NCBI GenBank assembly: GCA_002011125.2
Contig: MTMF02000009.1
Location: 1,146,989-1,210,988, forward strand
Length of the DNA stretch: 64,000 nt
DNA from: Candidatus Hydrothermarchaeum profundi
GTDB taxonomy: Archaea; Hydrothermarchaeota; Hydrothermarchaeia; Hydrothermarchaeales; Hydrothermarchaeaceae
Direction: 5' to 3'
The notes under the pieces were generated by a model. It did no database searches. It had not been told where the DNA came from and saw only the letters and a list, made by a program, of their open reading frames with translations. The translations under genes were made by a program, and so were the position numbers. Below are positions 1 through 64,000 of the stretch, piece after piece; position 1 is the first letter of the stretch, and each line of letters starts with the position of its first letter.

Positions 1-705
1 ATGTATAGCTTCAGAAAGATTTTTTTCGTCATCATTAAAGCCGGGTATTATAACATAAACCAGCTCCAAATGCGTATTTTTACTTTTAAAAATATCTATT
101 AAACGTAATAAATGAGTGTTATTAAATTTAAATCCACATACTTTAGAATAGAACTCTTGGTTACCCTTCACAGTCAAGGCAACCGCGTCTATATACTCAC
201 AGATGGTTTTCAAGCCTTCAGGGGATATCAGTCCGTTAGTGGCAAATACGTTTAGGAGCCCATTTCCTTTAGCAAGCTCCATTATCTTAGCGTAGTATTC
301 TATATTAAGAGTAGGCTCTGAATGGGTATATACTACACCTCTGCACTTCAGTTGTTTAGATGCTTCAACTATTTTATCGGCTTTAATATACTCCGCTCTA
401 AATTCTTCCGGTTCTACTTGTGTTATACTCCAGGTTAAACAAAAAGCACATTTTAAGTTGCAACCAAAACTTCCTACAGTGATAAATCTGTGGTTAGGGT
501 AAAAATGGTATAAAGGAGTTTTTTCAATGTAATCTGTGCTGAAACTTGAAAGCTTCTCATAGATTGTATTGTAAAGTTTTCCTTTTACATTAATTCTAAC
601 CTTACAGAATCCTCTCTCACCCTCTTTTAAAAAACAATAGTGAGTACATAGCCGACAGTTTACTATGTTGTTTTTAAAAGAGCGATAACAGCAAGCTTCT
701 TCCAT
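1..705 (-). CDS. Radical SAM protein, AmrS/PFL-activase-like (3' end cut by window edge)
   Basis: I translated this by hand: ATG at 705, open for 235 codons to base 1, so the C-terminus lies outside the window. The N-terminus has four cysteines (C17, C20, C24, C34) in the C-x2-C-x3-C-x9-C layout of the AmmeMemoRadiSam-system radical SAM family, related to pyruvate formate-lyase activases. The SAM cluster motif C-x3-C-x2-C follows at C82, C86 and C89. The family cleaves SAM reductively at a [4Fe-4S] cluster; the substrate here is unknown. It lies 32 bp downstream of a dehydratase-like gene and is probably the last visible gene of that leftward cluster. The family call is secure, the function is not. 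Confidence 0.82.
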   Translation of the reverse strand, partial: MEEACCYRSFKNNIVNCRLCTHYCFLKEGERGFCKVRINVKGKLYNTIYEKLSSFSTDYIEKTPLYHFYPNHRFITVGSFGCNLKCAFCLTWSITQVEPEEFRAEYIKADKIVEASKQLKCRGVVYTHSEPTLNIEYYAKIMELAKGNGLLNVFATNGLISPEGLKTICEYIDAVALTVKGNQEFYSKVCGFKFNNTHLLRLIDIFKSKNTHLELVYVIIPGFNDDEKNLSEAIH

Positions 706-737
706 AGATTAAGACATCTATTTAACTTTAAGAAACT

Positions 738-1937
738 TCACATTAATTTGCTTAAGAAATAGCTAATAAGTTTCTCAGGTTTTTCTTGATCGGCTTCTAT
801 GGTCAAGAAAGGTATGTCCACTCGAGATTTAATCTCACGATATGCATTGTAGACAGCTGAAGTCCCAAAGGGGCATTGCTTATTATATATTACTGCATCG
901 ATCTCGTGGTATTTTATAAGATCTAGAAAGTCCCTTGCGGTTTCCTTGATTGTACCCATTCCAGAATGTCCTGCGTACCATTTAGCGAGAGCTCTGAGAG
1001 GGTCAGAATCGTCTTTTATTAGCTTTCTATGAGAAGTAAATCTCTGGTAGGGCCATCCCGCCGTAACAATACCCTTACTCTCCTCTATCGCATAGAGGAA
1101 CTCATTTCTAAAGCCTCCTGCGAGTAGGATTTTTTTACCCTCATATCCAATTCCTTGTTCTACCCTCTCTTTAAGTTCATTTTTAAGGATATAGCACGCC
1201 CCGAGTAATTCCTGCGTTATGCCTCCGATATAGTCTGTACATATTACCTTCAAGTTGTAGATGTCAAAACTTTTAAGTGGATGGGGCTCTTGTTTTACTA
1301 GATTATCGATTTCCTGAAACACTCGTGTGACATCGTTTGTAAGTTCAATGCTCTGCTGAAGGCTTTCATCTGTTATTTCTGTGCCGGCTAGTTTCTCTAA
1401 TTTATCTTTTAAATAGCACAGTTTATCATATATGGCTCTTTCCCTCTCCTTCCTTGTGAGACCTTCCTCAATTTCTATAAAATCAAATTCCCATTCCTGG
1501 CCAATTTTACGTAGCAGTATATTCCACTCTGGGATCTTCGGCACGAAATCTGTTATCACTAGATCATACCCGGGGCATGCACCTAAAATGGGGGACCCAG
1601 CAGCACCGCTAACATATCTACATACGCATTCTCCGATTCCAAAATGATAAATCCACTTGCTGAGTTTATAATCTCCTTTTATAATCGTTCTATTTAAGTC
1701 CTCTCTCCTCTTGTATATTATTGAAAAAACGTTAGCTGCTCTCAATACCTCTATTGGAGGATTAGCGAGGGTACCTACAACTTTTCCGCCTTTTTTAATA
1801 TGTTTTGCCCAGTTGTCCCACACACTGGCATTATGCTGGTAAATTAGTCTTATTCCCTCTAATTCTCTGATATCGCTGTAGAGAGGTAGAGCTTTTTCAT
1901 CTACTGAAAGAGCAGTTCTTGAGTACATGTAAGACAA
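738..1937 (-). CDS. 2-hydroxyacyl-CoA dehydratase D-component (HgdB/BcrB)-like protein
   Basis: The 399-residue protein resembles the D-component of 2-hydroxyacyl-CoA dehydratases and benzoyl-CoA reductase subunits. It has the opening GKVVGTLANPPIEVLRAAN (about 50-68), conserved cysteines in GECVCR and GACPGYD (about 100-125), and a late NKQCPFG motif. Relatives hold a [4Fe-4S] cluster and receive an electron from an ATP-driven ASKHA activator. No activator and no second dehydratase subunit lie nearby, so this may be a stand-alone paralog with another role. The first codon is TTG at 1937, 9 nt after a GGAGAGG ribosome-binding site; ATG at 1928 is the alternative. It sits among radical SAM and methyltransferase genes. 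Confidence 0.7.
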   Translation of the reverse strand: MSYMYSRTALSVDEKALPLYSDIRELEGIRLIYQHNASVWDNWAKHIKKGGKVVGTLANPPIEVLRAANVFSIIYKRREDLNRTIIKGDYKLSKWIYHFGIGECVCRYVSGAAGSPILGACPGYDLVITDFVPKIPEWNILLRKIGQEWEFDFIEIEEGLTRKERERAIYDKLCYLKDKLEKLAGTEITDESLQQSIELTNDVTRVFQEIDNLVKQEPHPLKSFDIYNLKVICTDYIGGITQELLGACYILKNELKERVEQGIGYEGKKILLAGGFRNEFLYAIEESKGIVTAGWPYQRFTSHRKLIKDDSDPLRALAKWYAGHSGMGTIKETARDFLDLIKYHEIDAVIYNKQCPFGTSAVYNAYREIKSRVDIPFLTIEADQEKPEKLISYFLSKLM

Positions 1938-1987
1938 CCCTATTAACCTCTCCTCTACGTCTATCTATCTAGCTATTTCTTGGATGA

Positions 1988-2980
1988 TTATTGTATAAAA
2001 GATTTTTGGACCTTTAATATCCCCTGCCGGAATTCTACTTTATCGTATATATCGTAGTAGAAGGTCATCTCTCTTTTTTCAATTTGCTTCATTCCTTTTT
2101 TGCCTAGTGTTATTTCTATACATGTTGAATTGAAATTGGGATCATATTGTGGTCTCCATAGAGCTATCTCCCAGAGGTCTTGTGGATAGAAATCTTCTTT
2201 ATATCTTGAGGTAATTGGCTCAAGGATTATCATAGTGCCTCCTTTTTTCACAACTCTACAAGCGTCAGCTAGAACTTCCTGAGGGTTGGAGACATATTCT
2301 AGGAGAGCATCACATACCACAAGATCAAAAGCTTCTTCCTTGAACGGAAAGCCAACCTCAGCATCATAAGCGATGAAACTAGCCGAGCTACTCCGTAGCC
2401 ATTCTTTAGTTCTTTTAAGGATTTCCATAGATATATTAAGGCATGTTAGACTACCCTTTTTGTCGTAGTATCTCAAGTATTCTTTAATTCCGGTAGATGC
2501 ATCTAAGACTAATAGTTCCCTAGTGGTTTTTCCCAATTCTAGGAAATTCTTAATCCTTTCTTCCCTTAGCTCAAAAGGCTCTGAGATATTGCCTTTTCCA
2601 AGAGGCATTTGCTCATATAAGTTGTAAAATTTTTTTCTTGGTATAAACTCTATTAAATATCCTCTATTCTTTGTAAGATTTCTAGCTCTCCCTCGGTTAT
2701 CTAAAAATACTTCATATTTCTCTTTATTTTTTTCAAATACCGCTATTATGGTCCTATCAGATTTCTCTAAATATGATAACGTAAAGGGACTTCCAGAGCC
2801 TAGGTATGGTCTAATCACGACCCAGCAGAAGCCTTCTCTCAACTCATTACTTGTGTGTAACTTGCAGAGGATACCCTCACTAAAGAGCTTTTTTATTTCA
2901 TAACCGTAATTAGTTTTTCTGCATTGTCCAAAAGTATGTATAGCTCTTTTCCTGCCTTTTCTAAGACCTATCCTCTGCAT
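1988..2980 (-). CDS. SAM-dependent methyltransferase, class I
   Basis: This is a 330-residue protein. The C-terminal half (about 150-290) has a Rossmann methyltransferase layout: LLVLDASTG replaces the usual glycine-rich LDLGCGTG loop, followed by LVVCDALLEYV and the post-motif III stretch RVVKKGGTMIILEP. The N-terminal 140 residues match nothing I recognise and are rich in basic and aromatic residues. The weakened glycine loop (DASTG) raises some doubt about tight SAM binding. It is in the same direction as, and about 50 bp from, the dehydratase-like gene, within a cluster of radical SAM and FmdE-like genes. The substrate is unknown. Confidence 0.65.
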   Translation of the reverse strand: MQRIGLRKGRKRAIHTFGQCRKTNYGYEIKKLFSEGILCKLHTSNELREGFCWVVIRPYLGSGSPFTLSYLEKSDRTIIAVFEKNKEKYEVFLDNRGRARNLTKNRGYLIEFIPRKKFYNLYEQMPLGKGNISEPFELREERIKNFLELGKTTRELLVLDASTGIKEYLRYYDKKGSLTCLNISMEILKRTKEWLRSSSASFIAYDAEVGFPFKEEAFDLVVCDALLEYVSNPQEVLADACRVVKKGGTMIILEPITSRYKEDFYPQDLWEIALWRPQYDPNFNSTCIEITLGKKGMKQIEKREMTFYYDIYDKVEFRQGILKVQKSFIQ

Positions 2981-3010
2981 AAGAATGATTAGAATAGTAA
3001 TTCTGGGATA

Positions 3011-3781
3011 TTATAATTTTCTAATTTTAAAAATTCCTGCACATGTTTTGCAGAGAACTTCACTGTTCCTTGTTATAGTTCTGGAACTCTCCACGTATTC
3101 TCCGCAGTCATCGCAGTTAATAGGGTTTGTTATATACTGTTGATCTAGAGGATATTGCAATTTTTTTGGGTCGACCTTTACGCTGGTGACAATGAATAGT
3201 TCGTCGTCATCCATTTTGTGCCACTTTCTTATTAACTTGGCTTCCTCTTCATCTAATTTTGCTCTTGCATTACGTGCTTCTTCTAGAGTTCTGTCTTTCA
3301 GTTTTAAATAAAATTCATTAAGTTTTTTTCCATACTCGATATGTTCTTTATCTACTTCTGGTCTGAGGGATACTCTAACAGCTTTACCTGTTCTACGATT
3401 ACAGAAAATAGAGGAGAACTTTCCATGATCTAGAAATACCAGTCTACCGCTCCCAAAGCTACATGTTGTTGCACTTGCAATGCCATCAGCAGCGCATGTA
3501 AGAATTTCCACTGCGGCACAAAGATCTTTCTTTCTCTCTAAATCTAGATAAGTAACAGCAAGTAAAGCCATTCTCGCCCCAAGATAAGAAGCCGTACAAA
3601 CATGGCCATGGATCTTTGGAACAATTTTGAGAGTTTCTTTTAGTGAAGGGAACTCTACTCTACCTTTTCTTTTTTTCTCTAAAAAAGGCTCAATATCAAA
3701 TTCTGGAATAGCCATAATTGGAATTTCAAATGAAGTTAGTGATAAAATTATCTGAGTGAAAATTTTATAAAAAGGAGCCAT
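3011..3781 (-). CDS. FmdE-family protein with C-terminal zinc ribbon
   Basis: This 256-residue protein has an FmdE domain: the signature H58-G-H60-x-C62, then C96-x2-D99-G and C107 in a Ser/Thr-rich loop. The C-terminal zinc ribbon has two CxxC pairs (CDDC near 221, CKTC near 245). FmdE was named for a protein associated with molybdenum formylmethanofuran dehydrogenase. Many archaea have FmdE-zinc ribbon proteins away from that enzyme, and their role is unclear; no fmd/fwd gene is visible here. The true start may be M23 (base 3715), because the first 22 residues are hydrophobic and a TATA-like TTTTTATAAAA lies within them. A paralog is at 10471-11055. Confidence 0.75.
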   Translation of the reverse strand: MAPFYKIFTQIILSLTSFEIPIMAIPEFDIEPFLEKKRKGRVEFPSLKETLKIVPKIHGHVCTASYLGARMALLAVTYLDLERKKDLCAAVEILTCAADGIASATTCSFGSGRLVFLDHGKFSSIFCNRRTGKAVRVSLRPEVDKEHIEYGKKLNEFYLKLKDRTLEEARNARAKLDEEEAKLIRKWHKMDDDELFIVTSVKVDPKKLQYPLDQQYITNPINCDDCGEYVESSRTITRNSEVLCKTCAGIFKIRKL

Positions 3782-3802
3782 TCGAGGTGTAGATAGCGCT
3801 TT

Positions 3803-5137
3803 TCATGTAGCATGTAATGCAATGCTTCTGAAAGATTTCCTCTCCAGGCCCTCACTAATCTTAGTGACCATAGGCTTCTCTTCTAATACCTCTATATCAG
3901 GTAGTGTAGTGTTCATTATTCTTGTAATAGAATCGAAGAGCATTCTCCTCAAGTCGCTATTAGAAAAGTTCTGGGTTTCTATAACTGGATTGAGATGATG
4001 ATACTCACGCCATTGGCGAGTAAGAATCTTTATTCCGATATTCTCGGCTTTCCTGTAGAGATAACTTCCTGGGTAGGGAGTCTGAACTGCGAAAGTAACT
4101 TCTCCTCCTAGTTTTTTGATTTTTAAGGCTAATTTTAAAGTAGCTTTAAATTCCTTTTCAGTCTCAGTAGGATGTCCTATCATGAATCCACATACTGGTG
4201 TGATGCCTTCTTGGACAAAGTTTTTTACAATTCTTAGAACTTCTCTTATTCGAATACCTTTATTTATCAAGTCCACAAGTCTTTGAGAGCCGCTCTCTAT
4301 CCCAAACCGCCCTACTTTACAGCCTGCCTTGGCCATTGCCGTGATGACTTCACTGTCGACATGATCCAATCGTAGTTCAGTGAGCCATTCCATATCCAGT
4401 TTTTTAACAGAGTTGCAGATTTCTAATACTCTTCTTTTATCAAATGCGAAATTAGGGTCTATAATGAAAAAAGAATCAAACCCTAGACTTTGGATGTATA
4501 TTAACTCGTCAACGACTTTTTCAGCTTTTCTAAGCCTAAGACGGCCGGCAATACTTCTAGCACAACAATATCTACAGTAATACGCACATCCCCTGCTGGT
4601 AGCAACTGCGCCGGGGTATGTGTATTTCCACAAATCCAATAGATGACGTGCTGGTAGAGGTAAAGAATCAAGATCTTTAACTCTGTGGCTTCCGTTTTTT
4701 CGAATTTTGTTATTTTCTTTATACACCAGACCCTTTATTGTTGGTGTGGTCCCTTTTTCAAGAGCTTTAAGTAGCTCACCTATTACTAGTTCACCTTCAC
4801 CTACCACTACAAAGTCGAATCCGTCATCTAAAACCTCATCCGGCAAAGCAGTCGCGTGAGGCCCCCCTATTATAACTTTCTTTTTTTGCTTTTTAGCTAA
4901 ATAAAGTATCTTGAGAGCTTCGTGATAGTTATTGGTGTAGCAAGAGACTCCTATTAGTTTTGCTTTTTTTATTTTTCTTTCAAGTTTTTCATTTGTGACG
5001 TTTAAGTCGATTATACCGGTTTTAAAGCCTCCTTGTTCAGCTAAAGCGGCAATATAAGCGACTCCAAGTGGAGGAACAGTTATATCTGCTTCTGAAATAC
5101 TTCTAGACTGCCTAACTTCTACTAATAATAAATCCAT
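3803..5137 (-). CDS. B12-binding domain radical SAM protein
   Basis: This 444-residue protein has an N-terminal cobalamin-binding Rossmann domain (about 1-140, with VIIGGPHATALPDE and VVGEGE). A radical SAM domain with C-x3-C-x2-C (CAYYCRYC) starts near residue 180, followed by a GIESGSQ loop and FMIGHPTET. This is the class B layout of cobalamin-dependent methylases and of enzymes such as BchE; which reaction it does is unknown. It starts 1 bp after the stop of a PqqD-like gene, so the two are almost certainly co-expressed and may act together on a peptide or protein substrate. Confidence 0.85.
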   Translation of the reverse strand: MDLLLVEVRQSRSISEADITVPPLGVAYIAALAEQGGFKTGIIDLNVTNEKLERKIKKAKLIGVSCYTNNYHEALKILYLAKKQKKKVIIGGPHATALPDEVLDDGFDFVVVGEGELVIGELLKALEKGTTPTIKGLVYKENNKIRKNGSHRVKDLDSLPLPARHLLDLWKYTYPGAVATSRGCAYYCRYCCARSIAGRLRLRKAEKVVDELIYIQSLGFDSFFIIDPNFAFDKRRVLEICNSVKKLDMEWLTELRLDHVDSEVITAMAKAGCKVGRFGIESGSQRLVDLINKGIRIREVLRIVKNFVQEGITPVCGFMIGHPTETEKEFKATLKLALKIKKLGGEVTFAVQTPYPGSYLYRKAENIGIKILTRQWREYHHLNPVIETQNFSNSDLRRMLFDSITRIMNTTLPDIEVLEEKPMVTKISEGLERKSFRSIALHAT

Positions 5138-5138
5138 C

Positions 5139-5399
5139 TCAAATCTCCACTAGTCCTAAAGTTTTTAGTTTCTCAATAAAATCCGCAATTTCTTTTTCGG
5201 TAGCCGCCCTAAATTTTCTTTTATATAACTCAACTATTCCTGTTTCATCAACTTCCCCTATCAATTTCCATATAAAAGTAGCTTTTTTATTGAGTATGTA
5301 AAGACCCTTATTAGTTGCAATATATGTCTTTTCTCTTTCTTCTTTCCATAATACCTTGGCTTTAATAGGGACTGCATTATTTAATTTTATAGAAGACAT
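5139..5399 (-). CDS. PqqD-like protein (RiPP recognition element type)
   Basis: This 86-residue protein fits the PqqD family. An N-terminal beta region is followed by the core LNKKATFIWKLIGE (about 36-49), then helices matching the 'tveei...' region and a final LKTLGLVEI. PqqD-type domains bind leader peptides and present them to radical SAM enzymes in peptide-modification pathways. The next gene downstream, 1 bp away, is a B12-radical SAM protein, which fits that partnership. No clear precursor peptide gene is seen; a 29-codon frame lies just upstream at 5418-5507. In other archaea PqqD-like proteins also occur without a known peptide substrate. Confidence 0.7.
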   Translation of the reverse strand: MSSIKLNNAVPIKAKVLWKEEREKTYIATNKGLYILNKKATFIWKLIGEVDETGIVELYKRKFRAATEKEIADFIEKLKTLGLVEI

Positions 5400-5417
5400 A
5401 TTTCTTTCCCAGTTTAG

Positions 5418-5507
5418 TTACATCGTATTTGTGAATTGTAAAGAATACATAAGGTAATCTATGTATAGAAGTAAATTGAGCCAGAAAATTTCCTGCATTA
5501 TTTCCAT
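5418..5507 (-). CDS. Possible 29-residue small ORF upstream of the PqqD-like gene
   Basis: ATG at 5507 follows the permease stop codon by 2 bp, and the frame ends at TAA 5418-5420, 18 bp before the PqqD-like gene. The peptide begins MEIMQEIFWLN and ends LQFTNTM; it is hydrophobic with three Tyr, one Trp and no Cys. There is no clear ribosome-binding site, so it would need coupling to the upstream gene. Its position between an importer and a PqqD/radical SAM pair is where a modified-peptide precursor could sit, but a chance frame is at least as likely. Confidence 0.2.
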   Translation of the reverse strand: MEIMQEIFWLNLLLYIDYLMYSLQFTNTM

Positions 5508-5509
5508 TC

Positions 5510-6274
5510 TTAGAACGAGATACTTTGTATCTCTCTCTTCCATCGTGTTAGTCTCCTCTCTACTCTAACCATGATTTCATTAAAGAAAAATCCAATAAAG
5601 CCGATAGTGAATATCCCTGCGAACATTTTATCAGTTTTAAAAGTGTACTCTGCTTCTATTATCATTAAACCTAAGCCAGATCTAGCTCCTATCATTTCAG
5701 TCACGATCAGCAGAATCAGAGATACTGCCAAACTTAATCTAAGGCCCGTCATTATCGAGGGGAAGGCAGAAGGTAGTACTATTTTAGTTAAAGTTTGAAG
5801 CCTATTAGCTCCAAAAAGTTTAGCAACTTTCAGGAGGTTAACATCTACCTGTCTTACTCCCGATATAGTGTTCAATATGATAGGAAAATAGCAAGCGAAA
5901 GCTATAATCATTATCTTCGATAAGTTACCTATACCGAACCACAATATTGCAACCGGAATTAAAGCAACCGCGGGTATCGGCCTGAAAAGTTCAACTAGAG
6001 GGTTCGTCAAATCTTCGACTGTATTAAACCATGCTATAAGAATACCATGAGGTACTGCTATAATTGCCGCCAATAAGAAACCTAAAATAGCTCTATAAAG
6101 GCTTATGGTAGTATGTGTTATTAGTTCGCCACTTTGAAGTAATTTTATGATAGTGAGAAATATCTTACTTGGAGCAGGTAGAAAAATTGGGTTCACTAAT
6201 CCAAAATAGCAAATCCCTTCCCACACTAGGAAAAATCCCACAAGCGAGAAGGTCTTTCGTACTTTTCTATTCAT
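5510..6274 (-). CDS. ABC transporter permease, NitT/TauT (SsuC-like) family
   Basis: This 254-residue integral membrane protein has about six transmembrane segments. The binding-protein-dependent transport (EAA-type) region runs about 145-215 (KVAKLFGANRLQTLTKIVLP). The family imports nitrate, taurine, alkanesulfonates or thiamine precursors. It overlaps the upstream substrate-binding protein gene by 4 bp, giving a translationally coupled pair. No ATP-binding subunit is encoded in the visible cluster, so the ATPase must be elsewhere or beyond the window. The substrate cannot be told from sequence. Confidence 0.88.
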   Translation of the reverse strand: MNRKVRKTFSLVGFFLVWEGICYFGLVNPIFLPAPSKIFLTIIKLLQSGELITHTTISLYRAILGFLLAAIIAVPHGILIAWFNTVEDLTNPLVELFRPIPAVALIPVAILWFGIGNLSKIMIIAFACYFPIILNTISGVRQVDVNLLKVAKLFGANRLQTLTKIVLPSAFPSIMTGLRLSLAVSLILLIVTEMIGARSGLGLMIIEAEYTFKTDKMFAGIFTIGFIGFFFNEIMVRVERRLTRWKREIQSISF

Positions 6275-7227
6275 AGGAATCTATAGTCAATAAATTCATT
6301 TACAGTAACGTTTCTTCCAAGTGATTCAGGATCATATTTTTTAATTGCATCGATAATTTTTTTGAATGATTCATCGCTTACACGGCCAGAGGGATTAAAT
6401 TCTGGCCAAGGTATCTTCTTAGTTACTTCTATAGGAAGTCCCGTATCCATGGCTGCTATCTCCGGTACTTTATCTGGATTATCTATTGCCCACTGCAATC
6501 CCCTAAGATAGGCTTTAATGAAACTTTTTACCTTATCTGGATGGTTTTGTATGAAATCTTCGGTAAAGAATACCATTCCAAAGGGAACTCCCTCAGGGAA
6601 GACATCAGCTGGAGTGAAAACAACGTTTACTTTGTCTTCTAATTGAGGCATGGCCATCGGGAATACGAAAGCAGCATCTACTTCCCCATTTAAAAGAGCT
6701 TGAGGCATATTTGGGATTTTTACCTGCGTTATAGTAACTTCTGTATTGGGGTCTATCCCATTTTGCTCTAATCCTACTCTTAAGGTTAAATCAAGGAGGG
6801 TGCCTAATCGATGTACTGCTATTGTCTTTCCTTTTAGATCCGCCATATCCTCTATACCTGACGACTTTAAAACAACGAGATAGTCCCCGGGTTTTTCTTT
6901 AGTTCCTACTTCGCCTACTGCAACCACCTTAATTGGTACATCTTTTGACACCGCTCTAATTATCGCAGGAGTGGAGCCTATGACTCCTCCATCAAGTTCC
7001 CCTGCGATAACTGCTTCAATTACAGACGATCCTCCTCTAAAGCTTATCCATGAAATGTTCAATCCCTCCTCTTCATAAAATCCGTTATACATAGCGTAGA
7101 CTTCTGGTTGTGCAACGCCACCTAAGTATCCGATCCGAATAGTTGGTTCCTCTTTTTCTATGGGGCTAGAGGTAATACAACCTATAGTAACTATAAATAA
7201 TAGAATTCCTATAAGAAATCTCATCAA
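6271..7227 (-). CDS. ABC transporter substrate-binding lipoprotein, NMT1/SsuA-like
   Basis: This 318-residue protein has a lipoprotein signal: a hydrophobic stretch ending in TIGC near residue 17. It is followed by the periplasmic-binding-protein II fold of the nitrate/sulfonate/taurine family (IRIGYLGGVAQPEVYAMYNG, then GGSSVIEAVIAGELDGGVIGSTP). It would capture a small organic or anionic solute outside the cell for the coupled permease. It is the first gene of the leftward run. A 90-bp AT-rich divergent region separates it from the rightward radical SAM gene at 7318, so the two transcripts may share control. Confidence 0.85.
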   Translation of the reverse strand: MMRFLIGILLFIVTIGCITSSPIEKEEPTIRIGYLGGVAQPEVYAMYNGFYEEEGLNISWISFRGGSSVIEAVIAGELDGGVIGSTPAIIRAVSKDVPIKVVAVGEVGTKEKPGDYLVVLKSSGIEDMADLKGKTIAVHRLGTLLDLTLRVGLEQNGIDPNTEVTITQVKIPNMPQALLNGEVDAAFVFPMAMPQLEDKVNVVFTPADVFPEGVPFGMVFFTEDFIQNHPDKVKSFIKAYLRGLQWAIDNPDKVPEIAAMDTGLPIEVTKKIPWPEFNPSGRVSDESFKKIIDAIKKYDPESLGRNVTVNEFIDYRFL

Positions 7228-7293
7228 ACCACCTTTTTATTTTTTAATAATATTATATGTAAATATTTTTTTTAATATAAAATAAATATATAA

Positions 7294-7319
7294 ATACTTT
7301 ACGGAGAGTAATAAAGTAT
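7294..7319. promoter_or_regulatory. 8-bp inverted repeat over the start of the radical SAM gene
   Basis: ATACTTTA at 7294-7301 and TAAAGTAT at 7312-7319 are perfect inverted repeats 10 bp apart. The right arm covers the A and T of the ATG at 7318. The loop holds the ribosome-binding sequence GGAG (7303-7306). An AT-rich TATA-like stretch (AAATAAATATATAAATAC) lies just upstream. It could be the operator of the Lrp/AsnC-type regulator encoded by the next gene but one, or an RNA hairpin gating translation. Both readings are inference. Confidence 0.45.
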
Positions 7320-8370
7320 GGATATTGCTAATTTAAAAATGGAGTTGCAGGCGAAAGGGGTTAAAATTGACTATTCTTTAGAAGAGAAAATAGTTAAAAA
7401 ATTTCCAACAGCGACGAGCGACTATATGTCTTTTCTTATAGGAGATGTACCCGTAGCCATGTTGAATGGATACTACACTGATTCGTCACCTTTCGAAATA
7501 AAAATGAGGGGAAATAAATTCAGCATTTTTAAAAATGGAGATTTTTTGACGGATGTAGAGTTTCTTCAGCGGCCACGATTTTTTGATATATCTACGTCGG
7601 ATGGAGTTAGTATGGAAAAACTTGGCAAACTTGTTGCTCCTGGCTTCTTGATTGTCTACATGACAACTGGATGTATCTATTGGGGGGAGGCTCAATGTAA
7701 ATTTTGTGTAACAGGGTATATAGATACTTTGAAAATCAAAAAAGCTAGTTGGATAGCGGAATTAGCAGAAAAAGGGGCGAAGGAAATAAAGTCTCATATT
7801 GCCTTAACATCAGGGGCATTACCCAAGGATAGGGGAAGCAAATTACTCGCCGAGACTGTTAATTCTATAAAAGAAAGGGTAAATATACCTGTTTCGGTAA
7901 ATTTAGAGCCGCCACGGAATATGGGATGGTTAGACAAACTCTCGAATGCTGACTCCATATACATAAATTTGGAAGTATATGACGAAAAAGCTAGAGCACT
8001 ATTTTTACCCGGAAAAAGCGAATTTAAGCTTGAGTATTATGATAGAATATTTAAACGTTGTTTAGAAGTATTTGAGGAGAATCAGGTTGGTTCGGTATTG
8101 CTCGCTGGGTTAGAAGGCGAGAATACGTACCTAGAGGGTGTTGAGCATTTAGCGAGTTTAGGAGTCATGCCGGTAGTTATCCCTTTTTATCCCACATCTT
8201 TATCAAAGTTAAATTCCTTAAAACCACCTAGTGCAACTAAAATGAAGGAGATTTATCTTAACTCTATTGACATTATAAAGAGTTATGGATTAGATCCTTT
8301 TAAAACGAAAGCAGGATTTATGAGGGGTGGAGCATTGACTGCTATAAAGGAAGTGATGCGTGGTGTATAA
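7318..8370 (+). CDS. Radical SAM protein with C-x7-C-x2-C cluster motif
   Basis: This 350-residue protein has a TIM-barrel radical SAM pattern. The putative cluster motif GCIYWGEAQCKFC (about 118-130) has C-x7-C-x2-C spacing instead of the usual C-x3-C-x2-C. It is followed by VSVNLEPPRNMGWLDKL and SIYINLEVYDEKA, typical of biotin-synthase-like barrels. Exact relatives are not recognised; HmdB-type proteins are known to use longer first spacings. It is preceded by a palindrome and overlaps the following Lrp/AsnC regulator gene by 11 bp, so regulator and enzyme form one unit. The reaction is unknown. Confidence 0.72.
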   Translation: MDIANLKMELQAKGVKIDYSLEEKIVKKFPTATSDYMSFLIGDVPVAMLNGYYTDSSPFEIKMRGNKFSIFKNGDFLTDVEFLQRPRFFDISTSDGVSMEKLGKLVAPGFLIVYMTTGCIYWGEAQCKFCVTGYIDTLKIKKASWIAELAEKGAKEIKSHIALTSGALPKDRGSKLLAETVNSIKERVNIPVSVNLEPPRNMGWLDKLSNADSIYINLEVYDEKARALFLPGKSEFKLEYYDRIFKRCLEVFEENQVGSVLLAGLEGENTYLEGVEHLASLGVMPVVIPFYPTSLSKLNSLKPPSATKMKEIYLNSIDIIKSYGLDPFKTKAGFMRGGALTAIKEVMRGV

Positions 8371-8830
8371 GCTCGATGAGATTAATAAAGAGTTACTGAG
8401 ACTTCTAGGGAGGAATTCTAGGGCACAGTTTAGCGAGTTAAAGGAAGAGTTAGCTAAGAAAGGTTATGAACTTACAAGAGAGGCTGTAGAGTACAGGGTT
8501 AAAAAAATGATGAAAGAGGGGATAATAAAGGACTTTGCTATGTTTACTGATCCGGAGAAAATAGGCTATCAGCTCTGTTGTCATATAGAGATTCACGTAA
8601 AAGACCCTAGGAAAAGAGATGAAGTAGGTGAGATGTTGGCTGAACTACCCAATACCTCTTTAGTGCATGCAGGAACCACTATCTTTGATATAGCATGCAA
8701 GATATTTTTTACAGACCCTAAGGACATGTTTCAGTTTCTGGATATCTTAGAGAATGATAATAGAGTCAAGGATTTCAATGTCGATATAATAAGGAAAACA
8801 TACAAGGCAGGTCCAATAACTCCGTTATAG
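8360..8830 (+). CDS. Lrp/AsnC-family transcriptional regulator
   Basis: This 156-residue protein has an N-terminal winged-helix (about 5-60: LDEINKELLRLLGRNSRAQFSELKEEL...) and a C-terminal RAM-like alpha/beta domain (about 70-145). The start is GTG at 8360, inside the end of the radical SAM gene, so translation is probably coupled. Archaeal Lrp-type proteins bind palindromic operators and sense amino acids or related ligands. The perfect inverted repeat at 7294-7319 ahead of the same transcript is the obvious candidate target, which is inference. It could regulate the divergent importer as well. Confidence 0.85.
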   Translation: MVYKLDEINKELLRLLGRNSRAQFSELKEELAKKGYELTREAVEYRVKKMMKEGIIKDFAMFTDPEKIGYQLCCHIEIHVKDPRKRDEVGEMLAELPNTSLVHAGTTIFDIACKIFFTDPKDMFQFLDILENDNRVKDFNVDIIRKTYKAGPITPL

Positions 8831-8848
8831 GTTAGTTCAAAAAGTACT

Positions 8849-9736
8849 TTAGAATAAATAGCAATGATCGCATTCAGCCTCGTAAGTTTCGTTATATTTT
8901 TTCATTATCTCTGGCGAGAGGTATGGAGGTATTCTCCTAAGAGCTTCTTCAAAGTGCCGGGCCTCTAAACTGTCAAATTCCTCACCCTTTTCACGGATAG
9001 CTATTATTTTAGCTTCCCTCACTACTCCTTCGATATCTGCTCCCACGTAGAATTCAGTTTTCTCTGCCAGATCTTCTAGTGAGACATCCTTTGATAAGGG
9101 GGTTCCTTTTAGATGAATCCTAAATATTTCTATACGTCCTTCATAGTCGGGAGCAGGAACATATATTTTCTTTTCTAATCTCCCTTTCCTTAATAACTGA
9201 GGATCAACCACGTCAGGACGATATGTACCCCCAATGGTTATTACGTCCTTACGACTGCTCATCCTATCAAGTTGTTCGTATAAGATCTTCGTAGTTTCTG
9301 TCGGAGCTAATCTTAGTGGAGCATCCCTAGTATGACTAATGGACCAAGGCAACTGCTGCTTCCTATTTGGTGCCAATGCATCTATTTCGTTAATAAATAC
9401 CACAGTTGGTGCTAACTCCAAAGCGGTGTCATACATCCTTTCTATTTCCTCGGGTTCGCTAATTATCTCTATGGCTTTTACTGTGATGTAACTGGCGTCA
9501 GCAGACTTTGCAGCTGCCTCAGACAATATAGTTTTTCCTCCGCCTGGAGGCCCCCATAGGAAAATACCGCTTGGTGGTTTTAATTCTACTTTGGCAAAAA
9601 TATCTGGCAATTTGAGAGGTAGAGATACCATCTCTCTTAAACGTTCTTTTGCATCGGTTAATCCACCAATCTCCTCCCAGCTCCATTTAGGTTCTTTTAT
9701 TCTGAAGTAGTCTCCCTGTCCGTTAACCTTTTTCAT
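8849..9736 (-). CDS. Single-domain AAA ATPase, Cdc48-like (paralog 1 of 3)
   Basis: This 295-residue protein has one AAA domain and no N-terminal substrate domain. Walker A is GPPGGGKT (62-69). Walker B is FINEID (114-119), with Asn for the usual Asp. In the sensor-1 strand GGTYRPD, Tyr replaces Asn. The arginine-finger region is LLRKGRLEKK. The last residues are CDHCYLF, a tail shared in pattern with the two AAA proteins at 12775-14539. It is the least altered of the three and the likeliest to hydrolyse ATP. It is transcribed alone, convergent with the Lrp gene. The substrate to remodel is unknown; the other two sit in a corrinoid methyltransferase operon. Confidence 0.85.
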   Translation of the reverse strand: MKKVNGQGDYFRIKEPKWSWEEIGGLTDAKERLREMVSLPLKLPDIFAKVELKPPSGIFLWGPPGGGKTILSEAAAKSADASYITVKAIEIISEPEEIERMYDTALELAPTVVFINEIDALAPNRKQQLPWSISHTRDAPLRLAPTETTKILYEQLDRMSSRKDVITIGGTYRPDVVDPQLLRKGRLEKKIYVPAPDYEGRIEIFRIHLKGTPLSKDVSLEDLAEKTEFYVGADIEGVVREAKIIAIREKGEEFDSLEARHFEEALRRIPPYLSPEIMKKYNETYEAECDHCYLF

Positions 9737-9786
9737 TATAGTATGTTGGATTGCTCACAAAAATATAAAATTAATGGAAGTATCAT

Positions 9787-10215
9787 ATGATATCCATGGA
9801 TTGCGAGTTTTGTGGAAATAAAATCATCCAGTATGGACTTTTTCCAAGGAGTTATAGACTTTATATTTATTTCTGCAAGCGTTGTCTAAGAGCTTTTTTG
9901 GCTCATCACTTTGATCTCAACCTAGAGATTTATCGAATTCAGGATCTGGATGTCAAAAAGAATGGCGAACTATTTTTCTTTTCAGGCCTCAAAGTTGAGC
10001 CAAGGGTTTTTGATTTTAAGGTAGATAGGAGTATAGATGCAGTAATCGTCGCATATAAAAATGATGTTCTAGGTGAACTTGCTAAGACGGATGGCTACAT
10101 ATATGCTCCTTATTCTAGGAAAGCGTTAAACACATTATGTAGATACCTAAAAGAAAAATGCGATATTGGTATAGTAACAAAAAAAGTTGCAGAGTTGTGG
10201 GAGCGAGCTGAATGA
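9787..10215 (+). CDS. Unknown protein with N-terminal CxxC zinc-finger-like motif
   Basis: I do not recognise this 142-residue protein. Its first 40 residues hold two CxxC pairs (CEFC, CKRC) followed by HH, which looks like a small zinc-binding domain. The rest is a mixed alpha/beta stretch without membrane segments. The start may be the ATG at 9787 or the in-frame ATG at 9796. A 12-bp palindrome (TATCATATGATA, 9781-9792) covers the first. It overlaps the next unknown gene by 4 bp (ATGA), so the two are an operon lying between an AAA gene and an FmdE gene on the other strand. Confidence 0.6.
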   Translation: MISMDCEFCGNKIIQYGLFPRSYRLYIYFCKRCLRAFLAHHFDLNLEIYRIQDLDVKKNGELFFFSGLKVEPRVFDFKVDRSIDAVIVAYKNDVLGELAKTDGYIYAPYSRKALNTLCRYLKEKCDIGIVTKKVAELWERAE

Positions 10216-10484
10216 TAGAAGAAATCGAAAAATATGTAGCTAGGATATTTGAGAACTTAAGTCCTTCCCAAAAAGCAACTTTAAAAGCTCTCATGTTTTC
10301 TGGATTTAAAGGGGAACGAGACCATATATTGCTCGAGCTTCTAAAAGAAATGGGAGAGGATAAAATATCTCATAGTGAACTCACTGAGTCTTTTACTTGT
10401 TCATTCGAGGGGGTACTTGTTAATTATTCGAGGATAAAGCCGGAATATTATAGAGCTGTTAGAAAGTTGCTCATGAAAAGTTAG
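10212..10484 (+). CDS. Unknown small acidic protein
   Basis: This 90-residue helical protein matches no family I know. Its start overlaps the stop of the zinc-finger-like gene upstream (ATGA), so it is translationally coupled and probably works with it. The sequence has helices rich in Glu and Lys and a single Cys (near 63). Its 3' end overlaps the 3' end of the convergent FmdE-like gene by 14 bp, which limits independent evolution of both ends. Coding status rests on the coupling and on the uninterrupted frame. Confidence 0.55.
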   Translation: MIEEIEKYVARIFENLSPSQKATLKALMFSGFKGERDHILLELLKEMGEDKISHSELTESFTCSFEGVLVNYSRIKPEYYRAVRKLLMKS

Positions 10485-11055
10485 AATAGCAAGGTATGCA
10501 AAGTAGTTTTCCATTTTTAACCTTAACATAATCTTTAAGAACAACCTCGCCGCACCTTTGGCATATCTCATGTTTTAGTGATGGTTCTTCAGCTGGTTTA
10601 AAAAGCGGAGCTTCGGAGAAAGAAAATAGCTTTTCATCGGGGAGCTTATTAAGTTCTTCTACAATCTCTGCGCCGGATTTAAAATGTTCTCTTGCTTCTT
10701 CTTCCCTATTCGAAGGCGGAAGCTTCTTAACTTCTTGTCCTTTTAATCCAAATTCCAAGACTTTTTCTAGGATGTCTCGTTTTACACTTATCCTAACAGA
10801 CCTACTATTAGCTAGATCATAGAAAGATGCAGCGAATTTTCCATAATCTAAGCAATAAAGATTATTTTTACCATATGTAGTTCCACAGACGTATTGTAAG
10901 CCATCTGAAAGACAGTTTTTGTATTCTACCACTGCTATAAGCTTTACACCGTTCTCTCTGGGTCTTCCAAGCACTTCAAGCGCCTTTTTACCCATTCTTA
11001 TGCCGAGAGCATACATCGGACACATGTGTCCGTGAAACCATCGAGGATCCTCCAT
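10471..11055 (-). CDS. FmdE-family protein with C-terminal zinc ribbon (second copy)
   Basis: This 194-residue protein has the FmdE signature at its very N-terminus (H8-G-H10-x-C12), then C48-x2-D51-G and C57 in a CGTTYG loop. The C-terminal zinc ribbon has CQRC and CIPC pairs (about 164-188). It is the same architecture as the protein at 3011-3781 but with no N-terminal extension. The conserved His/Cys/Asp set suggests metal binding; the biochemical role of stand-alone FmdE-zinc ribbon proteins is unclear to me. It is divergent from the methyltransferase gene at 11093 and convergent with the small unknown gene. Confidence 0.78.
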   Translation of the reverse strand: MEDPRWFHGHMCPMYALGIRMGKKALEVLGRPRENGVKLIAVVEYKNCLSDGLQYVCGTTYGKNNLYCLDYGKFAASFYDLANSRSVRISVKRDILEKVLEFGLKGQEVKKLPPSNREEEAREHFKSGAEIVEELNKLPDEKLFSFSEAPLFKPAEEPSLKHEICQRCGEVVLKDYVKVKNGKLLCIPCYSNFS

Positions 11056-11092
11056 GATATCTTTTTTAATACCTTATTATAAAGAATTTGTG

Positions 11093-11818
11093 ATGAAGAA
11101 AAAAATACAGGAATACTACTCCCGGAGGGCTGAGACCTATAGTGATTTAGATGCCCCAGCGACAATAGTCTCCGCAGTTAGATTTAGAGGGGTATTGGAT
11201 CATTTAAAAATAATATCTCCAAAAGAGAATGAAAGGATACTCGACATAGGGTGTGGTACTGGAAGATTTCTACAACCATTTTCTAAGGCAAAGGTTTGTG
11301 GTGTTGATCTCACTCTTAATATGCTTAATAAAGCAAAAGGACATGCTCCTCTAGTAAGGGCGGACGCGGAACATCTCCCTTTTAAAGATGCATCTTTTGA
11401 CATCGCTCATTCAGCAGGGTTATTAGGCATCTATCGTTCGTCAAAAGTTCTAGAGGAGGCGGCGAGAGTCGTTAAGGAAAATGGTAAAATCTATATCAGT
11501 TTTCCAGCTGCAACCAGCGTGAGTGGGATAGTTTCATTAATATTTCAAAAATTATTCCGGTATAATCCTTCGCTATTTGACTATTGGTATACCAAAAAAG
11601 ACATACGGAGAATGTTTCCTCCAGAAGTCGAGCTAGTTAAAATTTATAGGTTGGGATGGGAGCCTCCTTTCCAAAGGTGGTTTAAAGAATTGGAATCTAG
11701 GAAGCTTGTTAAACTCTTCTTATTTCTTGAGAATATTTTGAAAAACAAGCCTTTTTTTAAATATTTTTGTGCGAGATTTTTAGCGGTAGGCGTAGTTGGA
11801 GCTAGTAGAAGCTCTTAA
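11093..11818 (+). CDS. SAM-dependent methyltransferase (Methyltransf_11 type)
   Basis: This 241-residue class I methyltransferase has motif I ILDIGCGTGRFL near residue 45, then GVDLTLNML, the acidic loop ADAEHLPFKDASFDIAHSAGLLG, and AARVVKENGKIYISFP. I chose the ATG at 11093 (MKKKIQEYYSRRAETYS), which fits the family's typical opening; an earlier in-frame ATG at 11054 would overlap the divergent FmdE start. This class methylates small molecules, lipids, quinones or proteins; the substrate is unknown here. The C-terminal half is aromatic and basic and may contact membrane or lipid. Confidence 0.82.
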   Translation: MKKKIQEYYSRRAETYSDLDAPATIVSAVRFRGVLDHLKIISPKENERILDIGCGTGRFLQPFSKAKVCGVDLTLNMLNKAKGHAPLVRADAEHLPFKDASFDIAHSAGLLGIYRSSKVLEEAARVVKENGKIYISFPAATSVSGIVSLIFQKLFRYNPSLFDYWYTKKDIRRMFPPEVELVKIYRLGWEPPFQRWFKELESRKLVKLFLFLENILKNKPFFKYFCARFLAVGVVGASRSS

Positions 11819-11900
11819 ATAAGGCGGCATCTGTGTTATTATCTTATAGGATAGAATTTTAAAAAAATTAATATAATTTGACCGATTTTTCTCTATTTGA

Positions 11901-11926
11901 TTAGATTATTGGAGGTGAAAATCTAA
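11901..11926 (+). promoter_or_regulatory. Inverted repeat enclosing the ribosome-binding site of the flavin-type gene
   Basis: TTAGATT (11901-11907) and AATCTAA (11920-11926) form a perfect 7-bp inverted repeat whose 12-nt loop holds the strong Shine-Dalgarno GGAGGTG (11911-11917). The right arm includes the A of the start codon at 11926. As RNA this could present or hide the start; as DNA it could be an operator. The layout is the same as at 7294-7319 although the arm sequences differ. Confidence 0.4.
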
Positions 11927-12342
11927 TGTCTTTGCCGGAGGATTTCCATGAGATATTTAGCAATTATTGTGCTTCTGGCAGACCTATAGTATGGGTCTCT
12001 ACGATTGATGACGGAACACCGCATCTTGTTCCCGTATGTTTTGTTAAGGTTTTAGGGGAAGATAAGATTCTAATCGCTAATGTCTTTATTAAAAAGACGG
12101 TTAGGAACATAGAGAAAGGCTCTAAAATAGCAGTCGGGGCAGTTGTAAAAGAAGACGGTTTTAAGGGGTACATGATTAAAGGTAGAGCAGAAAACCTAAA
12201 AGAAGGAAAGCTTTTTGAGGACTTCGCTAAAGAGGTTTCAGATAAAAGTGGCGGTAGAAGGAAGCCAAAATCTGCAGTACTAGTAACGATAGAAGAAGTT
12301 TATTCTTTAAAACCATATGAAGGGCGTAAGAGGATTATTTAA
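11926..12342 (+). CDS. Pyridoxamine 5'-phosphate oxidase-like FMN-binding split-barrel protein
   Basis: This 138-residue protein has the split beta-barrel pattern: PIVWVSTIDDGTPHLVPVCFVKVLGEDKIL, then VRNIEKGSKIAVGAVVKEDGFKGYMIKGRAE. Such proteins bind FMN, F420 or heme; small archaeal members are often flavin reductases or of unknown activity. Translation should be strong (GGAGGTG, 8 nt before the ATG). It is transcribed alone and ends 2 bp before the convergent ParB-like gene. The exact cofactor cannot be told from sequence. Confidence 0.75.
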   Translation: MSLPEDFHEIFSNYCASGRPIVWVSTIDDGTPHLVPVCFVKVLGEDKILIANVFIKKTVRNIEKGSKIAVGAVVKEDGFKGYMIKGRAENLKEGKLFEDFAKEVSDKSGGRRKPKSAVLVTIEEVYSLKPYEGRKRII

Positions 12343-12344
12343 TA

Positions 12345-12740
12345 TCACCATAACTCTTTTATCTTACCTAGGATGTATTTTTCAATCCCGAACTCTGCGT
12401 CTTTATTCGGGATCATAACCAGAGCCTTCCATGGAATTCCTAAGTCCCAGACAGCTCTCGCCCTTCTATGACCGTCGATCAGTATATCTTTATCAGGCTT
12501 TCTGAGAATGATTATAGGACAGGCATAGCCATGTTCTATTGCCTTCTTTATTTCCACAACTTTTTTAGCAAAGGTAACGCGGTTCTCTTCTCCCGGAAAG
12601 GTGTAGTGGACATCTCCTAGCTTACTTTTATCTATTATCTCCTCTTTTTCCTCAAATTTCAATTCTTCATGGACAGCTTCATAAGACCTTATTACATCCT
12701 TAAACAGGATCTTCTCCTCATATTCCTGAATCAATGTCAT
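12345..12740 (-). CDS. ParB/sulfiredoxin-fold protein
   Basis: This 131-residue protein carries the ParB/Srx core: CPIIILRKPDKDILIDGHRRARA (about 74-96), with the D89-G-H-R-R nucleotide-binding box. ParB relatives bind CTP, sulfiredoxin binds ATP, and archaeal SerK uses ADP to phosphorylate free serine, so this is likely a nucleotide-binding enzyme or switch. It lacks the ParB DNA-binding helix-turn-helix. I chose ATG 12740 (MTLIQEYEEK), since the longer frame would overlap the AAA gene upstream. It is the last gene of the methyltransferase-corrinoid-AAA operon, 34 bp after the AAA gene, so it probably serves that system rather than chromosome partition. Confidence 0.72.
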   Translation of the reverse strand: MTLIQEYEEKILFKDVIRSYEAVHEELKFEEKEEIIDKSKLGDVHYTFPGEENRVTFAKKVVEIKKAIEHGYACPIIILRKPDKDILIDGHRRARAVWDLGIPWKALVMIPNKDAEFGIEKYILGKIKELW

Positions 12741-12774
12741 GTTAATCCAATATATTTCTTCATTTTTAAAGCTT

Positions 12775-13653
12775 TCAAAAATTGTATTTATGGATGCAAT
12801 CTTCTGAGATGATTTTGTTGTAGTCCTCTGCCATCGCATGTGATAACCAGGGTTTTATTTTTTCTTTTGCTTCTAGCATATCCCTCATGGTGACATAGGA
12901 TGAGTTGTTGCCTGACCTTTCTAGCGTGTTTAGAATCGCTTTCCTACATAGAGCTTCTAAGTCCCATCCCACATAATATTCTGTGATTTCAGCGATTTTT
13001 TTTAAGTTCACATCATTAGCTAGTTTAGCATTTCTCAGATAATATTTCAAAATTTTTAATCTATCGCTTTTATTTGGCATTGGAACGTATATTTTTCTAC
13101 CTAACATGTTGGTTCTGGTAAAAGCCTGATCTAGAACGTCTATTCGATATGAAGATGCCGCTACTATTATGCTATCGACAGAGGCGACTCTCTCTACTTC
13201 TTTATAGACAGTTTGATGAACTTGGGGAGTTCCAAATTTATCAGGCTTGCCTGTTGTCGTGCCATCCTTCCACCTATAATCTGCACCTTCTCTAGGACAA
13301 AGCCAATCTATATCCATTAAGTGGACTACGCAGGGGGCATTCTTTAATGCTAACTGGAATCCCTTTTTTATGACTTCTGGCTTGTCTGTGCATTCTCTCC
13401 CCCTTATTAAAATATAATTAGTTCCAGCCTCCTTTGCTGCAGCCTCTATCAAATGTCCTTTTCCAGTACCTAGCGGTCCCCATACTATCACTCCGGTTGG
13501 CGGAGTTAATGAAGCTTTTTTTAATTCTTCACGATATTTTAGAGGAACTACGATCATCTCTCTAAATTTTTCTTTAACATTTTCGTAACCAGCTATTTGT
13601 TCAAAACTAAACCTCGGTTCTCTCATATCTATGTATATCTGGTCGTAGTCCAT
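12775..13653 (-). CDS. Single-domain AAA protein with altered Walker motifs (paralog 2 of 3)
   Basis: This is a 292-residue AAA module. The Walker A region is GPLGTGKGH (59-67): K65 is kept but the following Thr is Gly. Walker B is HLMDID (111-116) with Met-Asp for Asp-Glu, so the Mg-coordinating Asp is gone and the catalytic Glu is shortened. The segment LDQAFTRTNMLGRKI keeps arginine-finger-like residues. The C-terminus ends CIHKYNF, matching the Cys-x-His-x-Tyr-x-aromatic tail of its two paralogs. The start is ATG 13653, 5 nt after GGGGGA and 14 nt after the neighbouring AAA gene, rather than the longer frame that overlaps it. Nucleotide binding is likely; hydrolysis may be slow or absent. 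Confidence 0.82.
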   Translation of the reverse strand: MDYDQIYIDMREPRFSFEQIAGYENVKEKFREMIVVPLKYREELKKASLTPPTGVIVWGPLGTGKGHLIEAAAKEAGTNYILIRGRECTDKPEVIKKGFQLALKNAPCVVHLMDIDWLCPREGADYRWKDGTTTGKPDKFGTPQVHQTVYKEVERVASVDSIIVAASSYRIDVLDQAFTRTNMLGRKIYVPMPNKSDRLKILKYYLRNAKLANDVNLKKIAEITEYYVGWDLEALCRKAILNTLERSGNNSSYVTMRDMLEAKEKIKPWLSHAMAEDYNKIISEDCIHKYNF

Positions 13654-13666
13654 AGGAGTCCCCCTT

Positions 13667-14539
13667 TTAGTACATGTATCTGTGCTTACACTCTTCTTTG
13701 TAAATCTCTTCATATCTGCTTATAAGTTCTGGTGAAAGTGAGGGAGGTATCCTTTTCATCGCTTCCTTAAAGTGTCGTAGTGATACTTTTTCGAACGTCT
13801 TGCCATTCTCCTTTATTGCGATTAAGGTGGCTTCTCGTGGGAGAGATATTAAATCCGAACTAGAATAGTTTTCAGTAATTTCAGATATTACCTCAGGCGA
13901 TGCATCTTCTGCGAGAGGAATTTTTTTAAGGGACAGCCTTAGAATTTCTAATCTATCATAGTAGTCTGGCGCGGGAACGTATATTTTTCTATCTAATCTT
14001 CCATTACGGAGTAAGGCAGGGTCGATTATATCTGGGCGGTTGCTTCCTCCAATCGTAATAACTTTATCATTTTTTGCAGATTTATCGATTTCACGTAAGA
14101 ATCTCCTAGTAGTGTTAGGAGGAGCTATTTTACGTGGGGGTTCTAAAAGACCCGATTGAGCTTCTCGCCTTGGGGCTAATACTTCGATTTCATTAATGAA
14201 AATAACACATGGGGCAATCTTAGTTGCATCTTTGTACAGGTGTGTTATCTGATGTTCGTTTTCAATTATCCTAGAAGCTTCTACGGAGATATACATAGCA
14301 TTGGCATCTGAAGCAGCCGCTTCGGCTAAAGTACGCATGCTTGTTTTTGGGGGACCCCACATTAGTATTCCATTTCTTGGTCTTAGGTCAGCTTTTTTAA
14401 AAGCCTCTGGATATTTTAAGGGTAAGGATACCATTTCTTCTAATCTTTTTTTTACCTCTGTAAAGCCTCCAATATCTTCAAATTTGATTACCGCTTCCCT
14501 TATTTTATAGCACTGACCGGGATCGAGTATCTCGCACAT
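13667..14539 (-). CDS. Single-domain AAA protein with a dead P-loop (paralog 3 of 3)
   Basis: This is a 290-residue AAA module. The P-loop reads GPPKTSMRT (62-70). Aligned to GPPGGGKTI in the 8849 paralog, the Walker A Lys becomes Met68 and the Thr becomes Arg69. Walker B is FINEIE (114-119). Sensor-1 GGSNRPD and the arginine-finger region LLRNGRLDRK look normal. ATP hydrolysis at its own site is therefore unlikely, but it could supply an arginine finger to a neighbour in a mixed ring. The C-terminus is CKHRYMY. It sits 2 bp after a UroD-type methyltransferase gene and 14 bp before the next AAA gene, firmly inside the corrinoid methyltransferase operon. Confidence 0.84.
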   Translation of the reverse strand: MCEILDPGQCYKIREAVIKFEDIGGFTEVKKRLEEMVSLPLKYPEAFKKADLRPRNGILMWGPPKTSMRTLAEAAASDANAMYISVEASRIIENEHQITHLYKDATKIAPCVIFINEIEVLAPRREAQSGLLEPPRKIAPPNTTRRFLREIDKSAKNDKVITIGGSNRPDIIDPALLRNGRLDRKIYVPAPDYYDRLEILRLSLKKIPLAEDASPEVISEITENYSSSDLISLPREATLIAIKENGKTFEKVSLRHFKEAMKRIPPSLSPELISRYEEIYKEECKHRYMY

Positions 14540-14541
14540 AG

Positions 14542-15603
14542 TTAGGCCTTCCCAAATTTTCTTGAAGCATTTACCATTGCATAAAGGTTTTTAAAAGGAG
14601 TCTGCGAGTGGAGACCACAACTACTAGAGACTATATAACTATACTTCCCAGCTTTATTGATGCAGTTTTTGACGTTCTCTTCAACATCTCGTTCAGACCC
14701 CTTGTGGAGAGTGCCCACAGAGACGTTTCCGAAAAGAGCGACTTTATTTCCAACTTCTTTCATTGCTTTATTAAGATCTACTGACTCATCTACACTCAAG
14801 CAAACTGCCCCAGTCTTTGCGAGGTCTTTGAGTATAGGGGAAGTGTCTCCACATATGTGTATAATAACTTCCCCCCCGTACTTCCTTAGAGCGCTACAAA
14901 CTTTTTTTTCATAAGGATATGCGAACTCCCTATAATGTTTTGGTGAGATAACTTGCGATGCTGCAGAAGGATCTTCGATCATGATTCCGTGAGTACCTAT
15001 ATCTATTTGCTTCTTCCCGATCTCTATAGCAGCCTCAGCCATGAAATTTAAGAGCTTGTGAACTTCATTTTTTCTTATACTCATATCCAGCATGAAGTTT
15101 TCCATACCTCGAATCCATTCAGCGGCATAATGAAATGGTGCAGGCACTTTACTGCAGATATATACCTCCCCCTTAGTTATCTTAAGTAGTTCTTGCAGGG
15201 GCTCCCACCTTTCTTCATTATCTGTGTCGGGCATTTTTAATTCGTCTAGCTGTGAATAGTCACTTATAGCAGGTTCCCTCACAGCAGGTCCTCCATTAAG
15301 AGGTATCTTAAGCTTAGTTCCCCACTCAGTTGGCAATACCGCATATCCATCAATTATTTTTAAGCTCTTACGTTCCTCTTTGGTAATTCCTTGTATTGGC
15401 TGATGATTGAATATCCAGTCGTATCCGTACTTCCTCTGTGCTTTTAACTGTCCTTTTACGTAGAGTTCATTATTAGTAACGTATTCCCAAGGCTTTACTC
15501 CTAAAACTTTAGAGGCATGAGGGACATTGACCATTGGGGCTACCGGTAGATAATCTAGTGAATCTCCTTCTAACGCAGCTCTGAATCTTTCAACAGATTT
15601 CAT
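14542..15603 (-). CDS. UroD-type corrinoid methyltransferase (MtaA/MtbA-like)
   Basis: This 353-residue protein of the uroporphyrinogen decarboxylase superfamily has the zinc set of methylcobamide methyltransferases: H249-x-C251 in IIHICGD and C329 in SSSCGLH. MtaA/MtbA proteins move a methyl group from a corrinoid protein to coenzyme M; other UroD-type members demethylate substrates onto corrinoid proteins. Its start overlaps the corrinoid-protein stop by 4 bp (ATGA), so the two are partners. Two AAA genes follow. Whether coenzyme M or another thiol is the acceptor cannot be said. Confidence 0.85.
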   Translation of the reverse strand: MKSVERFRAALEGDSLDYLPVAPMVNVPHASKVLGVKPWEYVTNNELYVKGQLKAQRKYGYDWIFNHQPIQGITKEERKSLKIIDGYAVLPTEWGTKLKIPLNGGPAVREPAISDYSQLDELKMPDTDNEERWEPLQELLKITKGEVYICSKVPAPFHYAAEWIRGMENFMLDMSIRKNEVHKLLNFMAEAAIEIGKKQIDIGTHGIMIEDPSAASQVISPKHYREFAYPYEKKVCSALRKYGGEVIIHICGDTSPILKDLAKTGAVCLSVDESVDLNKAMKEVGNKVALFGNVSVGTLHKGSERDVEENVKNCINKAGKYSYIVSSSCGLHSQTPFKNLYAMVNASRKFGKA

Positions 15604-16226
15604 TTCTTCTCCCTCATGATCCTCTCGCAGAGAAGTACTGCTTTTCTAGCGTCACTGCCATAACCTTGGACACCAAGCTCTTTTGCATACTCTTCAGTAG
15701 CGGCAGCTCCCCCAATAATAAAAGCATATTTTTCCCTTAAACCATGTTTTTCGAATTCTTCTATTACCCTTTTCATCCCCTCAATAGTGGTGGTCATCAT
15801 TGCGGATAATCCTACAATATCCGCCCTGAACTCTTTTGCCTTCTCTACGAAGTCTATGGCAGGTATATCTCTTCCAATATTGTACACCTTAAAGCCTGCT
15901 CCTTCTAAGAACATTGCTACGAGGTTCTTTCCTATATCATGAACATCGCCTTCGACACTTCCTATTACTATTCTTCCTGTGGCCTCTGATTTTTCATAGT
16001 CTAATAGAGGCTTAAGGATATCAAGGCCTCTCTGCATAGCATAAGCAGATAATAATGTTTCAGGAACATAGTACTCTTTTTTCTCAAATTTTTCTCCTAC
16101 TATCTCCATGCCTGAGATCATTTCTCTGAGGATTTCCTCAGGTTTAAGGCCATTATCAAGAGAGTTTCTAATGAGAGTTTCTATGTTATCTATATCCCCA
16201 TTAATGACGGCTTCTTTAATGGACAT
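15600..16226 (-). CDS. Methyltransferase cognate corrinoid protein (MtaC/MtbC-like)
   Basis: This 208-residue protein has an N-terminal helical cap (1-85) and a cobalamin-binding Rossmann domain. The lower-ligand motif is D94-x-H96-x2-G99 in VEGDVHDIGKN, followed by VYNIGRDIP and an IIGGAA stretch near 170. The cobalamin cobalt would shuttle a methyl group between two methyltransferases. Both flanking genes encode UroD-type methyltransferases, and the downstream one overlaps by 4 bp. No MtaB/MtbB/MttB-type substrate methyltransferase is present, so either one of the UroD proteins takes the methyl from the substrate or that subunit is encoded elsewhere. Confidence 0.92.
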   Translation of the reverse strand: MSIKEAVINGDIDNIETLIRNSLDNGLKPEEILREMISGMEIVGEKFEKKEYYVPETLLSAYAMQRGLDILKPLLDYEKSEATGRIVIGSVEGDVHDIGKNLVAMFLEGAGFKVYNIGRDIPAIDFVEKAKEFRADIVGLSAMMTTTIEGMKRVIEEFEKHGLREKYAFIIGGAAATEEYAKELGVQGYGSDARKAVLLCERIMREKK

Positions 16227-16341
16227 TCTACACCTGAATTCTACTTATTATTAACAATGGAAAAAGCTGCTATTGGTCTCTCTCCTTCCATTCTTATATA
16301 CTTTTTATATTTTCCCGTTAATATGTAAATTTATAAGATTA

Positions 16342-17358
16342 TTAGCGTCTTGTATTGTAGGAGACTTTCACCATCTCTGTTATATTTTCTTCTCTAGCAC
16401 TTCGTGGGACTACGCATCCAGAACTTAGGACTACCCTTTCCTGTAGTTCCACGACTTTCTCAGAGATTTTTCTAATTTCTGATGGAGTGCCTCTAAAGAG
16501 TAGATTGGAAGGTACATTTCCCCATGCAGGTATTTTTTCCCAGACTAATTTTATGTCAGTCATTTCATCGAAACTCAAGCAACTCGCTCCGGTTCTACTC
16601 ACATCGTCTAGTATTTTACTGATATCTCCGCATATATGGAGTATTACTGGTACATCCTTTGTTATTTCTTTTATAAGTCTGCGTTCATATTTGAAGACAA
16701 ATTTTCGGTAATCTTCAGGGGAAATTAGTGATGAAGAAGCTGATGAATCTGGTATAAAAATCGCATGTGCTCCTACTTCAATCTGAGCTTTGGCGATTTC
16801 TAGGCAGCGATCAAGTGAAAAATCGAGTAGTTTTAAGATAAAATCTCTATCTTTTTTCATCTCTACCAAAAATTTTTCAAGAGGATATAAGAAGGTTGAA
16901 GCAAAAGTAAATGGAGCTCTAGTTGTACCGCAAACAAAATCTTCTTTTTCAAGCATATATCTTAGCGGCGCCGTCCTTTCTTTTGAGAATTGATCTGGGA
17001 TATTAATTTTGTCAAGCTCTTCCTTGCTTTTTAACGCAGGCTCTAAAGTTTGAGGCGACCCATGGGAAGATAGCAGTATCTTAGTTCCTAACTCTAACTG
17101 TAGAATAACTCTATCGTCTTGGTAAATTACATTTTTCCTCTCCCACTTGGTGATTCCTTGAAACGGTTGATGAGCCCAGACCCAATCATACCCATGATGA
17201 CGTTTACATGCAATCTGGGCTTCTGCATATTTTTTATTATCCAACACATACTCTTGGGGACTAATACCATATATTTTTGAAGCATAACCAGAGGTTATTA
17301 GAGGCGCAACCGGGACTCTCTCAACTTTCTTGCCTGTGAGGGTTTCTAGTATATTCAT
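16342..17358 (-). CDS. UroD-type corrinoid methyltransferase (second paralog)
   Basis: This 338-residue relative of the protein at 14542-15603 has the zinc ligands H241-x-C243 (ILHICGD) and C315 (SSGCVVP). It also shares the opening DWVWAHQPFQGITKWERK with DWIFNHQPIQGITKEERK in its paralog. It is first in the leftward operon; a 115-bp gap before the corrinoid gene may hold a second promoter. The two paralogs could work in opposite directions, one loading and one unloading the corrinoid protein. Assigning which is which is inference. Confidence 0.85.
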   Translation of the reverse strand: MNILETLTGKKVERVPVAPLITSGYASKIYGISPQEYVLDNKKYAEAQIACKRHHGYDWVWAHQPFQGITKWERKNVIYQDDRVILQLELGTKILLSSHGSPQTLEPALKSKEELDKINIPDQFSKERTAPLRYMLEKEDFVCGTTRAPFTFASTFLYPLEKFLVEMKKDRDFILKLLDFSLDRCLEIAKAQIEVGAHAIFIPDSSASSSLISPEDYRKFVFKYERRLIKEITKDVPVILHICGDISKILDDVSRTGASCLSFDEMTDIKLVWEKIPAWGNVPSNLLFRGTPSEIRKISEKVVELQERVVLSSGCVVPRSAREENITEMVKVSYNTRR

Positions 17359-17418
17359 TCTAACTGGAATTTGCTACAAAATTATTTAAACATTTATCAG
17401 CGCAATTATTTCGGAGAA

Positions 17419-18336
17419 ATGATAGAAGTAAGTAAGGTTTCAAAAAGCTTTGGTGGTTATAGTGCAGTAAAAGATGTTAGCTTTAATGTTGAGGAGGGGG
17501 AGATATTTGGGATTTTAGGTCCTAATGGTGCAGGTAAAACCACTCTGATATCAATGCTTTCTACTGCTATAATACCTGACTCAGGGGAAATTACAATATT
17601 CGGCCTAGATGTATCTACTCATGCAAAGGAGATTAGAAGATCTATCGGGGTTATTTTTCAGAATTCAAGTCTAGATGATAAACTAACATGCAGAGAAAAT
17701 CTTTGGATAAGCGCATCTCTTTATGGAGTATCTAGAGTGGAAAGGCTAAAGAGAATACAAGAAAAGCTGGAGTTAGTCGGTCTTGACGAGTGGGAGAATA
17801 CCCTCGTAAAGAAGTTGTCTTGGGGAATGAAAAGACGTCTTGAGATAGCTAGAGCCTTGATCTCGAACCCTAAAGTTCTTCTGATGGATGAGCCTACCTT
17901 AGGTCTTGATCCAAAGGCGAGATTTGATTTATGGGAGCATTTAGAGAATCTTGGGGTAACTGTTGTTTTGTCTACTAATTATATGGAAGAGGCAGATAGG
18001 CTTTGTAATAAAATTGCTTTAATGGATGCGGGAAGATTAGTTGCTATAGATACGCCACAGGATCTTAAAAACACTATTAAGGGCGATGCTATAACCTTGA
18101 GAGTGAGAGACTATAAAAAGATAGCTTCAAAATTAAAGGAAGAATATGCTAGTCTAAAAGTGGTTGGGGAAAAAATAATCATATATACTGGTGGGGGAGA
18201 GGGGGAAGTTTCTAGGCTGGTTAGGAGGATAGGGGAAGACTTAGTATCTATAGAGATGAGGCAGCCAAATCTTAACGATGTATTCCTTGAGTATACTGGA
18301 AAAGAGCTTAGGAGTCCAGAGTTGAATGAACATTGA
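17419..18336 (+). CDS. ABC transporter ATP-binding protein, DrrA/ABC-2 type
   Basis: This 305-residue ATPase is counted from ATG 17419 (MIEVSKVSKSFGG), which has GGAG just upstream and fits the family start. Walker A is GPNGAGKTT (34-42) and Walker B is LLMDEPT (154-160). The signature reads LSWGM (133-137) instead of LSGGM, and the switch histidine is Asn187 (STNYMEEA where the paralog at 30945 has TSHYMEEA). Both changes usually reduce hydrolysis. It is paired with the permease that starts 11 bp before its stop. DrrA-type systems export drugs or lipids; the substrate is unknown. Confidence 0.88.
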   Translation: MIEVSKVSKSFGGYSAVKDVSFNVEEGEIFGILGPNGAGKTTLISMLSTAIIPDSGEITIFGLDVSTHAKEIRRSIGVIFQNSSLDDKLTCRENLWISASLYGVSRVERLKRIQEKLELVGLDEWENTLVKKLSWGMKRRLEIARALISNPKVLLMDEPTLGLDPKARFDLWEHLENLGVTVVLSTNYMEEADRLCNKIALMDAGRLVAIDTPQDLKNTIKGDAITLRVRDYKKIASKLKEEYASLKVVGEKIIIYTGGGEGEVSRLVRRIGEDLVSIEMRQPNLNDVFLEYTGKELRSPELNEH

Positions 18337-19084
18337 AATTATAAGTACAATATGGATTAGGGAACTTAAGCGGTATTTTCGCGAGCGAGGGCAATTTTTG
18401 AGTACTATCTTTATATCTTTGCTCTGGCTCCTAATCTTCGGGATTGGGATAGGTTCGATGAGAGTAGGTCGATTGTCAAATTATCAGTCCTTTATTTATC
18501 CAGGAGTTATAGGTATGGCATTATTGGTGACTTCGATTAGGTCTGGTATAACAATAATAAGGGATAAGGAACTCGGATTTATCAATTTTCTTCTTATAGC
18601 CCCTGTATCAAGGAGTACTATCCTCATTGGCAAGACAATGGGGGCTATAACTATCACGTTGATCCAAGGTTTAATACTACTTGGGCTATCTTTTGTGGTA
18701 AATGTTGGTCTAAGTCTTTCAGCTGTGGCGTCTTCGATAGTTATTATGGCTCTAATGAGTATAGGGCTTGTTAGTATAGGGCAGGTGATAGCTTCTAGAA
18801 TGGAATCATTTGAAGGGTTCAATATGTTCATGAGTCTTTTAATAATGCCTATGTTTTTTTTAAGCGGGGCTTTATTTCCTATTAAGGGCCTCCCCGAGTG
18901 GCTGAGGATACTTAGTTATCTGAATCCCCTTACCTACGGTGTTGACGCTTTAAGAATAGTACTGATAGGTTCAGATTTCGCAGTTTTAGATTTGGTGGGA
19001 GATGTAATAATACTATTTTTCTTTTCTTTGATTATGCAGTTCTTTGCTTTAGTAGCTTTTAAAAAAATGGATATATTACCATAA
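18326..19084 (+). CDS. ABC-2 type transporter permease
   Basis: This 252-residue membrane protein has about six transmembrane segments and the ABC-2 family end pattern FFLSGALFPIKGLPEWLRILSYLNPLTYGVDALR. It overlaps its ATPase gene by 11 bp and ends 1 bp before a convergent gene. It resembles the permease at 30199-30948, so the window holds two related ABC exporters. It would form the pore as a dimer with the ATPase at 17419. The substrate is unknown. Confidence 0.9.
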   Translation: MNIEIISTIWIRELKRYFRERGQFLSTIFISLLWLLIFGIGIGSMRVGRLSNYQSFIYPGVIGMALLVTSIRSGITIIRDKELGFINFLLIAPVSRSTILIGKTMGAITITLIQGLILLGLSFVVNVGLSLSAVASSIVIMALMSIGLVSIGQVIASRMESFEGFNMFMSLLIMPMFFLSGALFPIKGLPEWLRILSYLNPLTYGVDALRIVLIGSDFAVLDLVGDVIILFFFSLIMQFFALVAFKKMDILP

Positions 19085-19085
19085 G

Positions 19086-21038
19086 TTACTTAGAGAGATT
19101 AGATTCTCTCGTAACTCCCGGTAATGTAAAAGTTCCTTCCTTATATGCTAGCCTAGCAAATAAGTTGGGGTCAGGTACTTTCTCCAGATGCCACAGGAAA
19201 ATGTTATCATACAATAGATCGCTTGCAAGATCATGAACTACTTGAGCCTTGGAAGGTAACATCCCCATTCCTTGTAGCTTCATCATCATAGGGATCCTAT
19301 TCAGCGACCTTCCTCTATACTGGCTTCTTCTAGCTTCTAGGTATTCATCTGCAGAAAGACCCCTCGCCGCCCTCGCATATGCTTCCAACCATAACTTCTT
19401 CTCGGAAAATCCTCCGCTAAGTTTTTTGGCTTCCTCGACAGATGTAAGCTTTTCTAGATTATCCAGCAAAATAAAGCCTCGTATGTAGGTCCCCGTTAAC
19501 TCTTTAAGAGTCATAAAGTCCGGTTTTTGGATTAGTGATTTTTCAAGCTCTTGTCCTTTAACTACATTTTCTGTTAGATTAGTTAAGAAAATATCAAGAG
19601 GGGGGGTTGTAGCCTTTTCAGCCTCTTCTTTAATAATATCGACATCCACATCCAAGTAAAGTGGTCTATCTTTTATCATGTCTGAAAGAAATCTTGTTTT
19701 CTGAAGTTGGAATGCTTTCCTCTGACTACCTACCAATCTAAAATTCACTCCATCCACTAGGAATATGTGTCCCGTAGGGGTCCCATCTTCAATAATATCG
19801 AAGATATAGTTTGGTTCTCCATCATAATAATAAGGACCTCTTACGATTATTCCTTCGCCTTCTAATAGGAGGGGATATCCCTTCAAGACATCTCTAGCGG
19901 TCTCCAAGTCGATACCACCTGCTTTTATCGTTATGTCTACCGTATCTACATTTTTTATCTTATGGGATATCAGTTCCATTGGAGAGGGTACACGGAATTC
20001 ATCCGACGAGGCATAAGATTGAGAAGTAAATCCCAGAGTTATTGCTCCGATCACAAGTAGGGCTATAATAAACATTGGCCGTCTCCTCGTTAATATCAGC
20101 ACCGATATAGCCAATAGGATAATGATAGTAGGGCCACATACGGCTTTTCCACTTTCAGCTACTTTTTGAACACCAAGGCGTTTTTTTGCATTTTCAATTT
20201 CAGGAAGATAGTCATATGATAGAATATCTTTCCTTAAAGATATCTCACTATCTAGTATTTTCGCATTCTCTCCTACAAGCTCTACTTCCCTTAGAATACT
20301 CTCTTTAGTAACTACTATATCCCACTTCTCCCTAATAGTAGTACCTGGAGGATACTCTTCTAATTCCCCCGTGAACACCTTTAAATCTAGTCCCAGTTGT
20401 AAGTAATCCGAGAATACTTTGTCATATGCTTCAATTAGTTTTTGAAATCCTTCATATGAGTACTTACCTGTTGCTGAGGATTCATGGATTTCTATTAAGA
20501 GGTTAGGGGGCGTTCTGCTGTACCTGAAGGTGTAAGAATCTTCAGGATAAAGTATAGAGTTGGTAATTCTACTTACTTCGGCAATATCTTCTGCGAGTTT
20601 CTCATAGTCTGTCAGGAAAGTTTCTAATTGTACTCTCTCCTCGTCTGTTAAGGTTGAAAAACTGGCGAAGTTTCTCACATTTTGTGTTTCATATTTTGCT
20701 GCAAGAGGTATCTTTGTATAATCTCCTATAGCATAGAATAACGGATCCCAGAGAGTCAGAGTTTTAAGGTCTCTTGTTGCGAACACTTTTCGCATGACTT
20801 CTGCATCGGTAACGAACTGTGATTTTAATTCATCATAAACTAACGACCCCTTCTTCTCCCCCATTAGCATATAATCAGCTATGAAATAGGGGTTGTTATC
20901 AACGTAAAACGGTCCCTCTATTAAAATAGCCTCTCCATTAGAGTATTTAGTTGCGGATTCTCTTACTTCGTTTGGTGATGCATATACGGGAGATATCAGT
21001 AAAATAACAGCCAATAATGTACAAAGTACTTTCATCAT
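19086..21038 (-). CDS. Unknown exported membrane protein with internal duplication
   Basis: This is a 650-residue protein of no family I recognise. It has a signal peptide (LLAVILLISPVYA), a first extracellular half (about 20-295), two close hydrophobic segments (about 305-345), then a second half. The halves are related: IEGPFYVDNNPYFIADYM near residue 40 matches VRGPYYYDGEPNYIFDII near 400, each followed by a short loop and a QFV/NFRLV strand. So an ancestral domain was duplicated around a transmembrane hairpin. Its gene is divergent (54 bp) from a sensor kinase and convergent with an ABC exporter. It could be a surface sensor or an adaptor of either; this is unproven. Confidence 0.7.
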   Translation of the reverse strand: MMKVLCTLLAVILLISPVYASPNEVRESATKYSNGEAILIEGPFYVDNNPYFIADYMLMGEKKGSLVYDELKSQFVTDAEVMRKVFATRDLKTLTLWDPLFYAIGDYTKIPLAAKYETQNVRNFASFSTLTDEERVQLETFLTDYEKLAEDIAEVSRITNSILYPEDSYTFRYSRTPPNLLIEIHESSATGKYSYEGFQKLIEAYDKVFSDYLQLGLDLKVFTGELEEYPPGTTIREKWDIVVTKESILREVELVGENAKILDSEISLRKDILSYDYLPEIENAKKRLGVQKVAESGKAVCGPTIIILLAISVLILTRRRPMFIIALLVIGAITLGFTSQSYASSDEFRVPSPMELISHKIKNVDTVDITIKAGGIDLETARDVLKGYPLLLEGEGIIVRGPYYYDGEPNYIFDIIEDGTPTGHIFLVDGVNFRLVGSQRKAFQLQKTRFLSDMIKDRPLYLDVDVDIIKEEAEKATTPPLDIFLTNLTENVVKGQELEKSLIQKPDFMTLKELTGTYIRGFILLDNLEKLTSVEEAKKLSGGFSEKKLWLEAYARAARGLSADEYLEARRSQYRGRSLNRIPMMMKLQGMGMLPSKAQVVHDLASDLLYDNIFLWHLEKVPDPNLFARLAYKEGTFTLPGVTRESNLSK

Positions 21039-21092
21039 CTTTCAATTTTAAAAATTATATTTAAATAAGTTTGTGGAAAAGTATATAATATA

Positions 21093-23174
21093 ATGAAAGA
21101 AACAAGCCGTCCCCCTCTCTTAGAGGGCGATGAGAATTTCTCGAACATTGACTATTTTAATGCACTCATATCCAACATGGCAGACGGAATTATGCTTATT
21201 AATAAAAATTATATCATAACAGAGGCTAACCCCGCAGCTTGTAGGTTATTGAGGCTTAATAGGAAGGATGTAATAGGAAAGAATTGTTACACTGTATCTC
21301 ACAAAAGGACGAGACGTTGTTTTCCTACTAGAAATTGTCCTGTGAAAAAAGTCTTTGAAAGTTCTAAGCCCTGTAGAGTTGTTCACAAACATTTTGATGC
21401 TGCAGGGAATCCCTTTATTGTAGAGTTAACAGCGTCTCCTCTCTTCGGTAAAAACGGGGAAGTTATTCAAGTATTGGAAATTTCGAGGGATATTACGGAG
21501 AGAATGAAAATTGAACAGAAACTTGAGAAGTATAGTAAAGAGCTTGAAAAAAGGGTAGTAGAGAGGACGAAAATTATACAAAAACATGCAGAAGAGCTGG
21601 CTTTACTTCAGAAAGTGAATAATGCAATTAATAGAGCACTACCCCTAGAAAAAGTCCTTCAAATAGTCGTTGATGGGTTAACGTCTTCTTTTGAATACGA
21701 TGCCAGTGGCATTACCCTTCTCGATAAGAATAAAAGATATTTATATTCAATTGCAGTTTCATCTAGCTTGGATCTAATTAGGAAAGTAGAAGACTTTACC
21801 GGCATGACTCTTAAAGATTACAGGACTCCTCTTTTTGAAGGTAGCATATATAAAAAGCTAGTAGAGTATAAAGAGCCTCTTTTCACAGAGAACATAGTTA
21901 AAGTTTTTGAGCATTTTACGGATAATAAAGATCTTAGAGTCCTCGCTGAGGGTATAGCTGAGATAACAGGATTCAAGTCTGCTATCGGGGTCCCTCTAAC
22001 TGCGGGCGATAAGGTTATAGGTATACTTGGAGTAGCAAGTTCAAAAAAGCTTACTGAAGAAGATGTTGAAAGACTTAAGAGAATTGCTTCTCAGTCGGGT
22101 ATAGCGATTGAGAAGGCCAAACTTGAAAATGAGATAAGGGAATCTGAAAAAAAATTCCATAGTATTTTTGAGTTTGCATATGATGGGATTTTCTTAATCA
22201 ATGAGGAGGGGGCTTTTACTATGGTTAATAAGAAAGCATGCCAGATGACGGGTTTTTCAAAGGAAGAGCTGCTTAAAATGGATATAAGAGAGCTTATCAT
22301 GGAGGAAGATTTCAATACTTTTAATTTTAATAAAGGGGAAGATTTCGTAAATGAAACAAAAATTAGGAGAAAGAATGGAGAATTCATTTTCGTAGAGCAA
22401 AGCATAGCACCAATTGTAATAGGAGGTAAAAAATACTATCAGATTATTGCAAGGGACATTACTGAAAAGAAAAAGTTAGAAAAAGAAAAAGAGAAGCTAG
22501 TAAGGCAATTATACCAAGCTGATAAACTTGCTTCTATTGGTCTACTAGCTGCGGGGGTTGCCCATAGCATTAACAATCCTTTAACTTCTATATCTCTGAA
22601 TGCTGAAATTCTAAAAAGAAAAATTAAAGATAGGGATATAAAAAAGAAAATAGAGACAATTGAAGAGCAAGTAAATATAGTTGCTTCAATTACAAAGAGT
22701 CTCTTAGATTTTTCTATGGAAATAAGATCGGAAGATAAAATGGTAGATTTAAATGAAATTATTAAAAAAGACCTTGAAACATTATCTTTTTCATTAAAAG
22801 AAATATATGTATACAAAGACCTTGGAAAAATACCTAAAATAAAGGGGAATGCAAGTAAGCTACATCAGCTATTCATGAACTTATTCATGAATTCAATTCA
22901 TGCGATGCCTACTGGTGGGAACTTAAAAGTTTCAACTGTAAAAGAGGGGGTTAATGTTATAGTCACAGTATCAGATACTGGGCAGGGTATACCCAAGGAA
23001 TATTTGTCTAAGATCTTTGATCCCTTCTTCACTACAAAGGAAGTTGGAGAGGGTACTGGACTAGGGCTGAGCATATGTCATGGAATTGTTAAAGAGCATG
23101 GTGGAGTGATAGATGTTGAAAGCGAGTTGGGAAAAGGCACGACTTTCAAAATAAGGTTTCCTGTAAGGAGCTAA
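21093..23174 (+). CDS. PAS-GAF-PAS sensor histidine kinase
   Basis: This 693-residue soluble kinase has a first PAS domain (about 20-140), a short coiled coil, a GAF domain (about 165-345), a second PAS domain (about 350-465), a HisKA dimerisation helix and a HATPase_c domain (N box LHQLFMNLFMNSIHAM, G boxes DTGQGIP and GEGTGLGLS). The phosphoacceptor is H491 in VAHSINNPL. The residue after it, normally Glu or Asp, is Ser, which may affect phosphotransfer. It has no membrane segment, so it should sense cytoplasmic redox, gas or small-molecule signals. The response-regulator gene follows after 5 bp. Confidence 0.93.
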   Translation: MKETSRPPLLEGDENFSNIDYFNALISNMADGIMLINKNYIITEANPAACRLLRLNRKDVIGKNCYTVSHKRTRRCFPTRNCPVKKVFESSKPCRVVHKHFDAAGNPFIVELTASPLFGKNGEVIQVLEISRDITERMKIEQKLEKYSKELEKRVVERTKIIQKHAEELALLQKVNNAINRALPLEKVLQIVVDGLTSSFEYDASGITLLDKNKRYLYSIAVSSSLDLIRKVEDFTGMTLKDYRTPLFEGSIYKKLVEYKEPLFTENIVKVFEHFTDNKDLRVLAEGIAEITGFKSAIGVPLTAGDKVIGILGVASSKKLTEEDVERLKRIASQSGIAIEKAKLENEIRESEKKFHSIFEFAYDGIFLINEEGAFTMVNKKACQMTGFSKEELLKMDIRELIMEEDFNTFNFNKGEDFVNETKIRRKNGEFIFVEQSIAPIVIGGKKYYQIIARDITEKKKLEKEKEKLVRQLYQADKLASIGLLAAGVAHSINNPLTSISLNAEILKRKIKDRDIKKKIETIEEQVNIVASITKSLLDFSMEIRSEDKMVDLNEIIKKDLETLSFSLKEIYVYKDLGKIPKIKGNASKLHQLFMNLFMNSIHAMPTGGNLKVSTVKEGVNVIVTVSDTGQGIPKEYLSKIFDPFFTTKEVGEGTGLGLSICHGIVKEHGGVIDVESELGKGTTFKIRFPVRS

Positions 23175-23179
23175 ATTAG

Positions 23180-23854
23180 ATGGCTAGAATATTAATAATT
23201 GACGACGACCCTAATATCTGTGAGTCGCTCTCTGAAATACTTAAAGATGAAGGGCATGAAGTTGTTACAGCACTTTCTCCTGAAGCCGGTTTAAAAGAAC
23301 TTACTAAAAGCGAGTTTCAGCTAGCTTTGGTTGATTTAGTCATGCCGAAACTGAGCGGTATAGAAGTACTAAGTTATATCAAAAGGACTAGTCCGAAAGT
23401 TCAGGTGATTATGATCACAGCGTTTGGTACAATCGAGAATGCCGTTGAGGCGATGAAAAGAGGAGCAAGCGACTATATTTCAAAGCCCTTCAAAGTAAAT
23501 GAGATACAGACAAGCATAAACCGTGCATTGGAAGAAGCTAAGTTTAGTGATCTAGAAAAAAAGATTGAAGTAAAAAAACTTAATGAAATCTCGATTGAGG
23601 ATGCGGGGGAACTATTGGATGCACTAGCAAATCCGATACGAAGAAGTGTAGTAGAATTGTTAGGAAAATCTGGAAGGGCAAGTTTTACGAGAATACGCAC
23701 TAACCTTAAAATCGATGATCCTACAAAATTGAGCTTCCACCTAAGAAAACTGAAAAAAAGTGGGATAGTAGAGCAAGATGAAGATAAAATATACTCCTTG
23801 AGTATTACCGGAGAGAAAGTCTTGAATATTCTGAGAAAATTGATGGTAGATTAG
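23180..23854 (+). CDS. Response regulator with C-terminal winged-helix output
   Basis: This 224-residue protein has a receiver domain (1-120) with acidic pocket D8-D10, phospho-acceptor D52 (LVDLVMP), a switch Thr in MITAFGT and Lys in YISKPF. A linker follows, then an ArsR-like winged helix (about 145-220: LLDALANPIRRSVVELLG). Many archaeal response regulators have no DNA-binding part, so a direct DNA-binding output is notable. It is the partner of the kinase 5 bp upstream. Targets are unknown; the divergent 19086-21038 gene is a reasonable guess. Confidence 0.92.
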   Translation: MARILIIDDDPNICESLSEILKDEGHEVVTALSPEAGLKELTKSEFQLALVDLVMPKLSGIEVLSYIKRTSPKVQVIMITAFGTIENAVEAMKRGASDYISKPFKVNEIQTSINRALEEAKFSDLEKKIEVKKLNEISIEDAGELLDALANPIRRSVVELLGKSGRASFTRIRTNLKIDDPTKLSFHLRKLKKSGIVEQDEDKIYSLSITGEKVLNILRKLMVD

Positions 23855-23936
23855 GAAGATTGATGTATTCAAAAAATATAGAAGATGTTGAAAGAATATT
23901 TTTCTTGTTTATTATCAAATTTTACGTTCCTGAAAG

Positions 23937-23947
23937 CTTTTTATAGG
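23937..23947 (+). promoter_or_regulatory. TATA box of the HARP-hisS-hisI operon
   Basis: CTTTTTATAGG lies about 27 nt before the ATG at 23968 and is preceded by the purine-rich TGAAAG, a plausible BRE. With archaeal spacing, transcription would begin within a base or two of the start codon. That predicts a leaderless mRNA, and no ribosome-binding site is present. Confidence 0.55.
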
Positions 23948-23967
23948 TATTTGGCGGATTTTCAATT

Positions 23968-24615
23968 ATGCAACTTAAGCAGAGATTTGTTTTGGATACG
24001 ACCGCATTAACTTCAGTCGAACTCAGGGAAGGAAAAACATTGTGCGAGACGATAGAAAAAATTTTAAATCTTATAGCTGAAGCTAGGATAAAACTGAATA
24101 TATCATGTCACATTCCTTATCCAACGGTCTATAATGAGCTGGTCGGTTTCATGAAGAGGTACAATTGTCCTGAAGAACTCTTTGTTGAAGTTGATACTTG
24201 GCTGGTTAAAAAGACTCCAGATAGATATGAGGTAAAGATCCCTGCAGCAGTATTTTATGAGTATATAAAAGATATGAGAGAAAGGATGAACAAAGGAATG
24301 AAGGTTGCCGAGGGGGGTATTTGGTTATCTTCAGAAGAAGCGCTTAAGCAAAGAGATAAGAAAAAAACTGGTGAAGAAGATTCTACCGGAGCGATTATAA
24401 AGGACTTCCGAGCTAAGTATAGAAATGCCTTAAGATACGGTACTTTGGATTCTGCACCGGATCTTGACGTTCTCCTGCTTGCCAAAGAAATGGATGCTGG
24501 TGTGGTTGCGAGCGATGAGGGTATTAAGAAATGGGCAGAGAGTCTAGGCCTCAGATACGTAGAAGGACATACTTTCCCTAAAATGCTTGAAGAGTACTTG
24601 AAGCATATGAGGTAA
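23968..24615 (+). CDS. HARP: protein-only RNase P homolog (RNA ligase partner/UPF0278 family)
   Basis: This 215-residue PIN-like nuclease matches the Homolog of Aquifex RNase P family. It has FVLDTTALT with D10, the middle block [12 protein letters not shown] ... [17 protein letters not shown], and the acidic end block PDLDVLL ... AGVVASDEG with D165, D167 and D183. HARP proteins can trim the 5' leader of pre-tRNA without RNA. Archaea with HARP normally also have RNA-based RNase P, and this window encodes the RNase P proteins Rnp2 and Rnp3 (50675-51830). It is the first gene of an operon with hisS (4-bp gap), and is probably leaderless. Confidence 0.88.
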
Positions 24616-24619
24616 CCCT

Positions 24620-25906
24620 ATGGAATTTTCGAGACCTAGAGGTACTAGAGATTTTTTGCCGGAGGAGACTTCTAAGAGAAGGTGGGTTGAAAATATAATT
24701 AGAGATACATTTGAGAGATATGGTTATAAAGAAGTCCAGACTCCTACTTTTGAGCACTTAGAGCTAATAACAGCCAAATCTGGAGATGAGATAAGGGCGC
24801 ACTTATATCACTTCAAAGATAAATCTAATCGGGATATTGCATTAAGGCCGGAATTTACTGCGCCTGTGATGAGATTATACGTTAATGAATTACAGTCTAG
24901 ACCTAAGCCATTGAAATTATACTATTTTGGCAACTGTTTTAGATATGAAAGACCTCAGTCAGGCAGATTTAGAGAATTTTGGCAGGCAGGAGTAGAGTTG
25001 ATAGGTTCAGGGTATCCTGAAGCAGAAGCAGAGGTTATCGCTCTGACGGTTGAAACCTTGAAAAAGCTTGGATTGCAAGAGTTTGAAACTCATATAGGTC
25101 ACATAGGAGTACTGCGGAAGGTGCTTAAAAAAAGTGGAGTCGAAGAAAATGATCAAAATCTTGTTCTGGGCCTTATAGATAAGGGTGAGATAGAGGAATT
25201 GAAGAACGTTCTTGATGAACTGAGACTAAAAGAAAAGGATAAGCAACTTATTTTTAATCTGCTTAATTTGGTGGGGAGGAACGAGGTAATTTTGAAAGCT
25301 GAAACTCTTCTTAGAGGTAATATTGATGCGTTGAAAGAGCTGGAAAGGCTTAGAGAAGTTCTGAGATGGCTGAAAGAATTTGGTGTAAGTGATTATCATG
25401 TTAATTTTGGGATTGCTAGAGGATTAGATTATTATACTGGTGTAGTCTTTGAGATATACTCAAAGAAGCTAAAAGCCCAAAAACAAATTTGCGGTGGAGG
25501 CAGCTATTCTCTGGCGGAGGTATTTGGTGGCGAAAAAGTAGCTACATGTGGATTTGCGTTTGGTTTCGATAGAGTCGTTCTGGCACTAGAGGCGGAGGGG
25601 GTAGATCTGGGTGCAAAAGCAAAAAAAGAGTTCCTAGTAGTAATGACGGGAGAGAGTCTTCTTCCTAAAGCGATTGAAATAGCTAGCATGATACGCAATA
25701 GGTTTCCCTGCCATGTTGATTTAATGCGGCGGCGGCTTGGTAAGGCTTTAGCTTATGCCAATAGCATCGGCATACCTTTCGTAGTTATCGTAGGTGAGGA
25801 AGAGTTGAAAGAAGATAAAGTCATACTCAGAGACATGAAGACAGGATCTCAAAAAGAAGTTTCTATTAAAAACATAGAAAAAGATATTTTGAAAGTGATA
25901 GAATGA
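24620..25906 (+). CDS. hisS: Histidyl-tRNA synthetase
   Basis: This 428-residue class II aminoacyl-tRNA synthetase has motif 1 region FERYGYKEVQTPTFEHLEL, motif 2 FRYERPQSGRFREFWQAG, the histidine-A loop GLDYYTGVVFE, and the C-terminal anticodon-binding domain (about 335-428). It attaches histidine to tRNA-His in the cytoplasm. It follows the HARP RNase P gene by 4 bp and overlaps hisI by 4 bp, an operon mixing tRNA processing, tRNA-His charging and histidine synthesis. Length is normal. Confidence 0.96.
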   Translation: MEFSRPRGTRDFLPEETSKRRWVENIIRDTFERYGYKEVQTPTFEHLELITAKSGDEIRAHLYHFKDKSNRDIALRPEFTAPVMRLYVNELQSRPKPLKLYYFGNCFRYERPQSGRFREFWQAGVELIGSGYPEAEAEVIALTVETLKKLGLQEFETHIGHIGVLRKVLKKSGVEENDQNLVLGLIDKGEIEELKNVLDELRLKEKDKQLIFNLLNLVGRNEVILKAETLLRGNIDALKELERLREVLRWLKEFGVSDYHVNFGIARGLDYYTGVVFEIYSKKLKAQKQICGGGSYSLAEVFGGEKVATCGFAFGFDRVVLALEAEGVDLGAKAKKEFLVVMTGESLLPKAIEIASMIRNRFPCHVDLMRRRLGKALAYANSIGIPFVVIVGEEELKEDKVILRDMKTGSQKEVSIKNIEKDILKVIE

Positions 25907-26295
25907 AAAATATTATTGAAGAAGTAAATTTTAGGATAAAGCGAGACGGGGAGGACTTGGCTATAGCTGTTGCACAAGATTTTAAGACCAATGAAGTTCT
26001 TATGGTGGCGTTCATTAATGCTGAGGCATTAGAAAAAACATTGAGAACCGGAAAAATGCATTATTTCAGTACTTCTAGGAAAAAAATCTGGTTAAAAGGT
26101 GAAAGTTCGAGACATTATCAACTGGTAAGGGAGATATTGATCGACTGCGATGGCGATGCCTTACTTTTTAAGGTTGATCAACAAGATGCTGCATGCCACG
26201 AGGGATACTACTCTTGTTTTTTTAGGAAAATCGAAAATGGTCAGATTAAGGTGGTTGGAAAGAGAATTTTTGACCCAAAAGATGTTTACGGATAA
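25903..26295 (+). CDS. hisI: Phosphoribosyl-AMP cyclohydrolase
   Basis: This 130-residue enzyme catalyses the third step of histidine biosynthesis, opening the adenine ring of phosphoribosyl-AMP. It shows the family blocks VLMVAFINAEAL, HYFSTSRKKIWLKGESS and the metal-binding DCDGDALLFKVDQ ... ACHEGYYSCF. Length is typical for a stand-alone HisI, with no fused HisE. The start codon overlaps the hisS stop (ATGA), so translation is coupled. The other his genes are not in the window. Confidence 0.96.
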   Translation: MKNIIEEVNFRIKRDGEDLAIAVAQDFKTNEVLMVAFINAEALEKTLRTGKMHYFSTSRKKIWLKGESSRHYQLVREILIDCDGDALLFKVDQQDAACHEGYYSCFFRKIENGQIKVVGKRIFDPKDVYG

Positions 26296-26343
26296 AAATA
26301 TTTAGTATACTTTAGAAAAAAATATTCGGGGATGTTGAATAAT

Positions 26344-28134
26344 ATGAAAATAATTATACCAGACACTTCGGTGATAATAGATGGAAGGATCACTCAATTA
26401 GTTAAAAGGAAAGAATACAGGGGATGTAAGGTTTTAATTTCTGAGGCAGTAGTAGCCGAATTAGAGAATCAAGCAAATAAGGGAAAAGAGAGCGGGTTTA
26501 AGGGATTAGAGGAGCTTGTAAGGCTGAGGGATTACTCTAAGGAGGGTATTATTGAACTAGAACACGTAGGGAGGAGACCAAGGATTTCAGAGTTCAAAGA
26601 CATAGACGACATCATAAGAAATACGGCTAAGGAGGCAGATGGTCTATTAGTCACAAGTGATAGAATCCAGGCCAGAGTTAGCGAGACTAAAGGGATTAAT
26701 GTTCTTTATCTTAGGAAAAAAAGGGTAAAAAAGGAACTTCGTATATTAAAATACTTCGATCACGACACTATGTCAGTTCATCTGCGTGATAAAGTAGTGC
26801 CTATGGCAAAAAGAGGTAAGCCAGGGAATATAAAACTGGTAAAGCTGTCTGATAAGCCCTTAAAAGAAAGGGAGCTAGTAAAAATCGCGAGAGAGATTAT
26901 TGAGTATGCTAGAGTTGACCCTGACAGTTTTATTGAAATAGAAAGGAAAGGCGCAACCGTAGTACAGCTTAAGCAGATTAGGATCGCTATAGCTAGACCT
27001 CCTTTCGCTGATGGCTTTGAGATCACTGCCGTTAGACCTATTGCAGATGTCAAGTTAGATGACTATAAACTCTCTGAGAGACTTTTAAATAGACTTAAAG
27101 AAAGCGCAGAAGGAATATTTGTAGCAGGTCCTCCCGGTGCTGGAAAGTCAACTTTCTCGCAGGCATTAGCTGAGTTCTACAAGAATCAAGGTAAAATAGT
27201 GAAAACAATGGAGTCGCCTAGAGATTTAGTGGTATCGGATGAAATTACCCAATACGGTCCATTGGAAGGGGAGATGGAGAAAACAGCAGATATCCTCTTG
27301 CTAGTTAGACCGGACTACACAATCTACGATGAGGTAAGAAAAACCAATGACTTCCGGATTTTTGCAGATATGCGATTAGCTGGGGTTGGCATGGTAGGAG
27401 TAACCCATGCAAATAAGGGCATAGACGCAATACAAAGGCTAATAGGTAGAGTAGAACTTGGAATGATACCCCAGATAGTAGATACGGTTATCTTCATCAA
27501 AGACGGCAGGATAGAAAAAGTGTATAAAGTAATGTTCACAGTTAAAGTTCCAGCGGGAATGATGGAGGCAGATCTAGCAAGACCCGTAATAGAAGTTAGA
27601 GATTTTGAAACAGACATAGCTGAATATGAAATATACACATTTGGCGAAGAGACCGTGGTTATGCCTGTTGGAAAGGAGGAGAGGACTGTTACAGAAAAAC
27701 TCGCCGCTGAGAGGGTTTATCAAGAGATCAAGAAGTATGCTCGGAATGCGCGTATAGACGTAGAGGTAACAGGATCAAGTGCAATTGTTTGGATAGATGA
27801 TAAATATATCCCTAAAATTATTGGTAGGCAGGGGAAAAAAATTGAGAAGATAGAAAGGGCTTTAGGCATTGGCATAGATATACGGCCTCTTGAAAATAAA
27901 TCCGAAAGGGAAGAAGTAATCAAAATAACGTTAGAAGAGACAGATAAGTATGTGCACCTGATTGCCGGACCTGAATATGCTGGAAAAATGGTTGAGATTT
28001 ATAAAGATGGAGAATACCTTTTTACTGCTACAATAGGTAGAAAAGGCGAGTTAAAGGTAGCCAAAAATTCTGATTTTGGTAGAGAGCTAATAGATGCTAG
28101 GGAGATCACTGCGAAATCAATTCGAAAGGTTTAA
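26344..28134 (+). CDS. PIN domain-ATPase-KH protein (PINA-type)
   Basis: This 596-residue protein has an N-terminal PIN domain (IIPDTSVIIDGR, later VTSDRIQA; about 1-130), a linker, a PilT/VirB11-like ATPase core with Walker A GPPGAGKST near residue 265, and a C-terminal KH domain with GRQGKKIEKIE (about 495-505). The conserved archaeal protein PINA of Sulfolobus forms a hexamer and has been linked to Holliday-junction processing. I chose ATG 26344 (MKIIIPDTSVII), the usual PIN opening; ATG 26332 is possible. It is convergent with tiaS, with the GGAGG-rich hairpin in between. Confidence 0.9.
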   Translation: MKIIIPDTSVIIDGRITQLVKRKEYRGCKVLISEAVVAELENQANKGKESGFKGLEELVRLRDYSKEGIIELEHVGRRPRISEFKDIDDIIRNTAKEADGLLVTSDRIQARVSETKGINVLYLRKKRVKKELRILKYFDHDTMSVHLRDKVVPMAKRGKPGNIKLVKLSDKPLKERELVKIAREIIEYARVDPDSFIEIERKGATVVQLKQIRIAIARPPFADGFEITAVRPIADVKLDDYKLSERLLNRLKESAEGIFVAGPPGAGKSTFSQALAEFYKNQGKIVKTMESPRDLVVSDEITQYGPLEGEMEKTADILLLVRPDYTIYDEVRKTNDFRIFADMRLAGVGMVGVTHANKGIDAIQRLIGRVELGMIPQIVDTVIFIKDGRIEKVYKVMFTVKVPAGMMEADLARPVIEVRDFETDIAEYEIYTFGEETVVMPVGKEERTVTEKLAAERVYQEIKKYARNARIDVEVTGSSAIVWIDDKYIPKIIGRQGKKIEKIERALGIGIDIRPLENKSEREEVIKITLEETDKYVHLIAGPEYAGKMVEIYKDGEYLFTATIGRKGELKVAKNSDFGRELIDAREITAKSIRKV

Positions 28135-28151
28135 TAGTAGGGAATAGAATA

Positions 28152-28230
28152 AGGCACCAGGAGGCCTGAGCGAGGAGGTAGGAGATTGTTTTTTAGAAAT
28201 AGGGAGGTGATCTCAAACCTCCTAGTGCCT
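28152..28230. ncRNA. Candidate structured RNA: long hairpin with repeated GGAGG
   Basis: The outer arms GGCACCAGGAGG (28153-28164) and CCTCCTAGTGCC (28218-28229) pair with one mismatch. An inner GAGAT/ATCTC stem is possible. Inside are three further GGAG-type repeats, one being GGAGGTGATC (28203-28212). That is the exact complement of GATCACCTCC at the conserved 16S rRNA 3' end, so on the other strand the element carries an anti-Shine-Dalgarno copy. It lies between convergent genes. It could be a small RNA from either strand or simply a 3'-end processing structure. The strand is unknown. Confidence 0.35.
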
Positions 28231-28276
28231 CATTTCCGTAAAAAAGGAATAACGACTTAAATGATTTGTGCATAAA

Positions 28277-29536
28277 TTAAGCACAACTGCTTTTGGGGGT
28301 ATTAGTACGCAATTCTCTTACTAGGGGCTTGCTTATATGGCGCATTGCTCTTGGAGGGACTTGGTAAATCCTTTCCTCTAGTTCTCGGGGATATTTTACT
28401 CTCACTTTATCGCCTTTAAATGTCTTACAAATTCTGCATCGAAATCCTTGATTCTTACCCGCTGATTCCATACGTCTTCCACATTCGCATAGGGGATTCT
28501 CTTCCCTATACATCTCAGCTAGCTTCATAACATGGATCTTTTCGAGATTAATAGTTTTTTTAGGATCAGATCTTACGCCACCGTATACTCTCACTTTATC
28601 GCCTGGAACAAGTTTCTTGACTATATGCCTAAACTCTTTTGTTGGCTCGTATGCAGCGCATTCAATGGAATCACTTCCGTCAGTTACTGTGAATATTACG
28701 TGTCCTCCTTTTATGACTCTTGGGAGGGAGTTAACTTCCCCCTCTAGGATGACAGAGGAGTAGGGCTTGATATCACTGATTCTTTTGACGTTTATTAAAT
28801 GCGCGTCTGTCCCCTGATTTGTTTCATAGATTATTTTTCTTTCTATTCGCTCTCCAAGTTTAATCATGTTAAAAGCTCTTTTAAGAGTTTCAGGATCTTC
28901 TCCACGAATACCGAAAAGTACGGGGCAGGGTGAGTGTGGCGCTATTAATATGCGTTCATTATCTACGTTATTAAAGGTTAGGGGGAAGGTTCTCTCATTC
29001 ATTTTGAATACTGATTTTTTATCGATTTTTCTTTCTTTTCCCCAATTTTTCTTTTCTCGGTAGGCTATTAGCTCATAAGTTTTATCTTTAAAAATACTTC
29101 CGATAGATGCAAGAGCACCGATGATCCCTCTACCTTTTTTAAATTTACATATTTCTGCTCCATAGCTTATGGCGAGATTTTCAGCTTCATCTATAGTAAC
29201 GACTTCATGAAGACATTTTTCATAAAATCTAGAAAATTCTTCTGGAACTTTATCTCCCTGATAAAATACTACCCCTGGATGGGTGTTACTGTCGTCTATT
29301 TCTGCATATTCCTCTACCGTTTCGAGTACTAAGTTTTCCACTCCTTTAGGCTTCTTTCTCATCTCCAGGCAAATTCCGGCGTTTCCTCTAGTCTTCCACC
29401 TAATATTTGGGTTAAGTCTTACTAGTTTTGGTTTAATTGATGTGTACCGCGACAATTCATCCGCAAGGAGAGCCCCTAAATATGTAGTGCACATTCCCTT
29501 TTTGGAGTCCGTGTCATCTATCCCTACGTAGAACAT
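28277..29536 (-). CDS. tiaS: tRNA(Ile2) 2-agmatinylcytidine synthetase
   Basis: This 419-residue archaeal TiaS attaches agmatine to C34 of tRNA-Ile(CAU) so that it reads AUA. The N-terminus GIDDTDSKKGMCTTYLG is the family signature. There follow a ferredoxin-like and catalytic middle region, an OB-fold (about 255-330, VILEGEVNSLPRVIKGGHVIFTV) and a C-terminal zinc ribbon (CEC ... CRIC, about 345-370). Length is normal. It lies 1 bp downstream of the PRC-barrel-like membrane gene. Confidence 0.93.
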   Translation of the reverse strand: MFYVGIDDTDSKKGMCTTYLGALLADELSRYTSIKPKLVRLNPNIRWKTRGNAGICLEMRKKPKGVENLVLETVEEYAEIDDSNTHPGVVFYQGDKVPEEFSRFYEKCLHEVVTIDEAENLAISYGAEICKFKKGRGIIGALASIGSIFKDKTYELIAYREKKNWGKERKIDKKSVFKMNERTFPLTFNNVDNERILIAPHSPCPVLFGIRGEDPETLKRAFNMIKLGERIERKIIYETNQGTDAHLINVKRISDIKPYSSVILEGEVNSLPRVIKGGHVIFTVTDGSDSIECAAYEPTKEFRHIVKKLVPGDKVRVYGGVRSDPKKTINLEKIHVMKLAEMYREENPLCECGRRMESAGKNQGFRCRICKTFKGDKVRVKYPRELEERIYQVPPRAMRHISKPLVRELRTNTPKSSCA

Positions 29537-29537
29537 G

Positions 29538-30134
29538 TTATGATTTCAGTATTATAACGTCGTTGCTTGTTTCTATGTCTTCTTCTCTAAAAACCTTCTT
29601 TTTGGATCCCCTACTAGCAGTAAATTCTAAAACTTTTCCTTCACTATCCACATTAACATTATCTACTTTCCCGAGGTAAATTCCTTTTTTTGTATATACT
29701 TCCTTCCCTATGAACTCATGCCTTCTCTCGTGTTCAACCGGCTCTTCTTCTTTAACGATTACGACATCATCTACGGCAATGACCTCATCCTTATCTAATA
29801 TCTTATCCTCAATCTCAAATTTTTCTACTTCGCCTTCCTCTATTTCGACTCCTTTAAGCATTCCGATGTACTTTCCAGATTCCGAGAAAACCTTTATCTC
29901 TGGAACTCTCTCCATCTTTTTTCCAAGTGCGAAAAGGGCTCCTCCATTCAAAAAGAGTATGATAGACGGGAAAAGCATAAAGAAAGTTAGAGTCCTCACA
30001 GCACCAATATCGAAAGGCGGGGAAACCTCCGGGGTAAAAAGTTTCATAGAAATAGAGTAGAATTTAAGGGGAACGATAAGCCATATGACTCCAAGAATTC
30101 CGTTTATTACTCCAACAACCTGAATAGACCTCAT
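29538..30134 (-). CDS. Membrane protein with PRC-barrel-like domains
   Basis: This protein is about 198 residues, with two transmembrane segments near the N-terminus (about 5-30 and 45-70) and a cytoplasmic tail with two PRC-barrel-like units. The clear one is FIGKEVYTKKGIYLGKVDNVNVDSEGKVLEF (about 140-170); a weaker one is VFSESGKYIGMLKGVEIEEGEVEKFEI (about 85-110). PRC barrels occur in RNA-processing and photosynthetic proteins and in archaeal CdpB-type division proteins, so a membrane anchor role is possible. I prefer ATG 30134 over a TTG at 30143. It is just upstream of tiaS. Function unknown. Confidence 0.65.
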   Translation of the reverse strand: MRSIQVVGVINGILGVIWLIVPLKFYSISMKLFTPEVSPPFDIGAVRTLTFFMLFPSIILFLNGGALFALGKKMERVPEIKVFSESGKYIGMLKGVEIEEGEVEKFEIEDKILDKDEVIAVDDVVIVKEEEPVEHERRHEFIGKEVYTKKGIYLGKVDNVNVDSEGKVLEFTASRGSKKKVFREEDIETSNDVIILKS

Positions 30135-30198
30135 CTCAATCAATTTTTTAAAAATACTAAAATATATAAACTTTGTGAGCTTTTTTGAGCAAATTTAT

Positions 30199-30948
30199 CT
30201 AAACCTTCATCCTTTTAAAAGCTTGCGTCCCGATACCTATCATAAACGCCGTAAATGAAGATAAGACGGCAAGATCAACAAGAAATGGGAATCTCTGGGT
30301 ACCGAGCATCGTCCCCCTAAGGGCATCGACTCCGTAGGTTAATGGGTCGAGTAACACTAATGAGGAGAGCCATGATGGAAGGTCCTCAGTTGGGAATAAT
30401 GCCCCACTTAGGAAAAAGAGAGGATAAATTACAAAACTAACTACCATACCAAATCCTTCTGGAGACTCCATCTGAGACCCTATGATTAGTCCGAGGCTAA
30501 CTAGTCCGGCAGCCATTATCAGTATCACGAGATACGCTTTAAGAATAACGATTATTGTATAATGCACACCGAATAAAGGCCCCAGTAATAGGAGGATACT
30601 CCCTTGTATTAGAGAATCAGTCATCCCTCCTAAAACCTTTCCGATGAATATGGTTGACCGTCGTAGTGGTGCAACCAAAACTTCCTTTAAAAAGTCTATT
30701 TTCCGATCCCACACTATGTAAACTCCAAAAAAGACTGACGTGAAAAGCACGCTCATAGAAACAACGCCAGGGTATATGAATGTCTGGTAATTAACTCCTT
30801 TAATGATGATGCTTGAGCCTAGGCCTCCACCAAAAACAACTAGCCATAGGAGTGGAGTGAATATGGATGAAACAACTCTTGAATGCTCCCTAGTAAAAAC
30901 CTTGAACTCCCTCAGCCAAAGGGCAGCAATGCCATTTACTTCACTCAT
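30199..30948 (-). CDS. ABC-2 type transporter permease
   Basis: This 249-residue membrane protein has about six transmembrane segments and the ABC-2 end pattern FFLSGALFPTEDLPSWLSSLVLLDPLTYGVDALRG, very close to the permease at 18326-19084. Its start overlaps the stop of the ATPase gene upstream by 4 bp, so the two are coupled. Likely a drug- or lipid-type exporter; the substrate is unknown. Confidence 0.9.
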   Translation of the reverse strand: MSEVNGIAALWLREFKVFTREHSRVVSSIFTPLLWLVVFGGGLGSSIIIKGVNYQTFIYPGVVSMSVLFTSVFFGVYIVWDRKIDFLKEVLVAPLRRSTIFIGKVLGGMTDSLIQGSILLLLGPLFGVHYTIIVILKAYLVILIMAAGLVSLGLIIGSQMESPEGFGMVVSFVIYPLFFLSGALFPTEDLPSWLSSLVLLDPLTYGVDALRGTMLGTQRFPFLVDLAVLSSFTAFMIGIGTQAFKRMKV

Positions 30949-31913
30949 CTTTTTTTCACCTGTCTCATTATTCTCTGCATATACCCTCCTTCAGCAGTGC
31001 CTCCCTCCCTTATACTTCTCCCTGTATATTTCAAAAAAACATCATTTAAAGTAGGATGCACTATTTCTACTTTCTCAAAGGTTGGGAAGGTCTCTAAAAT
31101 TCTCTTTAGCCTCATGCTAGCATCGTCAACACAGAGTTCTATTCGGTCATTTTCCTTAGTATAACCCGTTAAGAATGGTAGGGAATCTGTAGTATTAGGG
31201 ACTTCTTTAACCCCCATTAAGATTATCTTCTCTCCGATCTCGCTTTTAAGGGCTGAGGGCTTGTCCATAACCTTGATTTTCCCATAATCTATAATTGCAA
31301 CTCTATCACAGAGATGGTCTGCCTCTTCCATATAATGGCTTGTTATTACTACGGTAACATTTTCAACTTCCACAAGCTCCCTTATATACTCCCAAACATG
31401 CTCTCGGGACTGAGGATCGAGTCCTAAAGTAGGTTCATCTAAAAAGAGAACGTTAGGCTTATGTAGCAGTCCTCTCGCTAACTCTAATCTCCTCCTCATT
31501 CCTCCAGAGTAGTTTCGAACTCTATCATGTGCTCTTGATTCTAGTTCTACAAGACGTAGAACTTCTCTTATTCTACTTTTCCATTCAGCCCTTGGAACGC
31601 CATACATCATCGCATGGAGCATGAGGTTTTCATATCCTGTGAGGATATCGTCTGAACTGGGTTCCTGAAAGACTATTCCTATGCTTCTCCTAACTTTTCC
31701 TGGCTCTCGTATAATGTCATAGCCATTTACCGTTGCTGTACCGTAGGTTGGCTTAATAAGAGTTGCAAGCATATGTAGTAGCGTAGTCTTCCCTGCACCA
31801 TTTGGTCCTAGTAACCCAAAAACCTCGCCTTCTTCTATCTCAAAATTTAGATGGTCTACCGCTGTTATTTTCTCATATACCTTTGTAATTTCCTTAACTT
31901 CTATTATCCCCAT
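30945..31913 (-). CDS. ABC transporter ATP-binding protein, DrrA type
   Basis: This 322-residue ATPase has intact motifs: Walker A GPNGAGKTT, signature YSGGMRRRLELA, Walker B LFLDEPT and switch histidine in TSHYMEEA. It therefore contrasts with the paralog at 17419, where signature and switch are altered. The start is ATG 31913 with GAGGTC 6 nt upstream; the longer frame from a TTG is unlikely. It forms an exporter with the permease at 30199 (4-bp overlap). It is divergent from the DUF362 gene at 31982. Confidence 0.92.
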   Translation of the reverse strand: MGIIEVKEITKVYEKITAVDHLNFEIEEGEVFGLLGPNGAGKTTLLHMLATLIKPTYGTATVNGYDIIREPGKVRRSIGIVFQEPSSDDILTGYENLMLHAMMYGVPRAEWKSRIREVLRLVELESRAHDRVRNYSGGMRRRLELARGLLHKPNVLFLDEPTLGLDPQSREHVWEYIRELVEVENVTVVITSHYMEEADHLCDRVAIIDYGKIKVMDKPSALKSEIGEKIILMGVKEVPNTTDSLPFLTGYTKENDRIELCVDDASMRLKRILETFPTFEKVEIVHPTLNDVFLKYTGRSIREGGTAEGGYMQRIMRQVKKR

Positions 31914-31981
31914 TAGCTTTGACCTCAATAAAAAGCAATTGTACCGTTATATTATTAATGTTATAATAAGTGGGTTAATAT

Positions 31982-33064
31982 ATGAGTACGGTTTATTTCT
32001 CTAGTTCTCGGGTCCCGGAATTCAGAAGATGGTGGGTGCCAGAGAGTAGTCTACTTAGAAAAATGGAAAAGGTCTTTTATTCTGCAGGGTTAGATAAAGT
32101 AGTTAGTGGCACAGTGGGAATAAAGGTTCATATGGGGGAACCCGGTGATGTTCACTATTTGAGGCCTATATATGTTTCAAAGATTGTAGACCTCATAAGA
32201 GACCTAGATGGTGAACTCATTGTAGTAGAAACGAGTGGATTAGGATGGATTCCCGGAAGAACTTCAGCTGAGAAACACCTAGAGGCAGCTCGAAGGAATG
32301 GCTTCTGTGAAGAGACGATTGGAGCACCAGTTCGAATGCTAGATGGGGCTTATGGAATAGAAAGTATAAAAGGAAGTATCGTGGCGAGAGGGATTCAGGA
32401 GTTAGACTCACTGATAGTCTTATCCCATGTTACTGGACATATTCAAGCAGGGTTTGGAGGTGCAATAAAAAACCTAGGATTAGGGTGTGTAACAAAGACA
32501 GGTAAATATAGGGTGCACTATGATGGTCCACCAGAGTTAAATAAGAGATGTGATTTATGTGGGGAATGTGTAGCAGTCTGTCCAGTTGGGGCTATAGAAG
32601 ATGGGCGTATAAATCCTGATAAATGTATATGCTGTAATGCTTGCCTTGATGTGTGCAGTAAGGATGCCGTGTCTGTTAGAGAAGTATCCAATAATGAACT
32701 CGCGGCTAGGATAGCCGAGAATGCGTATAAAGTACTTCAAAATTTGGGTAAAGTAGGGTATATTAATTTCCTAGTGGATATACTACCGCACTGTGATTGT
32801 CATCCACATTCAGACATACCCATAGTGCCAGATATCGGATTGCTATCCTCCCTTGATCCAGTAGCCTGTGATAGAGCCTCGATTGACCTAGTAAATAGTA
32901 GCCCAGGAGTATTAACAAGTGAAGCCGAGAATTGTAACGCCTTAGCCTCCGGTGCTGATAAATTTAAACTAATTAATCCAGAGACAAATTGGAAAGTCCA
33001 ACTATCTACAGCCGAAAAACTTGGTATAGGGACGCAGGAATATATTTTAGAAAAAGTAGAATAA
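31982..33064 (+). CDS. DUF362 protein with two [4Fe-4S] ferredoxin motifs
   Basis: This 360-residue protein has a DUF362 domain (opening VGIKVHMGEPGDVHYLRP, later GFGGAIKNLGLG) with an inserted bacterial-type ferredoxin pair: CDLCGECVAVCP (about 190-201) and CICCNACLDVC (about 213-223). DUF362 proteins are common in anaerobes and probably pass electrons; their reaction is not established. It is transcribed alone and ends at the 3' end of the polymerase gene (convergent, no spacer). Confidence 0.88.
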   Translation: MSTVYFSSSRVPEFRRWWVPESSLLRKMEKVFYSAGLDKVVSGTVGIKVHMGEPGDVHYLRPIYVSKIVDLIRDLDGELIVVETSGLGWIPGRTSAEKHLEAARRNGFCEETIGAPVRMLDGAYGIESIKGSIVARGIQELDSLIVLSHVTGHIQAGFGGAIKNLGLGCVTKTGKYRVHYDGPPELNKRCDLCGECVAVCPVGAIEDGRINPDKCICCNACLDVCSKDAVSVREVSNNELAARIAENAYKVLQNLGKVGYINFLVDILPHCDCHPHSDIPIVPDIGLLSSLDPVACDRASIDLVNSSPGVLTSEAENCNALASGADKFKLINPETNWKVQLSTAEKLGIGTQEYILEKVE

Positions 33065-34138
33065 TTACGAGAAATCAGCAAGTGAAGTCTGGTTTTCTCC
33101 GATTTTTAAGAGTCCTGAGACACGCACTCCTAGTAATCTAATCTTTTTCTCCTTGTCAAGAAACTCTCTACTAAGGTCTCTAACAATACTTGATAATGTA
33201 GTTAAGTTAGAAGTATGATGCTCCAATGTTCTAGACCTAGTGTATGTAGTAAAGTCCTCGAGCCGTACCTTTAAAGTAATAGTTCTGTATAGATACCTCT
33301 TCCGCTGAATATCTTCAGAAACCTTTTTAGTGAGTTCGTCTAGAGTATTGTATATTTCCGAAGGTTCTAAAGTATCATGCTCAAAGGTCGTTTCCCTACC
33401 AATGGATTTTTGATCTTTTCTTTCTCTAACCTCTCTCTCGTCAATTCCCAGTGCAAGTCTATGCAACTCGTAGCCCCACCTACCAAACTCAGAGATGAGT
33501 AGCTGCCCGTCCATTTCTGCCAGCTGGCCTATTGTTTTAATACCCTTATCTTTCAATATAGCTTCAGTTTTAGGCCCTACTCCAGGTATGCATCGAACTG
33601 GTAGAGGCGACAGAAACTGAGATACTTCTTCTGGCTTTACAATGGTTAAGCCGTTAGGCTTATTAACGTCACTGGCTATCTTAGCTACTAATTTATTAGG
33701 CCCGATTCCTATAGAGCATGTTAGTTTTTCCTTTCTTTTTATCTCAGCCTTAATCTTTTTAGCTAGCTTCTCAGCTTCCTTGTAGTCTTTAACCTTCCCT
33801 GTGACATCTAAATATGCCTCATCAATACTAACCTGCTGAAACTTGTAGGCGTATTTCTGCAGAATCGCCATAATATTCTGTGAGACTCTTCTGTAAAACT
33901 CGTAATTTACAGGTAGGAAAACAGCATGTGGTATAAGGCGATATGCTTTTGAGATAGGCATACCGCTTCTCACTCCATGTCTTCTTGCCTCATAAGAGCA
34001 GGTGCTGACTACACCTCTACCTTTGCCGCCTTTCGGGTCTGCTCCAACGATTACAGGTTTACCAGCGTATTCAGGGTTCTCTCTGACTTCTATTGACGAA
34101 AAGAAACTGTCCATATCGACGTGTAATATTATCCTCAT
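33065..34138 (-). CDS. dpo4: DNA polymerase IV, Y-family (Dpo4/DinB)
   Basis: This 357-residue translesion DNA polymerase shows the catalytic motifs HVDMDSFFSSIE at the N-terminus and SIDEAYLDVT near residue 105. It also has helix-hairpin-helix GVGPKTEAILKDKGIKTIGQLAEMD near 185 and a C-terminal little-finger domain. I chose ATG 34138 (MRIILHVDMDSF), the conserved family start; 13 further residues upstream look like untranslated sequence. The C-terminal end TSLADFS may act as a short PCNA-binding tail, which is uncertain. It makes error-prone synthesis across damaged bases possible. Confidence 0.93.
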   Translation of the reverse strand: MRIILHVDMDSFFSSIEVRENPEYAGKPVIVGADPKGGKGRGVVSTCSYEARRHGVRSGMPISKAYRLIPHAVFLPVNYEFYRRVSQNIMAILQKYAYKFQQVSIDEAYLDVTGKVKDYKEAEKLAKKIKAEIKRKEKLTCSIGIGPNKLVAKIASDVNKPNGLTIVKPEEVSQFLSPLPVRCIPGVGPKTEAILKDKGIKTIGQLAEMDGQLLISEFGRWGYELHRLALGIDEREVRERKDQKSIGRETTFEHDTLEPSEIYNTLDELTKKVSEDIQRKRYLYRTITLKVRLEDFTTYTRSRTLEHHTSNLTTLSSIVRDLSREFLDKEKKIRLLGVRVSGLLKIGENQTSLADFS

Positions 34139-34404
34139 CATACTAATAATAAAAAACTGGCAAATGAAAAACAACAAAATACTGTAATGTTATAGCGTAT
34201 TATATCAAGGGTTGGGTAATAATTTATGTTTGCCTGCAATGCGTCTTGATATTCTAATTTTAGTGGGGAAATAAGTATCGAGGAGCACATAAAGACCTAC
34301 ATTTGGAACGTGAGAGCTATTATTGCATAAAGGTTCTTAATACATGCCCCTTAATTTGTGGGTTACTGTAGAATGTTTAAACGTTCAATTAAAGTCGTGG
34401 GTCT

Positions 34405-35001
34405 TTGGTTAAGAAATACACAGAAAAGGACGAAAAACCGATCCCACAGGTTGCAGGGATGTTCCGAGGGCTCTCTTCACCACCCTTTATTATGTCCATC
34501 ATTCAGAAGTTGATGGATGCTCGCGGACAACGGCATCTTGCTTATATGCTTCAATTTATGGGTCCACGTTCGACAGAAAAGTACTGGGAGCTGGTTGAGG
34601 CCCGCACAGAGTACCGGGCAAATTTTCATCATTTGCTGGATGAGGGAGGCTTTGACGCTATTATCTGTCCACCAGTGGCACTTCCGGCTCTTACTCACGG
34701 AAGCAGTGAACACCTTTTCCCGGCTCTTAGTTACGCATTTATGTATAATGTGATCGGAGCACCGGCGGGGGTGGTGGCTGTTACTCGGGTGCGTCCCGGA
34801 GAAGAAAGTGATCGGGTAGTCAGCAAAGACATGGCAGACATTACTGCGCAAGCCGTGGAGCGGGGTAGTACCGGCCTGCCTGTGGGAGTACAAGTTGTTG
34901 CCCGGCATTGGCAGGAAGACATTGTCCTGGCAGTGATGGCAGCCATAGAAGATGTTGTAAAGAAAAAACCAGATTACCCTAAGACCCCAACGATGTGTTG
35001 A
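34405..35001 (+). pseudogene. C-terminal fragment of an amidase-signature enzyme
   Basis: The 198-codon frame matches only the last third of amidase-signature hydrolases of the fatty-acid-amide-hydrolase type: FDAIICPPVALPALTHGSSEHLFPALSY, then NVIGAPAGVVAVTRV and TGLPVGVQVVARHWQEDIVLAV. The Ser-Ser-Lys catalytic part is absent, and an in-frame TAA at 34390-34392 closes the frame upstream. The only available start is TTG. GC is near 50%, well above the neighbours, indicating a recent foreign origin, probably bacterial. It sits about 90 bp left of the first 17-bp tRNA-Ser repeat, so it is probably debris of the same integration hot spot. Confidence 0.7.
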
Positions 35002-35425
35002 TTAAATTGTACTTTGAGAAAAGGGAGGATACTTGGCACATAGATATTTAGGCCGTATTTGCTTAAAATAAGCATGTGCTTTGATAAAGGATTTTAATGA
35101 GCGTCGGGGACTAGGTAATACTCAGGTCTGAACTCATAACCCCTTCATCATTCGTCAAATCTATGGTCTTCTCTAAGTCTTGAACTTTTTATTAGTCTTA
35201 GTTCTTTTCTTGCTTAAAGAAAAGCATTTTGAGTTAATTCTGAGGTGAAAACGTAACAAAATAAAAGAATCAAAACCGATAATTGTGGAAAGAGTTGCTT
35301 GGCCATTCTCTCGATTCTCCAGCCCTCGGCCTAGACCTTCAGTTCTATAGATGGGACGGAGAGAATTAAGAAAAAAGGGGAAAAATGTGTTTATCTGGAG
35401 AAGTCATAATTCGTAAGTCTTAAAG
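35002..35425. other. Intergenic stretch without a recognisable gene
   Basis: Between the amidase fragment and the Fic gene I see no coding frame of note. It contains the left 17-bp tRNA-Ser repeat (35095-35111). Stretches such as GGGGAAAAATG near 35380 look like ordinary AT-rich spacer. No RNA gene or terminal inverted repeat was found. Confidence 0.5.
35095..35111. repeat. Left copy of 17-bp tRNA-Ser 3'-end repeat (putative att site)
   Basis: TAATGAGCGTCGGGGAC here is identical to 37018-37034, where it covers the 3' acceptor end of tRNA-Ser plus 7 flanking bases. Copies are in the same orientation, 1,923 bp apart. That is what integration by a tRNA-targeting integrase leaves behind. No integrase gene is visible between them. 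Confidence 0.65.
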
Positions 35426-36451
35426 TTAAGCATTCATCTTCAGCTTTACGAATTCCTTGAAGATATTCTGTATCTCTGGAAAAGTCCTCACCTCTCTCTT
35501 CATTATTTTCTTATGAATCTCCTCTAATATGGCGCTGTGCTGCTCAAGATACACCTCATACAGGAGATCCATTATGGGCTTATAGTTCTCCTTGTTTCCC
35601 TCTGCAACAGCGTCGAGATATCTCTCTCTGTGCTCCAGCCCTAGATAAAGCGCGGGATACCCATGCTTCTCAAGCACAAAATTGTTCAGAGCCCTTGCAA
35701 TTCTCCCATTTCCATCCACAAAAGGATGTATCGTCACAAATTTTGTATGCAGCAGGACTGCAAGTTCGAAGGGGTGCATCCTCCTCCTATTCTCCCTGTA
35801 CCACCTTATTAATTTCTTCATGAGTTCTGGCACCTCAAAGGCAGGGGGCGGTTCGTGCTCAGCCTTCTCAATCAATACCTGAATCTTCCTGTACTCCCCA
35901 GGCGCATCAAGCAGGTTCCCCATGATGATCCCATGGATCTTCTTTATCAGTTTCTCCGAGACATCTCCCTTATACCTGCTGAGGAACCCTCTAAGGCTCC
36001 TGAAGTTTACAATCTCATAAACTTCTCTGAGAGACTTCCCTGGCGGGGTGACATCGTGCTCTAAAAGCTCTTCAGCCTGCCTCAGAGTTAGGGTGTTACC
36101 CTCTATGGCCGTAGTACCTTGAACGTAGCGGGCAAAGGAGGACTGCTCGTACCTCCTTAGCTCATCAGGGTAATGCCTCCCAAAGAGCTGGTAGCTGTAA
36201 TGGAGAGCCTCAATGTCGAGGGTTTTCCTATCGTCAAGATATTTTCGTTGCTTTTTAAGCCAGAAGTCTGTGAAGGTTTTTAACCTGATTATCTGATATT
36301 TTGTGAGTTTATCAAAAAAGCGTCTTGGAGTTGTTTTCTCCAATCTACCAATATAAAAGGATATTACTTTGCTTTTATCGTTAACCTTCACTTTATCTTT
36401 GATATAGATGTATTTTTTATCTTTAATCCTCTTTATCTCAAGTTTTAACAT
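35426..36451 (-). CDS. Fic/DOC-family protein (AMPylation-type)
   Basis: This 341-residue protein has the Fic core HPFVDGNGRIAR, with H242 as the catalytic histidine. An N-terminal inhibitory motif TTAIEGN (113-119) marks it as a self-restrained Fic protein (class II-type). N-terminal residues 1-60 are basic and beta-rich; a helical Fic_N-like part follows. Fic enzymes usually transfer AMP to Ser, Thr or Tyr of target proteins, and many are toxin-like or mobile. Its GC is higher than the flanking chromosome. It lies inside the 17-bp repeats at the tRNA-Ser gene, so it is probably cargo of an integrated element. Confidence 0.9.
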   Translation of the reverse strand: MLKLEIKRIKDKKYIYIKDKVKVNDKSKVISFYIGRLEKTTPRRFFDKLTKYQIIRLKTFTDFWLKKQRKYLDDRKTLDIEALHYSYQLFGRHYPDELRRYEQSSFARYVQGTTAIEGNTLTLRQAEELLEHDVTPPGKSLREVYEIVNFRSLRGFLSRYKGDVSEKLIKKIHGIIMGNLLDAPGEYRKIQVLIEKAEHEPPPAFEVPELMKKLIRWYRENRRRMHPFELAVLLHTKFVTIHPFVDGNGRIARALNNFVLEKHGYPALYLGLEHRERYLDAVAEGNKENYKPIMDLLYEVYLEQHSAILEEIHKKIMKREVRTFPEIQNIFKEFVKLKMNA

Positions 36452-36610
36452 ATAATCTATAAATTAATTTAACTTTGAAAAAAATAGATAAATCTGGTTA
36501 ACTAACAGCTTCGCAACTATCACGTCGCCGTTGAGGTCGAGCTGAGACCCCGGCAAGAGGATACTTCGAGAAGACCATTTAGGACTCTATTCACCTCCTG
36601 GAAACTCTTC

Positions 36611-36868
36611 TTAGCAACCTTCCCAGTAACGTTTCAAGTATTCACTATTCACCGTTCCTTGGGTATCAGCGACGATTAAATCATCACTCTCACGATCATG
36701 CAGGTATTTCAGAGTATCCACAAAGGGGGCATCAAAAAGCTCGGCATCCCCGCCATCCTCTAGCCTGATGTTACGCTCCAGACTTGGCCTCACATAACTA
36801 TTGCAGTGTAGGCGGTGTAGAAGCTGCGAAGCCTCCTCTATTCTTCCATTAATCGCTACAGGGAGCAA
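36611..36868 (-). CDS. Unknown ORF, probably a remnant
   Basis: The frame of 85 codons opens only with TTG at 36868. Without a start codon it stays open back to 36989, reading LKETAIEFQTRVEEALENII, so the gene looks truncated at its 5' end. The product is acidic (LEDGGDAELFDAPFVDTL) and matches no family I know. It lies between the Fic gene and the tRNA-Ser att repeat, in DNA of mixed composition, and is plausibly leftover cargo of the integrated element. It could also be non-coding. Confidence 0.3.
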   Translation of the reverse strand: MLPVAINGRIEEASQLLHRLHCNSYVRPSLERNIRLEDGGDAELFDAPFVDTLKYLHDRESDDLIVADTQGTVNSEYLKRYWEGC

Positions 36869-37017
36869 CAGGCGTTTTTCACCTCCGCTAATATTGAGGT
36901 AAACTGCTGATAAAATTATGTTCTCTAGGGCCTCCTCAACTCGAGTTTGGAATTCTATTGCGGTTTCCTTCAGCCTTCTCTTTCTAGTTAATTAAAGGGT
37001 AAGGCTTTGTTTGCAGC

Positions 37018-37034
37018 TAATGAGCGTCGGGGAC
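37018..37034. repeat. Right copy of 17-bp repeat at tRNA-Ser 3' end (putative att site)
   Basis: TAATGAGCGTCGGGGAC spans the 3' half of the acceptor stem of tRNA-Ser(GCU) and the 7 bases beyond the discriminator. It repeats exactly at 35095-35111. The tRNA gene is kept intact by this copy, as expected for an attachment site restored after integration. Confidence 0.65.
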
Positions 37035-37109
37035 GGGATTTGAACCCGTGCGGACCTAAGGTCCATCAGCTTAGCAGGCTGACGCCATACCTGGCTTGGC
37101 TACCCCGAC
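37025..37109 (-). tRNA. tRNA-Ser(GCU)
   Basis: On the minus strand an 85-nt cloverleaf with acceptor GTCGGGG/CCCCGAC and discriminator G runs from 37109 to 37025. The anticodon loop CTGCTAA gives anticodon GCU (Ser, codons AGC/AGU). It has the long variable arm typical of serine tRNAs (GGACC ... GGTCC) and a T arm ACGGGTTCAAATCCCGT. CCA is not encoded. It lies 4 bp downstream of the SRP RNA, so the two are probably one transcript. Its 3' end is the insertion site of a small element. Confidence 0.95.
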
Positions 37110-37113
37110 ATTT

Positions 37114-37425
37114 GCGGGCACGTCCAGAGGTGAGCCTCTCTCCCTTAGGCCAGTTGTCCAAGCCCTAACTCGGTCCCGCGACCCTACAAGCATCAGCTGT
37201 CCCGTCTACCGTTGCTCCCTTCCGGGCCTAGCGGGTTCGACGGGTTAAACCGCTTCTCCTCAGCCTTCCAGCTGGTTAAAGCGGCACCGCTGATCCTGTA
37301 GGACGAGACTTCAACGCTCGGGCTTGGGCTGACCAAAGGTCAAGAAAACCGCCCTCTGGACTTCGACCCCTGCATATCGACGATTTCAGGTTACAGGGGA
37401 CGCCGAACCCCCCGGTCTAGCCCGC
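37114..37425 (-). ncRNA. Signal recognition particle 7S RNA
   Basis: About 312 nt on the minus strand. The 5' and 3' ends pair (GCGGGCTAG ... CGTGCCCGC). Archaeal SRP RNA landmarks are present: GGGGGGTTCGGCGTCCCC near the 5' end, ATATGCAGGGGTCGAAGTCC, and the universal S-domain tetraloop region CCGGAAGGGAGCAAC near the middle. It is the scaffold for SRP19 and SRP54 in targeting of membrane and secreted proteins. Linkage of 7S RNA to tRNA-Ser is known from Methanothermus. Ends are placed by pairing and are good to a few bases. Confidence 0.93.
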
Positions 37426-37446
37426 TTATTAAAAAGAGAATGTTAA

Positions 37447-37462
37447 CCATTTTAACTTTTTC
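37447..37462 (-). promoter_or_regulatory. Promoter (BRE/TATA) of the SRP RNA-tRNA-Ser unit
   Basis: On the minus strand CGAAAAAGTTAAAATGG combines a purine-rich BRE-like start with TTAAAA. It is centred about 28 nt before the predicted 5' end of the SRP RNA (37425), the archaeal spacing. A T-rich TCTTTTTAATAA lies between box and start. Confidence 0.5.
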
Positions 37463-37495
37463 GGCGTTACAGCTATTTTTCAGCGTGACTTATAA

Positions 37496-39124
37496 TTAAT
37501 CTGTGAAGAGCTCTATGATGTTAAATTTTTCCACATCAAATAGTCCTCTATCAGTAATCTTTATTTCCGGAATCACGGTTAAACTCATAAAGGATAAGGT
37601 TATAAACGGCGAACTTAAACTTGATCCGAGTGAATGTGCTAGGCGCTTTAATTCTCTATAAATTTGGGCTGTAGCTCTGTGGTCTCTATTACTCATAAGT
37701 CCTCCTACTGGCAGTGATAAAACCAATTCTTTTTCTTTTGATACCACGCACAGACCTCCTTTAGAGCGAATAACTAAATTAATTGCACGGGAAATATCTT
37801 CGTCAGTGACTCCAACAGCTATTATATTATGGGAATCATGACTTATGCTTGTTGCGATAGCTCCTTCTTTAAGGCCAAAATTTTTAATAAAACCAATTCC
37901 CATGCTCTTTTTCCCGTATCGATTTAAAACTGCTATCTTGAGAATATCTCTTTCAATGTCAGATATCACTAGTCCATTTTTAACCGTAGGAGTTGTGATT
38001 AGTCTGCGTGTTAGTAATTGGCCATTCTGAGCTTCGATTACATTGATTTTGTCTCCTGCATATTCTAATCGAAGATTTGTAGTTTCTACTTTTTCAGCTT
38101 TGAAGTTGTTTATAGTCTGACAGAAGCGCCAAGGGATAAGAGTCTTCCCTTTTTTACTTACAATTTCACCGTTAATATAAGTCTCTAATACATTAAATTC
38201 CTCATCTACTACAACAAAATCAGCGCAATCATTTATTTGAAGCAATCCCACATCGAGGTTGTAGTGTTTTATAGGGCATACACTAGCAGAATATAGGACT
38301 TTTAGGGGGTCTATTCCATATTCTATTGCTTTTTTAACCATTTCATTTACATGTCCTTTTATTAAGTCGTCAGGGTGAATATCATCAGTGCAGAACATAC
38401 AACTTTTATAGTATTTATCGACCAACGATATCAGTTCATCTAGATTTCGTGAAGCAGAGCCCTCTCTTATCTGAATTTTTACTCCAAGCTTTATTTTCTC
38501 TAACGCTTCATCTTTATCTACTACTTCATGATCCGTAGATATCCCCGCGGCTGCGTATTCCCTTAATAGCCTACCCCTTAGTCCTGGAGCATGTCCATCT
38601 ATAGGCTTACTATTTCTTCTTGCAGCATTTATTTTTGCAATAATTTCAGGGTTCCCTTCTAGCACTCCAGGAAAATCCATAACTTCTCCTAGAAATTTTA
38701 TCTCGTCTAATTTGAGAAGGCCATCTACCTCAACACTATTTAGAGTCGCTCCACTACTTTCAAATGGCGATGCAGGGACGCATGATGGTGCACCAAAATA
38801 GAATTTGAAAGGAGTAAGAGAGGCATTTTCAATCATATATCTAACTCCTCTCACCCCAAGGACATTTGCAATCTCATGAGGGTCTGATAATGCAACTATA
38901 GTACCATGGGTCACAGCTAATCTCGCAAACTCTAATGGAAGAAGCATTGAACTCTCTATATGTACATGGGAGTCTACAAACCCGGGTATTATGTAATTTT
39001 TATATGTACCGCTAGTTTCTCGGATGTCTTTTATTTTACCATTCGAGATCTTTATTTTACCCGGATATATCTCTAAGTTTAGAACATCTATAATATTGCC
39101 TGAAATTATCTTAGTGTTCTCCAT
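37496..39124 (-). CDS. ade: Adenine deaminase
   Basis: This 542-residue amidohydrolase converts adenine to hypoxanthine and ammonia in purine salvage. It has metal-binding GFVDSHVHIESSMLLP near residue 48, then HGTIVALSDPHEIANVLG and DDIHPDDLIKGH. A late C-terminal domain with GIGFIKNFGLKEGAIATSISHDSHNIIAVG is characteristic of bacterial and archaeal Ade. Length is normal. It is the first protein gene after the SRP RNA and heads away from it on the same strand. Confidence 0.94.
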   Translation of the reverse strand: MENTKIISGNIIDVLNLEIYPGKIKISNGKIKDIRETSGTYKNYIIPGFVDSHVHIESSMLLPLEFARLAVTHGTIVALSDPHEIANVLGVRGVRYMIENASLTPFKFYFGAPSCVPASPFESSGATLNSVEVDGLLKLDEIKFLGEVMDFPGVLEGNPEIIAKINAARRNSKPIDGHAPGLRGRLLREYAAAGISTDHEVVDKDEALEKIKLGVKIQIREGSASRNLDELISLVDKYYKSCMFCTDDIHPDDLIKGHVNEMVKKAIEYGIDPLKVLYSASVCPIKHYNLDVGLLQINDCADFVVVDEEFNVLETYINGEIVSKKGKTLIPWRFCQTINNFKAEKVETTNLRLEYAGDKINVIEAQNGQLLTRRLITTPTVKNGLVISDIERDILKIAVLNRYGKKSMGIGFIKNFGLKEGAIATSISHDSHNIIAVGVTDEDISRAINLVIRSKGGLCVVSKEKELVLSLPVGGLMSNRDHRATAQIYRELKRLAHSLGSSLSSPFITLSFMSLTVIPEIKITDRGLFDVEKFNIIELFTD

Positions 39125-39141
39125 AATAATAGGAAGGAGTT

Positions 39142-39687
39142 CTAAATTTTATTATATCTAGGTGAAGTGAGATTTAAAGCGGAGATTGTTACACAAAACA
39201 CAGATAACGGAGTAGTTAACAGAAATCCAAAGGTTGTATAGCTTCCAATAGCTCCTAACATCCATACCACAATAGCTAATATTATGGTGAATGACAGATT
39301 AGAGGTCCCTAAGATGTAACTTTTCTTCAGCGAATCTATTGCACTAAGTCGCTCGTTTACGGCAATAGGTATTGCGTATATAAATAGAGCAGCTATTAGT
39401 AATCCGGGCAATATTAGAAAAACAAGCCCTACTGCTATTGCTAGGATTGCAAGGATGCTCATAATCCAGCTTGTTCCAAAGAAGTCAAAACCCCTGAATA
39501 TATGTGCGACCTGTATTTCCTCTCCTCTTATTGCCTTCACTGCCATAATATAGATGCCGAATAGAAGAGGAGGCGCGGTAATTATTAGAAGAGATCCTAT
39601 AGCAAATACCATTGTTGCAAGGATCATAGAGACCCAAGTTCTCTTCAATACTTCAAATGACTCTTTTAAAACGTCTTCTATCTTCAT
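39142..39687 (-). CDS. Multi-spanning membrane protein, unknown function
   Basis: This 181-residue protein has about five transmembrane segments. A short amphipathic start (MKIEDVLKESFEVLKRTWVSMI) resembles the DUF4013/DUF975-like 'glycerophosphodiester phosphodiesterase membrane region' type. Relatives are widespread small membrane proteins of unknown role. It lies 17 bp upstream of ade and 35 bp downstream of sepS, on the same strand. No charged catalytic residues stand out. Confidence 0.7.
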   Translation of the reverse strand: MKIEDVLKESFEVLKRTWVSMILATMVFAIGSLLIITAPPLLFGIYIMAVKAIRGEEIQVAHIFRGFDFFGTSWIMSILAILAIAVGLVFLILPGLLIAALFIYAIPIAVNERLSAIDSLKKSYILGTSNLSFTIILAIVVWMLGAIGSYTTFGFLLTTPLSVFCVTISALNLTSPRYNKI

Positions 39688-39722
39688 TTTAGCTTTTATT
39701 TCCGCAATTGGGGTTTTCTATA

Positions 39723-41294
39723 TCAAGAGATATCTGCCTCTATTGTGATAAATACTGGCCCTCTAATATCGATTTTCTTATTTTTGCCTTGTATGTAGCG
39801 GAGTGCCAAGGGATCTAATGATAAATTTATATCGCTTAGGCTTTTTACGATAGGTACGCGAACTTTGACTCCTAAGGTGCCAGATGATAGCCCTTTTTCT
39901 ATTTTATATGCTGCCAAGAGAGCAATTGAGTCAAGGTATCTTATATTGCAGTTAATGCCTTTAGACCTCAGTTCTATTTTTTTCTCTGGGGGGATTCCAT
40001 AAATGTTTCCTTCATTTACATAAATCTCATTCAACGCAGCCGGTCCTAGTAATCTTTTGCCTTCTTCATTTTCAATGATTCTAACTCTAATGTGTTTTCC
40101 ATTTATTTTGCCTGAAAATACTTCAAATTTACAAGGCCCTACCGCATTGCCGTATTTCTCTCCCCCTTCTATAATTCTCCTCGCTATTTCTTTGCCAATC
40201 TCTGTTTTAGGTTGTCTATCGATTTTAATCATAGAGGCAATCTCCTCATCTTTAAGCTTAAGGTCTAAGTAGAATTGTGGATACACCAGCTCTCTGATAT
40301 CCCTATACCCTTCAAGCACCATAGCTAGTCTCTCTACACCTAGACCGAGATTCATGACAGGATATTCGATACCATATTTTGAGAGAGCTACAGGGCTATA
40401 CATACCAAAGGTGGCGACTTCTACCCATCCTGTTCGCTCGTTATATGCATAGACTTCTGTTTGAGTATTCGGAGCATAATATTTTGACCGTTTTTCATCA
40501 AGCTTAAATTTGAGATCAGTAAACTCGAATTGTTTAAGAAGAGCCTCGGCTACGCCCTTACCGTCTTCAACTCCGATATCTTCTCCCATCACCACACATG
40601 ATGCGGAATGATGAGTGCGTAGGTGGGTTTCATCTTCTTTTTGCTCTCTCCTAAAGCATCTATCAACCGAGAACAGTCTTAAAGGCAGAGGTTTTTTGCC
40701 TACCAGTTTACTAAGCGTTAAAAACCAGCCGCTGGTCATATGAGACCTCAATGTTATCCTCGTTGCTTCTGGCTTGAGGTCTTTGAACTCCGAAAATACC
40801 TCGTCTAAAATCCTAGCGGCAGTAGAGTCGCTAACTTTAAGACTCTCTGCTAACCGATAAATTAAGTCATCTCCAGATATCTCTCCCTTTTTGTAATAGT
40901 GCAATATACCCTGCAGTTTATCTCTCTCGACTTTACCTCCCATCTCTTTTATTTTTTCAATCTTTTCCTCGCTTAAGCCAATATCTGGCCGGGGTAGTCC
41001 GCCTATATAATAGCATCTATCAAGGATAGCATTTGCTTCTGGACCGAACTGCCTTTTTATCTCCTTATCTTCTATGAATAGTGGATTGACTACCTCTTCA
41101 AAACCCATCCTAAGATAGGCTTCCCTAAGCTTTTGAATTGTATTGAAAATAGCATGAGATTTCCCGACAGGTTTATCTGCGGCAGAGTATCTTGAAGAGT
41201 CCCCTTTCCCTAAGAGTTTACTAGTTTCGAGCCATGCTTTTTCAAAGTTTTTCTTAGATTCATCAACAATCTTTTTGCTGTGCCATCTCCCCAT
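39723..41294 (-). CDS. sepS: O-phosphoseryl-tRNA(Cys) synthetase (SepRS)
   Basis: This 523-residue class II synthetase charges tRNA-Cys with O-phosphoserine, which SepCysS then turns into Cys-tRNA-Cys. It has the family opening MGRWHSKKIVDESKKNFEKAW, motif 2 DRCFRREQKEDETHLRTHHSASC and the late GLGVERLAMVLEGYRD. This route is typical of methanogens, Archaeoglobus and relatives and so is the best lineage clue in the window. SepCysS is not seen here. SerA (52869), which starts phosphoserine synthesis, is present in the same window. It overlaps the translin gene by 1 bp. Confidence 0.95.
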   Translation of the reverse strand: MGRWHSKKIVDESKKNFEKAWLETSKLLGKGDSSRYSAADKPVGKSHAIFNTIQKLREAYLRMGFEEVVNPLFIEDKEIKRQFGPEANAILDRCYYIGGLPRPDIGLSEEKIEKIKEMGGKVERDKLQGILHYYKKGEISGDDLIYRLAESLKVSDSTAARILDEVFSEFKDLKPEATRITLRSHMTSGWFLTLSKLVGKKPLPLRLFSVDRCFRREQKEDETHLRTHHSASCVVMGEDIGVEDGKGVAEALLKQFEFTDLKFKLDEKRSKYYAPNTQTEVYAYNERTGWVEVATFGMYSPVALSKYGIEYPVMNLGLGVERLAMVLEGYRDIRELVYPQFYLDLKLKDEEIASMIKIDRQPKTEIGKEIARRIIEGGEKYGNAVGPCKFEVFSGKINGKHIRVRIIENEEGKRLLGPAALNEIYVNEGNIYGIPPEKKIELRSKGINCNIRYLDSIALLAAYKIEKGLSSGTLGVKVRVPIVKSLSDINLSLDPLALRYIQGKNKKIDIRGPVFITIEADIS

Positions 41295-41884
41295 CAGTCA
41301 TTCTCCAGTTCCTTAATTAGCTTTGTCTGTTTTAAAGCTATGGTCACATCTCCGCGTGTCTTTTCGAGGAGAATCCTCATCATATCCTGCTTTCTCCGTA
41401 TGGGTAGGATAGCAGCAGGATAGTCTAGTGCCATAACACCGTGATAAATTTCATCCATTAAGTCTAAGAAGTAATCTATATCCTCAAATCTATCTCGTCG
41501 AATACAATCTAAGATGTAACGTCTAATTTCTCCAATTGAGTCAGCCATACCGAGTACGTAAGCATTTGAAGGTATTCCTAGGTCAGTAGGGCTTGGGACT
41601 TCTTTTTTATTCAAAAAAGAATAGACCAAGATAGCCTCGCTATACTCTTGAAAAGCCTCTTGAAGAAAGCTGAATTCAAAGTCGGTAGGTTGCAGTTTAC
41701 TTACCATGTTTTTTGCTTTACTAATTAACTCATCTGCTTTTTCATAGTTTTCTTTATGGATCTCCCTGATCGCCTTCGTTGAAAGCCTCCGTATTTCTCT
41801 AGCTTCTTTAAACACGTTTTCTCTCCTTTTGTCTCTAATATCGAGTTCTTCTTTTATTGAACTAATAATACCGTTTAAGTCCAT
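41294..41884 (-). CDS. Translin-family protein
   Basis: This 196-residue all-helical protein fits the archaeal translin family (COG2178). It has a helical N-terminus rich in charged residues, FQEYSEAILVYSFL in the middle, and GMADSIGEIRRYILDCIRR ... MDEIYHGVMALDYP near the C-terminus. Translins form octameric RNA- or DNA-binding rings; archaeal ones resemble TRAX-type RNases, and their substrates are poorly known. The gene abuts sepS, so co-expression with a tRNA-charging enzyme suggests a tRNA-related role, which is inference. Confidence 0.85.
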   Translation of the reverse strand: MDLNGIISSIKEELDIRDKRRENVFKEAREIRRLSTKAIREIHKENYEKADELISKAKNMVSKLQPTDFEFSFLQEAFQEYSEAILVYSFLNKKEVPSPTDLGIPSNAYVLGMADSIGEIRRYILDCIRRDRFEDIDYFLDLMDEIYHGVMALDYPAAILPIRRKQDMMRILLEKTRGDVTIALKQTKLIKELEND

Positions 41885-41945
41885 CTCTTACACCTTTTTG
41901 AATTCTCAAAAATAATAATGTTTTGGGCATTAATAAAAATGAGGG

Positions 41946-42350
41946 CTACCTAATTATCTTTCCGATGTACATCTCTTTCGTTATATTCACCGGCTCTACG
42001 TGAGGTATGGCGTCTCCTTTTACAACCAAAGAGCCATCTTCATTGATGGCCACAATTCTCCTTACCAGTAACAGTCCCCTGCCTCCCGAGAAAAGAATTA
42101 CATCTCCAACCTCTAAACTTTCAAATGGCACCTCTTTATAAGTCCACGTAGAATCTTGCATCATAGTGGGCTCCATGCCTTGGTCCACTATTCTTACAAT
42201 CTTTTCGTCACCTTTTATTACATGCAGAAGCCTCAAGATATTAAGGCCCTCACTTTCAGTTGTGATAGCATTTACCACTAAAGCGCTAACAATTAATACG
42301 CCTGCCGCAAGAAATATTGGCTTCTTACTCATTTTTTCACCTTTTTCCAT
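41946..42350 (-). CDS. S26 signal-peptidase-like protein lacking the catalytic serine
   Basis: This 134-residue membrane protein has one N-terminal transmembrane segment and the S26 fold landmarks: QGMEPTM (57-63), LEVGDVILF and LVVKGDA. In active type I signal peptidases the first motif is S-M-x-P-T; here the serine position is Gly58, so peptidase activity is doubtful. It may be a degenerate subunit or a sortase-like relic. It is 9 bp downstream of the DUF2334 gene, which encodes another exported protein. Confidence 0.72.
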   Translation of the reverse strand: MEKGEKMSKKPIFLAAGVLIVSALVVNAITTESEGLNILRLLHVIKGDEKIVRIVDQGMEPTMMQDSTWTYKEVPFESLEVGDVILFSGGRGLLLVRRIVAINEDGSLVVKGDAIPHVEPVNITKEMYIGKIIR

Positions 42351-42359
42351 AACCCTATA

Positions 42360-43163
42360 TTACCGTGATAAAAGAAGATTATTTCTTCTAATACTTTTCT
42401 GTTTACTTATCCATCCGAGGAATTCGTCTAAGAATTCAAGATTTTCTGGAGAATTAGCTGCATTTATATGGATTGAAAGCCTAAAAATTCCTCTAGTTTT
42501 TTGGTAATCTATTTTCGCCTTTTTTATTCCCCCCATATTTGAATTGTACCATGTATATTCGTGGGTTTGGTAGGGAAGAGTACCGTTTGGTAAATCAATG
42601 AAAAAAGCATAATACACGAAATCGAACTCTTCTCTTAAGAGCGTAGATACTTCAGGGCTAGTATACCATCCTGGAGGGGCAAAATATCTTGGCTCTTTTA
42701 GACCTGAAGTATTAAACTCTTTTTTTGCCCTCTCCACCAGCAATTGAGCACTTTTAGAGCTTGTAAAAAACTCTGGGTTAGCAAAGGATATTTTATGCGT
42801 ATACCCATGGGCACCTATAATAAATCCCTTATTTGAGAGTTCCTGTAACGTTAAAGTAAAATCTTTATAATCACTTAATAGGGCGTTCCCCCCATGATTA
42901 GGGATTACAAAGAGCACCACCTTATCGACAGAATTAGAATGCTCCTCTATTATACTTGTTATCTCCATAAGCTTATCAACTCCATAACAAGGGGAGACAT
43001 CATGGATCTCAATCCATAGTTGCGGAGGAGAATCCTCAAATTCTATCCTGCTGAGACCATGAATAAGCGTATGGGCAAATACACTAAATTCATCAACAAA
43101 TACTATTGCTAAGAAACCTATCACTATTCCTAGGAGTACTAATGTAGTTTTTTTCGTAGCCAT
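42360..43163 (-). CDS. DUF2334 polysaccharide-deacetylase-like protein, membrane-anchored
   Basis: This 267-residue protein has an N-terminal signal/anchor (TLVLLGIVIGFLAIVFV) followed by a deacetylase-like barrel. Motifs are WIEIHDVSPCYG (about 50-61), VLFVIPNHGG, GFIIGAHGYTHK with the metal-binding H-x3-H (about 112-123), and PRYFAPPGWYTSP. DUF2334 proteins resemble carbohydrate esterase 4 enzymes that remove acetyl groups from polysaccharides; substrates in archaea are unknown. It is probably active outside the membrane. It is paired with the S26-like gene just downstream. Confidence 0.85.
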   Translation of the reverse strand: MATKKTTLVLLGIVIGFLAIVFVDEFSVFAHTLIHGLSRIEFEDSPPQLWIEIHDVSPCYGVDKLMEITSIIEEHSNSVDKVVLFVIPNHGGNALLSDYKDFTLTLQELSNKGFIIGAHGYTHKISFANPEFFTSSKSAQLLVERAKKEFNTSGLKEPRYFAPPGWYTSPEVSTLLREEFDFVYYAFFIDLPNGTLPYQTHEYTWYNSNMGGIKKAKIDYQKTRGIFRLSIHINAANSPENLEFLDEFLGWISKQKSIRRNNLLLSR

Positions 43164-43246
43164 CGCTCAGACCTTCAATGAAACAACATATCTAGAGAGG
43201 CGGCAGTTACATCTCCTTAGCAATATACCCTGAATATCCAGTAAAA

Positions 43247-44143
43247 TTATTTTGTAAGCAAAAAAACTTTACTTGCTCTTGAGAAATTCTTTATCTCATA
43301 TCCAGTAGCTTCACTTAAAGCTTTGGAAAAAGCCTCAACTTCTTCAAAGGAGGGCATGTCTTCTCTTTTAAGCCTTTTACGAGAGTATCCCACATGAACG
43401 TACCCCTTAGGTTCAATAAAATCTGGGTCTGCCCTAGAGATTAAATCAGCAAATTTCTCAGGATGCTCTAGATTGTATCCCCTTACTAATGTAATCCTCA
43501 CGACTTTCCTGATTTTTCTTCCACCAATAATATCGATGCTTTCATTAAGCTTTTCCCACCCGTCTGGTAATTGTGGGTTATTGATTTTCTTATATAATTC
43601 CTTATCATATGCTATAAGTGAGAGGTAAAGCTGAGTAGGCGCTACCTTGTACAGAGCCTCAGGGTTTTGTCCATTGGTAACCAAGTAGGTAGTAAAGTTC
43701 CTCCTATGGAATTCATCTATTAGCTCGTCTATATAGGGATAAGTAGTTGGCTCTCCTGCAAGGGAAATTGCAGCATGCCTAGGATTGTATGCTTCTTTCA
43801 CTTCTTCTCTTAAAACTCTCTTTTCTCCCCAGTACCCGCTAAGAAGCTTCCTTTGATTTTCAATGGACTTCTCTACTATATATGAAGGTTCATCAGCTGG
43901 AAAATCAAATTTTGTTCCAAGGGTATGTTCTATCGGGCGCCAGCAGAAAATACACCTATGCTGGCACCATGAGACACTAGGTGTCATTTGAAGGCATCTG
44001 TGACTCTCAATTCCATAGAATTTAGATTTGTAGCATGATCTTTTTCTAAGCAGTCTCTCTCTAGTCCAGTGGCAAACTTTAACAGCGGAATGTTTTCCTA
44101 CCATCCTATATCCTTGCTTTTCAAGAAGACTAGTTACTTTCAT
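43247..44143 (-). CDS. taw1: 4-demethylwyosine synthase (archaeal TYW1)
   Basis: This 298-residue radical SAM enzyme builds the tricyclic core of wyosine at G37 of tRNA-Phe from pyruvate. It has an N-terminal extra cluster region (CHW ... RSC ... HRC) followed by radical SAM C-x3-C-x2-C in WCQHRCIFCWRP (about 59-71), then SLAGEPTTYPYIDEL and a C-terminal domain with EPKGYVHVGYSRKRL. The archaeal form lacks the flavodoxin domain of eukaryotic TYW1. Length is typical. Confidence 0.95.
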   Translation of the reverse strand: MKVTSLLEKQGYRMVGKHSAVKVCHWTRERLLRKRSCYKSKFYGIESHRCLQMTPSVSWCQHRCIFCWRPIEHTLGTKFDFPADEPSYIVEKSIENQRKLLSGYWGEKRVLREEVKEAYNPRHAAISLAGEPTTYPYIDELIDEFHRRNFTTYLVTNGQNPEALYKVAPTQLYLSLIAYDKELYKKINNPQLPDGWEKLNESIDIIGGRKIRKVVRITLVRGYNLEHPEKFADLISRADPDFIEPKGYVHVGYSRKRLKREDMPSFEEVEAFSKALSEATGYEIKNFSRASKVFLLTK

Positions 44144-44248
44144 CTTTTCACTCAGAGGAGGTCCCTTTCTTTTAGAGGGGCAGTTTACTTCATCATTTTA
44201 AAATTCACATCAATAAGCTTTGCTTCCAGGTCTAAGAAACATCGTGTT

Positions 44249-44671
44249 TTATTGGCCTCCCGCTGCGTTTAGGAATTCCCAAGCTTTTTTAAGAGTTTCT
44301 TTAGCATTTTTATAGGTCAATTTCTTTATTGCGTCCTGATAATTAAGCCATACGTAATCCCTGTGCTCGTATGAGAGGCTCACAGTATCCGTTGTTGTTT
44401 CAGCTAGGTAGAAGGTTACTTCTTTGTAGATGGTTTTTCCTTCTCTTTTGTAGAAGTAGCTTATCTTATTTTCAAACCCTTCTATAATTTTTATATTCTT
44501 TAAACTGGTCTCTTCTCTTATCTCCCTAATCGCAGTTTCTCTTTTATCTTCTCCTTTTTCAACGTTACCTTTGGGGAAATCCCAGTGGCCTGACTCATAA
44601 TTTAATAAGAGAAACTTTATATCTTTATTTCTCTTAAAAACCACAGCCCCAGCTGATATCTCTCTCGCCAT
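44249..44671 (-). CDS. Nudix hydrolase, Ap4A-hydrolase-like
   Basis: This 140-residue protein has the Nudix box GNVEKGEDKRETAIREIREETS (about 35-56), with the REIREE metal-binding core complete. It also has the opening SAGAVVFKRNKDIKFLLL typical of diadenosine tetraphosphate hydrolases. It would hydrolyse Ap4A or related nucleoside diphosphate compounds in the cytoplasm. It is 17 bp after the DHH phosphoesterase gene in the same direction, another nucleotide phosphohydrolase. Confidence 0.93.
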   Translation of the reverse strand: MAREISAGAVVFKRNKDIKFLLLNYESGHWDFPKGNVEKGEDKRETAIREIREETSLKNIKIIEGFENKISYFYKREGKTIYKEVTFYLAETTTDTVSLSYEHRDYVWLNYQDAIKKLTYKNAKETLKKAWEFLNAAGGQ

Positions 44672-44688
44672 ATAACTATCGGTACAAT

Positions 44689-45672
44689 TTAACTTTTAGT
44701 TCCATTTTTTAATAACATGCTAACCTGCCTTATGCACTCCTCTAATATTTCTTCTACGCTACCAGCACCCTTAGCTCCAGCTGCACCGGGATGTCCTCCT
44801 CCTCCCCCTCCGATTGATGTTCCTATCCCCTGCATTAAATCGCTTCCAAGGTGTATTCCCGTAGACCTTTGGAAATCGGGTGAAGCTCTCACCGATAAAG
44901 TTATTTTTCCATTATTTTCAGAACCTACAAAGGCACAATCCGCACCTAGTTTAACTAAAGCACTCGCGGAACTAGCTTCGAAAGATCCTACATGGGAGGC
45001 TACTATTATCCATCCATCCATTTTAATTATCTTCATTCTCTGTGCTGCTTTTAACTGTGCGATTTTCTGGGATTTATCTTTAGGAGTTTCCAAAAGCTCC
45101 ACGGCACTTGCGAAGTCTATCCCAGAATCTAATATACTTGCAATCGTCTTAAGAGTATCTGAGGTAGCATATCTAAGATGCCCGGTATCGCTTATTATGC
45201 CTAGGAGGAGAGCTAGTCCAATTTTTTTACCTACTGGAACCTCCATTTCCAGTATTAGTTTATATACCACTTCTGCTACAGAGGAGAATTCTTCAACTAT
45301 ATAAAAGTCCGCGATTCCCCTTGTTTCTTCATGAGGGCTATGATGATCTATTACGGCTATTTTGGATGCTTTTTTAATATTTTCAGATATGGGGGATAAC
45401 TGCCTCAAAGTTGAAGTATCCAGCAGGATTACCAGATCCGTATCAAGATTAGGATTAACAATGAAATTATCCCCTAATTCTTCGGCTATCCTCTTAGATA
45501 CTTTTGAGGTTCCATTAGCAACGCCAATATCGACGGTCGCCCTAGAGTTATATGTAGTTATAGCTTCTTTTAAGGCTATGGAACTTGCGATTGCATCAAC
45601 ATCGGCATTTTGATGAGATAGAATAACTACTTTCCCAGACAGCTTTTTAAGGTAATTTAGAAAGTCTTTCAC
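44689..45672 (-). CDS. DHH-family phosphoesterase (NrnA/RecJ-like)
   Basis: This 327-residue protein has a DHH domain with DVDAIASSIALKE (about 25-37), DHHSPHEE (about 110-117) and GIISDTGHLRY, followed by a DHHA1 domain ending in GGGGGHPGAAGAKG. Such proteins degrade short oligoribonucleotides, cyclic dinucleotide products or pAp using Mn. It overlaps the prefoldin beta gene by 1 bp. The context of prefoldin, KEOPS and Brix is a conserved archaeal translation neighbourhood. The substrate is uncertain. Confidence 0.9.
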   Translation of the reverse strand: MKDFLNYLKKLSGKVVILSHQNADVDAIASSIALKEAITTYNSRATVDIGVANGTSKVSKRIAEELGDNFIVNPNLDTDLVILLDTSTLRQLSPISENIKKASKIAVIDHHSPHEETRGIADFYIVEEFSSVAEVVYKLILEMEVPVGKKIGLALLLGIISDTGHLRYATSDTLKTIASILDSGIDFASAVELLETPKDKSQKIAQLKAAQRMKIIKMDGWIIVASHVGSFEASSASALVKLGADCAFVGSENNGKITLSVRASPDFQRSTGIHLGSDLMQGIGTSIGGGGGGHPGAAGAKGAGSVEEILEECIRQVSMLLKNGTKS

Positions 45673-46031
45673 TACCCCGCCCTCTGCTGGTAACCTTTAA
45701 GAGTTTCTTGAATCTTAGCTTGCATTTCTTTTAAGCGTGTCTGGAGCTTCTCTTCTTGTTTTTTAAGGGTTTTCACTCTCAACGCTAACGTTTCTTTCTT
45801 ATCCGAAAGTTCTTCCTGTATCTTGTTCTTATCCCCTTTAACTAGAAGAGCTCCAATACTCTTATAAACTTCTGCTTCGTCTTCAAGCTTTCCAAGTTCT
45901 TCTAGAGCTCTCTCAACTTCTTTCATTTGCAGTTCAAGTTGAACCCTCTGATTCGTCGTCGTTTGAAGTTGTTGTTGTAGACCTTGAAACTGTGCTAACT
46001 GATGCTGTAAGTTGGGTGGTATTTGCTCCAT
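45672..46031 (-). CDS. pfdB: Prefoldin subunit beta
   Basis: This 119-residue protein has two long coiled-coil helices (about 8-48 and 78-118) joined by a beta hairpin around EVYKSIGALLVKGDKNKIQ. This is the beta prefoldin pattern; the length is normal. With the alpha subunit it forms the jellyfish-shaped chaperone that holds unfolded proteins for the thermosome. It overlaps pcc1 by 37 bp at its start and the DHH gene by 1 bp at its end. Confidence 0.94.
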   Translation of the reverse strand: MEQIPPNLQHQLAQFQGLQQQLQTTTNQRVQLELQMKEVERALEELGKLEDEAEVYKSIGALLVKGDKNKIQEELSDKKETLALRVKTLKKQEEKLQTRLKEMQAKIQETLKGYQQRAG

Positions 46032-46276
46032 TCATCAACCTCCATTAAAGATTTAGATACTTTAATCCATCTTGATAAAGTATTTATCGCAGCCCTAAAG
46101 GCTGTCGAGTCGGTAGAGGATAATAGTATAGAGAGTTTTTTGCCATATAAGTTTAGTTTAGTAGCTGTTTTATCTGATGGCGATGTAAGTATCTCAGGCT
46201 TAATAGCCCTATAAATTATAGAAGCTTCTTTTTCCTCATTGAAGTATATTTCAATCACCGCCCTAGCAGATTTCAT
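45995..46276 (-). CDS. pcc1: KEOPS complex subunit Pcc1
   Basis: This 93-residue protein matches Pcc1: RAVIEIYFNEEKEASIIYRAIKPE at the start, and FRAAINTLSRWIKVSKSLME near the end. Pcc1 dimerises and carries tRNA in the KEOPS complex (with Kae1, Bud32 and Cgi121) that makes t6A at position 37. It overlaps the Brix gene by 4 bp and prefoldin beta by 37 bp. Gene order Brix-Pcc1-prefoldin is common in Euryarchaeota. Confidence 0.88.
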   Translation of the reverse strand: MKSARAVIEIYFNEEKEASIIYRAIKPEILTSPSDKTATKLNLYGKKLSILLSSTDSTAFRAAINTLSRWIKVSKSLMEVDEWSKYHPTYSIS

Positions 46277-46671
46277 GGTTCACTTACCTCCTCTACTCTA
46301 ATTGCTAGTCCATTCTGGAATATTAATGTATTATTGGACTGTTTTATAATATTGTCCTCCGTTCCCAGTTTTTCCGAGATTAATTTTGAAAGTTTTCCGA
46401 TTTTAGCTTCTGTCATCCTCCTTCCCTCTCTACTAAGCTTGACTCCTGTGATTACTATATGGAGGAGGCGTTTACCTTTCTCATATATTTCAATTGTTCT
46501 TGGATTACCTTTACTCTCGGTAACGTAAACAGTTCTTTCTTGGTGTAATAAATCCTGTAATCTCGCTTTTCCTCTAGTCTTATATACTGATCCAGGTATG
46601 GCCTTTTGGAGGTCCTTGCAAAAGCTCCTAGTTCTGTTACTCGGCTTTCTCGAGGTTGTTATGAGGATCAT
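46273..46671 (-). CDS. Brix-domain ribosome biogenesis protein
   Basis: This 132-residue protein has the Brix/Imp4 opening MILITTSRKPSNRTRSFCKDLQKAIPGS, then RGKARLQDLL and KGNPRTIEIY. Archaeal single-domain Brix proteins are thought to assist rRNA processing and large-subunit assembly, like eukaryotic Imp4 and Brx1. It overlaps rpoP by 4 bp (ATGA) and pcc1 by 4 bp, so it is inside a tightly coupled operon of ribosome and tRNA maturation genes. Confidence 0.9.
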   Translation of the reverse strand: MILITTSRKPSNRTRSFCKDLQKAIPGSVYKTRGKARLQDLLHQERTVYVTESKGNPRTIEIYEKGKRLLHIVITGVKLSREGRRMTEAKIGKLSKLISEKLGTEDNIIKQSNNTLIFQNGLAIRVEEVSEP

Positions 46672-46805
46672 CTAGCCTTGATCTTCTTGATTATACCTGG
46701 CCGGGTCTTATATAGTATTTTGTATCCGCAGAAGGGGCATCGTACTTGAGCATCGGCCCCAAGTTCAACCATCCTACCGCAATTTCCACATTTATACAGT
46801 GACAT
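46668..46805 (-). CDS. rpoP: DNA-directed RNA polymerase subunit P (Rpb12 homolog)
   Basis: Found by translating the gap by hand: ATG 46805, 45 residues, stop 46668. It has a zinc ribbon with CGNC (6-9) and CPFC (23-26), then GYKILYKTRPG, the hallmark of RpoP/Rpb12. It stabilises the RNA polymerase assembly. It overlaps L37Ae upstream by 14 bp and the Brix gene downstream by 4 bp, an arrangement seen in many archaea. Confidence 0.95.
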   Translation of the reverse strand: MSLYKCGNCGRMVELGADAQVRCPFCGYKILYKTRPGIIKKIKAR

Positions 46806-47067
46806 CTCCGCCACCTACTCTTCTAAGTGCTTTCTCAACAGTTTTCATCATACCCGTAGTGGGAACATATGCCCCACCAGTAAACTTAGCTCCACATCTC
46901 CTACAACCCCATATTCCGCTAGCTATTCTTTTTACGGCAAGCCTTTTACAGGTAGGACATTCATGATACCTGCGCTGTTTTTCTTCTATCTCTTGCCATC
47001 GTCTGCGTAGCCTCATACCATATCTGGCTCCAAATTGCCTAGGATTCTTAGTTTTCTTTTTTACCAC
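46792..47067 (-). CDS. rpl37ae: Ribosomal protein L37Ae (eL43)
   Basis: This 91-residue basic protein has the opening KTKNPRQFGARYGMRLRRRW and a zinc ribbon with CPTC (about 38-41) and CRRC (about 55-58), followed by GGAYVPTTGM. It is a large-subunit protein near the E site. It sits 1 bp after rrp42 and overlaps rpoP, continuing the exosome-ribosome superoperon. Confidence 0.95.
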   Translation of the reverse strand: MVKKKTKNPRQFGARYGMRLRRRWQEIEEKQRRYHECPTCKRLAVKRIASGIWGCRRCGAKFTGGAYVPTTGMMKTVEKALRRVGGGDVTV

Positions 47068-47068
47068 T

Positions 47069-47881
47069 TTAAACCTCCTTAAATGGAATATGCTTTCTTA
47101 GTTCTTTTGATTTTTCTAGCCCTCGATCTATTACCTCTAATATCTCTTTCTCTGTGAAAGTTCCAACGCCGCCCTTCTGCATTGCACATATATCGCCTTT
47201 CTTAGTATAAGCGACAGTGAGTCTAGCGTCCATTACCTGCTCTTCATCTAATATTGGGTCTACTACTATGTTATCCCCTATTTTAGCGAAGGTTGTTTCT
47301 ACGGGCAGATCTTTAATAGGCAACCTTTCATCAGTTTTTTCCTTGTATATTATCATGCCGTCTTCAACTTTGGGAAGCCTAGTATCAACTAATGCTGATA
47401 TTGCTCCTAATTCGCATGCGTCAAATAAGTTGCCGTCGTAGTCTAATATGTGGAGATCTATGAATACTATCCAGACTTCCTCTCCTTCAACCCTGCATAA
47501 CTTTTCAAGGTCAATACATTCCGACTCCCGGATTCCTCTGTCAACTACTCTTGCCAGTTCAATGGTATCTTCCCCGGGTGGCCCTTTCTCGAAAGTTGGA
47601 CTAGCAAGAGGTCTTAACTCCGCATTGGTTGTTAAGACCCCGGAATTAGGCATATCTGGAAAAGGCTCTCCGATAGCAAGCTTAACTCCTGCCATCACCC
47701 TGGTTTTTCCTATTTGAACAATAGCTGAGCCCTCGGCTTTCTCTCCTACTCCAACTTCTACAGCAATTGGCCTATATTCGTCGAATCCTCTGTTATCCAC
47801 ACGTTTTCCAGCTTTCAGTGTTTGTATAATGTTGTCTCTTTTTATTTCAGCGATTAAATCGTACATTTTATGTTCCTCCAT
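47069..47881 (-). CDS. rrp42: Exosome complex component Rrp42
   Basis: This 270-residue RNase PH-fold protein is the non-catalytic partner of Rrp41 in the archaeal exosome hexamer. It has [37 protein letters not shown], the middle [17 protein letters not shown], and [17 protein letters not shown] near the end. It overlaps rrp41 by 14 bp, giving the equimolar expression the ring needs. Length is typical. Confidence 0.96.
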
Positions 47882-48587
47882 ATTTCTTTCGCAAAGCCTC
47901 TTTTTGTATTTTGTGAACTTTCTTACATCCTTTTATTGCTAGTTTAAAGGCCTTCTCAAATTCTTCTCTAGTAAAATTACCGTCCATCTGAAGGAGAGTC
48001 ACTTCTCCTTTTTTAGGTGTTATAGCTACGGGTAGATCTGCTTCTCCGTAGTTATCTTCAACATCGTTTAGGTCTAGTACTATTTCTCCTCCTACCTTGC
48101 CTGCAGCACAGGCAGGTACTAGATCAGCCATAGGGATACCTGCGTCTGCTAGAGCTACTGAGGCAGCTGTTATTCCAGAGCACCTAGTACCCGCGTTAGC
48201 TTGAAGAATCTCTATGAAGACATCTATTGCTGTCCTCGGAAATAGATGAGTAAATACCACATGCTCAAGGGCCTCTCGAGTTACTTTTGAAATCTCAACA
48301 CTTCTTCTATCTGGTCCAGGTCTTTTTCTATCGCTTACTGAAAATGCCGCCATATTATATATACATCTCAATATAGCGCTGTCTGGCCGCGCAAGATGAC
48401 GCGGATGAACTTCTCTCGGACCATAGCAGGCGGCCATAACTTTATTCCCTCCCCATTCTAAATAGGCTGAGCCATCAGCACGTTTTAATACTCCTGCTTC
48501 TATTTTTATGGGTCTTAATTCATCAAAGGCTCTTCCATCTAGTCTTTTGCCATCTATGATTAGTCTTTCAGGTTCTCCAACTTTCAT
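47868..48587 (-). CDS. rrp41: Exosome complex exonuclease Rrp41
   Basis: This 239-residue RNase PH-fold catalytic subunit degrades or tails RNA from 3' using phosphate. It has [15 protein letters not shown], the RNA-binding arginines in [22 protein letters not shown], and the active-site aspartates in [17 protein letters not shown]. It overlaps rrp4 by 4 bp upstream and rrp42 by 14 bp downstream. Length is normal. Confidence 0.97.
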
Positions 48588-49255
48588 TTCTTTTCCCTCT
48601 CTGAAATTATCATATTTTTAACTCTATCCGTTAATCCCGCTGTATGAGCTTCTCTTTCAATCATCTCAATAGCTTTAGTAACTAAATCAGTTTGCTCTGG
48701 CGATCCATCAAGCCATATCCTACCGTTTTGTCCCACTAAGATGTTAATTCTTGTTTTCTTTTTTATCATCGACAACATGGAACCTTTACGTCCAATTATC
48801 CTTGGGACTTTGGTAGGGGTTACTTCAATTACTTTTCCCTTTTTTATTATCCTCGCACCTTTTTCTTGCATGGTAATATAAACTTTTTTTCTAGGAGTAA
48901 TCTCTCTTACTTTGGCATAAATCGTGTCGCCCAAAGATAATATTTTAGAGAGATCTGTCTGAAAAGGGTCAATATCACGAAAATAGTCACTCGAATTAAG
49001 CACAGCAGAGTGTGCAGAATTTATATCAACGTACCATCTGGAAAATTCTATATCGCTTATTATACCTATAACAAAGTCGCCTACTTTAGGAACGTATTTC
49101 CCGGTAAGAGGGATTATTCTTATGGTTCTCCCTCTTATATCTAGTAGGCCCATTACTGAGGAATATATTTTATTATCTTCTCGATATACCCCATTTTCAA
49201 GCTTGAAATCTCCTTCTGCGACAAGTTCGCCTGGAATAACCAATTTCCTTGACAT
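48584..49255 (-). CDS. rrp4: Exosome RNA-binding cap protein Rrp4
   Basis: This 223-residue protein has an N-terminal domain, an S1 domain (about 60-135: [21 protein letters not shown]) and a KH domain (about 145-215) with [19 protein letters not shown]. It sits on top of the exosome ring and feeds RNA into it. It overlaps rrp41 by 4 bp and follows the SBDS gene by 11 bp. Confidence 0.96.
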
Positions 49256-49266
49256 TTAATATTCCT

Positions 49267-49959
49267 CTACAGTATTTTACTCTCTACTTCACCTTTAGTA
49301 AGGGAATTGAGTTCTCTAAGGAAGTCGTCTATCATGCCAGCCGGTATCTCAATAAGAAATATCCATGAGCCATCTTTTTGCCATTCCTCCTTCTTTACCT
49401 CTCCGTACGGCTTTATCACAGGATAGGCTTTAGCAGCATACTGAGGAGGTATCTTCACAGCTATTGTTTTGTTCTCAATTCTAATAGGTATTAAAGGTCT
49501 TATAGCTTTGATAACGTTTGGCACTTGCTCTTCAGCAGTTTTCCATAAATCAACTCTTACCTTCGCCTCCTCCATAGCTTTCTCGATTCGCTTCGGAGGA
49601 TGAGGGGTGTTGGTTTGAGGGTTTATAGAATTTCTAGCTATTATATTCACTATCTGTTTTCTTTTATCCTCTAACATCTTTCTACGTTGCTCGGTAGTAA
49701 GCTGGATCTCACCTTTCTTTATTATCACTTTCGCTACTTCTAGGGGGTCACTATAACCAAACGTTTCTTTTAAGCTCTCTTCACTGGCTTTATCACCTTT
49801 CCGAGCATCTTTGAATATAGTTTCAACCGCAAGGACATTTGACATATCTACCTCTTCACCTCTTCTTACCCTCAAGGCTAGATCAGGGTCCACTAATATC
49901 TCGAATCTTTTGCCATGAGAATCTAGATGGGCGATTACAGCTTCTTCTAGCGTTACCAA
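49267..49959 (-). CDS. sbds: Ribosome maturation protein SDO1 (SBDS)
   Basis: This 230-residue archaeal SBDS homolog opens with [33 protein letters not shown], has the middle helical domain [43 protein letters not shown], and a C-terminal ferredoxin-like domain. It helps release anti-association factor 6 from new large subunits. It sits between psmA and rrp4 with no gap to psmA, the standard euryarchaeal order. Confidence 0.95.
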
Positions 49960-50703
49960 TTACTCCTCTCCCTTAGGAGGCTCTTTCTTTTTAACTTTAG
50001 AAATATATTTTTTCACTTCCTCTGGTGTTAGTTTTCTAAATTCTTTAGTCTCCAGTTCTATTACTGCAACCTCAATGGTTTCTTCTGTCATCCTCCCTTC
50101 AGTTACCTCGTTCATCACAGTTAAAGCAAGTTCAATAGCCTCGTCTTTTGTCATATCTTCTCTATATTTATCTTCAAAGATCTCCATAGCCGTGGCTCTC
50201 CCGGCTCCAATAGCAGTTGCTTTATATTCAATAAGAGCTCCACTAGGGTCGGTTTCAAAAAGCCTAGGCGTATCATTTACTCCAGCTATGAGGAGTGCTA
50301 TACCGAAGGGTCTAACTCCCCCATGCTGAGTATAAAGCTGTTTAAAATCACACATTTTCTTCGCTAGGATTTCTATATCAATTGGTTCATCATAAGTAAC
50401 TCTATTTGTTTGAGCTTCTACTCTAGCTCTATCTATCAGAACCCTAGCGTCAGCTACTAATCCAGATGTTGCGGCTCCAATATTTTCATCTATCTGAAAG
50501 ATTTTCTCAATAGATTTTGCTTCGACTAATCTACTTGTTATCCTCTTATCAACACATAACACAACTCCGTCTTTATATCTGATCCCAAGAGATGTTGTAC
50601 CTCTTTTAACAGCTTCTCTAGCGTATTCTACTTGGAATAGCCTACCATCTGGACTAAAGACAGTAATTGCTCTATCATATCCCATGCTGGGTACCGGCTG
50701 CAT
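49960..50703 (-). CDS. psmA: Proteasome subunit alpha
   Basis: This 247-residue alpha-type 20S proteasome subunit opens with [24 protein letters not shown] and has [20 protein letters not shown] and [17 protein letters not shown]. It forms the outer gating rings of the proteasome. It lacks catalytic Thr1, as all alpha subunits do. The start at 50703 overlaps the rnp2 end by 29 bp; M7 (50685) is an alternative start. Confidence 0.96.
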
Positions 50704-51220
50704 TTTCTTTCCCTCCTAAATCATTTTTCATGAGACCTAAGTATTTCACTTTAAGGCGTTTCAGCCTTCCTTGCAATTCTTTATCCCTGGGAAGTGCATC
50801 GACACACTCCCCCATGCTACGCACTATTTCTACTTTTTTTCCTATAAAGAATCCCTCTTTTTTCTCACTTTTAAATATTGGCCTCTTATTTAAAAACTTT
50901 CTTCTCAATGATTTTATTGTTCCAGAAACTCCTAACGTCTTTAAATGAACCTTTTCATCTCCTATGTAACCTATTAATCCTAAACATGCTTTTATCTTGC
51001 CTACGGATTTATGGTTACATACTAGGAATCCTTCCTGAGTGTCTTTGTTGAAATCAACTATCCATAGGTTAAAATCACTTGCAGTGCATTCTCCAAAAAA
51101 TCCTAAGGTCTGACTCAGTATTTCTCTAACTACAGCGTCCTTACCGTAGGTTTCCCCGCTTTCGACTCTAAAGGCTATGTATCTTTTTTTTTCTCTTAAT
51201 GAAGGCTTTAATTTTTTCAT
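50675..51220 (-). CDS. rnp2: Ribonuclease P protein component 2 (Pop5)
   Basis: This 181-residue Pop5 homolog has the opening [20 protein letters not shown] and [47 protein letters not shown]. It pairs with Rnp3/Rpp30 to support the catalytic domain of RNase P RNA in tRNA 5' maturation. A C-terminal extension of about 50 residues exceeds the usual archaeal Pop5 length. The end overlaps psmA by 29 bp. The HARP protein at 23968 could perform the same reaction. Confidence 0.92.
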
Positions 51221-51221
51221 T

Positions 51222-51830
51222 TTATGTTTTCCTCAATTTTTTTCTTGGAACTTCCTCCATAGACATTTTTATTTCTTCTTCGGTGAAGCCGATAGCGGTT
51301 AAGATTTCTCTAACAACATCTGAACTTCGCAAATCGAGATTAGATTTAGCGCCAGTAGAAACGATAATATCGAATCCATATTTTCGAGAAAGCATAAGAT
51401 TTCTTTTTATATTTTTCAAAGCATAGACCCGGGCATTCCACTTTGTAGAGGTCAGGCTGCTAAGATTTACTTCAATTGCTACATCATTTTCAGCGGCTTT
51501 TCGGCTGATAAAAGAATCAATACCTGAGTCTCTCCTGCCTCTATCGGGATGCGCGAGTATACCCACTCTGCTATCACTTACCGCTGCTCTATTAACAGAC
51601 TCTTTACCCCCATGCACGATTATATAATCCATTTCGTCGAATTTTTTGACTTTCTTATCTAAGTCCTTTTTACCTTTGATTTCGACCTCTACTCCTGAAG
51701 GGCACTCATATCTTATTCCATCACAGATTCCAATTTCTATTCTCAGTTCTTTTGCATGATATAGTAATCTTGCCGGCGAATCTACGCCCGAAGAAAAGAT
51801 TGAATGAGTATGGAGGTCTACGAATCTCAT
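51222..51830 (-). CDS. rnp3: Ribonuclease P protein component 3 (Rpp30)
   Basis: This 202-residue TIM-barrel-like protein fits Rpp30: [48 protein letters not shown] and KYGFDIIVSTGAKSNLDLRSSDVVREIL. It binds Rnp2 in archaeal RNase P. It is 1 bp upstream of rnp2 and overlaps the COG1325 gene by 4 bp. Length is slightly short but complete. Confidence 0.93.
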   Translation of the reverse strand: MRFVDLHTHSIFSSGVDSPARLLYHAKELRIEIGICDGIRYECPSGVEVEIKGKKDLDKKVKKFDEMDYIIVHGGKESVNRAAVSDSRVGILAHPDRGRRDSGIDSFISRKAAENDVAIEVNLSSLTSTKWNARVYALKNIKRNLMLSRKYGFDIIVSTGAKSNLDLRSSDVVREILTAIGFTEEEIKMSMEEVPRKKLRKT

Positions 51831-52237
51831 GAAAAAGTCTGCTTTAATTCTTCTATAATTTTCTTTCTGTTAAAAGGATAAGTAGTTATCTTAAAGGTAA
51901 TCTGGATTCCCTCACCTAGTGAAATCGTCTCGTCGCATGCCTTCATTTTGTCTAGCCGTAGGTAGAAATTTCCATCTTGAAATCTTTTCTCGATCTCTCC
52001 GGAAATTTTTTTTCTTTCTGTTAAGGATAAGTTATTGAGTATTTGGTTTAATAACTGCTCTGCTTCTTTCCTCCCAAAGGATATAGTTATTATATCTATA
52101 GGGTTACCAAAGTGGCCATAGCTTCTTTCTATAGTTGGAGTAAAATCTGCGAGAATATTTTTAAGACAATTAAGGACTTTTTCTATATCTTCTGTAGCGT
52201 ATACGAAAGTTTGAACACTTGCTCCTAGGATTCTCAC
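51827..52237 (-). CDS. Predicted RNA-binding protein, COG1325 type
   Basis: This 136-residue protein resembles the archaeal COG1325 family that is regularly encoded between L15e and the RNase P proteins. It has [19 protein letters not shown] at the start, [16 protein letters not shown] in the middle, and [14 protein letters not shown] near residue 98. The fold is thought to be L5-like and RNA-binding; an exosome link has been proposed only from gene order. Overlaps of 4 bp on both sides mark tight coupling. Confidence 0.85.
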
Positions 52238-52812
52238 TTTCCTAAGCCTTTATTGGCCCTTATACTGGGCCTAATTTTTTCAGCACCCTTCCCTTTGTTT
52301 CTCAACCCTCTAGATCTCTTACCGGCAGAGGTCAGCCCCCTAAATACTCTCTTTCTGTGAGCTTTCCCGGTTATCCATCTTAGCTCTTTATCGCTTTTTA
52401 TAGCTGGATGGTTGGGGTCAACGAAAATAACTTCATAATACTTATATTGGCCATCTTCTCCGATCCAATAAGAATTTAGAACTTCAAGATTTGGAAACTT
52501 TCTTTGGGCTCTCTCTTCGGCTATCCATTGTAGGCTTTTTTTAGGCGTTATTTTGTTGACTCCCATTTTGCTGGGTTTTCTACCGCCTCTTGGTCTTGCT
52601 TTTCTTCTACCGCCTCTTCGCACTTTTACTCTTGCGACAATTATGCCTTGTTTAGCTTTATATCCAAGAGCCCTAGCCCGGTCTAGCCTAAGAGGATGTT
52701 CTACTCTCACAACGGTTGGGCCTTTCCTCCATATAGGGATTCGTGTCTTTAGAAGCTCCTCGATATAAGATTCTTCAGGCTTCTTCCATGCTTCTCTTAT
52801 ATAACTGTACAT
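52234..52812 (-). CDS. rpl15e: Ribosomal protein L15e (eL15)
   Basis: This 192-residue, strongly basic large-subunit protein opens with [24 protein letters not shown], then [25 protein letters not shown] and [20 protein letters not shown]. It is the first gene of the leftward superoperon that runs through RNase P, proteasome, SBDS, exosome, L37Ae, RpoP, Brix, Pcc1 and prefoldin. An AT-rich leader of about 55 bp separates it from serA. Confidence 0.97.
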
Positions 52813-52868
52813 GATACTAGCTCCATCGATTTCCTCTTAAATTTTGCCTTCATAAAAATATTTTAAAC

Positions 52869-54440
52869 TTACATTCTAACCGTTTTAACAGCTTTTATTC
52901 CATCGATCTTACATATGGCGTCAGAGACTTCTGGAGGGACCTCATGATCTACAGTTAGAACCATAAGTTGCAGACCGCCTACTTCTTTTCGTCCTACTTG
53001 CATAGACCCAATATTAATTTTATGGTCTCCGAGGGTTGAGGCCACCTTTCCTATCATGCCTGGTTTATCTTCATGTAATACTATAAGAATCTCGCCTTTG
53101 GGAGCGAGGTCTATTTCATATCCATCGATTCCAATTATCCGTGGTTTTTCACCGAGTAGTGTTCCATCGACTATTGTTTCATCTTCTGTGGTCTTCACAT
53201 TTAATATCACCATGTTCCTATAGTCTCCTGAGTCCTCTCTCTTACCTTCTGTGATTCTAATTCCCCGGTTCTTTGCAAGGATGCCAGCATTGAACATATT
53301 TACTCCTCCCGTTAGAATCGGTTCTAATATCCCTTTCAATATGGAGTTCGTGAGCGCAGTAAATTCGAGATTTAATAATTCGCCACAATAGGTTATAGAG
53401 ATATCAGTGATTCTGCCCTTGGTTAGCTGAACTGTGAATCTACCTAGGTTCTCTGCTAGGGGTAGATAACTCGAAATCTCTTTTAATACCTCTGGGGGAA
53501 TAGCTGGCATATTGACGGAATATTTTGGTGGTTCATTTCTAAGCACCTTAAGTACCTCTCTGCAGGCCACGACAGATGCAAATATTTGAGCTTCTTGGGT
53601 GCTAGCCCCGAGATGGGGCGTTACTACTATATTATCGAGGGTAAGTAGGGGGTTATCGATAGGTGGTTCTTTTTCAAAGACATCGAGCGCTGCTCCAGCA
53701 AGCTTCCCAGATTTTAAGCCCTCGTACAGGGCTTTTTCGTCTACGATTCCTCCTCGAGCACAGTTTATTAAATATGCGCCGTCTTTCATTTTTTGAATCT
53801 CTTTTTTACCTATTAGTCCTTTAGTTTTATCTGTTAAAGGAATGTGGAGGGTTATGAAGTCTGATTTACTCAATAATTCGTCAAGGCTTACAATCTTAAC
53901 AGTCAGATTCTTGGCATGTTTCTCAGTAACATAGGGATCGTAGGCTATTACTTCCATTTCAAAGGCTTTCGCCTTCTTGGCCACTTGGGAGCCTATTCTG
54001 CCTAAACCTATTACTCCTAGGGTTTTTCCTCTTATCTCGATTCCAAGGAATTTCTTCTTTTCCCATTTATTCGCTTTTAATGATGAATGCGCGAAAGGTA
54101 TCCTTCTTGCTAAGGAAAGGATTAACCCCATCGTATGCTCAGCCACAGTAATAGAAGAAGCTTCTGGAGCATTTACTACGACAATCCCATGTTTTGTGGC
54201 TGCTTCTAGGTCTATATTATCAACGCCCACTCCTGCCCTGCCTATCACTTTTAGCCTCTCTGCCGCTTCAATAACATCTGCGGTTACCTTAGTTGCACTC
54301 CTCACTAGAAGGGCATCTTTGTTTTTTATTTTTTCTATCAGCTCTTCTTTACTGAGGCCTGTTGCTACTTCTACTTCAGCTTCTGTTTCCAATATTTCTA
54401 TTCCTGCTTTGTGTATATTGTCGGATACTAGGATTTTCAT
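52869..54440 (-). CDS. serA: D-3-phosphoglycerate dehydrogenase
   Basis: This 523-residue long-form enzyme oxidises 3-phosphoglycerate in serine synthesis. It has the NAD-binding LGVIGLGRIGSQVAKKA near residue 143, RGGIVDEKALYEGLKSGKLAGAALDVFEKEP, an intervening domain (about 315-440) and a C-terminal ACT domain (HEDKPGMIGKVASTLGDHKINIGSM) for serine feedback. Its product leads to phosphoserine, the substrate of SepRS at 39723, so the two genes connect serine and tRNA-dependent cysteine synthesis. Confidence 0.96.
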   Translation of the reverse strand: MKILVSDNIHKAGIEILETEAEVEVATGLSKEELIEKIKNKDALLVRSATKVTADVIEAAERLKVIGRAGVGVDNIDLEAATKHGIVVVNAPEASSITVAEHTMGLILSLARRIPFAHSSLKANKWEKKKFLGIEIRGKTLGVIGLGRIGSQVAKKAKAFEMEVIAYDPYVTEKHAKNLTVKIVSLDELLSKSDFITLHIPLTDKTKGLIGKKEIQKMKDGAYLINCARGGIVDEKALYEGLKSGKLAGAALDVFEKEPPIDNPLLTLDNIVVTPHLGASTQEAQIFASVVACREVLKVLRNEPPKYSVNMPAIPPEVLKEISSYLPLAENLGRFTVQLTKGRITDISITYCGELLNLEFTALTNSILKGILEPILTGGVNMFNAGILAKNRGIRITEGKREDSGDYRNMVILNVKTTEDETIVDGTLLGEKPRIIGIDGYEIDLAPKGEILIVLHEDKPGMIGKVASTLGDHKINIGSMQVGRKEVGGLQLMVLTVDHEVPPEVSDAICKIDGIKAVKTVRM

Positions 54441-54490
54441 AGCATTCCATCCAAAAAGTAAGTAAGAAAATTTCCTTTTAATATTTATAG

Positions 54491-55690
54491 TTATCTCGTT
54501 AGTATCTTGATTATATCTCCATTTTTAAGCTCTTTATCTCCTGCTATCTTTCTCTTTGTTCTAGCGTCTATAGCTCCTATAAATCCTTCTCCAATCTCAC
54601 TATGTATTTTAAAGGCGAGATCACGTGGTGTGGAGCCTTTCTCCATAATATAAGCATCTGGCAGGACGTTTCCCTCTTTATCTGAAAACTTGTTTTCATC
54701 TTCTACAGGAAATACTACTATTCTCTCAAGTAGGTCAAATACAGCTTTGTTTATACATTCTTGAACTCCTGTCCCACCGAATCTTCCGAACACATTCTTA
54801 TCTATTATCTCTAGTGCCTTGCGATGCTTATCTGTAATCTTGGTTTCATCGACTATTTTATAATTTGAATCACCTGGCAGATATCTTATGGCTCCAGATC
54901 CCGCCAAGCTTACCAGTATATTCTCAGCCATAGAGCTGGTGGGTACAACAATATCATGGGGGAAGTCATTCTTAAGCTTAGCGATGTTTTGTTCAGTTAT
55001 CCCTATATCTGTTTTATTAGCTGCGATTATCATAGGTTTGGATAGTTTCCTTAAAATCCTCGTGAAAGTGAAGAGATCAGAATCGCTCCATTCTGCAGGC
55101 TTATCGGGATTTACATCTGCCGTCCGCACCGCTTCAACTATGTCTTTTTCTCTAAATCCCAGCCCAGCGAATACGTCTCCTAAATATTTCATAAAATCCC
55201 TTCCTTCGATCTGCGCTCTCCTCGCTATCTTATCCCAGTTACGCTTAAAAATGTTGAAAAACCAAAGTTCAATCTCTTCTTCTAAAAAATGCACATCCTC
55301 AGAGGGGTCATGAGAACTCGGTGGAATAGGGTTTCCTTCAAAGTCCGTTCCACCAGAGGCGTCTACTACGTGTATTAGAGCACTAGCTTGTCTGAGGTCG
55401 TCCAGAAACTTATTCCCGAGCCCTCTACCTTCATGGGCTTTAGGAACAAGTCCGGCAACATCTATCATCTCAACCGGTACAAACCTGTTTCCTTCTATAC
55501 ACTTAGAGTTTTTTGGATTACATTTAGTTCCAAGCTCTTGCTCAGGGCACGGGATTCTTATAAATCCTATTGCTTTATTGGCATCAACGGTTGTGAAAGG
55601 ATATCCCGCTACTGTTGCGCCACTCAGAGTAGAGGCATTAAAAAAAGTACTTTTCCCTACATTGGGTTTCCCTATTACTCCTATCTCCAT
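54491..55690 (-). CDS. YchF/Ola1-family nucleotide-binding protein
   Basis: This 399-residue Obg-related P-loop protein is typical of archaea: G1 GKPNVGKSTFFNAST, G3 DVAGLVPKAHEGRGLGNKFLDDLRQA, G4-like ANKTD, and a C-terminal TGS domain (STPRDLAFKIHSEIGEGFIGAIDAR). The archaeal form has an insertion with three Cys (CPEQELGTKCNPKNSKC, about 49-65). YchF proteins hydrolyse ATP and associate with ribosomes. It is transcribed leftward ahead of serA. Confidence 0.93.
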   Translation of the reverse strand: MEIGVIGKPNVGKSTFFNASTLSGATVAGYPFTTVDANKAIGFIRIPCPEQELGTKCNPKNSKCIEGNRFVPVEMIDVAGLVPKAHEGRGLGNKFLDDLRQASALIHVVDASGGTDFEGNPIPPSSHDPSEDVHFLEEEIELWFFNIFKRNWDKIARRAQIEGRDFMKYLGDVFAGLGFREKDIVEAVRTADVNPDKPAEWSDSDLFTFTRILRKLSKPMIIAANKTDIGITEQNIAKLKNDFPHDIVVPTSSMAENILVSLAGSGAIRYLPGDSNYKIVDETKITDKHRKALEIIDKNVFGRFGGTGVQECINKAVFDLLERIVVFPVEDENKFSDKEGNVLPDAYIMEKGSTPRDLAFKIHSEIGEGFIGAIDARTKRKIAGDKELKNGDIIKILTR

Positions 55691-55795
55691 GATTTTACTT
55701 TATAGCCTCGTACTATTTAATATTGATGAAAATGGTACAAGAAAAAATTAAGGTTCAGATAAAAAATTTTATAATTTCTAGAGGGATAGATACAG

Positions 55796-56320
55796 ATGAG
55801 ACTTTTGATGTTGCTATTTTTAATTCTGTTGGTGGGATGTACTTCACAACCTATGGGTACTCTTGTTATTGAGGTAAATAGCGAGGCCAAGGGGATAGCT
55901 CTACTATATGTAGCATTTTCTGAAATCGAACTCAGGAAAGTTGGAGAAACTGATGAGTGGATTAAGATAAGCGATAAGCCTAATCTAATAAGTTTTGTTT
56001 CAAGTAACGAGTCCCAAACAATTTTACAAACAGAGTTAACCCCTGCGATGTATTCTCATATTAGACTAAAGCTTGATTCAGCAACTGCAGTAATAGGAGA
56101 TAGGAATGTACTTTTAGAAATCCCTAAAGGAGGTTTGCAGTATATTATTTTAAATAAGCCATTTGAAATTAAAAAAGGTGAAACAACTTTAATAACACTT
56201 GCTCCTTTTAAAAACATGAGCTATATAGAAGCTGATGATAGAAGTGTTCTACTGGGTTGTGGGGTTTCTCCAACAGTTTATAGGCTAACTCCTATTTTTC
56301 CAAATACTACAATTAAATAA
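55796..56320 (+). CDS. DUF4382 lipoprotein
   Basis: This 174-residue exported protein has a short lipoprotein signal ending in LVGC at residue 15. The DUF4382 beta-sandwich begins MGTLVIEVNSEAKGIALLYVAFSEIEL and continues TELTPAMYSHIRLKLDSATAV. Such domains coat archaeal and bacterial surfaces; the ligand is unknown. It is transcribed alone, divergent from ychF, and is the first of several surface-related genes at this end of the window. Confidence 0.82.
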   Translation: MRLLMLLFLILLVGCTSQPMGTLVIEVNSEAKGIALLYVAFSEIELRKVGETDEWIKISDKPNLISFVSSNESQTILQTELTPAMYSHIRLKLDSATAVIGDRNVLLEIPKGGLQYIILNKPFEIKKGETTLITLAPFKNMSYIEADDRSVLLGCGVSPTVYRLTPIFPNTTIK

Positions 56321-56367
56321 TAATTTTTACATCCAATAGAGATAGTTTTTAGTGAAGGCTGTGGTAA

Positions 56368-57615
56368 TCAAAATTGTTTGAGAATATAGATTATTAGGAA
56401 TATTGATAGTAGTCCAACGAATGTAAAGCTCAAGGTAGAGGCGATAGCGGCACCTACTATTCCAAGTTTTGGTATTAGTATTATATTCAAAACTACATCA
56501 ATCCCTGCCGTTATTCCTAAGAGTCTCATGGGGACCTTTGGTTTTCCTAATCCCTGAAGTATACCTGAGTTGACTGTAAAAATACCGAGGAAAGCGGTTC
56601 CTAAAACTAGTATCCTAAAAGGCACTGCAGCTTCTATGTAAGTGGCACCGAAAAGAAGGGATATTATTTTCTCTGAAAATATGATGGATAATGTTGTAGC
56701 GGGTATTAGCACAGCAAGGGAAATTTTGTAGGAATAGATAATGCTCATTCTAATTTTTTTTAGGTTTCTCTTATGTCTTAACTCTGATATAGAAGGTATT
56801 AGAGTTGCATATAGTGCAACTGAGAATGCAAGCACTAGTCTCGATGTGGGTGAAGCAGCAGAGTATAATCCGACATCATGTGGTGTAAGGAAGTATCCTA
56901 ATAGTAGGATATCAATATAAGCTAAAACAAAAGATGAGATAGAGGTAGCACTTACTGGTAAGGAAAAAAAGAAAACTTCTTTAAAAACTTTAAAATCTGG
57001 ATTGCCTAATCTCTGGTCTAACCTCCAGAATAGAATGAAAGCTAATGGCACAGCTACAATAAATCCTAGTGTAGAGCCAAGTATAGCGGATGTAGCAGTG
57101 GCGCTTATCACGGTGAATATTACCGCTAACGCGATTCTCGCTATTTGCTGAAATATGAGAACGGCGGCCATGTAGTTCATCCGCATAAATCCTTGAAATA
57201 CTCCGGTATAAACTGAGATAAGGAATCCAAAGGGCATTGCTAGCGCTGATATCTTAAAAGGGAAGATGACTTCCTTTGTTCCAAAGAAGTAGACCCCTAT
57301 AGGCTTAGATAATATAAAAAAAACAGTACCTAGCGCGAGGCCTATTATAGAATAATATACTAAGGATGAGGATATAACCAGCTTCAGAGCTTTTTCATCT
57401 TCTTTTTTTTCAGCAACAAATTTTGCAATAGACGGCGCTATCCCAGAAGACGCTAAAATAATCACCAAGTACTGGATAGGGAGAGCCATATTAAGGATGC
57501 CAAATTCGGTTGTTGATAGCATTCTCCCCATGAGAATTCGGTAAATGTAGCCTGAGACTCTTACAGCCAAGTTACTGGCAGTTAGTATGATACTTCCCTT
57601 TAGGAGTGCTTTCAT
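56368..57615 (-). CDS. Polysaccharide/lipid-linked oligosaccharide flippase (Wzx/MATE-like)
   Basis: This 415-residue multi-spanning protein has 12-14 transmembrane segments and the flippase pattern: opening KGSIILTASNLAVRVSGYIYRILMGRML, then a cytosolic EKKEDEKALKL loop and the late GILQGLGKPKVPMRLLGITAGIDVVLNIILIP. It would flip lipid-linked sugars across the membrane. The oligosaccharyltransferase AglB lies 0.5 kb away on the other strand, so the two probably serve surface N-glycosylation. Confidence 0.88.
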   Translation of the reverse strand: MKALLKGSIILTASNLAVRVSGYIYRILMGRMLSTTEFGILNMALPIQYLVIILASSGIAPSIAKFVAEKKEDEKALKLVISSSLVYYSIIGLALGTVFFILSKPIGVYFFGTKEVIFPFKISALAMPFGFLISVYTGVFQGFMRMNYMAAVLIFQQIARIALAVIFTVISATATSAILGSTLGFIVAVPLAFILFWRLDQRLGNPDFKVFKEVFFFSLPVSATSISSFVLAYIDILLLGYFLTPHDVGLYSAASPTSRLVLAFSVALYATLIPSISELRHKRNLKKIRMSIIYSYKISLAVLIPATTLSIIFSEKIISLLFGATYIEAAVPFRILVLGTAFLGIFTVNSGILQGLGKPKVPMRLLGITAGIDVVLNIILIPKLGIVGAAIASTLSFTFVGLLSIFLIIYILKQF

Positions 57616-58124
57616 GGGATAGGCGTCTAAATACTAGACTTAAAATCCTTTTGGTTTTGACACAAGAATAACATTTCTTTATTTTATTAGGATCTTGGGT
57701 CTCCCCGACTCAGCATAAGGAAGGGTCATGCATCTTATCTATAAAGAGTCTTTATACTACCGCAGAGGCGGTACTAGGGATTTTACTTGTGACCGAAGAT
57801 ATATCTAGACGAACGCTAAGCACCTTCTAATCCGTAAAATCTTTTATTGTATTACAAGTCTTCCTTGTTTATTCTTTTTTAGGTTCTATGGCGTATGAGA
57901 TTTTAATCACTCTATTTTATAGAAGATTATTCATATTACTCTTATTCCGGAGTATTTTAGTCTTCTCATAAAGGATAATTGAACATTGAACTCAGAGTCT
58001 AACATTAACTAAGATTGGCTCATTGCGCTTTTATTATCCGCTTCTCTACTAAACCATAATACTTAAGTTATTTAAGGTTAAATATCATCCTCAAAACTTT
58101 AGTGACTTTAAAAAGTGATATGAC
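57616..58124. other. Intergenic stretch between flippase and aglB
   Basis: Five hundred bases without a credible gene, containing the divergent promoters. A short stem TACCGC-AGAG-GCGGTA (about 57758-57773) is the only clear structure. I found no tRNA, repeat or small ORF with a ribosome-binding site. CATAATACTTAAG near 58055 is a possible upstream element for aglB. Confidence 0.5.
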
Positions 58125-60206
58125 ATGGATTATCAATTTAGAAATAAACTCTCTGCTGAGGAACTGAAAAAGAACAAAATCATACCTATATTATTCGGAA
58201 TTTTCTTCGTTGGATTTTCCATCAGATACATAACACATCATGATCTGTTATTTGACCCGGACTCTTATCTCTGGTACAGAATGGCGAATTACTATGCGGG
58301 TATAAATACAGAGCATATTATAGAAAAAGGGGGGAATCTAATCGATACTCTCGCCTATTATCCCACAGGCAGAAATCTAGATAAAGAACTATTCCTGCTC
58401 CCCTGGGTCATTGGGTACTCCTATAAGCTATTATCCTTTGTAGGATTAGCTAATATGGATATGATGGATTACATGTTTATTTTTGGACCTTTTTTCGGAG
58501 GATTGACGGCAGTAGCAGGTTTTTTTGTGATGAGAGAACTTACAAATGTAAGAGTAGCAGCATTTTCCTCTACTTTCTACGCTTTTTCATCTAATGCTTT
58601 TACGAGGAATACGGCGGGGGATACAGGTCAAGAAAGTCTTGGTACTTTCCTTATATTTATGTGGATATACTTTTTTATAAAGGCTGCAAAGGAAGAACCC
58701 CTTAGTAGGAAACAGATATATTACTCATTAGCCGGAGGCATCATTCTTGCTCTAGCTAATTCAACTTGGGGCGGGAATTTCTTTTATTATGGTATGGTAT
58801 TAGCTTCTGTGTTTTTTTACACTTTATTAGGTATTTTAAGGGAAGACAATTATAAAACTGAGAAGGTATTGGTACCCTTTAGTATAGTCTATGTTACAGG
58901 AGCGGTATTTTCATATTTGCTGATACCCTATAGGTATCCATTAAAGGCATTCTATACCAACCCACCTAATATGATGGTTACTTTTATGGTGCTTCTTTCT
59001 CTGGCGCTGGTTGTTAATTTTAGGCGAAAGCTAGGTATAAGGCCTATTTATATCGTAGCTGGTTTATTTACCATATCACTTGCAATAGCTTATACTATGG
59101 GCAAGCTTGACCATGTTATAGAATTCTTTCAGGGATTCATTCATGGCAAAAAAAGCTTGACTGGTGAAACAGTCGCCTATTACAGAATGGTTGGCTGGGA
59201 CGAGTTCAAAAACACTTATGGAGTGATTCTAATAGGGTTAGTCTTTGCTCCTCTGCTATTAGCTTATGAGTATTGGAAGGATGGAGATTTTAGGTGGGTA
59301 TTCCTCTTCATGTGGCTTATACTTGGTGCGGTTGCTTTTAGATGGATGGTTAGACTCTCCTTCTTATTAGCTTTGATTTTGCCCACTGTTACTTTTTTGC
59401 TAGCAGACAGGTTTACATTAGGAAAAGAGGTCTCATTTAGCGGTAAAAAAAAGGCAGAGAAATCCTTGGTAAACCCTGGGAAGTTTAATGCGCTAGTGCT
59501 CATTGCCGTTGTCTTTTTGATAGCAGTTCCTAATCTTAATGATGGAGTCGCAGCTGCGCGTGCACTAAAATTTAGTGATAATGGCGTTAAACCATGGCAA
59601 GATGCAGGGCAATGGATTAAGGAAAATACGCCAGAGAACGCTCTTCTGATTCACTGGTGGGACTATGGATATCATCTCCAGACCTTCGCAGAGAGGAGGA
59701 CTATCGTGGACGGAGGCAATGCTGGTCCTCCAGTTCCGGGAGGTAATGTTAATAGGAATGTTGATGTAGCTAAAATGTTCACTTCAACTGAAGATTATTT
59801 TCCAAAATTTTTAGAGATATATAATCCTGAAGATTTGCCAGTCTATGTATTAGTTAGTGTAGAAGAATTTGGAAAAAGTGGTGCAATAAACTTCCACGCT
59901 GGAGATGAATTATTTATAACAAGTTTTACCGTACCCGCATCAGGCAATCAAGATCAGGATCAGAGGACTATTGGCGATATTCTCAAGAGAAATCAACTTA
60001 GTACTTATCATATTATCAATTATGGAAGCTATTATCAGATTTGGACTCAGATATTGCGTGATAATCAAGGAAACTACCATCCCGAGTGGAGCGAGAAGTT
60101 GCTGGCAAAGTTGTTGCCTTTCAATACCGGTTACGGACAAGGGTTAAAACATTTTCAATTGGTATATCAGAATGGATGGGTGTATATATACAGGTATTTA
60201 TCTTAA
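58125..60206 (+). CDS. aglB: Dolichyl-phosphooligosaccharide-protein glycotransferase (AglB/STT3)
   Basis: This 693-residue protein has about 13 transmembrane segments and a soluble C-terminal part. The first-loop acidic motif D44-x-D46 (FDPDSY) and the sequon-binding W511-W-D-Y-G515 (IHWWDYGYHLQTFAERR) are intact. AglB moves a lipid-linked glycan onto Asn of exported proteins outside the membrane. It is shorter than many euryarchaeal AglB (about 800-950) and close to the short forms. A decaying glycosyltransferase remnant begins directly after its stop. Confidence 0.95.
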   Translation: MDYQFRNKLSAEELKKNKIIPILFGIFFVGFSIRYITHHDLLFDPDSYLWYRMANYYAGINTEHIIEKGGNLIDTLAYYPTGRNLDKELFLLPWVIGYSYKLLSFVGLANMDMMDYMFIFGPFFGGLTAVAGFFVMRELTNVRVAAFSSTFYAFSSNAFTRNTAGDTGQESLGTFLIFMWIYFFIKAAKEEPLSRKQIYYSLAGGIILALANSTWGGNFFYYGMVLASVFFYTLLGILREDNYKTEKVLVPFSIVYVTGAVFSYLLIPYRYPLKAFYTNPPNMMVTFMVLLSLALVVNFRRKLGIRPIYIVAGLFTISLAIAYTMGKLDHVIEFFQGFIHGKKSLTGETVAYYRMVGWDEFKNTYGVILIGLVFAPLLLAYEYWKDGDFRWVFLFMWLILGAVAFRWMVRLSFLLALILPTVTFLLADRFTLGKEVSFSGKKKAEKSLVNPGKFNALVLIAVVFLIAVPNLNDGVAAARALKFSDNGVKPWQDAGQWIKENTPENALLIHWWDYGYHLQTFAERRTIVDGGNAGPPVPGGNVNRNVDVAKMFTSTEDYFPKFLEIYNPEDLPVYVLVSVEEFGKSGAINFHAGDELFITSFTVPASGNQDQDQRTIGDILKRNQLSTYHIINYGSYYQIWTQILRDNQGNYHPEWSEKLLAKLLPFNTGYGQGLKHFQLVYQNGWVYIYRYLS

Positions 60207-60852
60207 TGGGTTTAGCTTTTTATCTCTTATTTTACCGTTTATTGGTATTCTCAAAATAAACAGGCGGCACTATAGTGATTTGTTTTTGATGGTATGGTTA
60301 TTTTTACCTCTCCTGTTTTTTTATGTTTATAACAACCCAAAAGCATCCCAGATTTTCTAATTATTGTGCCAGCGATAATTCTGTTAACAAGTAAAGCATC
60401 CATTACTGCTAAATCTAAGAAAGTTTTTATCATCCTTATTATAGCTTCTCTTTCTGGAATTTTATTTTCTCTTGATTCTATAGCCCTAGAACATGACGGT
60501 TATAAGAACGCTGGATTATTTTTAAAAAATATGCAAAAGAAGGTGATATTATATTTCATACTCTACAAGGTCCTCATTTACTCTTCTACTATCCTAAGGG
60601 AAATTGGCGGGATCCTGATAAATATTCAACGGGTGAAAATGTAACAATTGTTGTTTTAGATCATCATAAGTATTTGGGGATGTATTGAGATATATCCGTG
60701 TAAATAATATAGGAGATAATTTAAAACCAGTTGCAATATTTAGAGATGAAATGTATTTTTATAGATTTAGTGATTTATTTAACTCCAGCGATTTTAATAT
60801 TAAAATATACAGGATCCCTATAACAGATAGGATTGAATACTTGATTTATTGA
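60207..60852 (+). pseudogene. Frameshifted C-terminal remnant of a GT-C membrane glycosyltransferase
   Basis: Consecutive frames read as one membrane protein tail. FLSLILPFIGILKINRRHYSD ... NNPKAS runs to a stop at 60360. A different frame continues with FLIIVPAIILLTSKAS to about 60535. A third gives GDIIFHTLQGPHLLFYYPKG to a TGA near 60689. A fourth ends RIEYLIY at 60852. At least three single-base shifts are needed. The pattern of transmembrane pairs then a soluble tail resembles Dol-P-mannose mannosyltransferase (GT39-like) families. The N-terminal catalytic part is missing, so it is dead. It probably once belonged to the glycosylation cluster with aglB. Confidence 0.6.
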
Positions 60853-60941
60853 TTTTTGCACTTGGAATAAGTAGAAGTCTAATGCATTTAATTTTCTTAT
60901 TTTTGTTTTCGAAATAGTTTAATTTTTTTTATGTGTAGGGA

Positions 60942-61693
60942 TGCCTGTCCAAATAGAAGGGTAAGCTATAAATCAGCTAGTAGCTAAGCTTCTCTTATGC
61001 ATGAGGTTTGATGTTCGAAGCTGCATGCTGAGCTTGGGCATCTTTCAGAGGAAGAAGATTTTCCCTTGGAGCTAAAAGTTTTTGGGGATCGTGAACTACA
61101 TATTTTTTATGACCTGTTTTCACAGGACAGTTAAGGTGTTATCTCTTTTTAAAAACGAGCAAGGGTGCAGTACACTACTGAATGGCCGGATTCAAGGGAG
61201 AAGGCTTAGGGCTAGGGATTGAGGCCAAAATCGAGAAGACGATAGCTTTGAACAAGACGATGATAAAAGTGAATGGGAGGCCTTCTACCTCTATGCAGCT
61301 CTGGACGTAGAGAAGAACGGGATAGTGTGGATGCGCGATATGCTGTGAGGAACTACCTCACGGCATTGGGCTTTATTAAGACGGTGCTACGATACTGCGA
61401 GAACAAGCCTTGTTTCGTCGTAGATATGGCCCTGGTATACTGGAGTCTTCCGGAGGCTTGATGTAAGGCATGAGCACGAGACCTTCGGCGAGAGGAACAA
61501 GGCCGAAGCCGCCTTCTCCTCTTATAAGTAGCGAGCAGGGTCTACTTCAATAACCTCGACATCAACTTCAGGGAGTAGCTGAAGAAAGAGGATAGGAGGC
61601 TATGATGAAGGCAAGCACTGTGACATGCCAATTTCTTCGCCTTCACTTTCATAATGCTACAATCAACTGAGGTAGTGCTTATCTGGACAGGTC
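60942..61693 (+). mobile_element. Degenerate IS6-type insertion sequence remnant
   Basis: The ends carry imperfect terminal inverted repeats: TGCCTGTCCAAATA (60942-60955) and its counterpart 61680-61693 (GACCTGTCCAGATA when inverted), 11 of 14 matching. Length is about 750 bp, normal for IS6 elements. Inside, three frames reconstruct an IS6 DDE transposase: KTMIKVNGRP, FYLYAALDVEKNGIVWMR, then VRNYLTALGFIKTVLRYCEN (61273-61461 frame), FVVD, and HETFGERN with the final Glu region. Several frameshifts and stops make it inactive. No clear target duplication is seen. Confidence 0.72.
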
Positions 61694-61810
61694 TGGAGGG
61701 TTACGTAGTTCTACAAAAGCTACAAATAGTTGAGTTAATAACAAATAATATAATAAAAAAATTTTCCTCAGATAAACGTTTATCAAGATTTACAATAGGA
61801 GGTTGAAGAA

Positions 61811-62573
61811 ATGAGTAGAATTACAACGATTTTTATCTTGTTTTTTTTCTAATTAATGTTGGGGGAGTAGGTGCCTCCTCTTCGTTTTCCAAAAGCAAGT
61901 TCTTTTTTTTGATGATTTCGAAGACGGTGATATATCAGATTGGTATATCCATGGTGGGGGAGTTTCATTTTCAGCCTCAACGGAAGAAGCTTATGAGGGA
62001 TTATATTCTCTCAAGATGCAAAGAACATTAACAAGGGTTGAATCTGGAATTTATAAAGCTTTTCAAGAAAATAACCCAAGTTCATTTAAAATTTTTTTAA
62101 TGATCAGGGACTTAACCGATTCATACATTTATTTTTATCTCGGAGATAACCCCGGTACAGTTCACATGGGTCAAGATTATAGGATAGGTTTTACATGGTA
62201 TGGCGGAAGTCTTTACTACTTCGATACTAATAATGATAGGGTGGCTATTGCTTCTGGTCTTAAGCCGAATACTTGGTATGAGATTACGATTAGGAATATT
62301 GACTATTCTGCAGATACCTATGACATATATCTTGATGGAGAATTAAAGATGGAAAATGCTCCGTTTAGGAGCTCTGAGGGCAATATAACGCATTTACAAA
62401 TAGACTTAGACATGTGGCGAACCAGAACTTTTTATGTAGATTACATACAGTCACCAGTAAGCGATGAAAATAGGGGTCATGGTAATGACCCTGACGGTTC
62501 TGATGAAGAAAATCCAGGACAAGGTTGCGATCACAAAAATGATAACGGAAATAAAAAGCGTTGCTCAACCTAA
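61811..62573 (+). pseudogene. Secreted LamG/concanavalin-like protein, frame broken at two T8 tracts
   Basis: ATG 61811 follows a strong ribosome-binding site (AGGAGGTTG). A signal peptide MSRITTIFIL begins, but the frame stops in T8 at 61841-61848. Adding one T there restores LINVGGVGASSSFSKSK, and adding one T to the second T8 (61903-61910) restores DDFEDGDISDWYIHGGG into the long frame that ends at 62573. The mature part (about 200 residues) is a beta-sandwich of the LamG/DUF1080 type (GIYKAFQENN ... WYEITIRNIDYSADTYDIYLDGELK) with an acidic, Asn/Gly-rich tail. It may be phase-variable, a pseudogene, or misassembled at homopolymers. Confidence 0.6.
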
Positions 62574-63265
62574 AGAATACAATCCCAAAAGTCTATAAAT
62601 GCAAAATAATAGCTACCTGAAAGTAGAGGATATACTCTATGGGACTCATAGCTATTGGGCATAAAAATATAGTGGAGGTAAAAATCCTAAAGGGCAAGTT
62701 TAGATTCTCGTGCATTAACCTATATTGACTATTAAAGGCCAATTTTCGTGCATTAAAAATTCTTGAGGATATATAAAACCTCTTCATTATAGGTTTCTAG
62801 AAGCAGAAGCTTAGTAGAAAAAAACGTAAAGTTAAAAGGGATACCTCAAAAAGGTAGATCTAAATGTTATGTGTACTGAAGAAATTCTTTCTAACGTAAA
62901 AAATTAAAGTTTGTTCTAATCCTATACTCCCGCTGGGTGGTTATTGATCCGCGAGTTATTACAACTTCAAATAGCGATAGAATGCTTGTCATATAAATTT
63001 CATAGGTTCCTATTCCACAAGAGTGTAAGGATTGCTTGAATCATTATGGCAGATGCTCTTGAAATCCATGAAATATCTAATGTTAAATTAATATTGAGTA
63101 ATTTAGCATGCTCTCCCCTCGAATATTAGCCATTAGCTATTAGGTTCAAAATAAGAAATTTTGAGTACTATGTTTTTTCCTCAATAATATTTGGTAAACT
63201 ATGGTATTGCACTGGTTCAGATATTAACTAAAGATGATCCCTATAAATATCTACAGATATGAACT
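62574..63265. other. Gene-poor AT-rich stretch
   Basis: I see no credible coding frame in this 690-bp stretch on either strand. An 11-bp direct repeat TCGTGCATTAA occurs at 62708-62718 and 62746-62756. Many stops in all frames and the proximity of an IS remnant suggest decayed sequence. No RNA gene was recognised. Confidence 0.45.
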
Positions 63266-64000
63266 TTATTTAAAACTTTTTTGTAAAAAAGGAAGAAAGG
63301 GACTTGACAAAGAATACTTTGACTTACTGGTTTCTGTAAGTTTTTTGGTTGTCCTCAAAATACATGATTTGGGTTTCCATTTTTCATTTTGATCCATACT
63401 TGTCACTAAGGCCTTTTTTATTTTTCTTGTCTCAAGACCGAATTTTATGAGTGAAGTTACTACTCCTCCATCTTGTGAGTTTTTAAGAATTTCCTGCATT
63501 GTTGAACGTGCTGAATAAATCTTCTTTGCATCACTGTTTGTATAAAATTTTGTAATTAACTGGATCTCATCGCATCCAAAAGCAAGATTAGCCTTAGGGC
63601 ATATTATGAAACATGCTCCACATATTTTTTTATGGCATTCCCCCTTTATCCTAGGAAGTTCTCCTTCAAATTCAAAAGCTTGTGTTGGGCAGATGGAAGC
63701 ACAAGCTCCACATTTTATACAAATATTTCGTGAAATTACGAAAAAATCTAATACATAGCAGTTTTGATTAACCGTTAATTCATAAATTTCCTTCTTTTTT
63801 ATGTCAGAGAAGTTATTATAAAAAATCGGAAGTCCTTCCAGATGTTTATTCATCTCTTTGATTGCAGATTCTCTCTTTTTTATATCCATTTTTCTAATCC
63901 TATCTAACTGTTTCTTATCAACTTCAGAAACTTCTATGTATCCTCTGCGAATAGCTTCCAATACAAAACTTGACCCTTTTTCAGAGCGTGTTATTAAGGT
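63266..64000 (-). CDS. F420 hydrogenase/dehydrogenase beta (FrhB)-like protein, 5' end beyond window, 3' end truncated
   Basis: The frame is open from base 64000 on the minus strand, so its start is outside. The first visible part (TRSEKGSSFVLEAIRRGYIEV) resembles the end of an FrhB C-terminal domain. It is followed by two ferredoxin motifs (CIKCGACASICP and CHKKICGACFIICP) and then an FrhB N-terminal domain (SARSTMQEILKNSQDGGVVTSLIKFGLE). It stops soon after, at SPFLPFLQKSFK, where family members run about 200 residues further. It looks like two FrhB modules fused head to tail with the second cut off. FrhB-type proteins pass electrons between F420 and iron-sulfur partners. Confidence 0.7.
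   Translation of the reverse strand, partial: TLITRSEKGSSFVLEAIRRGYIEVSEVDKKQLDRIRKMDIKKRESAIKEMNKHLEGLPIFYNNFSDIKKKEIYELTVNQNCYVLDFFVISRNICIKCGACASICPTQAFEFEGELPRIKGECHKKICGACFIICPKANLAFGCDEIQLITKFYTNSDAKKIYSARSTMQEILKNSQDGGVVTSLIKFGLETRKIKKALVTSMDQNEKWKPKSCILRTTKKLTETSKSKYSLSSPFLPFLQKSFK

Follow-up and report, generated by a model that had tools for sequence, protein, structure and literature searches.

Three genes for AAA proteins (AAA-A, AAA-B and AAA-C, hereafter A, B and C) lie near genes for a corrinoid protein, two MtaA/UroD-like methyltransferases (MtaA1, MtaA2), an ABC-2 type transporter and an exported protein of 650 aa (Table 1). The window, i.e., the whole stretch of DNA that was analysed, comprises 64,000 nucleotides of the Candidatus Hydrothermarchaeum profundi contig MTMF02000009.1 (1,146,989 to 1,210,988, forward strand). 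The ATG of C, at 13653, is 13 bases past the stop codon of B and is preceded by a ribosome-binding-like site (GGGGGA), and the gene run from the corrinoid protein through MtaA1 and B to C is tightly spaced and conserved in four lineages; B, C, the corrinoid protein and the MtaA-like methyltransferases apparently belong to one operon. The GC content of the operon (0.39) is close to that of the window (0.385), and the copies in other genomes are found in DNA of GC about 0.46-0.58, so that by composition a recent transfer of the operon is unlikely.

Table 1. Genes of the AAA locus and the proteasome-related gene of the same window.
Feature	Position	Strand	Characteristics
AAA-A	8849..9736	-	intact P-loop (GPPGGGKT); Asp to Asn in Walker B (FINEID); Tyr at sensor 1; tail ECDHCYLF
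AAA-C	12775..13653	-	no Thr/Ser following the P-loop Lys (GPLGTGKG); Walker B HLMDID; second Arg of the finger lost; tail DCIHKYNF
AAA-B	13667..14539	-	P-loop destroyed (GPPKTSMR); Walker B FINEIE; arginine-finger residues both kept (ALLRNGRLDR); tail ECKHRYMY
MtaA/UroD-like methyltransferase 1	14542..15603	-	HxC...C zinc ligands retained; start codon of B follows two bases after its end
Methyltransferase cognate corrinoid protein	15600..16226	-	4-base overlap with MtaA1
MtaA/UroD-like methyltransferase 2	16342..17358	-	zinc ligands kept
ABC-2 type transporter	17371..19084	+	ATPase 17371-18336; permease 18326-19084
650-aa exported protein	19086..21038	-	two similar halves; no known family
Proteasome alpha subunit-like gene	49960-50703		named from sequence only

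The first-pass annotation had described A, B and C as single-domain AAA modules without substrate domains; their positions, motifs and tails were confirmed, and each consists, according to Pfam, of one AAA module and a lid with no N-domain. The AAA domain (PF00004) scores above the cut-off in A, B and C, and the lid (PF17862, AAA_lid_3) in A and C, that of B being below it (20.7 of 27.2 bits); with this reservation for the lid of B, an AAA domain plus a lid with an RxGR arginine-finger region places all three among the classic AAA proteins. Their pairwise identity is 35-48%, and their scores against the NCBIfam CDC48 model (238, 170 and 210 bits for the three single-domain proteins) are below its cut-off of 802. 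The A, B and C genes occur together in 5 of 23 Ca. Hydrothermarchaeota genomes, with A orthologues 62-65% identical in the four besides the window's own, and the other 18 genomes contain no family member. A sixth genome, labelled Methanocellales and available as a partial assembly of about 0.8 Mb, encodes an undivided A/B-like protein plus C, so that the family numbers 17 members (five Hydrothermarchaeota trios and this pair). The contig scan for relatives used two A-type peptide patterns and could miss distant relatives with other motifs. Viral contigs yielded no relatives and plasmids only generic AAA matches of <60% identity, and an assignment to anti-phage IetA/TRIP13 was rejected, the matches being weak and of a generic AAA kind only.

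In the phylogenetic tree, the trio family is a single clade separate from CDC48 and PAN (support 100/100), which together with the lost pore loop and Walker B rules out ordinary CDC48 or PAN paralogues; chance origin of the pattern is ruled out by the five genomes that have all three genes, each paralogue keeping its own tail. The A/B-like protein of the sixth genome groups with A (support 87/90), but placement with B (p-AU 0.12) or outside A+B (p-AU 0.07) is also compatible with the data, and it may represent the state before the duplication. The structure model of A shows an ordinary AAA fold, nearest to that of p97 D2 (Foldseek E 7e-28), with a disordered tail; the model of C was weak (pLDDT 75) and was left out of the analysis. 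Archaeal CDC48/VAT and p97 D2 are the nearest known systems by sequence (A is ~42-48% identical to the CDC48 domains of this phylum) and by fold, and have the same layout of AAA domain plus lid, but the trio proteins are single-domain, lack the N-domain, pore loop 1 and the Walker B Asp, and have a changed sensor 1, a new CxHxYx[FY] tail and three unequal paralogues. The trio is classified by these comparisons as an undescribed CDC48-derived single-domain AAA family.

Pore loop 1 (aromatic-x-G), which is required for threading (PMC5511170), is present in the CDC48 and PAN rows of the alignment and deleted in 17/17 family members, a feature missed by the first-pass annotation. The Walker B Asp is missing from all 17 (NE in A and B versus DE in CDC48; MD in C), and the sensor-1 Asn is replaced by Tyr in A and C and kept in two B proteins only. 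Since pore loop 1 and the Walker B Asp are both missing, the trio probably acts as a slow ATPase or as a nucleotide switch rather than as a threading unfoldase. The first-pass annotation had proposed a stepwise loss of ATPase residues, leaving one protein active, one impaired and one without the P-loop lysine. The last of these is B, of which the P-loop is lost and both finger residues are kept in every genome. C is indeed impaired, to a greater degree than had been supposed: Lys is replaced by Arg in two genomes and the following Thr/Ser is absent from all, and neither its P-loop nor its arginine-finger set is complete. Every A retains GPPGGGKT and the catalytic Glu, but also has Asn in Walker B and Tyr at sensor 1, so that its activity is doubtful and it may be unable to hydrolyse ATP. 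The pattern of loss in the sequences is complementary, not stepwise.

The first arginine-finger residue of A is lost in three of the four Hydrothermarchaeota lineages, and in these the P-loop belongs to one paralogue and the finger to another. From the retention of the P-loop by A and of the finger by B, a composite ATP site to which both proteins contribute is predicted, and the loss of the finger from A while B keeps it lends new support to a mixed assembly. The A protein of the window still has both finger arginines, so the division is incomplete there, and the A/B-like protein of the sixth genome has both the P-loop and the arginine finger. A comparison of B in two genomes (G006 versus G007) gave a dN/dS of 0.043; on the evidence of this one pair, B is under purifying selection despite its dead P-loop, and this value, with the invariant finger and tail, rules out a pseudogene or decaying gene. 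The mixed ring of active and structural subunits suggested by the first-pass annotation is supported by a conserved trio with fixed ATPase differences and a common tail, always together in Hydrothermarchaeota, and it survived a search for homologues without the tail or altered motifs and for genes that never occur together. A mixed ring of A, B and C is probable.

Such a ring might conceivably have lost ATP hydrolysis and hold the corrinoid protein and both MtaA-like enzymes together as a static scaffold, the nucleotide of A being structural only. In keeping with this, the Walker B Asp is lost (17/17), A and C have another residue in place of the sensor-1 Asn, and pore loop 1 is missing, but a pure scaffold would need neither the GPPGGGKT and catalytic Glu that A keeps everywhere nor the two finger residues that B keeps everywhere, and it is considered unlikely. 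The clamp loaders (bacterial gamma complex, RFC) offer a likeness in logic only, live P-loops standing beside dead-P-loop stators that give the finger: the delta-prime subunit of the bacterial clamp loader is a dead P-loop stator that still supplies an arginine finger. The clamp-loader subunit Rfc5 has a natural Walker B D-to-N change and low ATPase activity (PMC3740443). Unlike the clamp loaders, the trio comes from another AAA branch and has no clamp, DNA or collar domain.

The C-terminal tail was first read as C-x-H-x-Y-x-aromatic in all three proteins. This form is indeed common to them, but across the 17 members only the Cys and His are invariant, and Tyr is replaced by Ser in one A orthologue. 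Each paralogue has its own version of the tail, kept across the five Hydrothermarchaeota genomes; conservation is clearly higher than in the rest of the protein for B (8/8 columns, p=2e-4) and C (7/8 columns, p=0.005), and A has no clear excess (6/8 columns, p=0.13). The invariant Cys and His, a third candidate ligand in A (C-x-H-C) and the three zinc ligands retained by both MtaA-like proteins would suit a metal site in a complex that loads metal or cofactor, e.g., zinc to the HxC...C sites of the MtaA-like proteins or cobamide to the corrinoid protein. However, each tail offers only two ligands, its Cys-x-His might just as well serve as a binding peptide, and other corrinoid/MtaA sets of the same genomes do without such a loader, which makes this function improbable. 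The CDC48 of this phylum ends in TYMG or VYMG/A, with Tyr at position -3 as in RYMY, CYLF and KYNF; part of the tail may thus be inherited from CDC48. CDC48 is believed to attach to the 20S core by its HbYX tails (PMC5070193), and with a proteasome alpha subunit-like gene in the window, the trio could likewise bind the 20S proteasome through its tails, as CDC48 and PAN do, and act in the degradation of a client as adaptor or gate. This is very unlikely: the endings YLF, YMY, YNF and SLF have no penultimate HbYX Tyr, the Tyr gives way to Ser in an A orthologue whereas Cys and His never vary, and the pore loop needed for threading is absent.

A corrinoid protein accompanies every Hydrothermarchaeota trio, as found when the co-occurrence proposed in the first-pass annotation was mapped; its orthologues (E < 1e-68) and those of MtaA1 (66-72% identical) are confined to the five trio-bearing Hydrothermarchaeota genomes, and the two genes are directly joined to B in 5/5. 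MtaA2 adjoins A in two genomes (G006, G007) and shares one gene run with corrinoid-MtaA1-B in another (G016). The ABC-2 transporter is near A in the former two and next to the 650-aa protein in the latter. The mlp clusters and the soluble CoM methyltransferases (MtaA, MtbA, MtsA) are similar in having several MtaA-like proteins, with zinc ligands kept, and one corrinoid protein. RamA/RACE activases have an ASKHA-type fold with Fe-S; the likeness of the trio to them is in a possible job, ATP-linked corrinoid upkeep, and in a gene beside the corrinoid protein, but the fold is unrelated and A, B and C have none of the features of RamA. A Ram/RACE activase is encoded in mlp gene clusters (PMC10418091), whereas a search of the window for RamA (PF14574) gave no match and the AAA pair is in that place; type 1 mlp clusters are recognised by members of the Mlp2 and Mlp3 clades together with Ram/RACE. 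In the operon of the five genomes, AAA genes lie beside a corrinoid protein with no other activase, as would be expected of a RamA-like activase; a literature search for AAA proteins in corrinoid activation found no report. RamA is located beside other corrinoid genes of the trio genomes but not at the trio operon, and its presence in four of the five (G000, G006, G007, G016) implies that corrinoids may be reactivated without the AAA proteins and rules out the trio as a genome-wide RamA replacement.

The search of the partial (about 0.8 Mb) sixth genome gave neither a corrinoid nor an MtaA orthologue, so the methyltransferase link is shown for Hydrothermarchaeota only. An older function with the 650-aa protein and the ABC transporter, e.g., in building a complex for the cell surface or for export, could have preceded a corrinoid link acquired later in Hydrothermarchaeota: the 650-aa protein tracks the AAA family (6/6 genomes, 0 of the other 18, and none elsewhere among 394 archaea), and the sixth genome has it on one contig with the AAA genes, with no corrinoid gene there. 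On the other hand, the 650-aa gene is distant from the AAA genes in G006, the corrinoid protein and MtaA1 are joined to B in every Hydrothermarchaeota trio, and the sixth genome is incomplete; this history is improbable.

The most likely role of the trio is that of a heteromeric, clamp-loader-like helper of the corrinoid methyltransferase system. The preferred reading, held tentatively and at somewhat less than even confidence, is that A, B and C are one mixed AAA assembly serving the corrinoid/MtaA system. A single CDC48-like domain would have given rise to A, B and C as subunits of one assembly, with a working ATP site at the A-B contact, where an arginine of B would complete the pocket of A; B would act as the stator and C as a structural arm, on the pattern of clamp loaders and RFC. 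Binding and slow turnover of ATP would open and close the assembly, with no chain pulled through. With less certainty we infer the client and the role of the tail: the former would be the corrinoid protein together with MtaA1 and MtaA2, and the CxHxYx[FY] tail a flexible end joining subunits or client through a shared metal or docking pocket. The trio may gate or reset the methyltransferase complex, e.g., by making the corrinoid accessible to re-reduction or to a change of partner, and may take the operon place held by RamA in other corrinoid operons. In its fullest form, the proposal is of a pore-loop-less three-subunit ATP switch, derived from a CDC48 domain and with its ATP site divided between two duplicates (P-loop in one, arginine finger in the other), that opens a corrinoid methyltransferase complex or resets it and would be the first AAA-type corrinoid activase, with a metal-linked C-terminal collar; taken whole, this is unlikely.

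The sequences clearly show how labour is divided among the three proteins. The family, which derives from CDC48 and has given up the threading apparatus, offers a clear natural example of an AAA motor with an active site apparently split between gene duplicates, and the undivided A/B-like protein of another lineage makes the step from a single subunit to an obligate mixed ring directly testable. If the link to the corrinoid methyltransferases holds, the trio would be a further means, in addition to RamA/RACE, of maintaining corrinoid proteins, and one found in an archaeal phylum of which little is known.

The first-pass annotation placed three single-domain AAA paralogues (A, B and C) in this part of the window, and all three open reading frames are found at those positions. 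On the minus strand the genes run in the order MtaA2, corrinoid protein, MtaA1, B and C; there is a 4-base overlap between those of the corrinoid protein and MtaA1, a 2-base gap between MtaA1 and B, and a 13-base gap between B and C with GGGGGA, which resembles a ribosome-binding site. C starts with ATG; the longer open reading frame that extends upstream of this start runs into the end of B. A lies by itself, about 3 kb beyond C. The four-gene cassette that adjoins A is a separate module.

Features of the window, with side observations
Feature	Position	Strand	Remarks
Other genes	738-8830		2-hydroxyacyl-CoA dehydratase D-like, FmdE and B12-binding radical SAM proteins; NMT1/THI5-type ABC uptake system beside MSMEG_0568-like radical SAM gene and Lrp regulator; order partly conserved in G011 (L092)
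A	8849-9736	minus	
Four-gene cassette	9787-11818		CxxC protein, 90-aa protein, FmdE with zinc ribbon, UbiE-type methyltransferase; conserved as a block in G006 and in G010 (which has no trio), and in L054 with a more distant FmdE
ParB-like protein	12345-12740		short; immediately after C; none seen adjoining C in other genomes
C	12775-13653	minus	start codon at 13653
B	13667-14539	minus	
MtaA1	14542..15603	minus	
Corrinoid protein	15600..16226	minus	
MtaA2	16342..17358	minus	
ABC-2 transporter	17371..19084		
650-aa exported protein	19086-21038		two similar halves with a transmembrane hairpin between

The family and its co-inheritance are almost certainly real. The window's organism shares its order with Ca. 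Pyrohabitans JdFR-16 (Ca. Hydrothermarchaeota). A, B and C are all present in 5/23 Hydrothermarchaeota genomes compared, and no member was found in the other 18 at the thresholds used; the five belong to three families, in two of which close relatives do not have the set. One more genome came from a scan of 84,980 species; it is labelled a Methanocellales archaeon (L054) and has adjacent genes for C and for one A/B-like (undivided) protein. The A/B/C profile found members only in this genome among 394 of its phylum, three further matches being rejected as CDC48-sized proteins, and the C profile matched nothing in the remaining archaea of the relatives set (about 370) or in a further archaeal phylum (152 genomes).

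In an alignment with CDC48 and PAN, mostly from the same phylum, pore loop 1 (KWVGES or KYIGEG in CDC48/PAN) is deleted in 17/17 members, so that threading as in CDC48 is unlikely. The Walker B aspartate is replaced by Asn in A and the undivided protein, by Asn, Ser, Gly or Arg in B and by Met in C, and the sensor-1 Asn by Tyr in A, C and the undivided protein. With Asn in place of this aspartate in A as well, turnover is predicted to be slow; the same change accompanies lowered ATPase in Rfc5 (PMC3740443). All A proteins and the undivided protein have the P-loop GPPGGGKT; the loop is ruined differently in each lineage of B and reads GPLG[TS]G[KR][GAW] in C, never ending in Thr or Ser. The arginine finger RNGR, kept by B in all genomes and present in the undivided protein, is RKGR in the A of the window and KKGR or TKGR in three lineages of A; C keeps the first Arg and has lost the second.

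From these motifs, A and B seem to be duplicates between which one ATP site is divided, its cis half lying in A and its trans half in B, and direct contact between them would be the simplest explanation for the retention of both. In the tree, A, B and C each form a supported clade, and the whole family stands apart from CDC48 and PAN; because the tree allows the undivided protein to branch before or after the A/B duplication, we infer division after duplication from the motifs, one alternative being that the undivided protein is a B with its original P-loop still in place and that A is missing from its partial assembly through incompleteness. A mixed assembly of A, B and C is probable, and its nearest mechanical analogy, not implying kinship, is the clamp loaders, in which motor subunits stand beside stators that lend an arginine.

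The C-terminal Cys and His are invariant in 17/17 members, two of only 24 such columns among 287. In the model of A, a confident helix (275-290) runs into a disordered end. Because its -3 Tyr coincides with the Tyr of the phylum's CDC48 tail (TYMG, VYMA), the tail may derive from that of CDC48 by alteration and the addition of Cys-x-His. Tyr is lost once and Cys and His never, which argues that the latter matter most; the tail may be a metal site or a docking peptide.

The 650-aa protein occurs in 6/6 genomes with the AAA family and 0/18 of the rest (24 compared), a pattern with a chance of 1 in 134,596 under independence of the genomes, an assumption that does not hold. It was not found elsewhere among 394 archaea and has no match in Pfam, NCBIfam, PADLOC or PDB; additional, diverged copies occur in G011. 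Both in the window and in G016, its gene is next to the ABC-2 transporter. Because L054 has this gene near the AAA pair and no corrinoid gene was found there, a role of the AAA family in export or at the cell surface, with the 650-aa protein as partner, is a possible rival to a corrinoid client.

A corrinoid client is suggested by gene linkage: in 5/5 Hydrothermarchaeota with the trio, B and C are joined to genes for a corrinoid protein and one MtaA-like enzyme (C being split across contig ends in G016), and a second MtaA-like enzyme accompanies the set. Orthologues of the window's corrinoid protein and MtaA1 are limited to these five genomes, and both MtaA-like proteins keep their zinc ligands in all members aligned. 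Several other corrinoid genes in the phylum have the activase RamA (PF14574) nearby (examples are G000:C9 1595142 and 1597118, in the window's genome; G006:C14; G016:C46), but it was not found near the one linked to B and C. The window's genome (G000:C9), 2.2 Mb in size, encodes no fewer than seven corrinoid proteins together with two RamA-type activases, more than its relatives. We give the corrinoid/MtaA complex an even chance of being the client; the combination of mixed assembly, this client and nucleotide-driven action is tentative, a little short of even. The place of the AAA pair in the operon resembles that of the Ram/RACE activase gene within mlp clusters (PMC10418091), which suggests that the trio would serve in ATP-linked upkeep or gating of the corrinoid complex linked to B and C.
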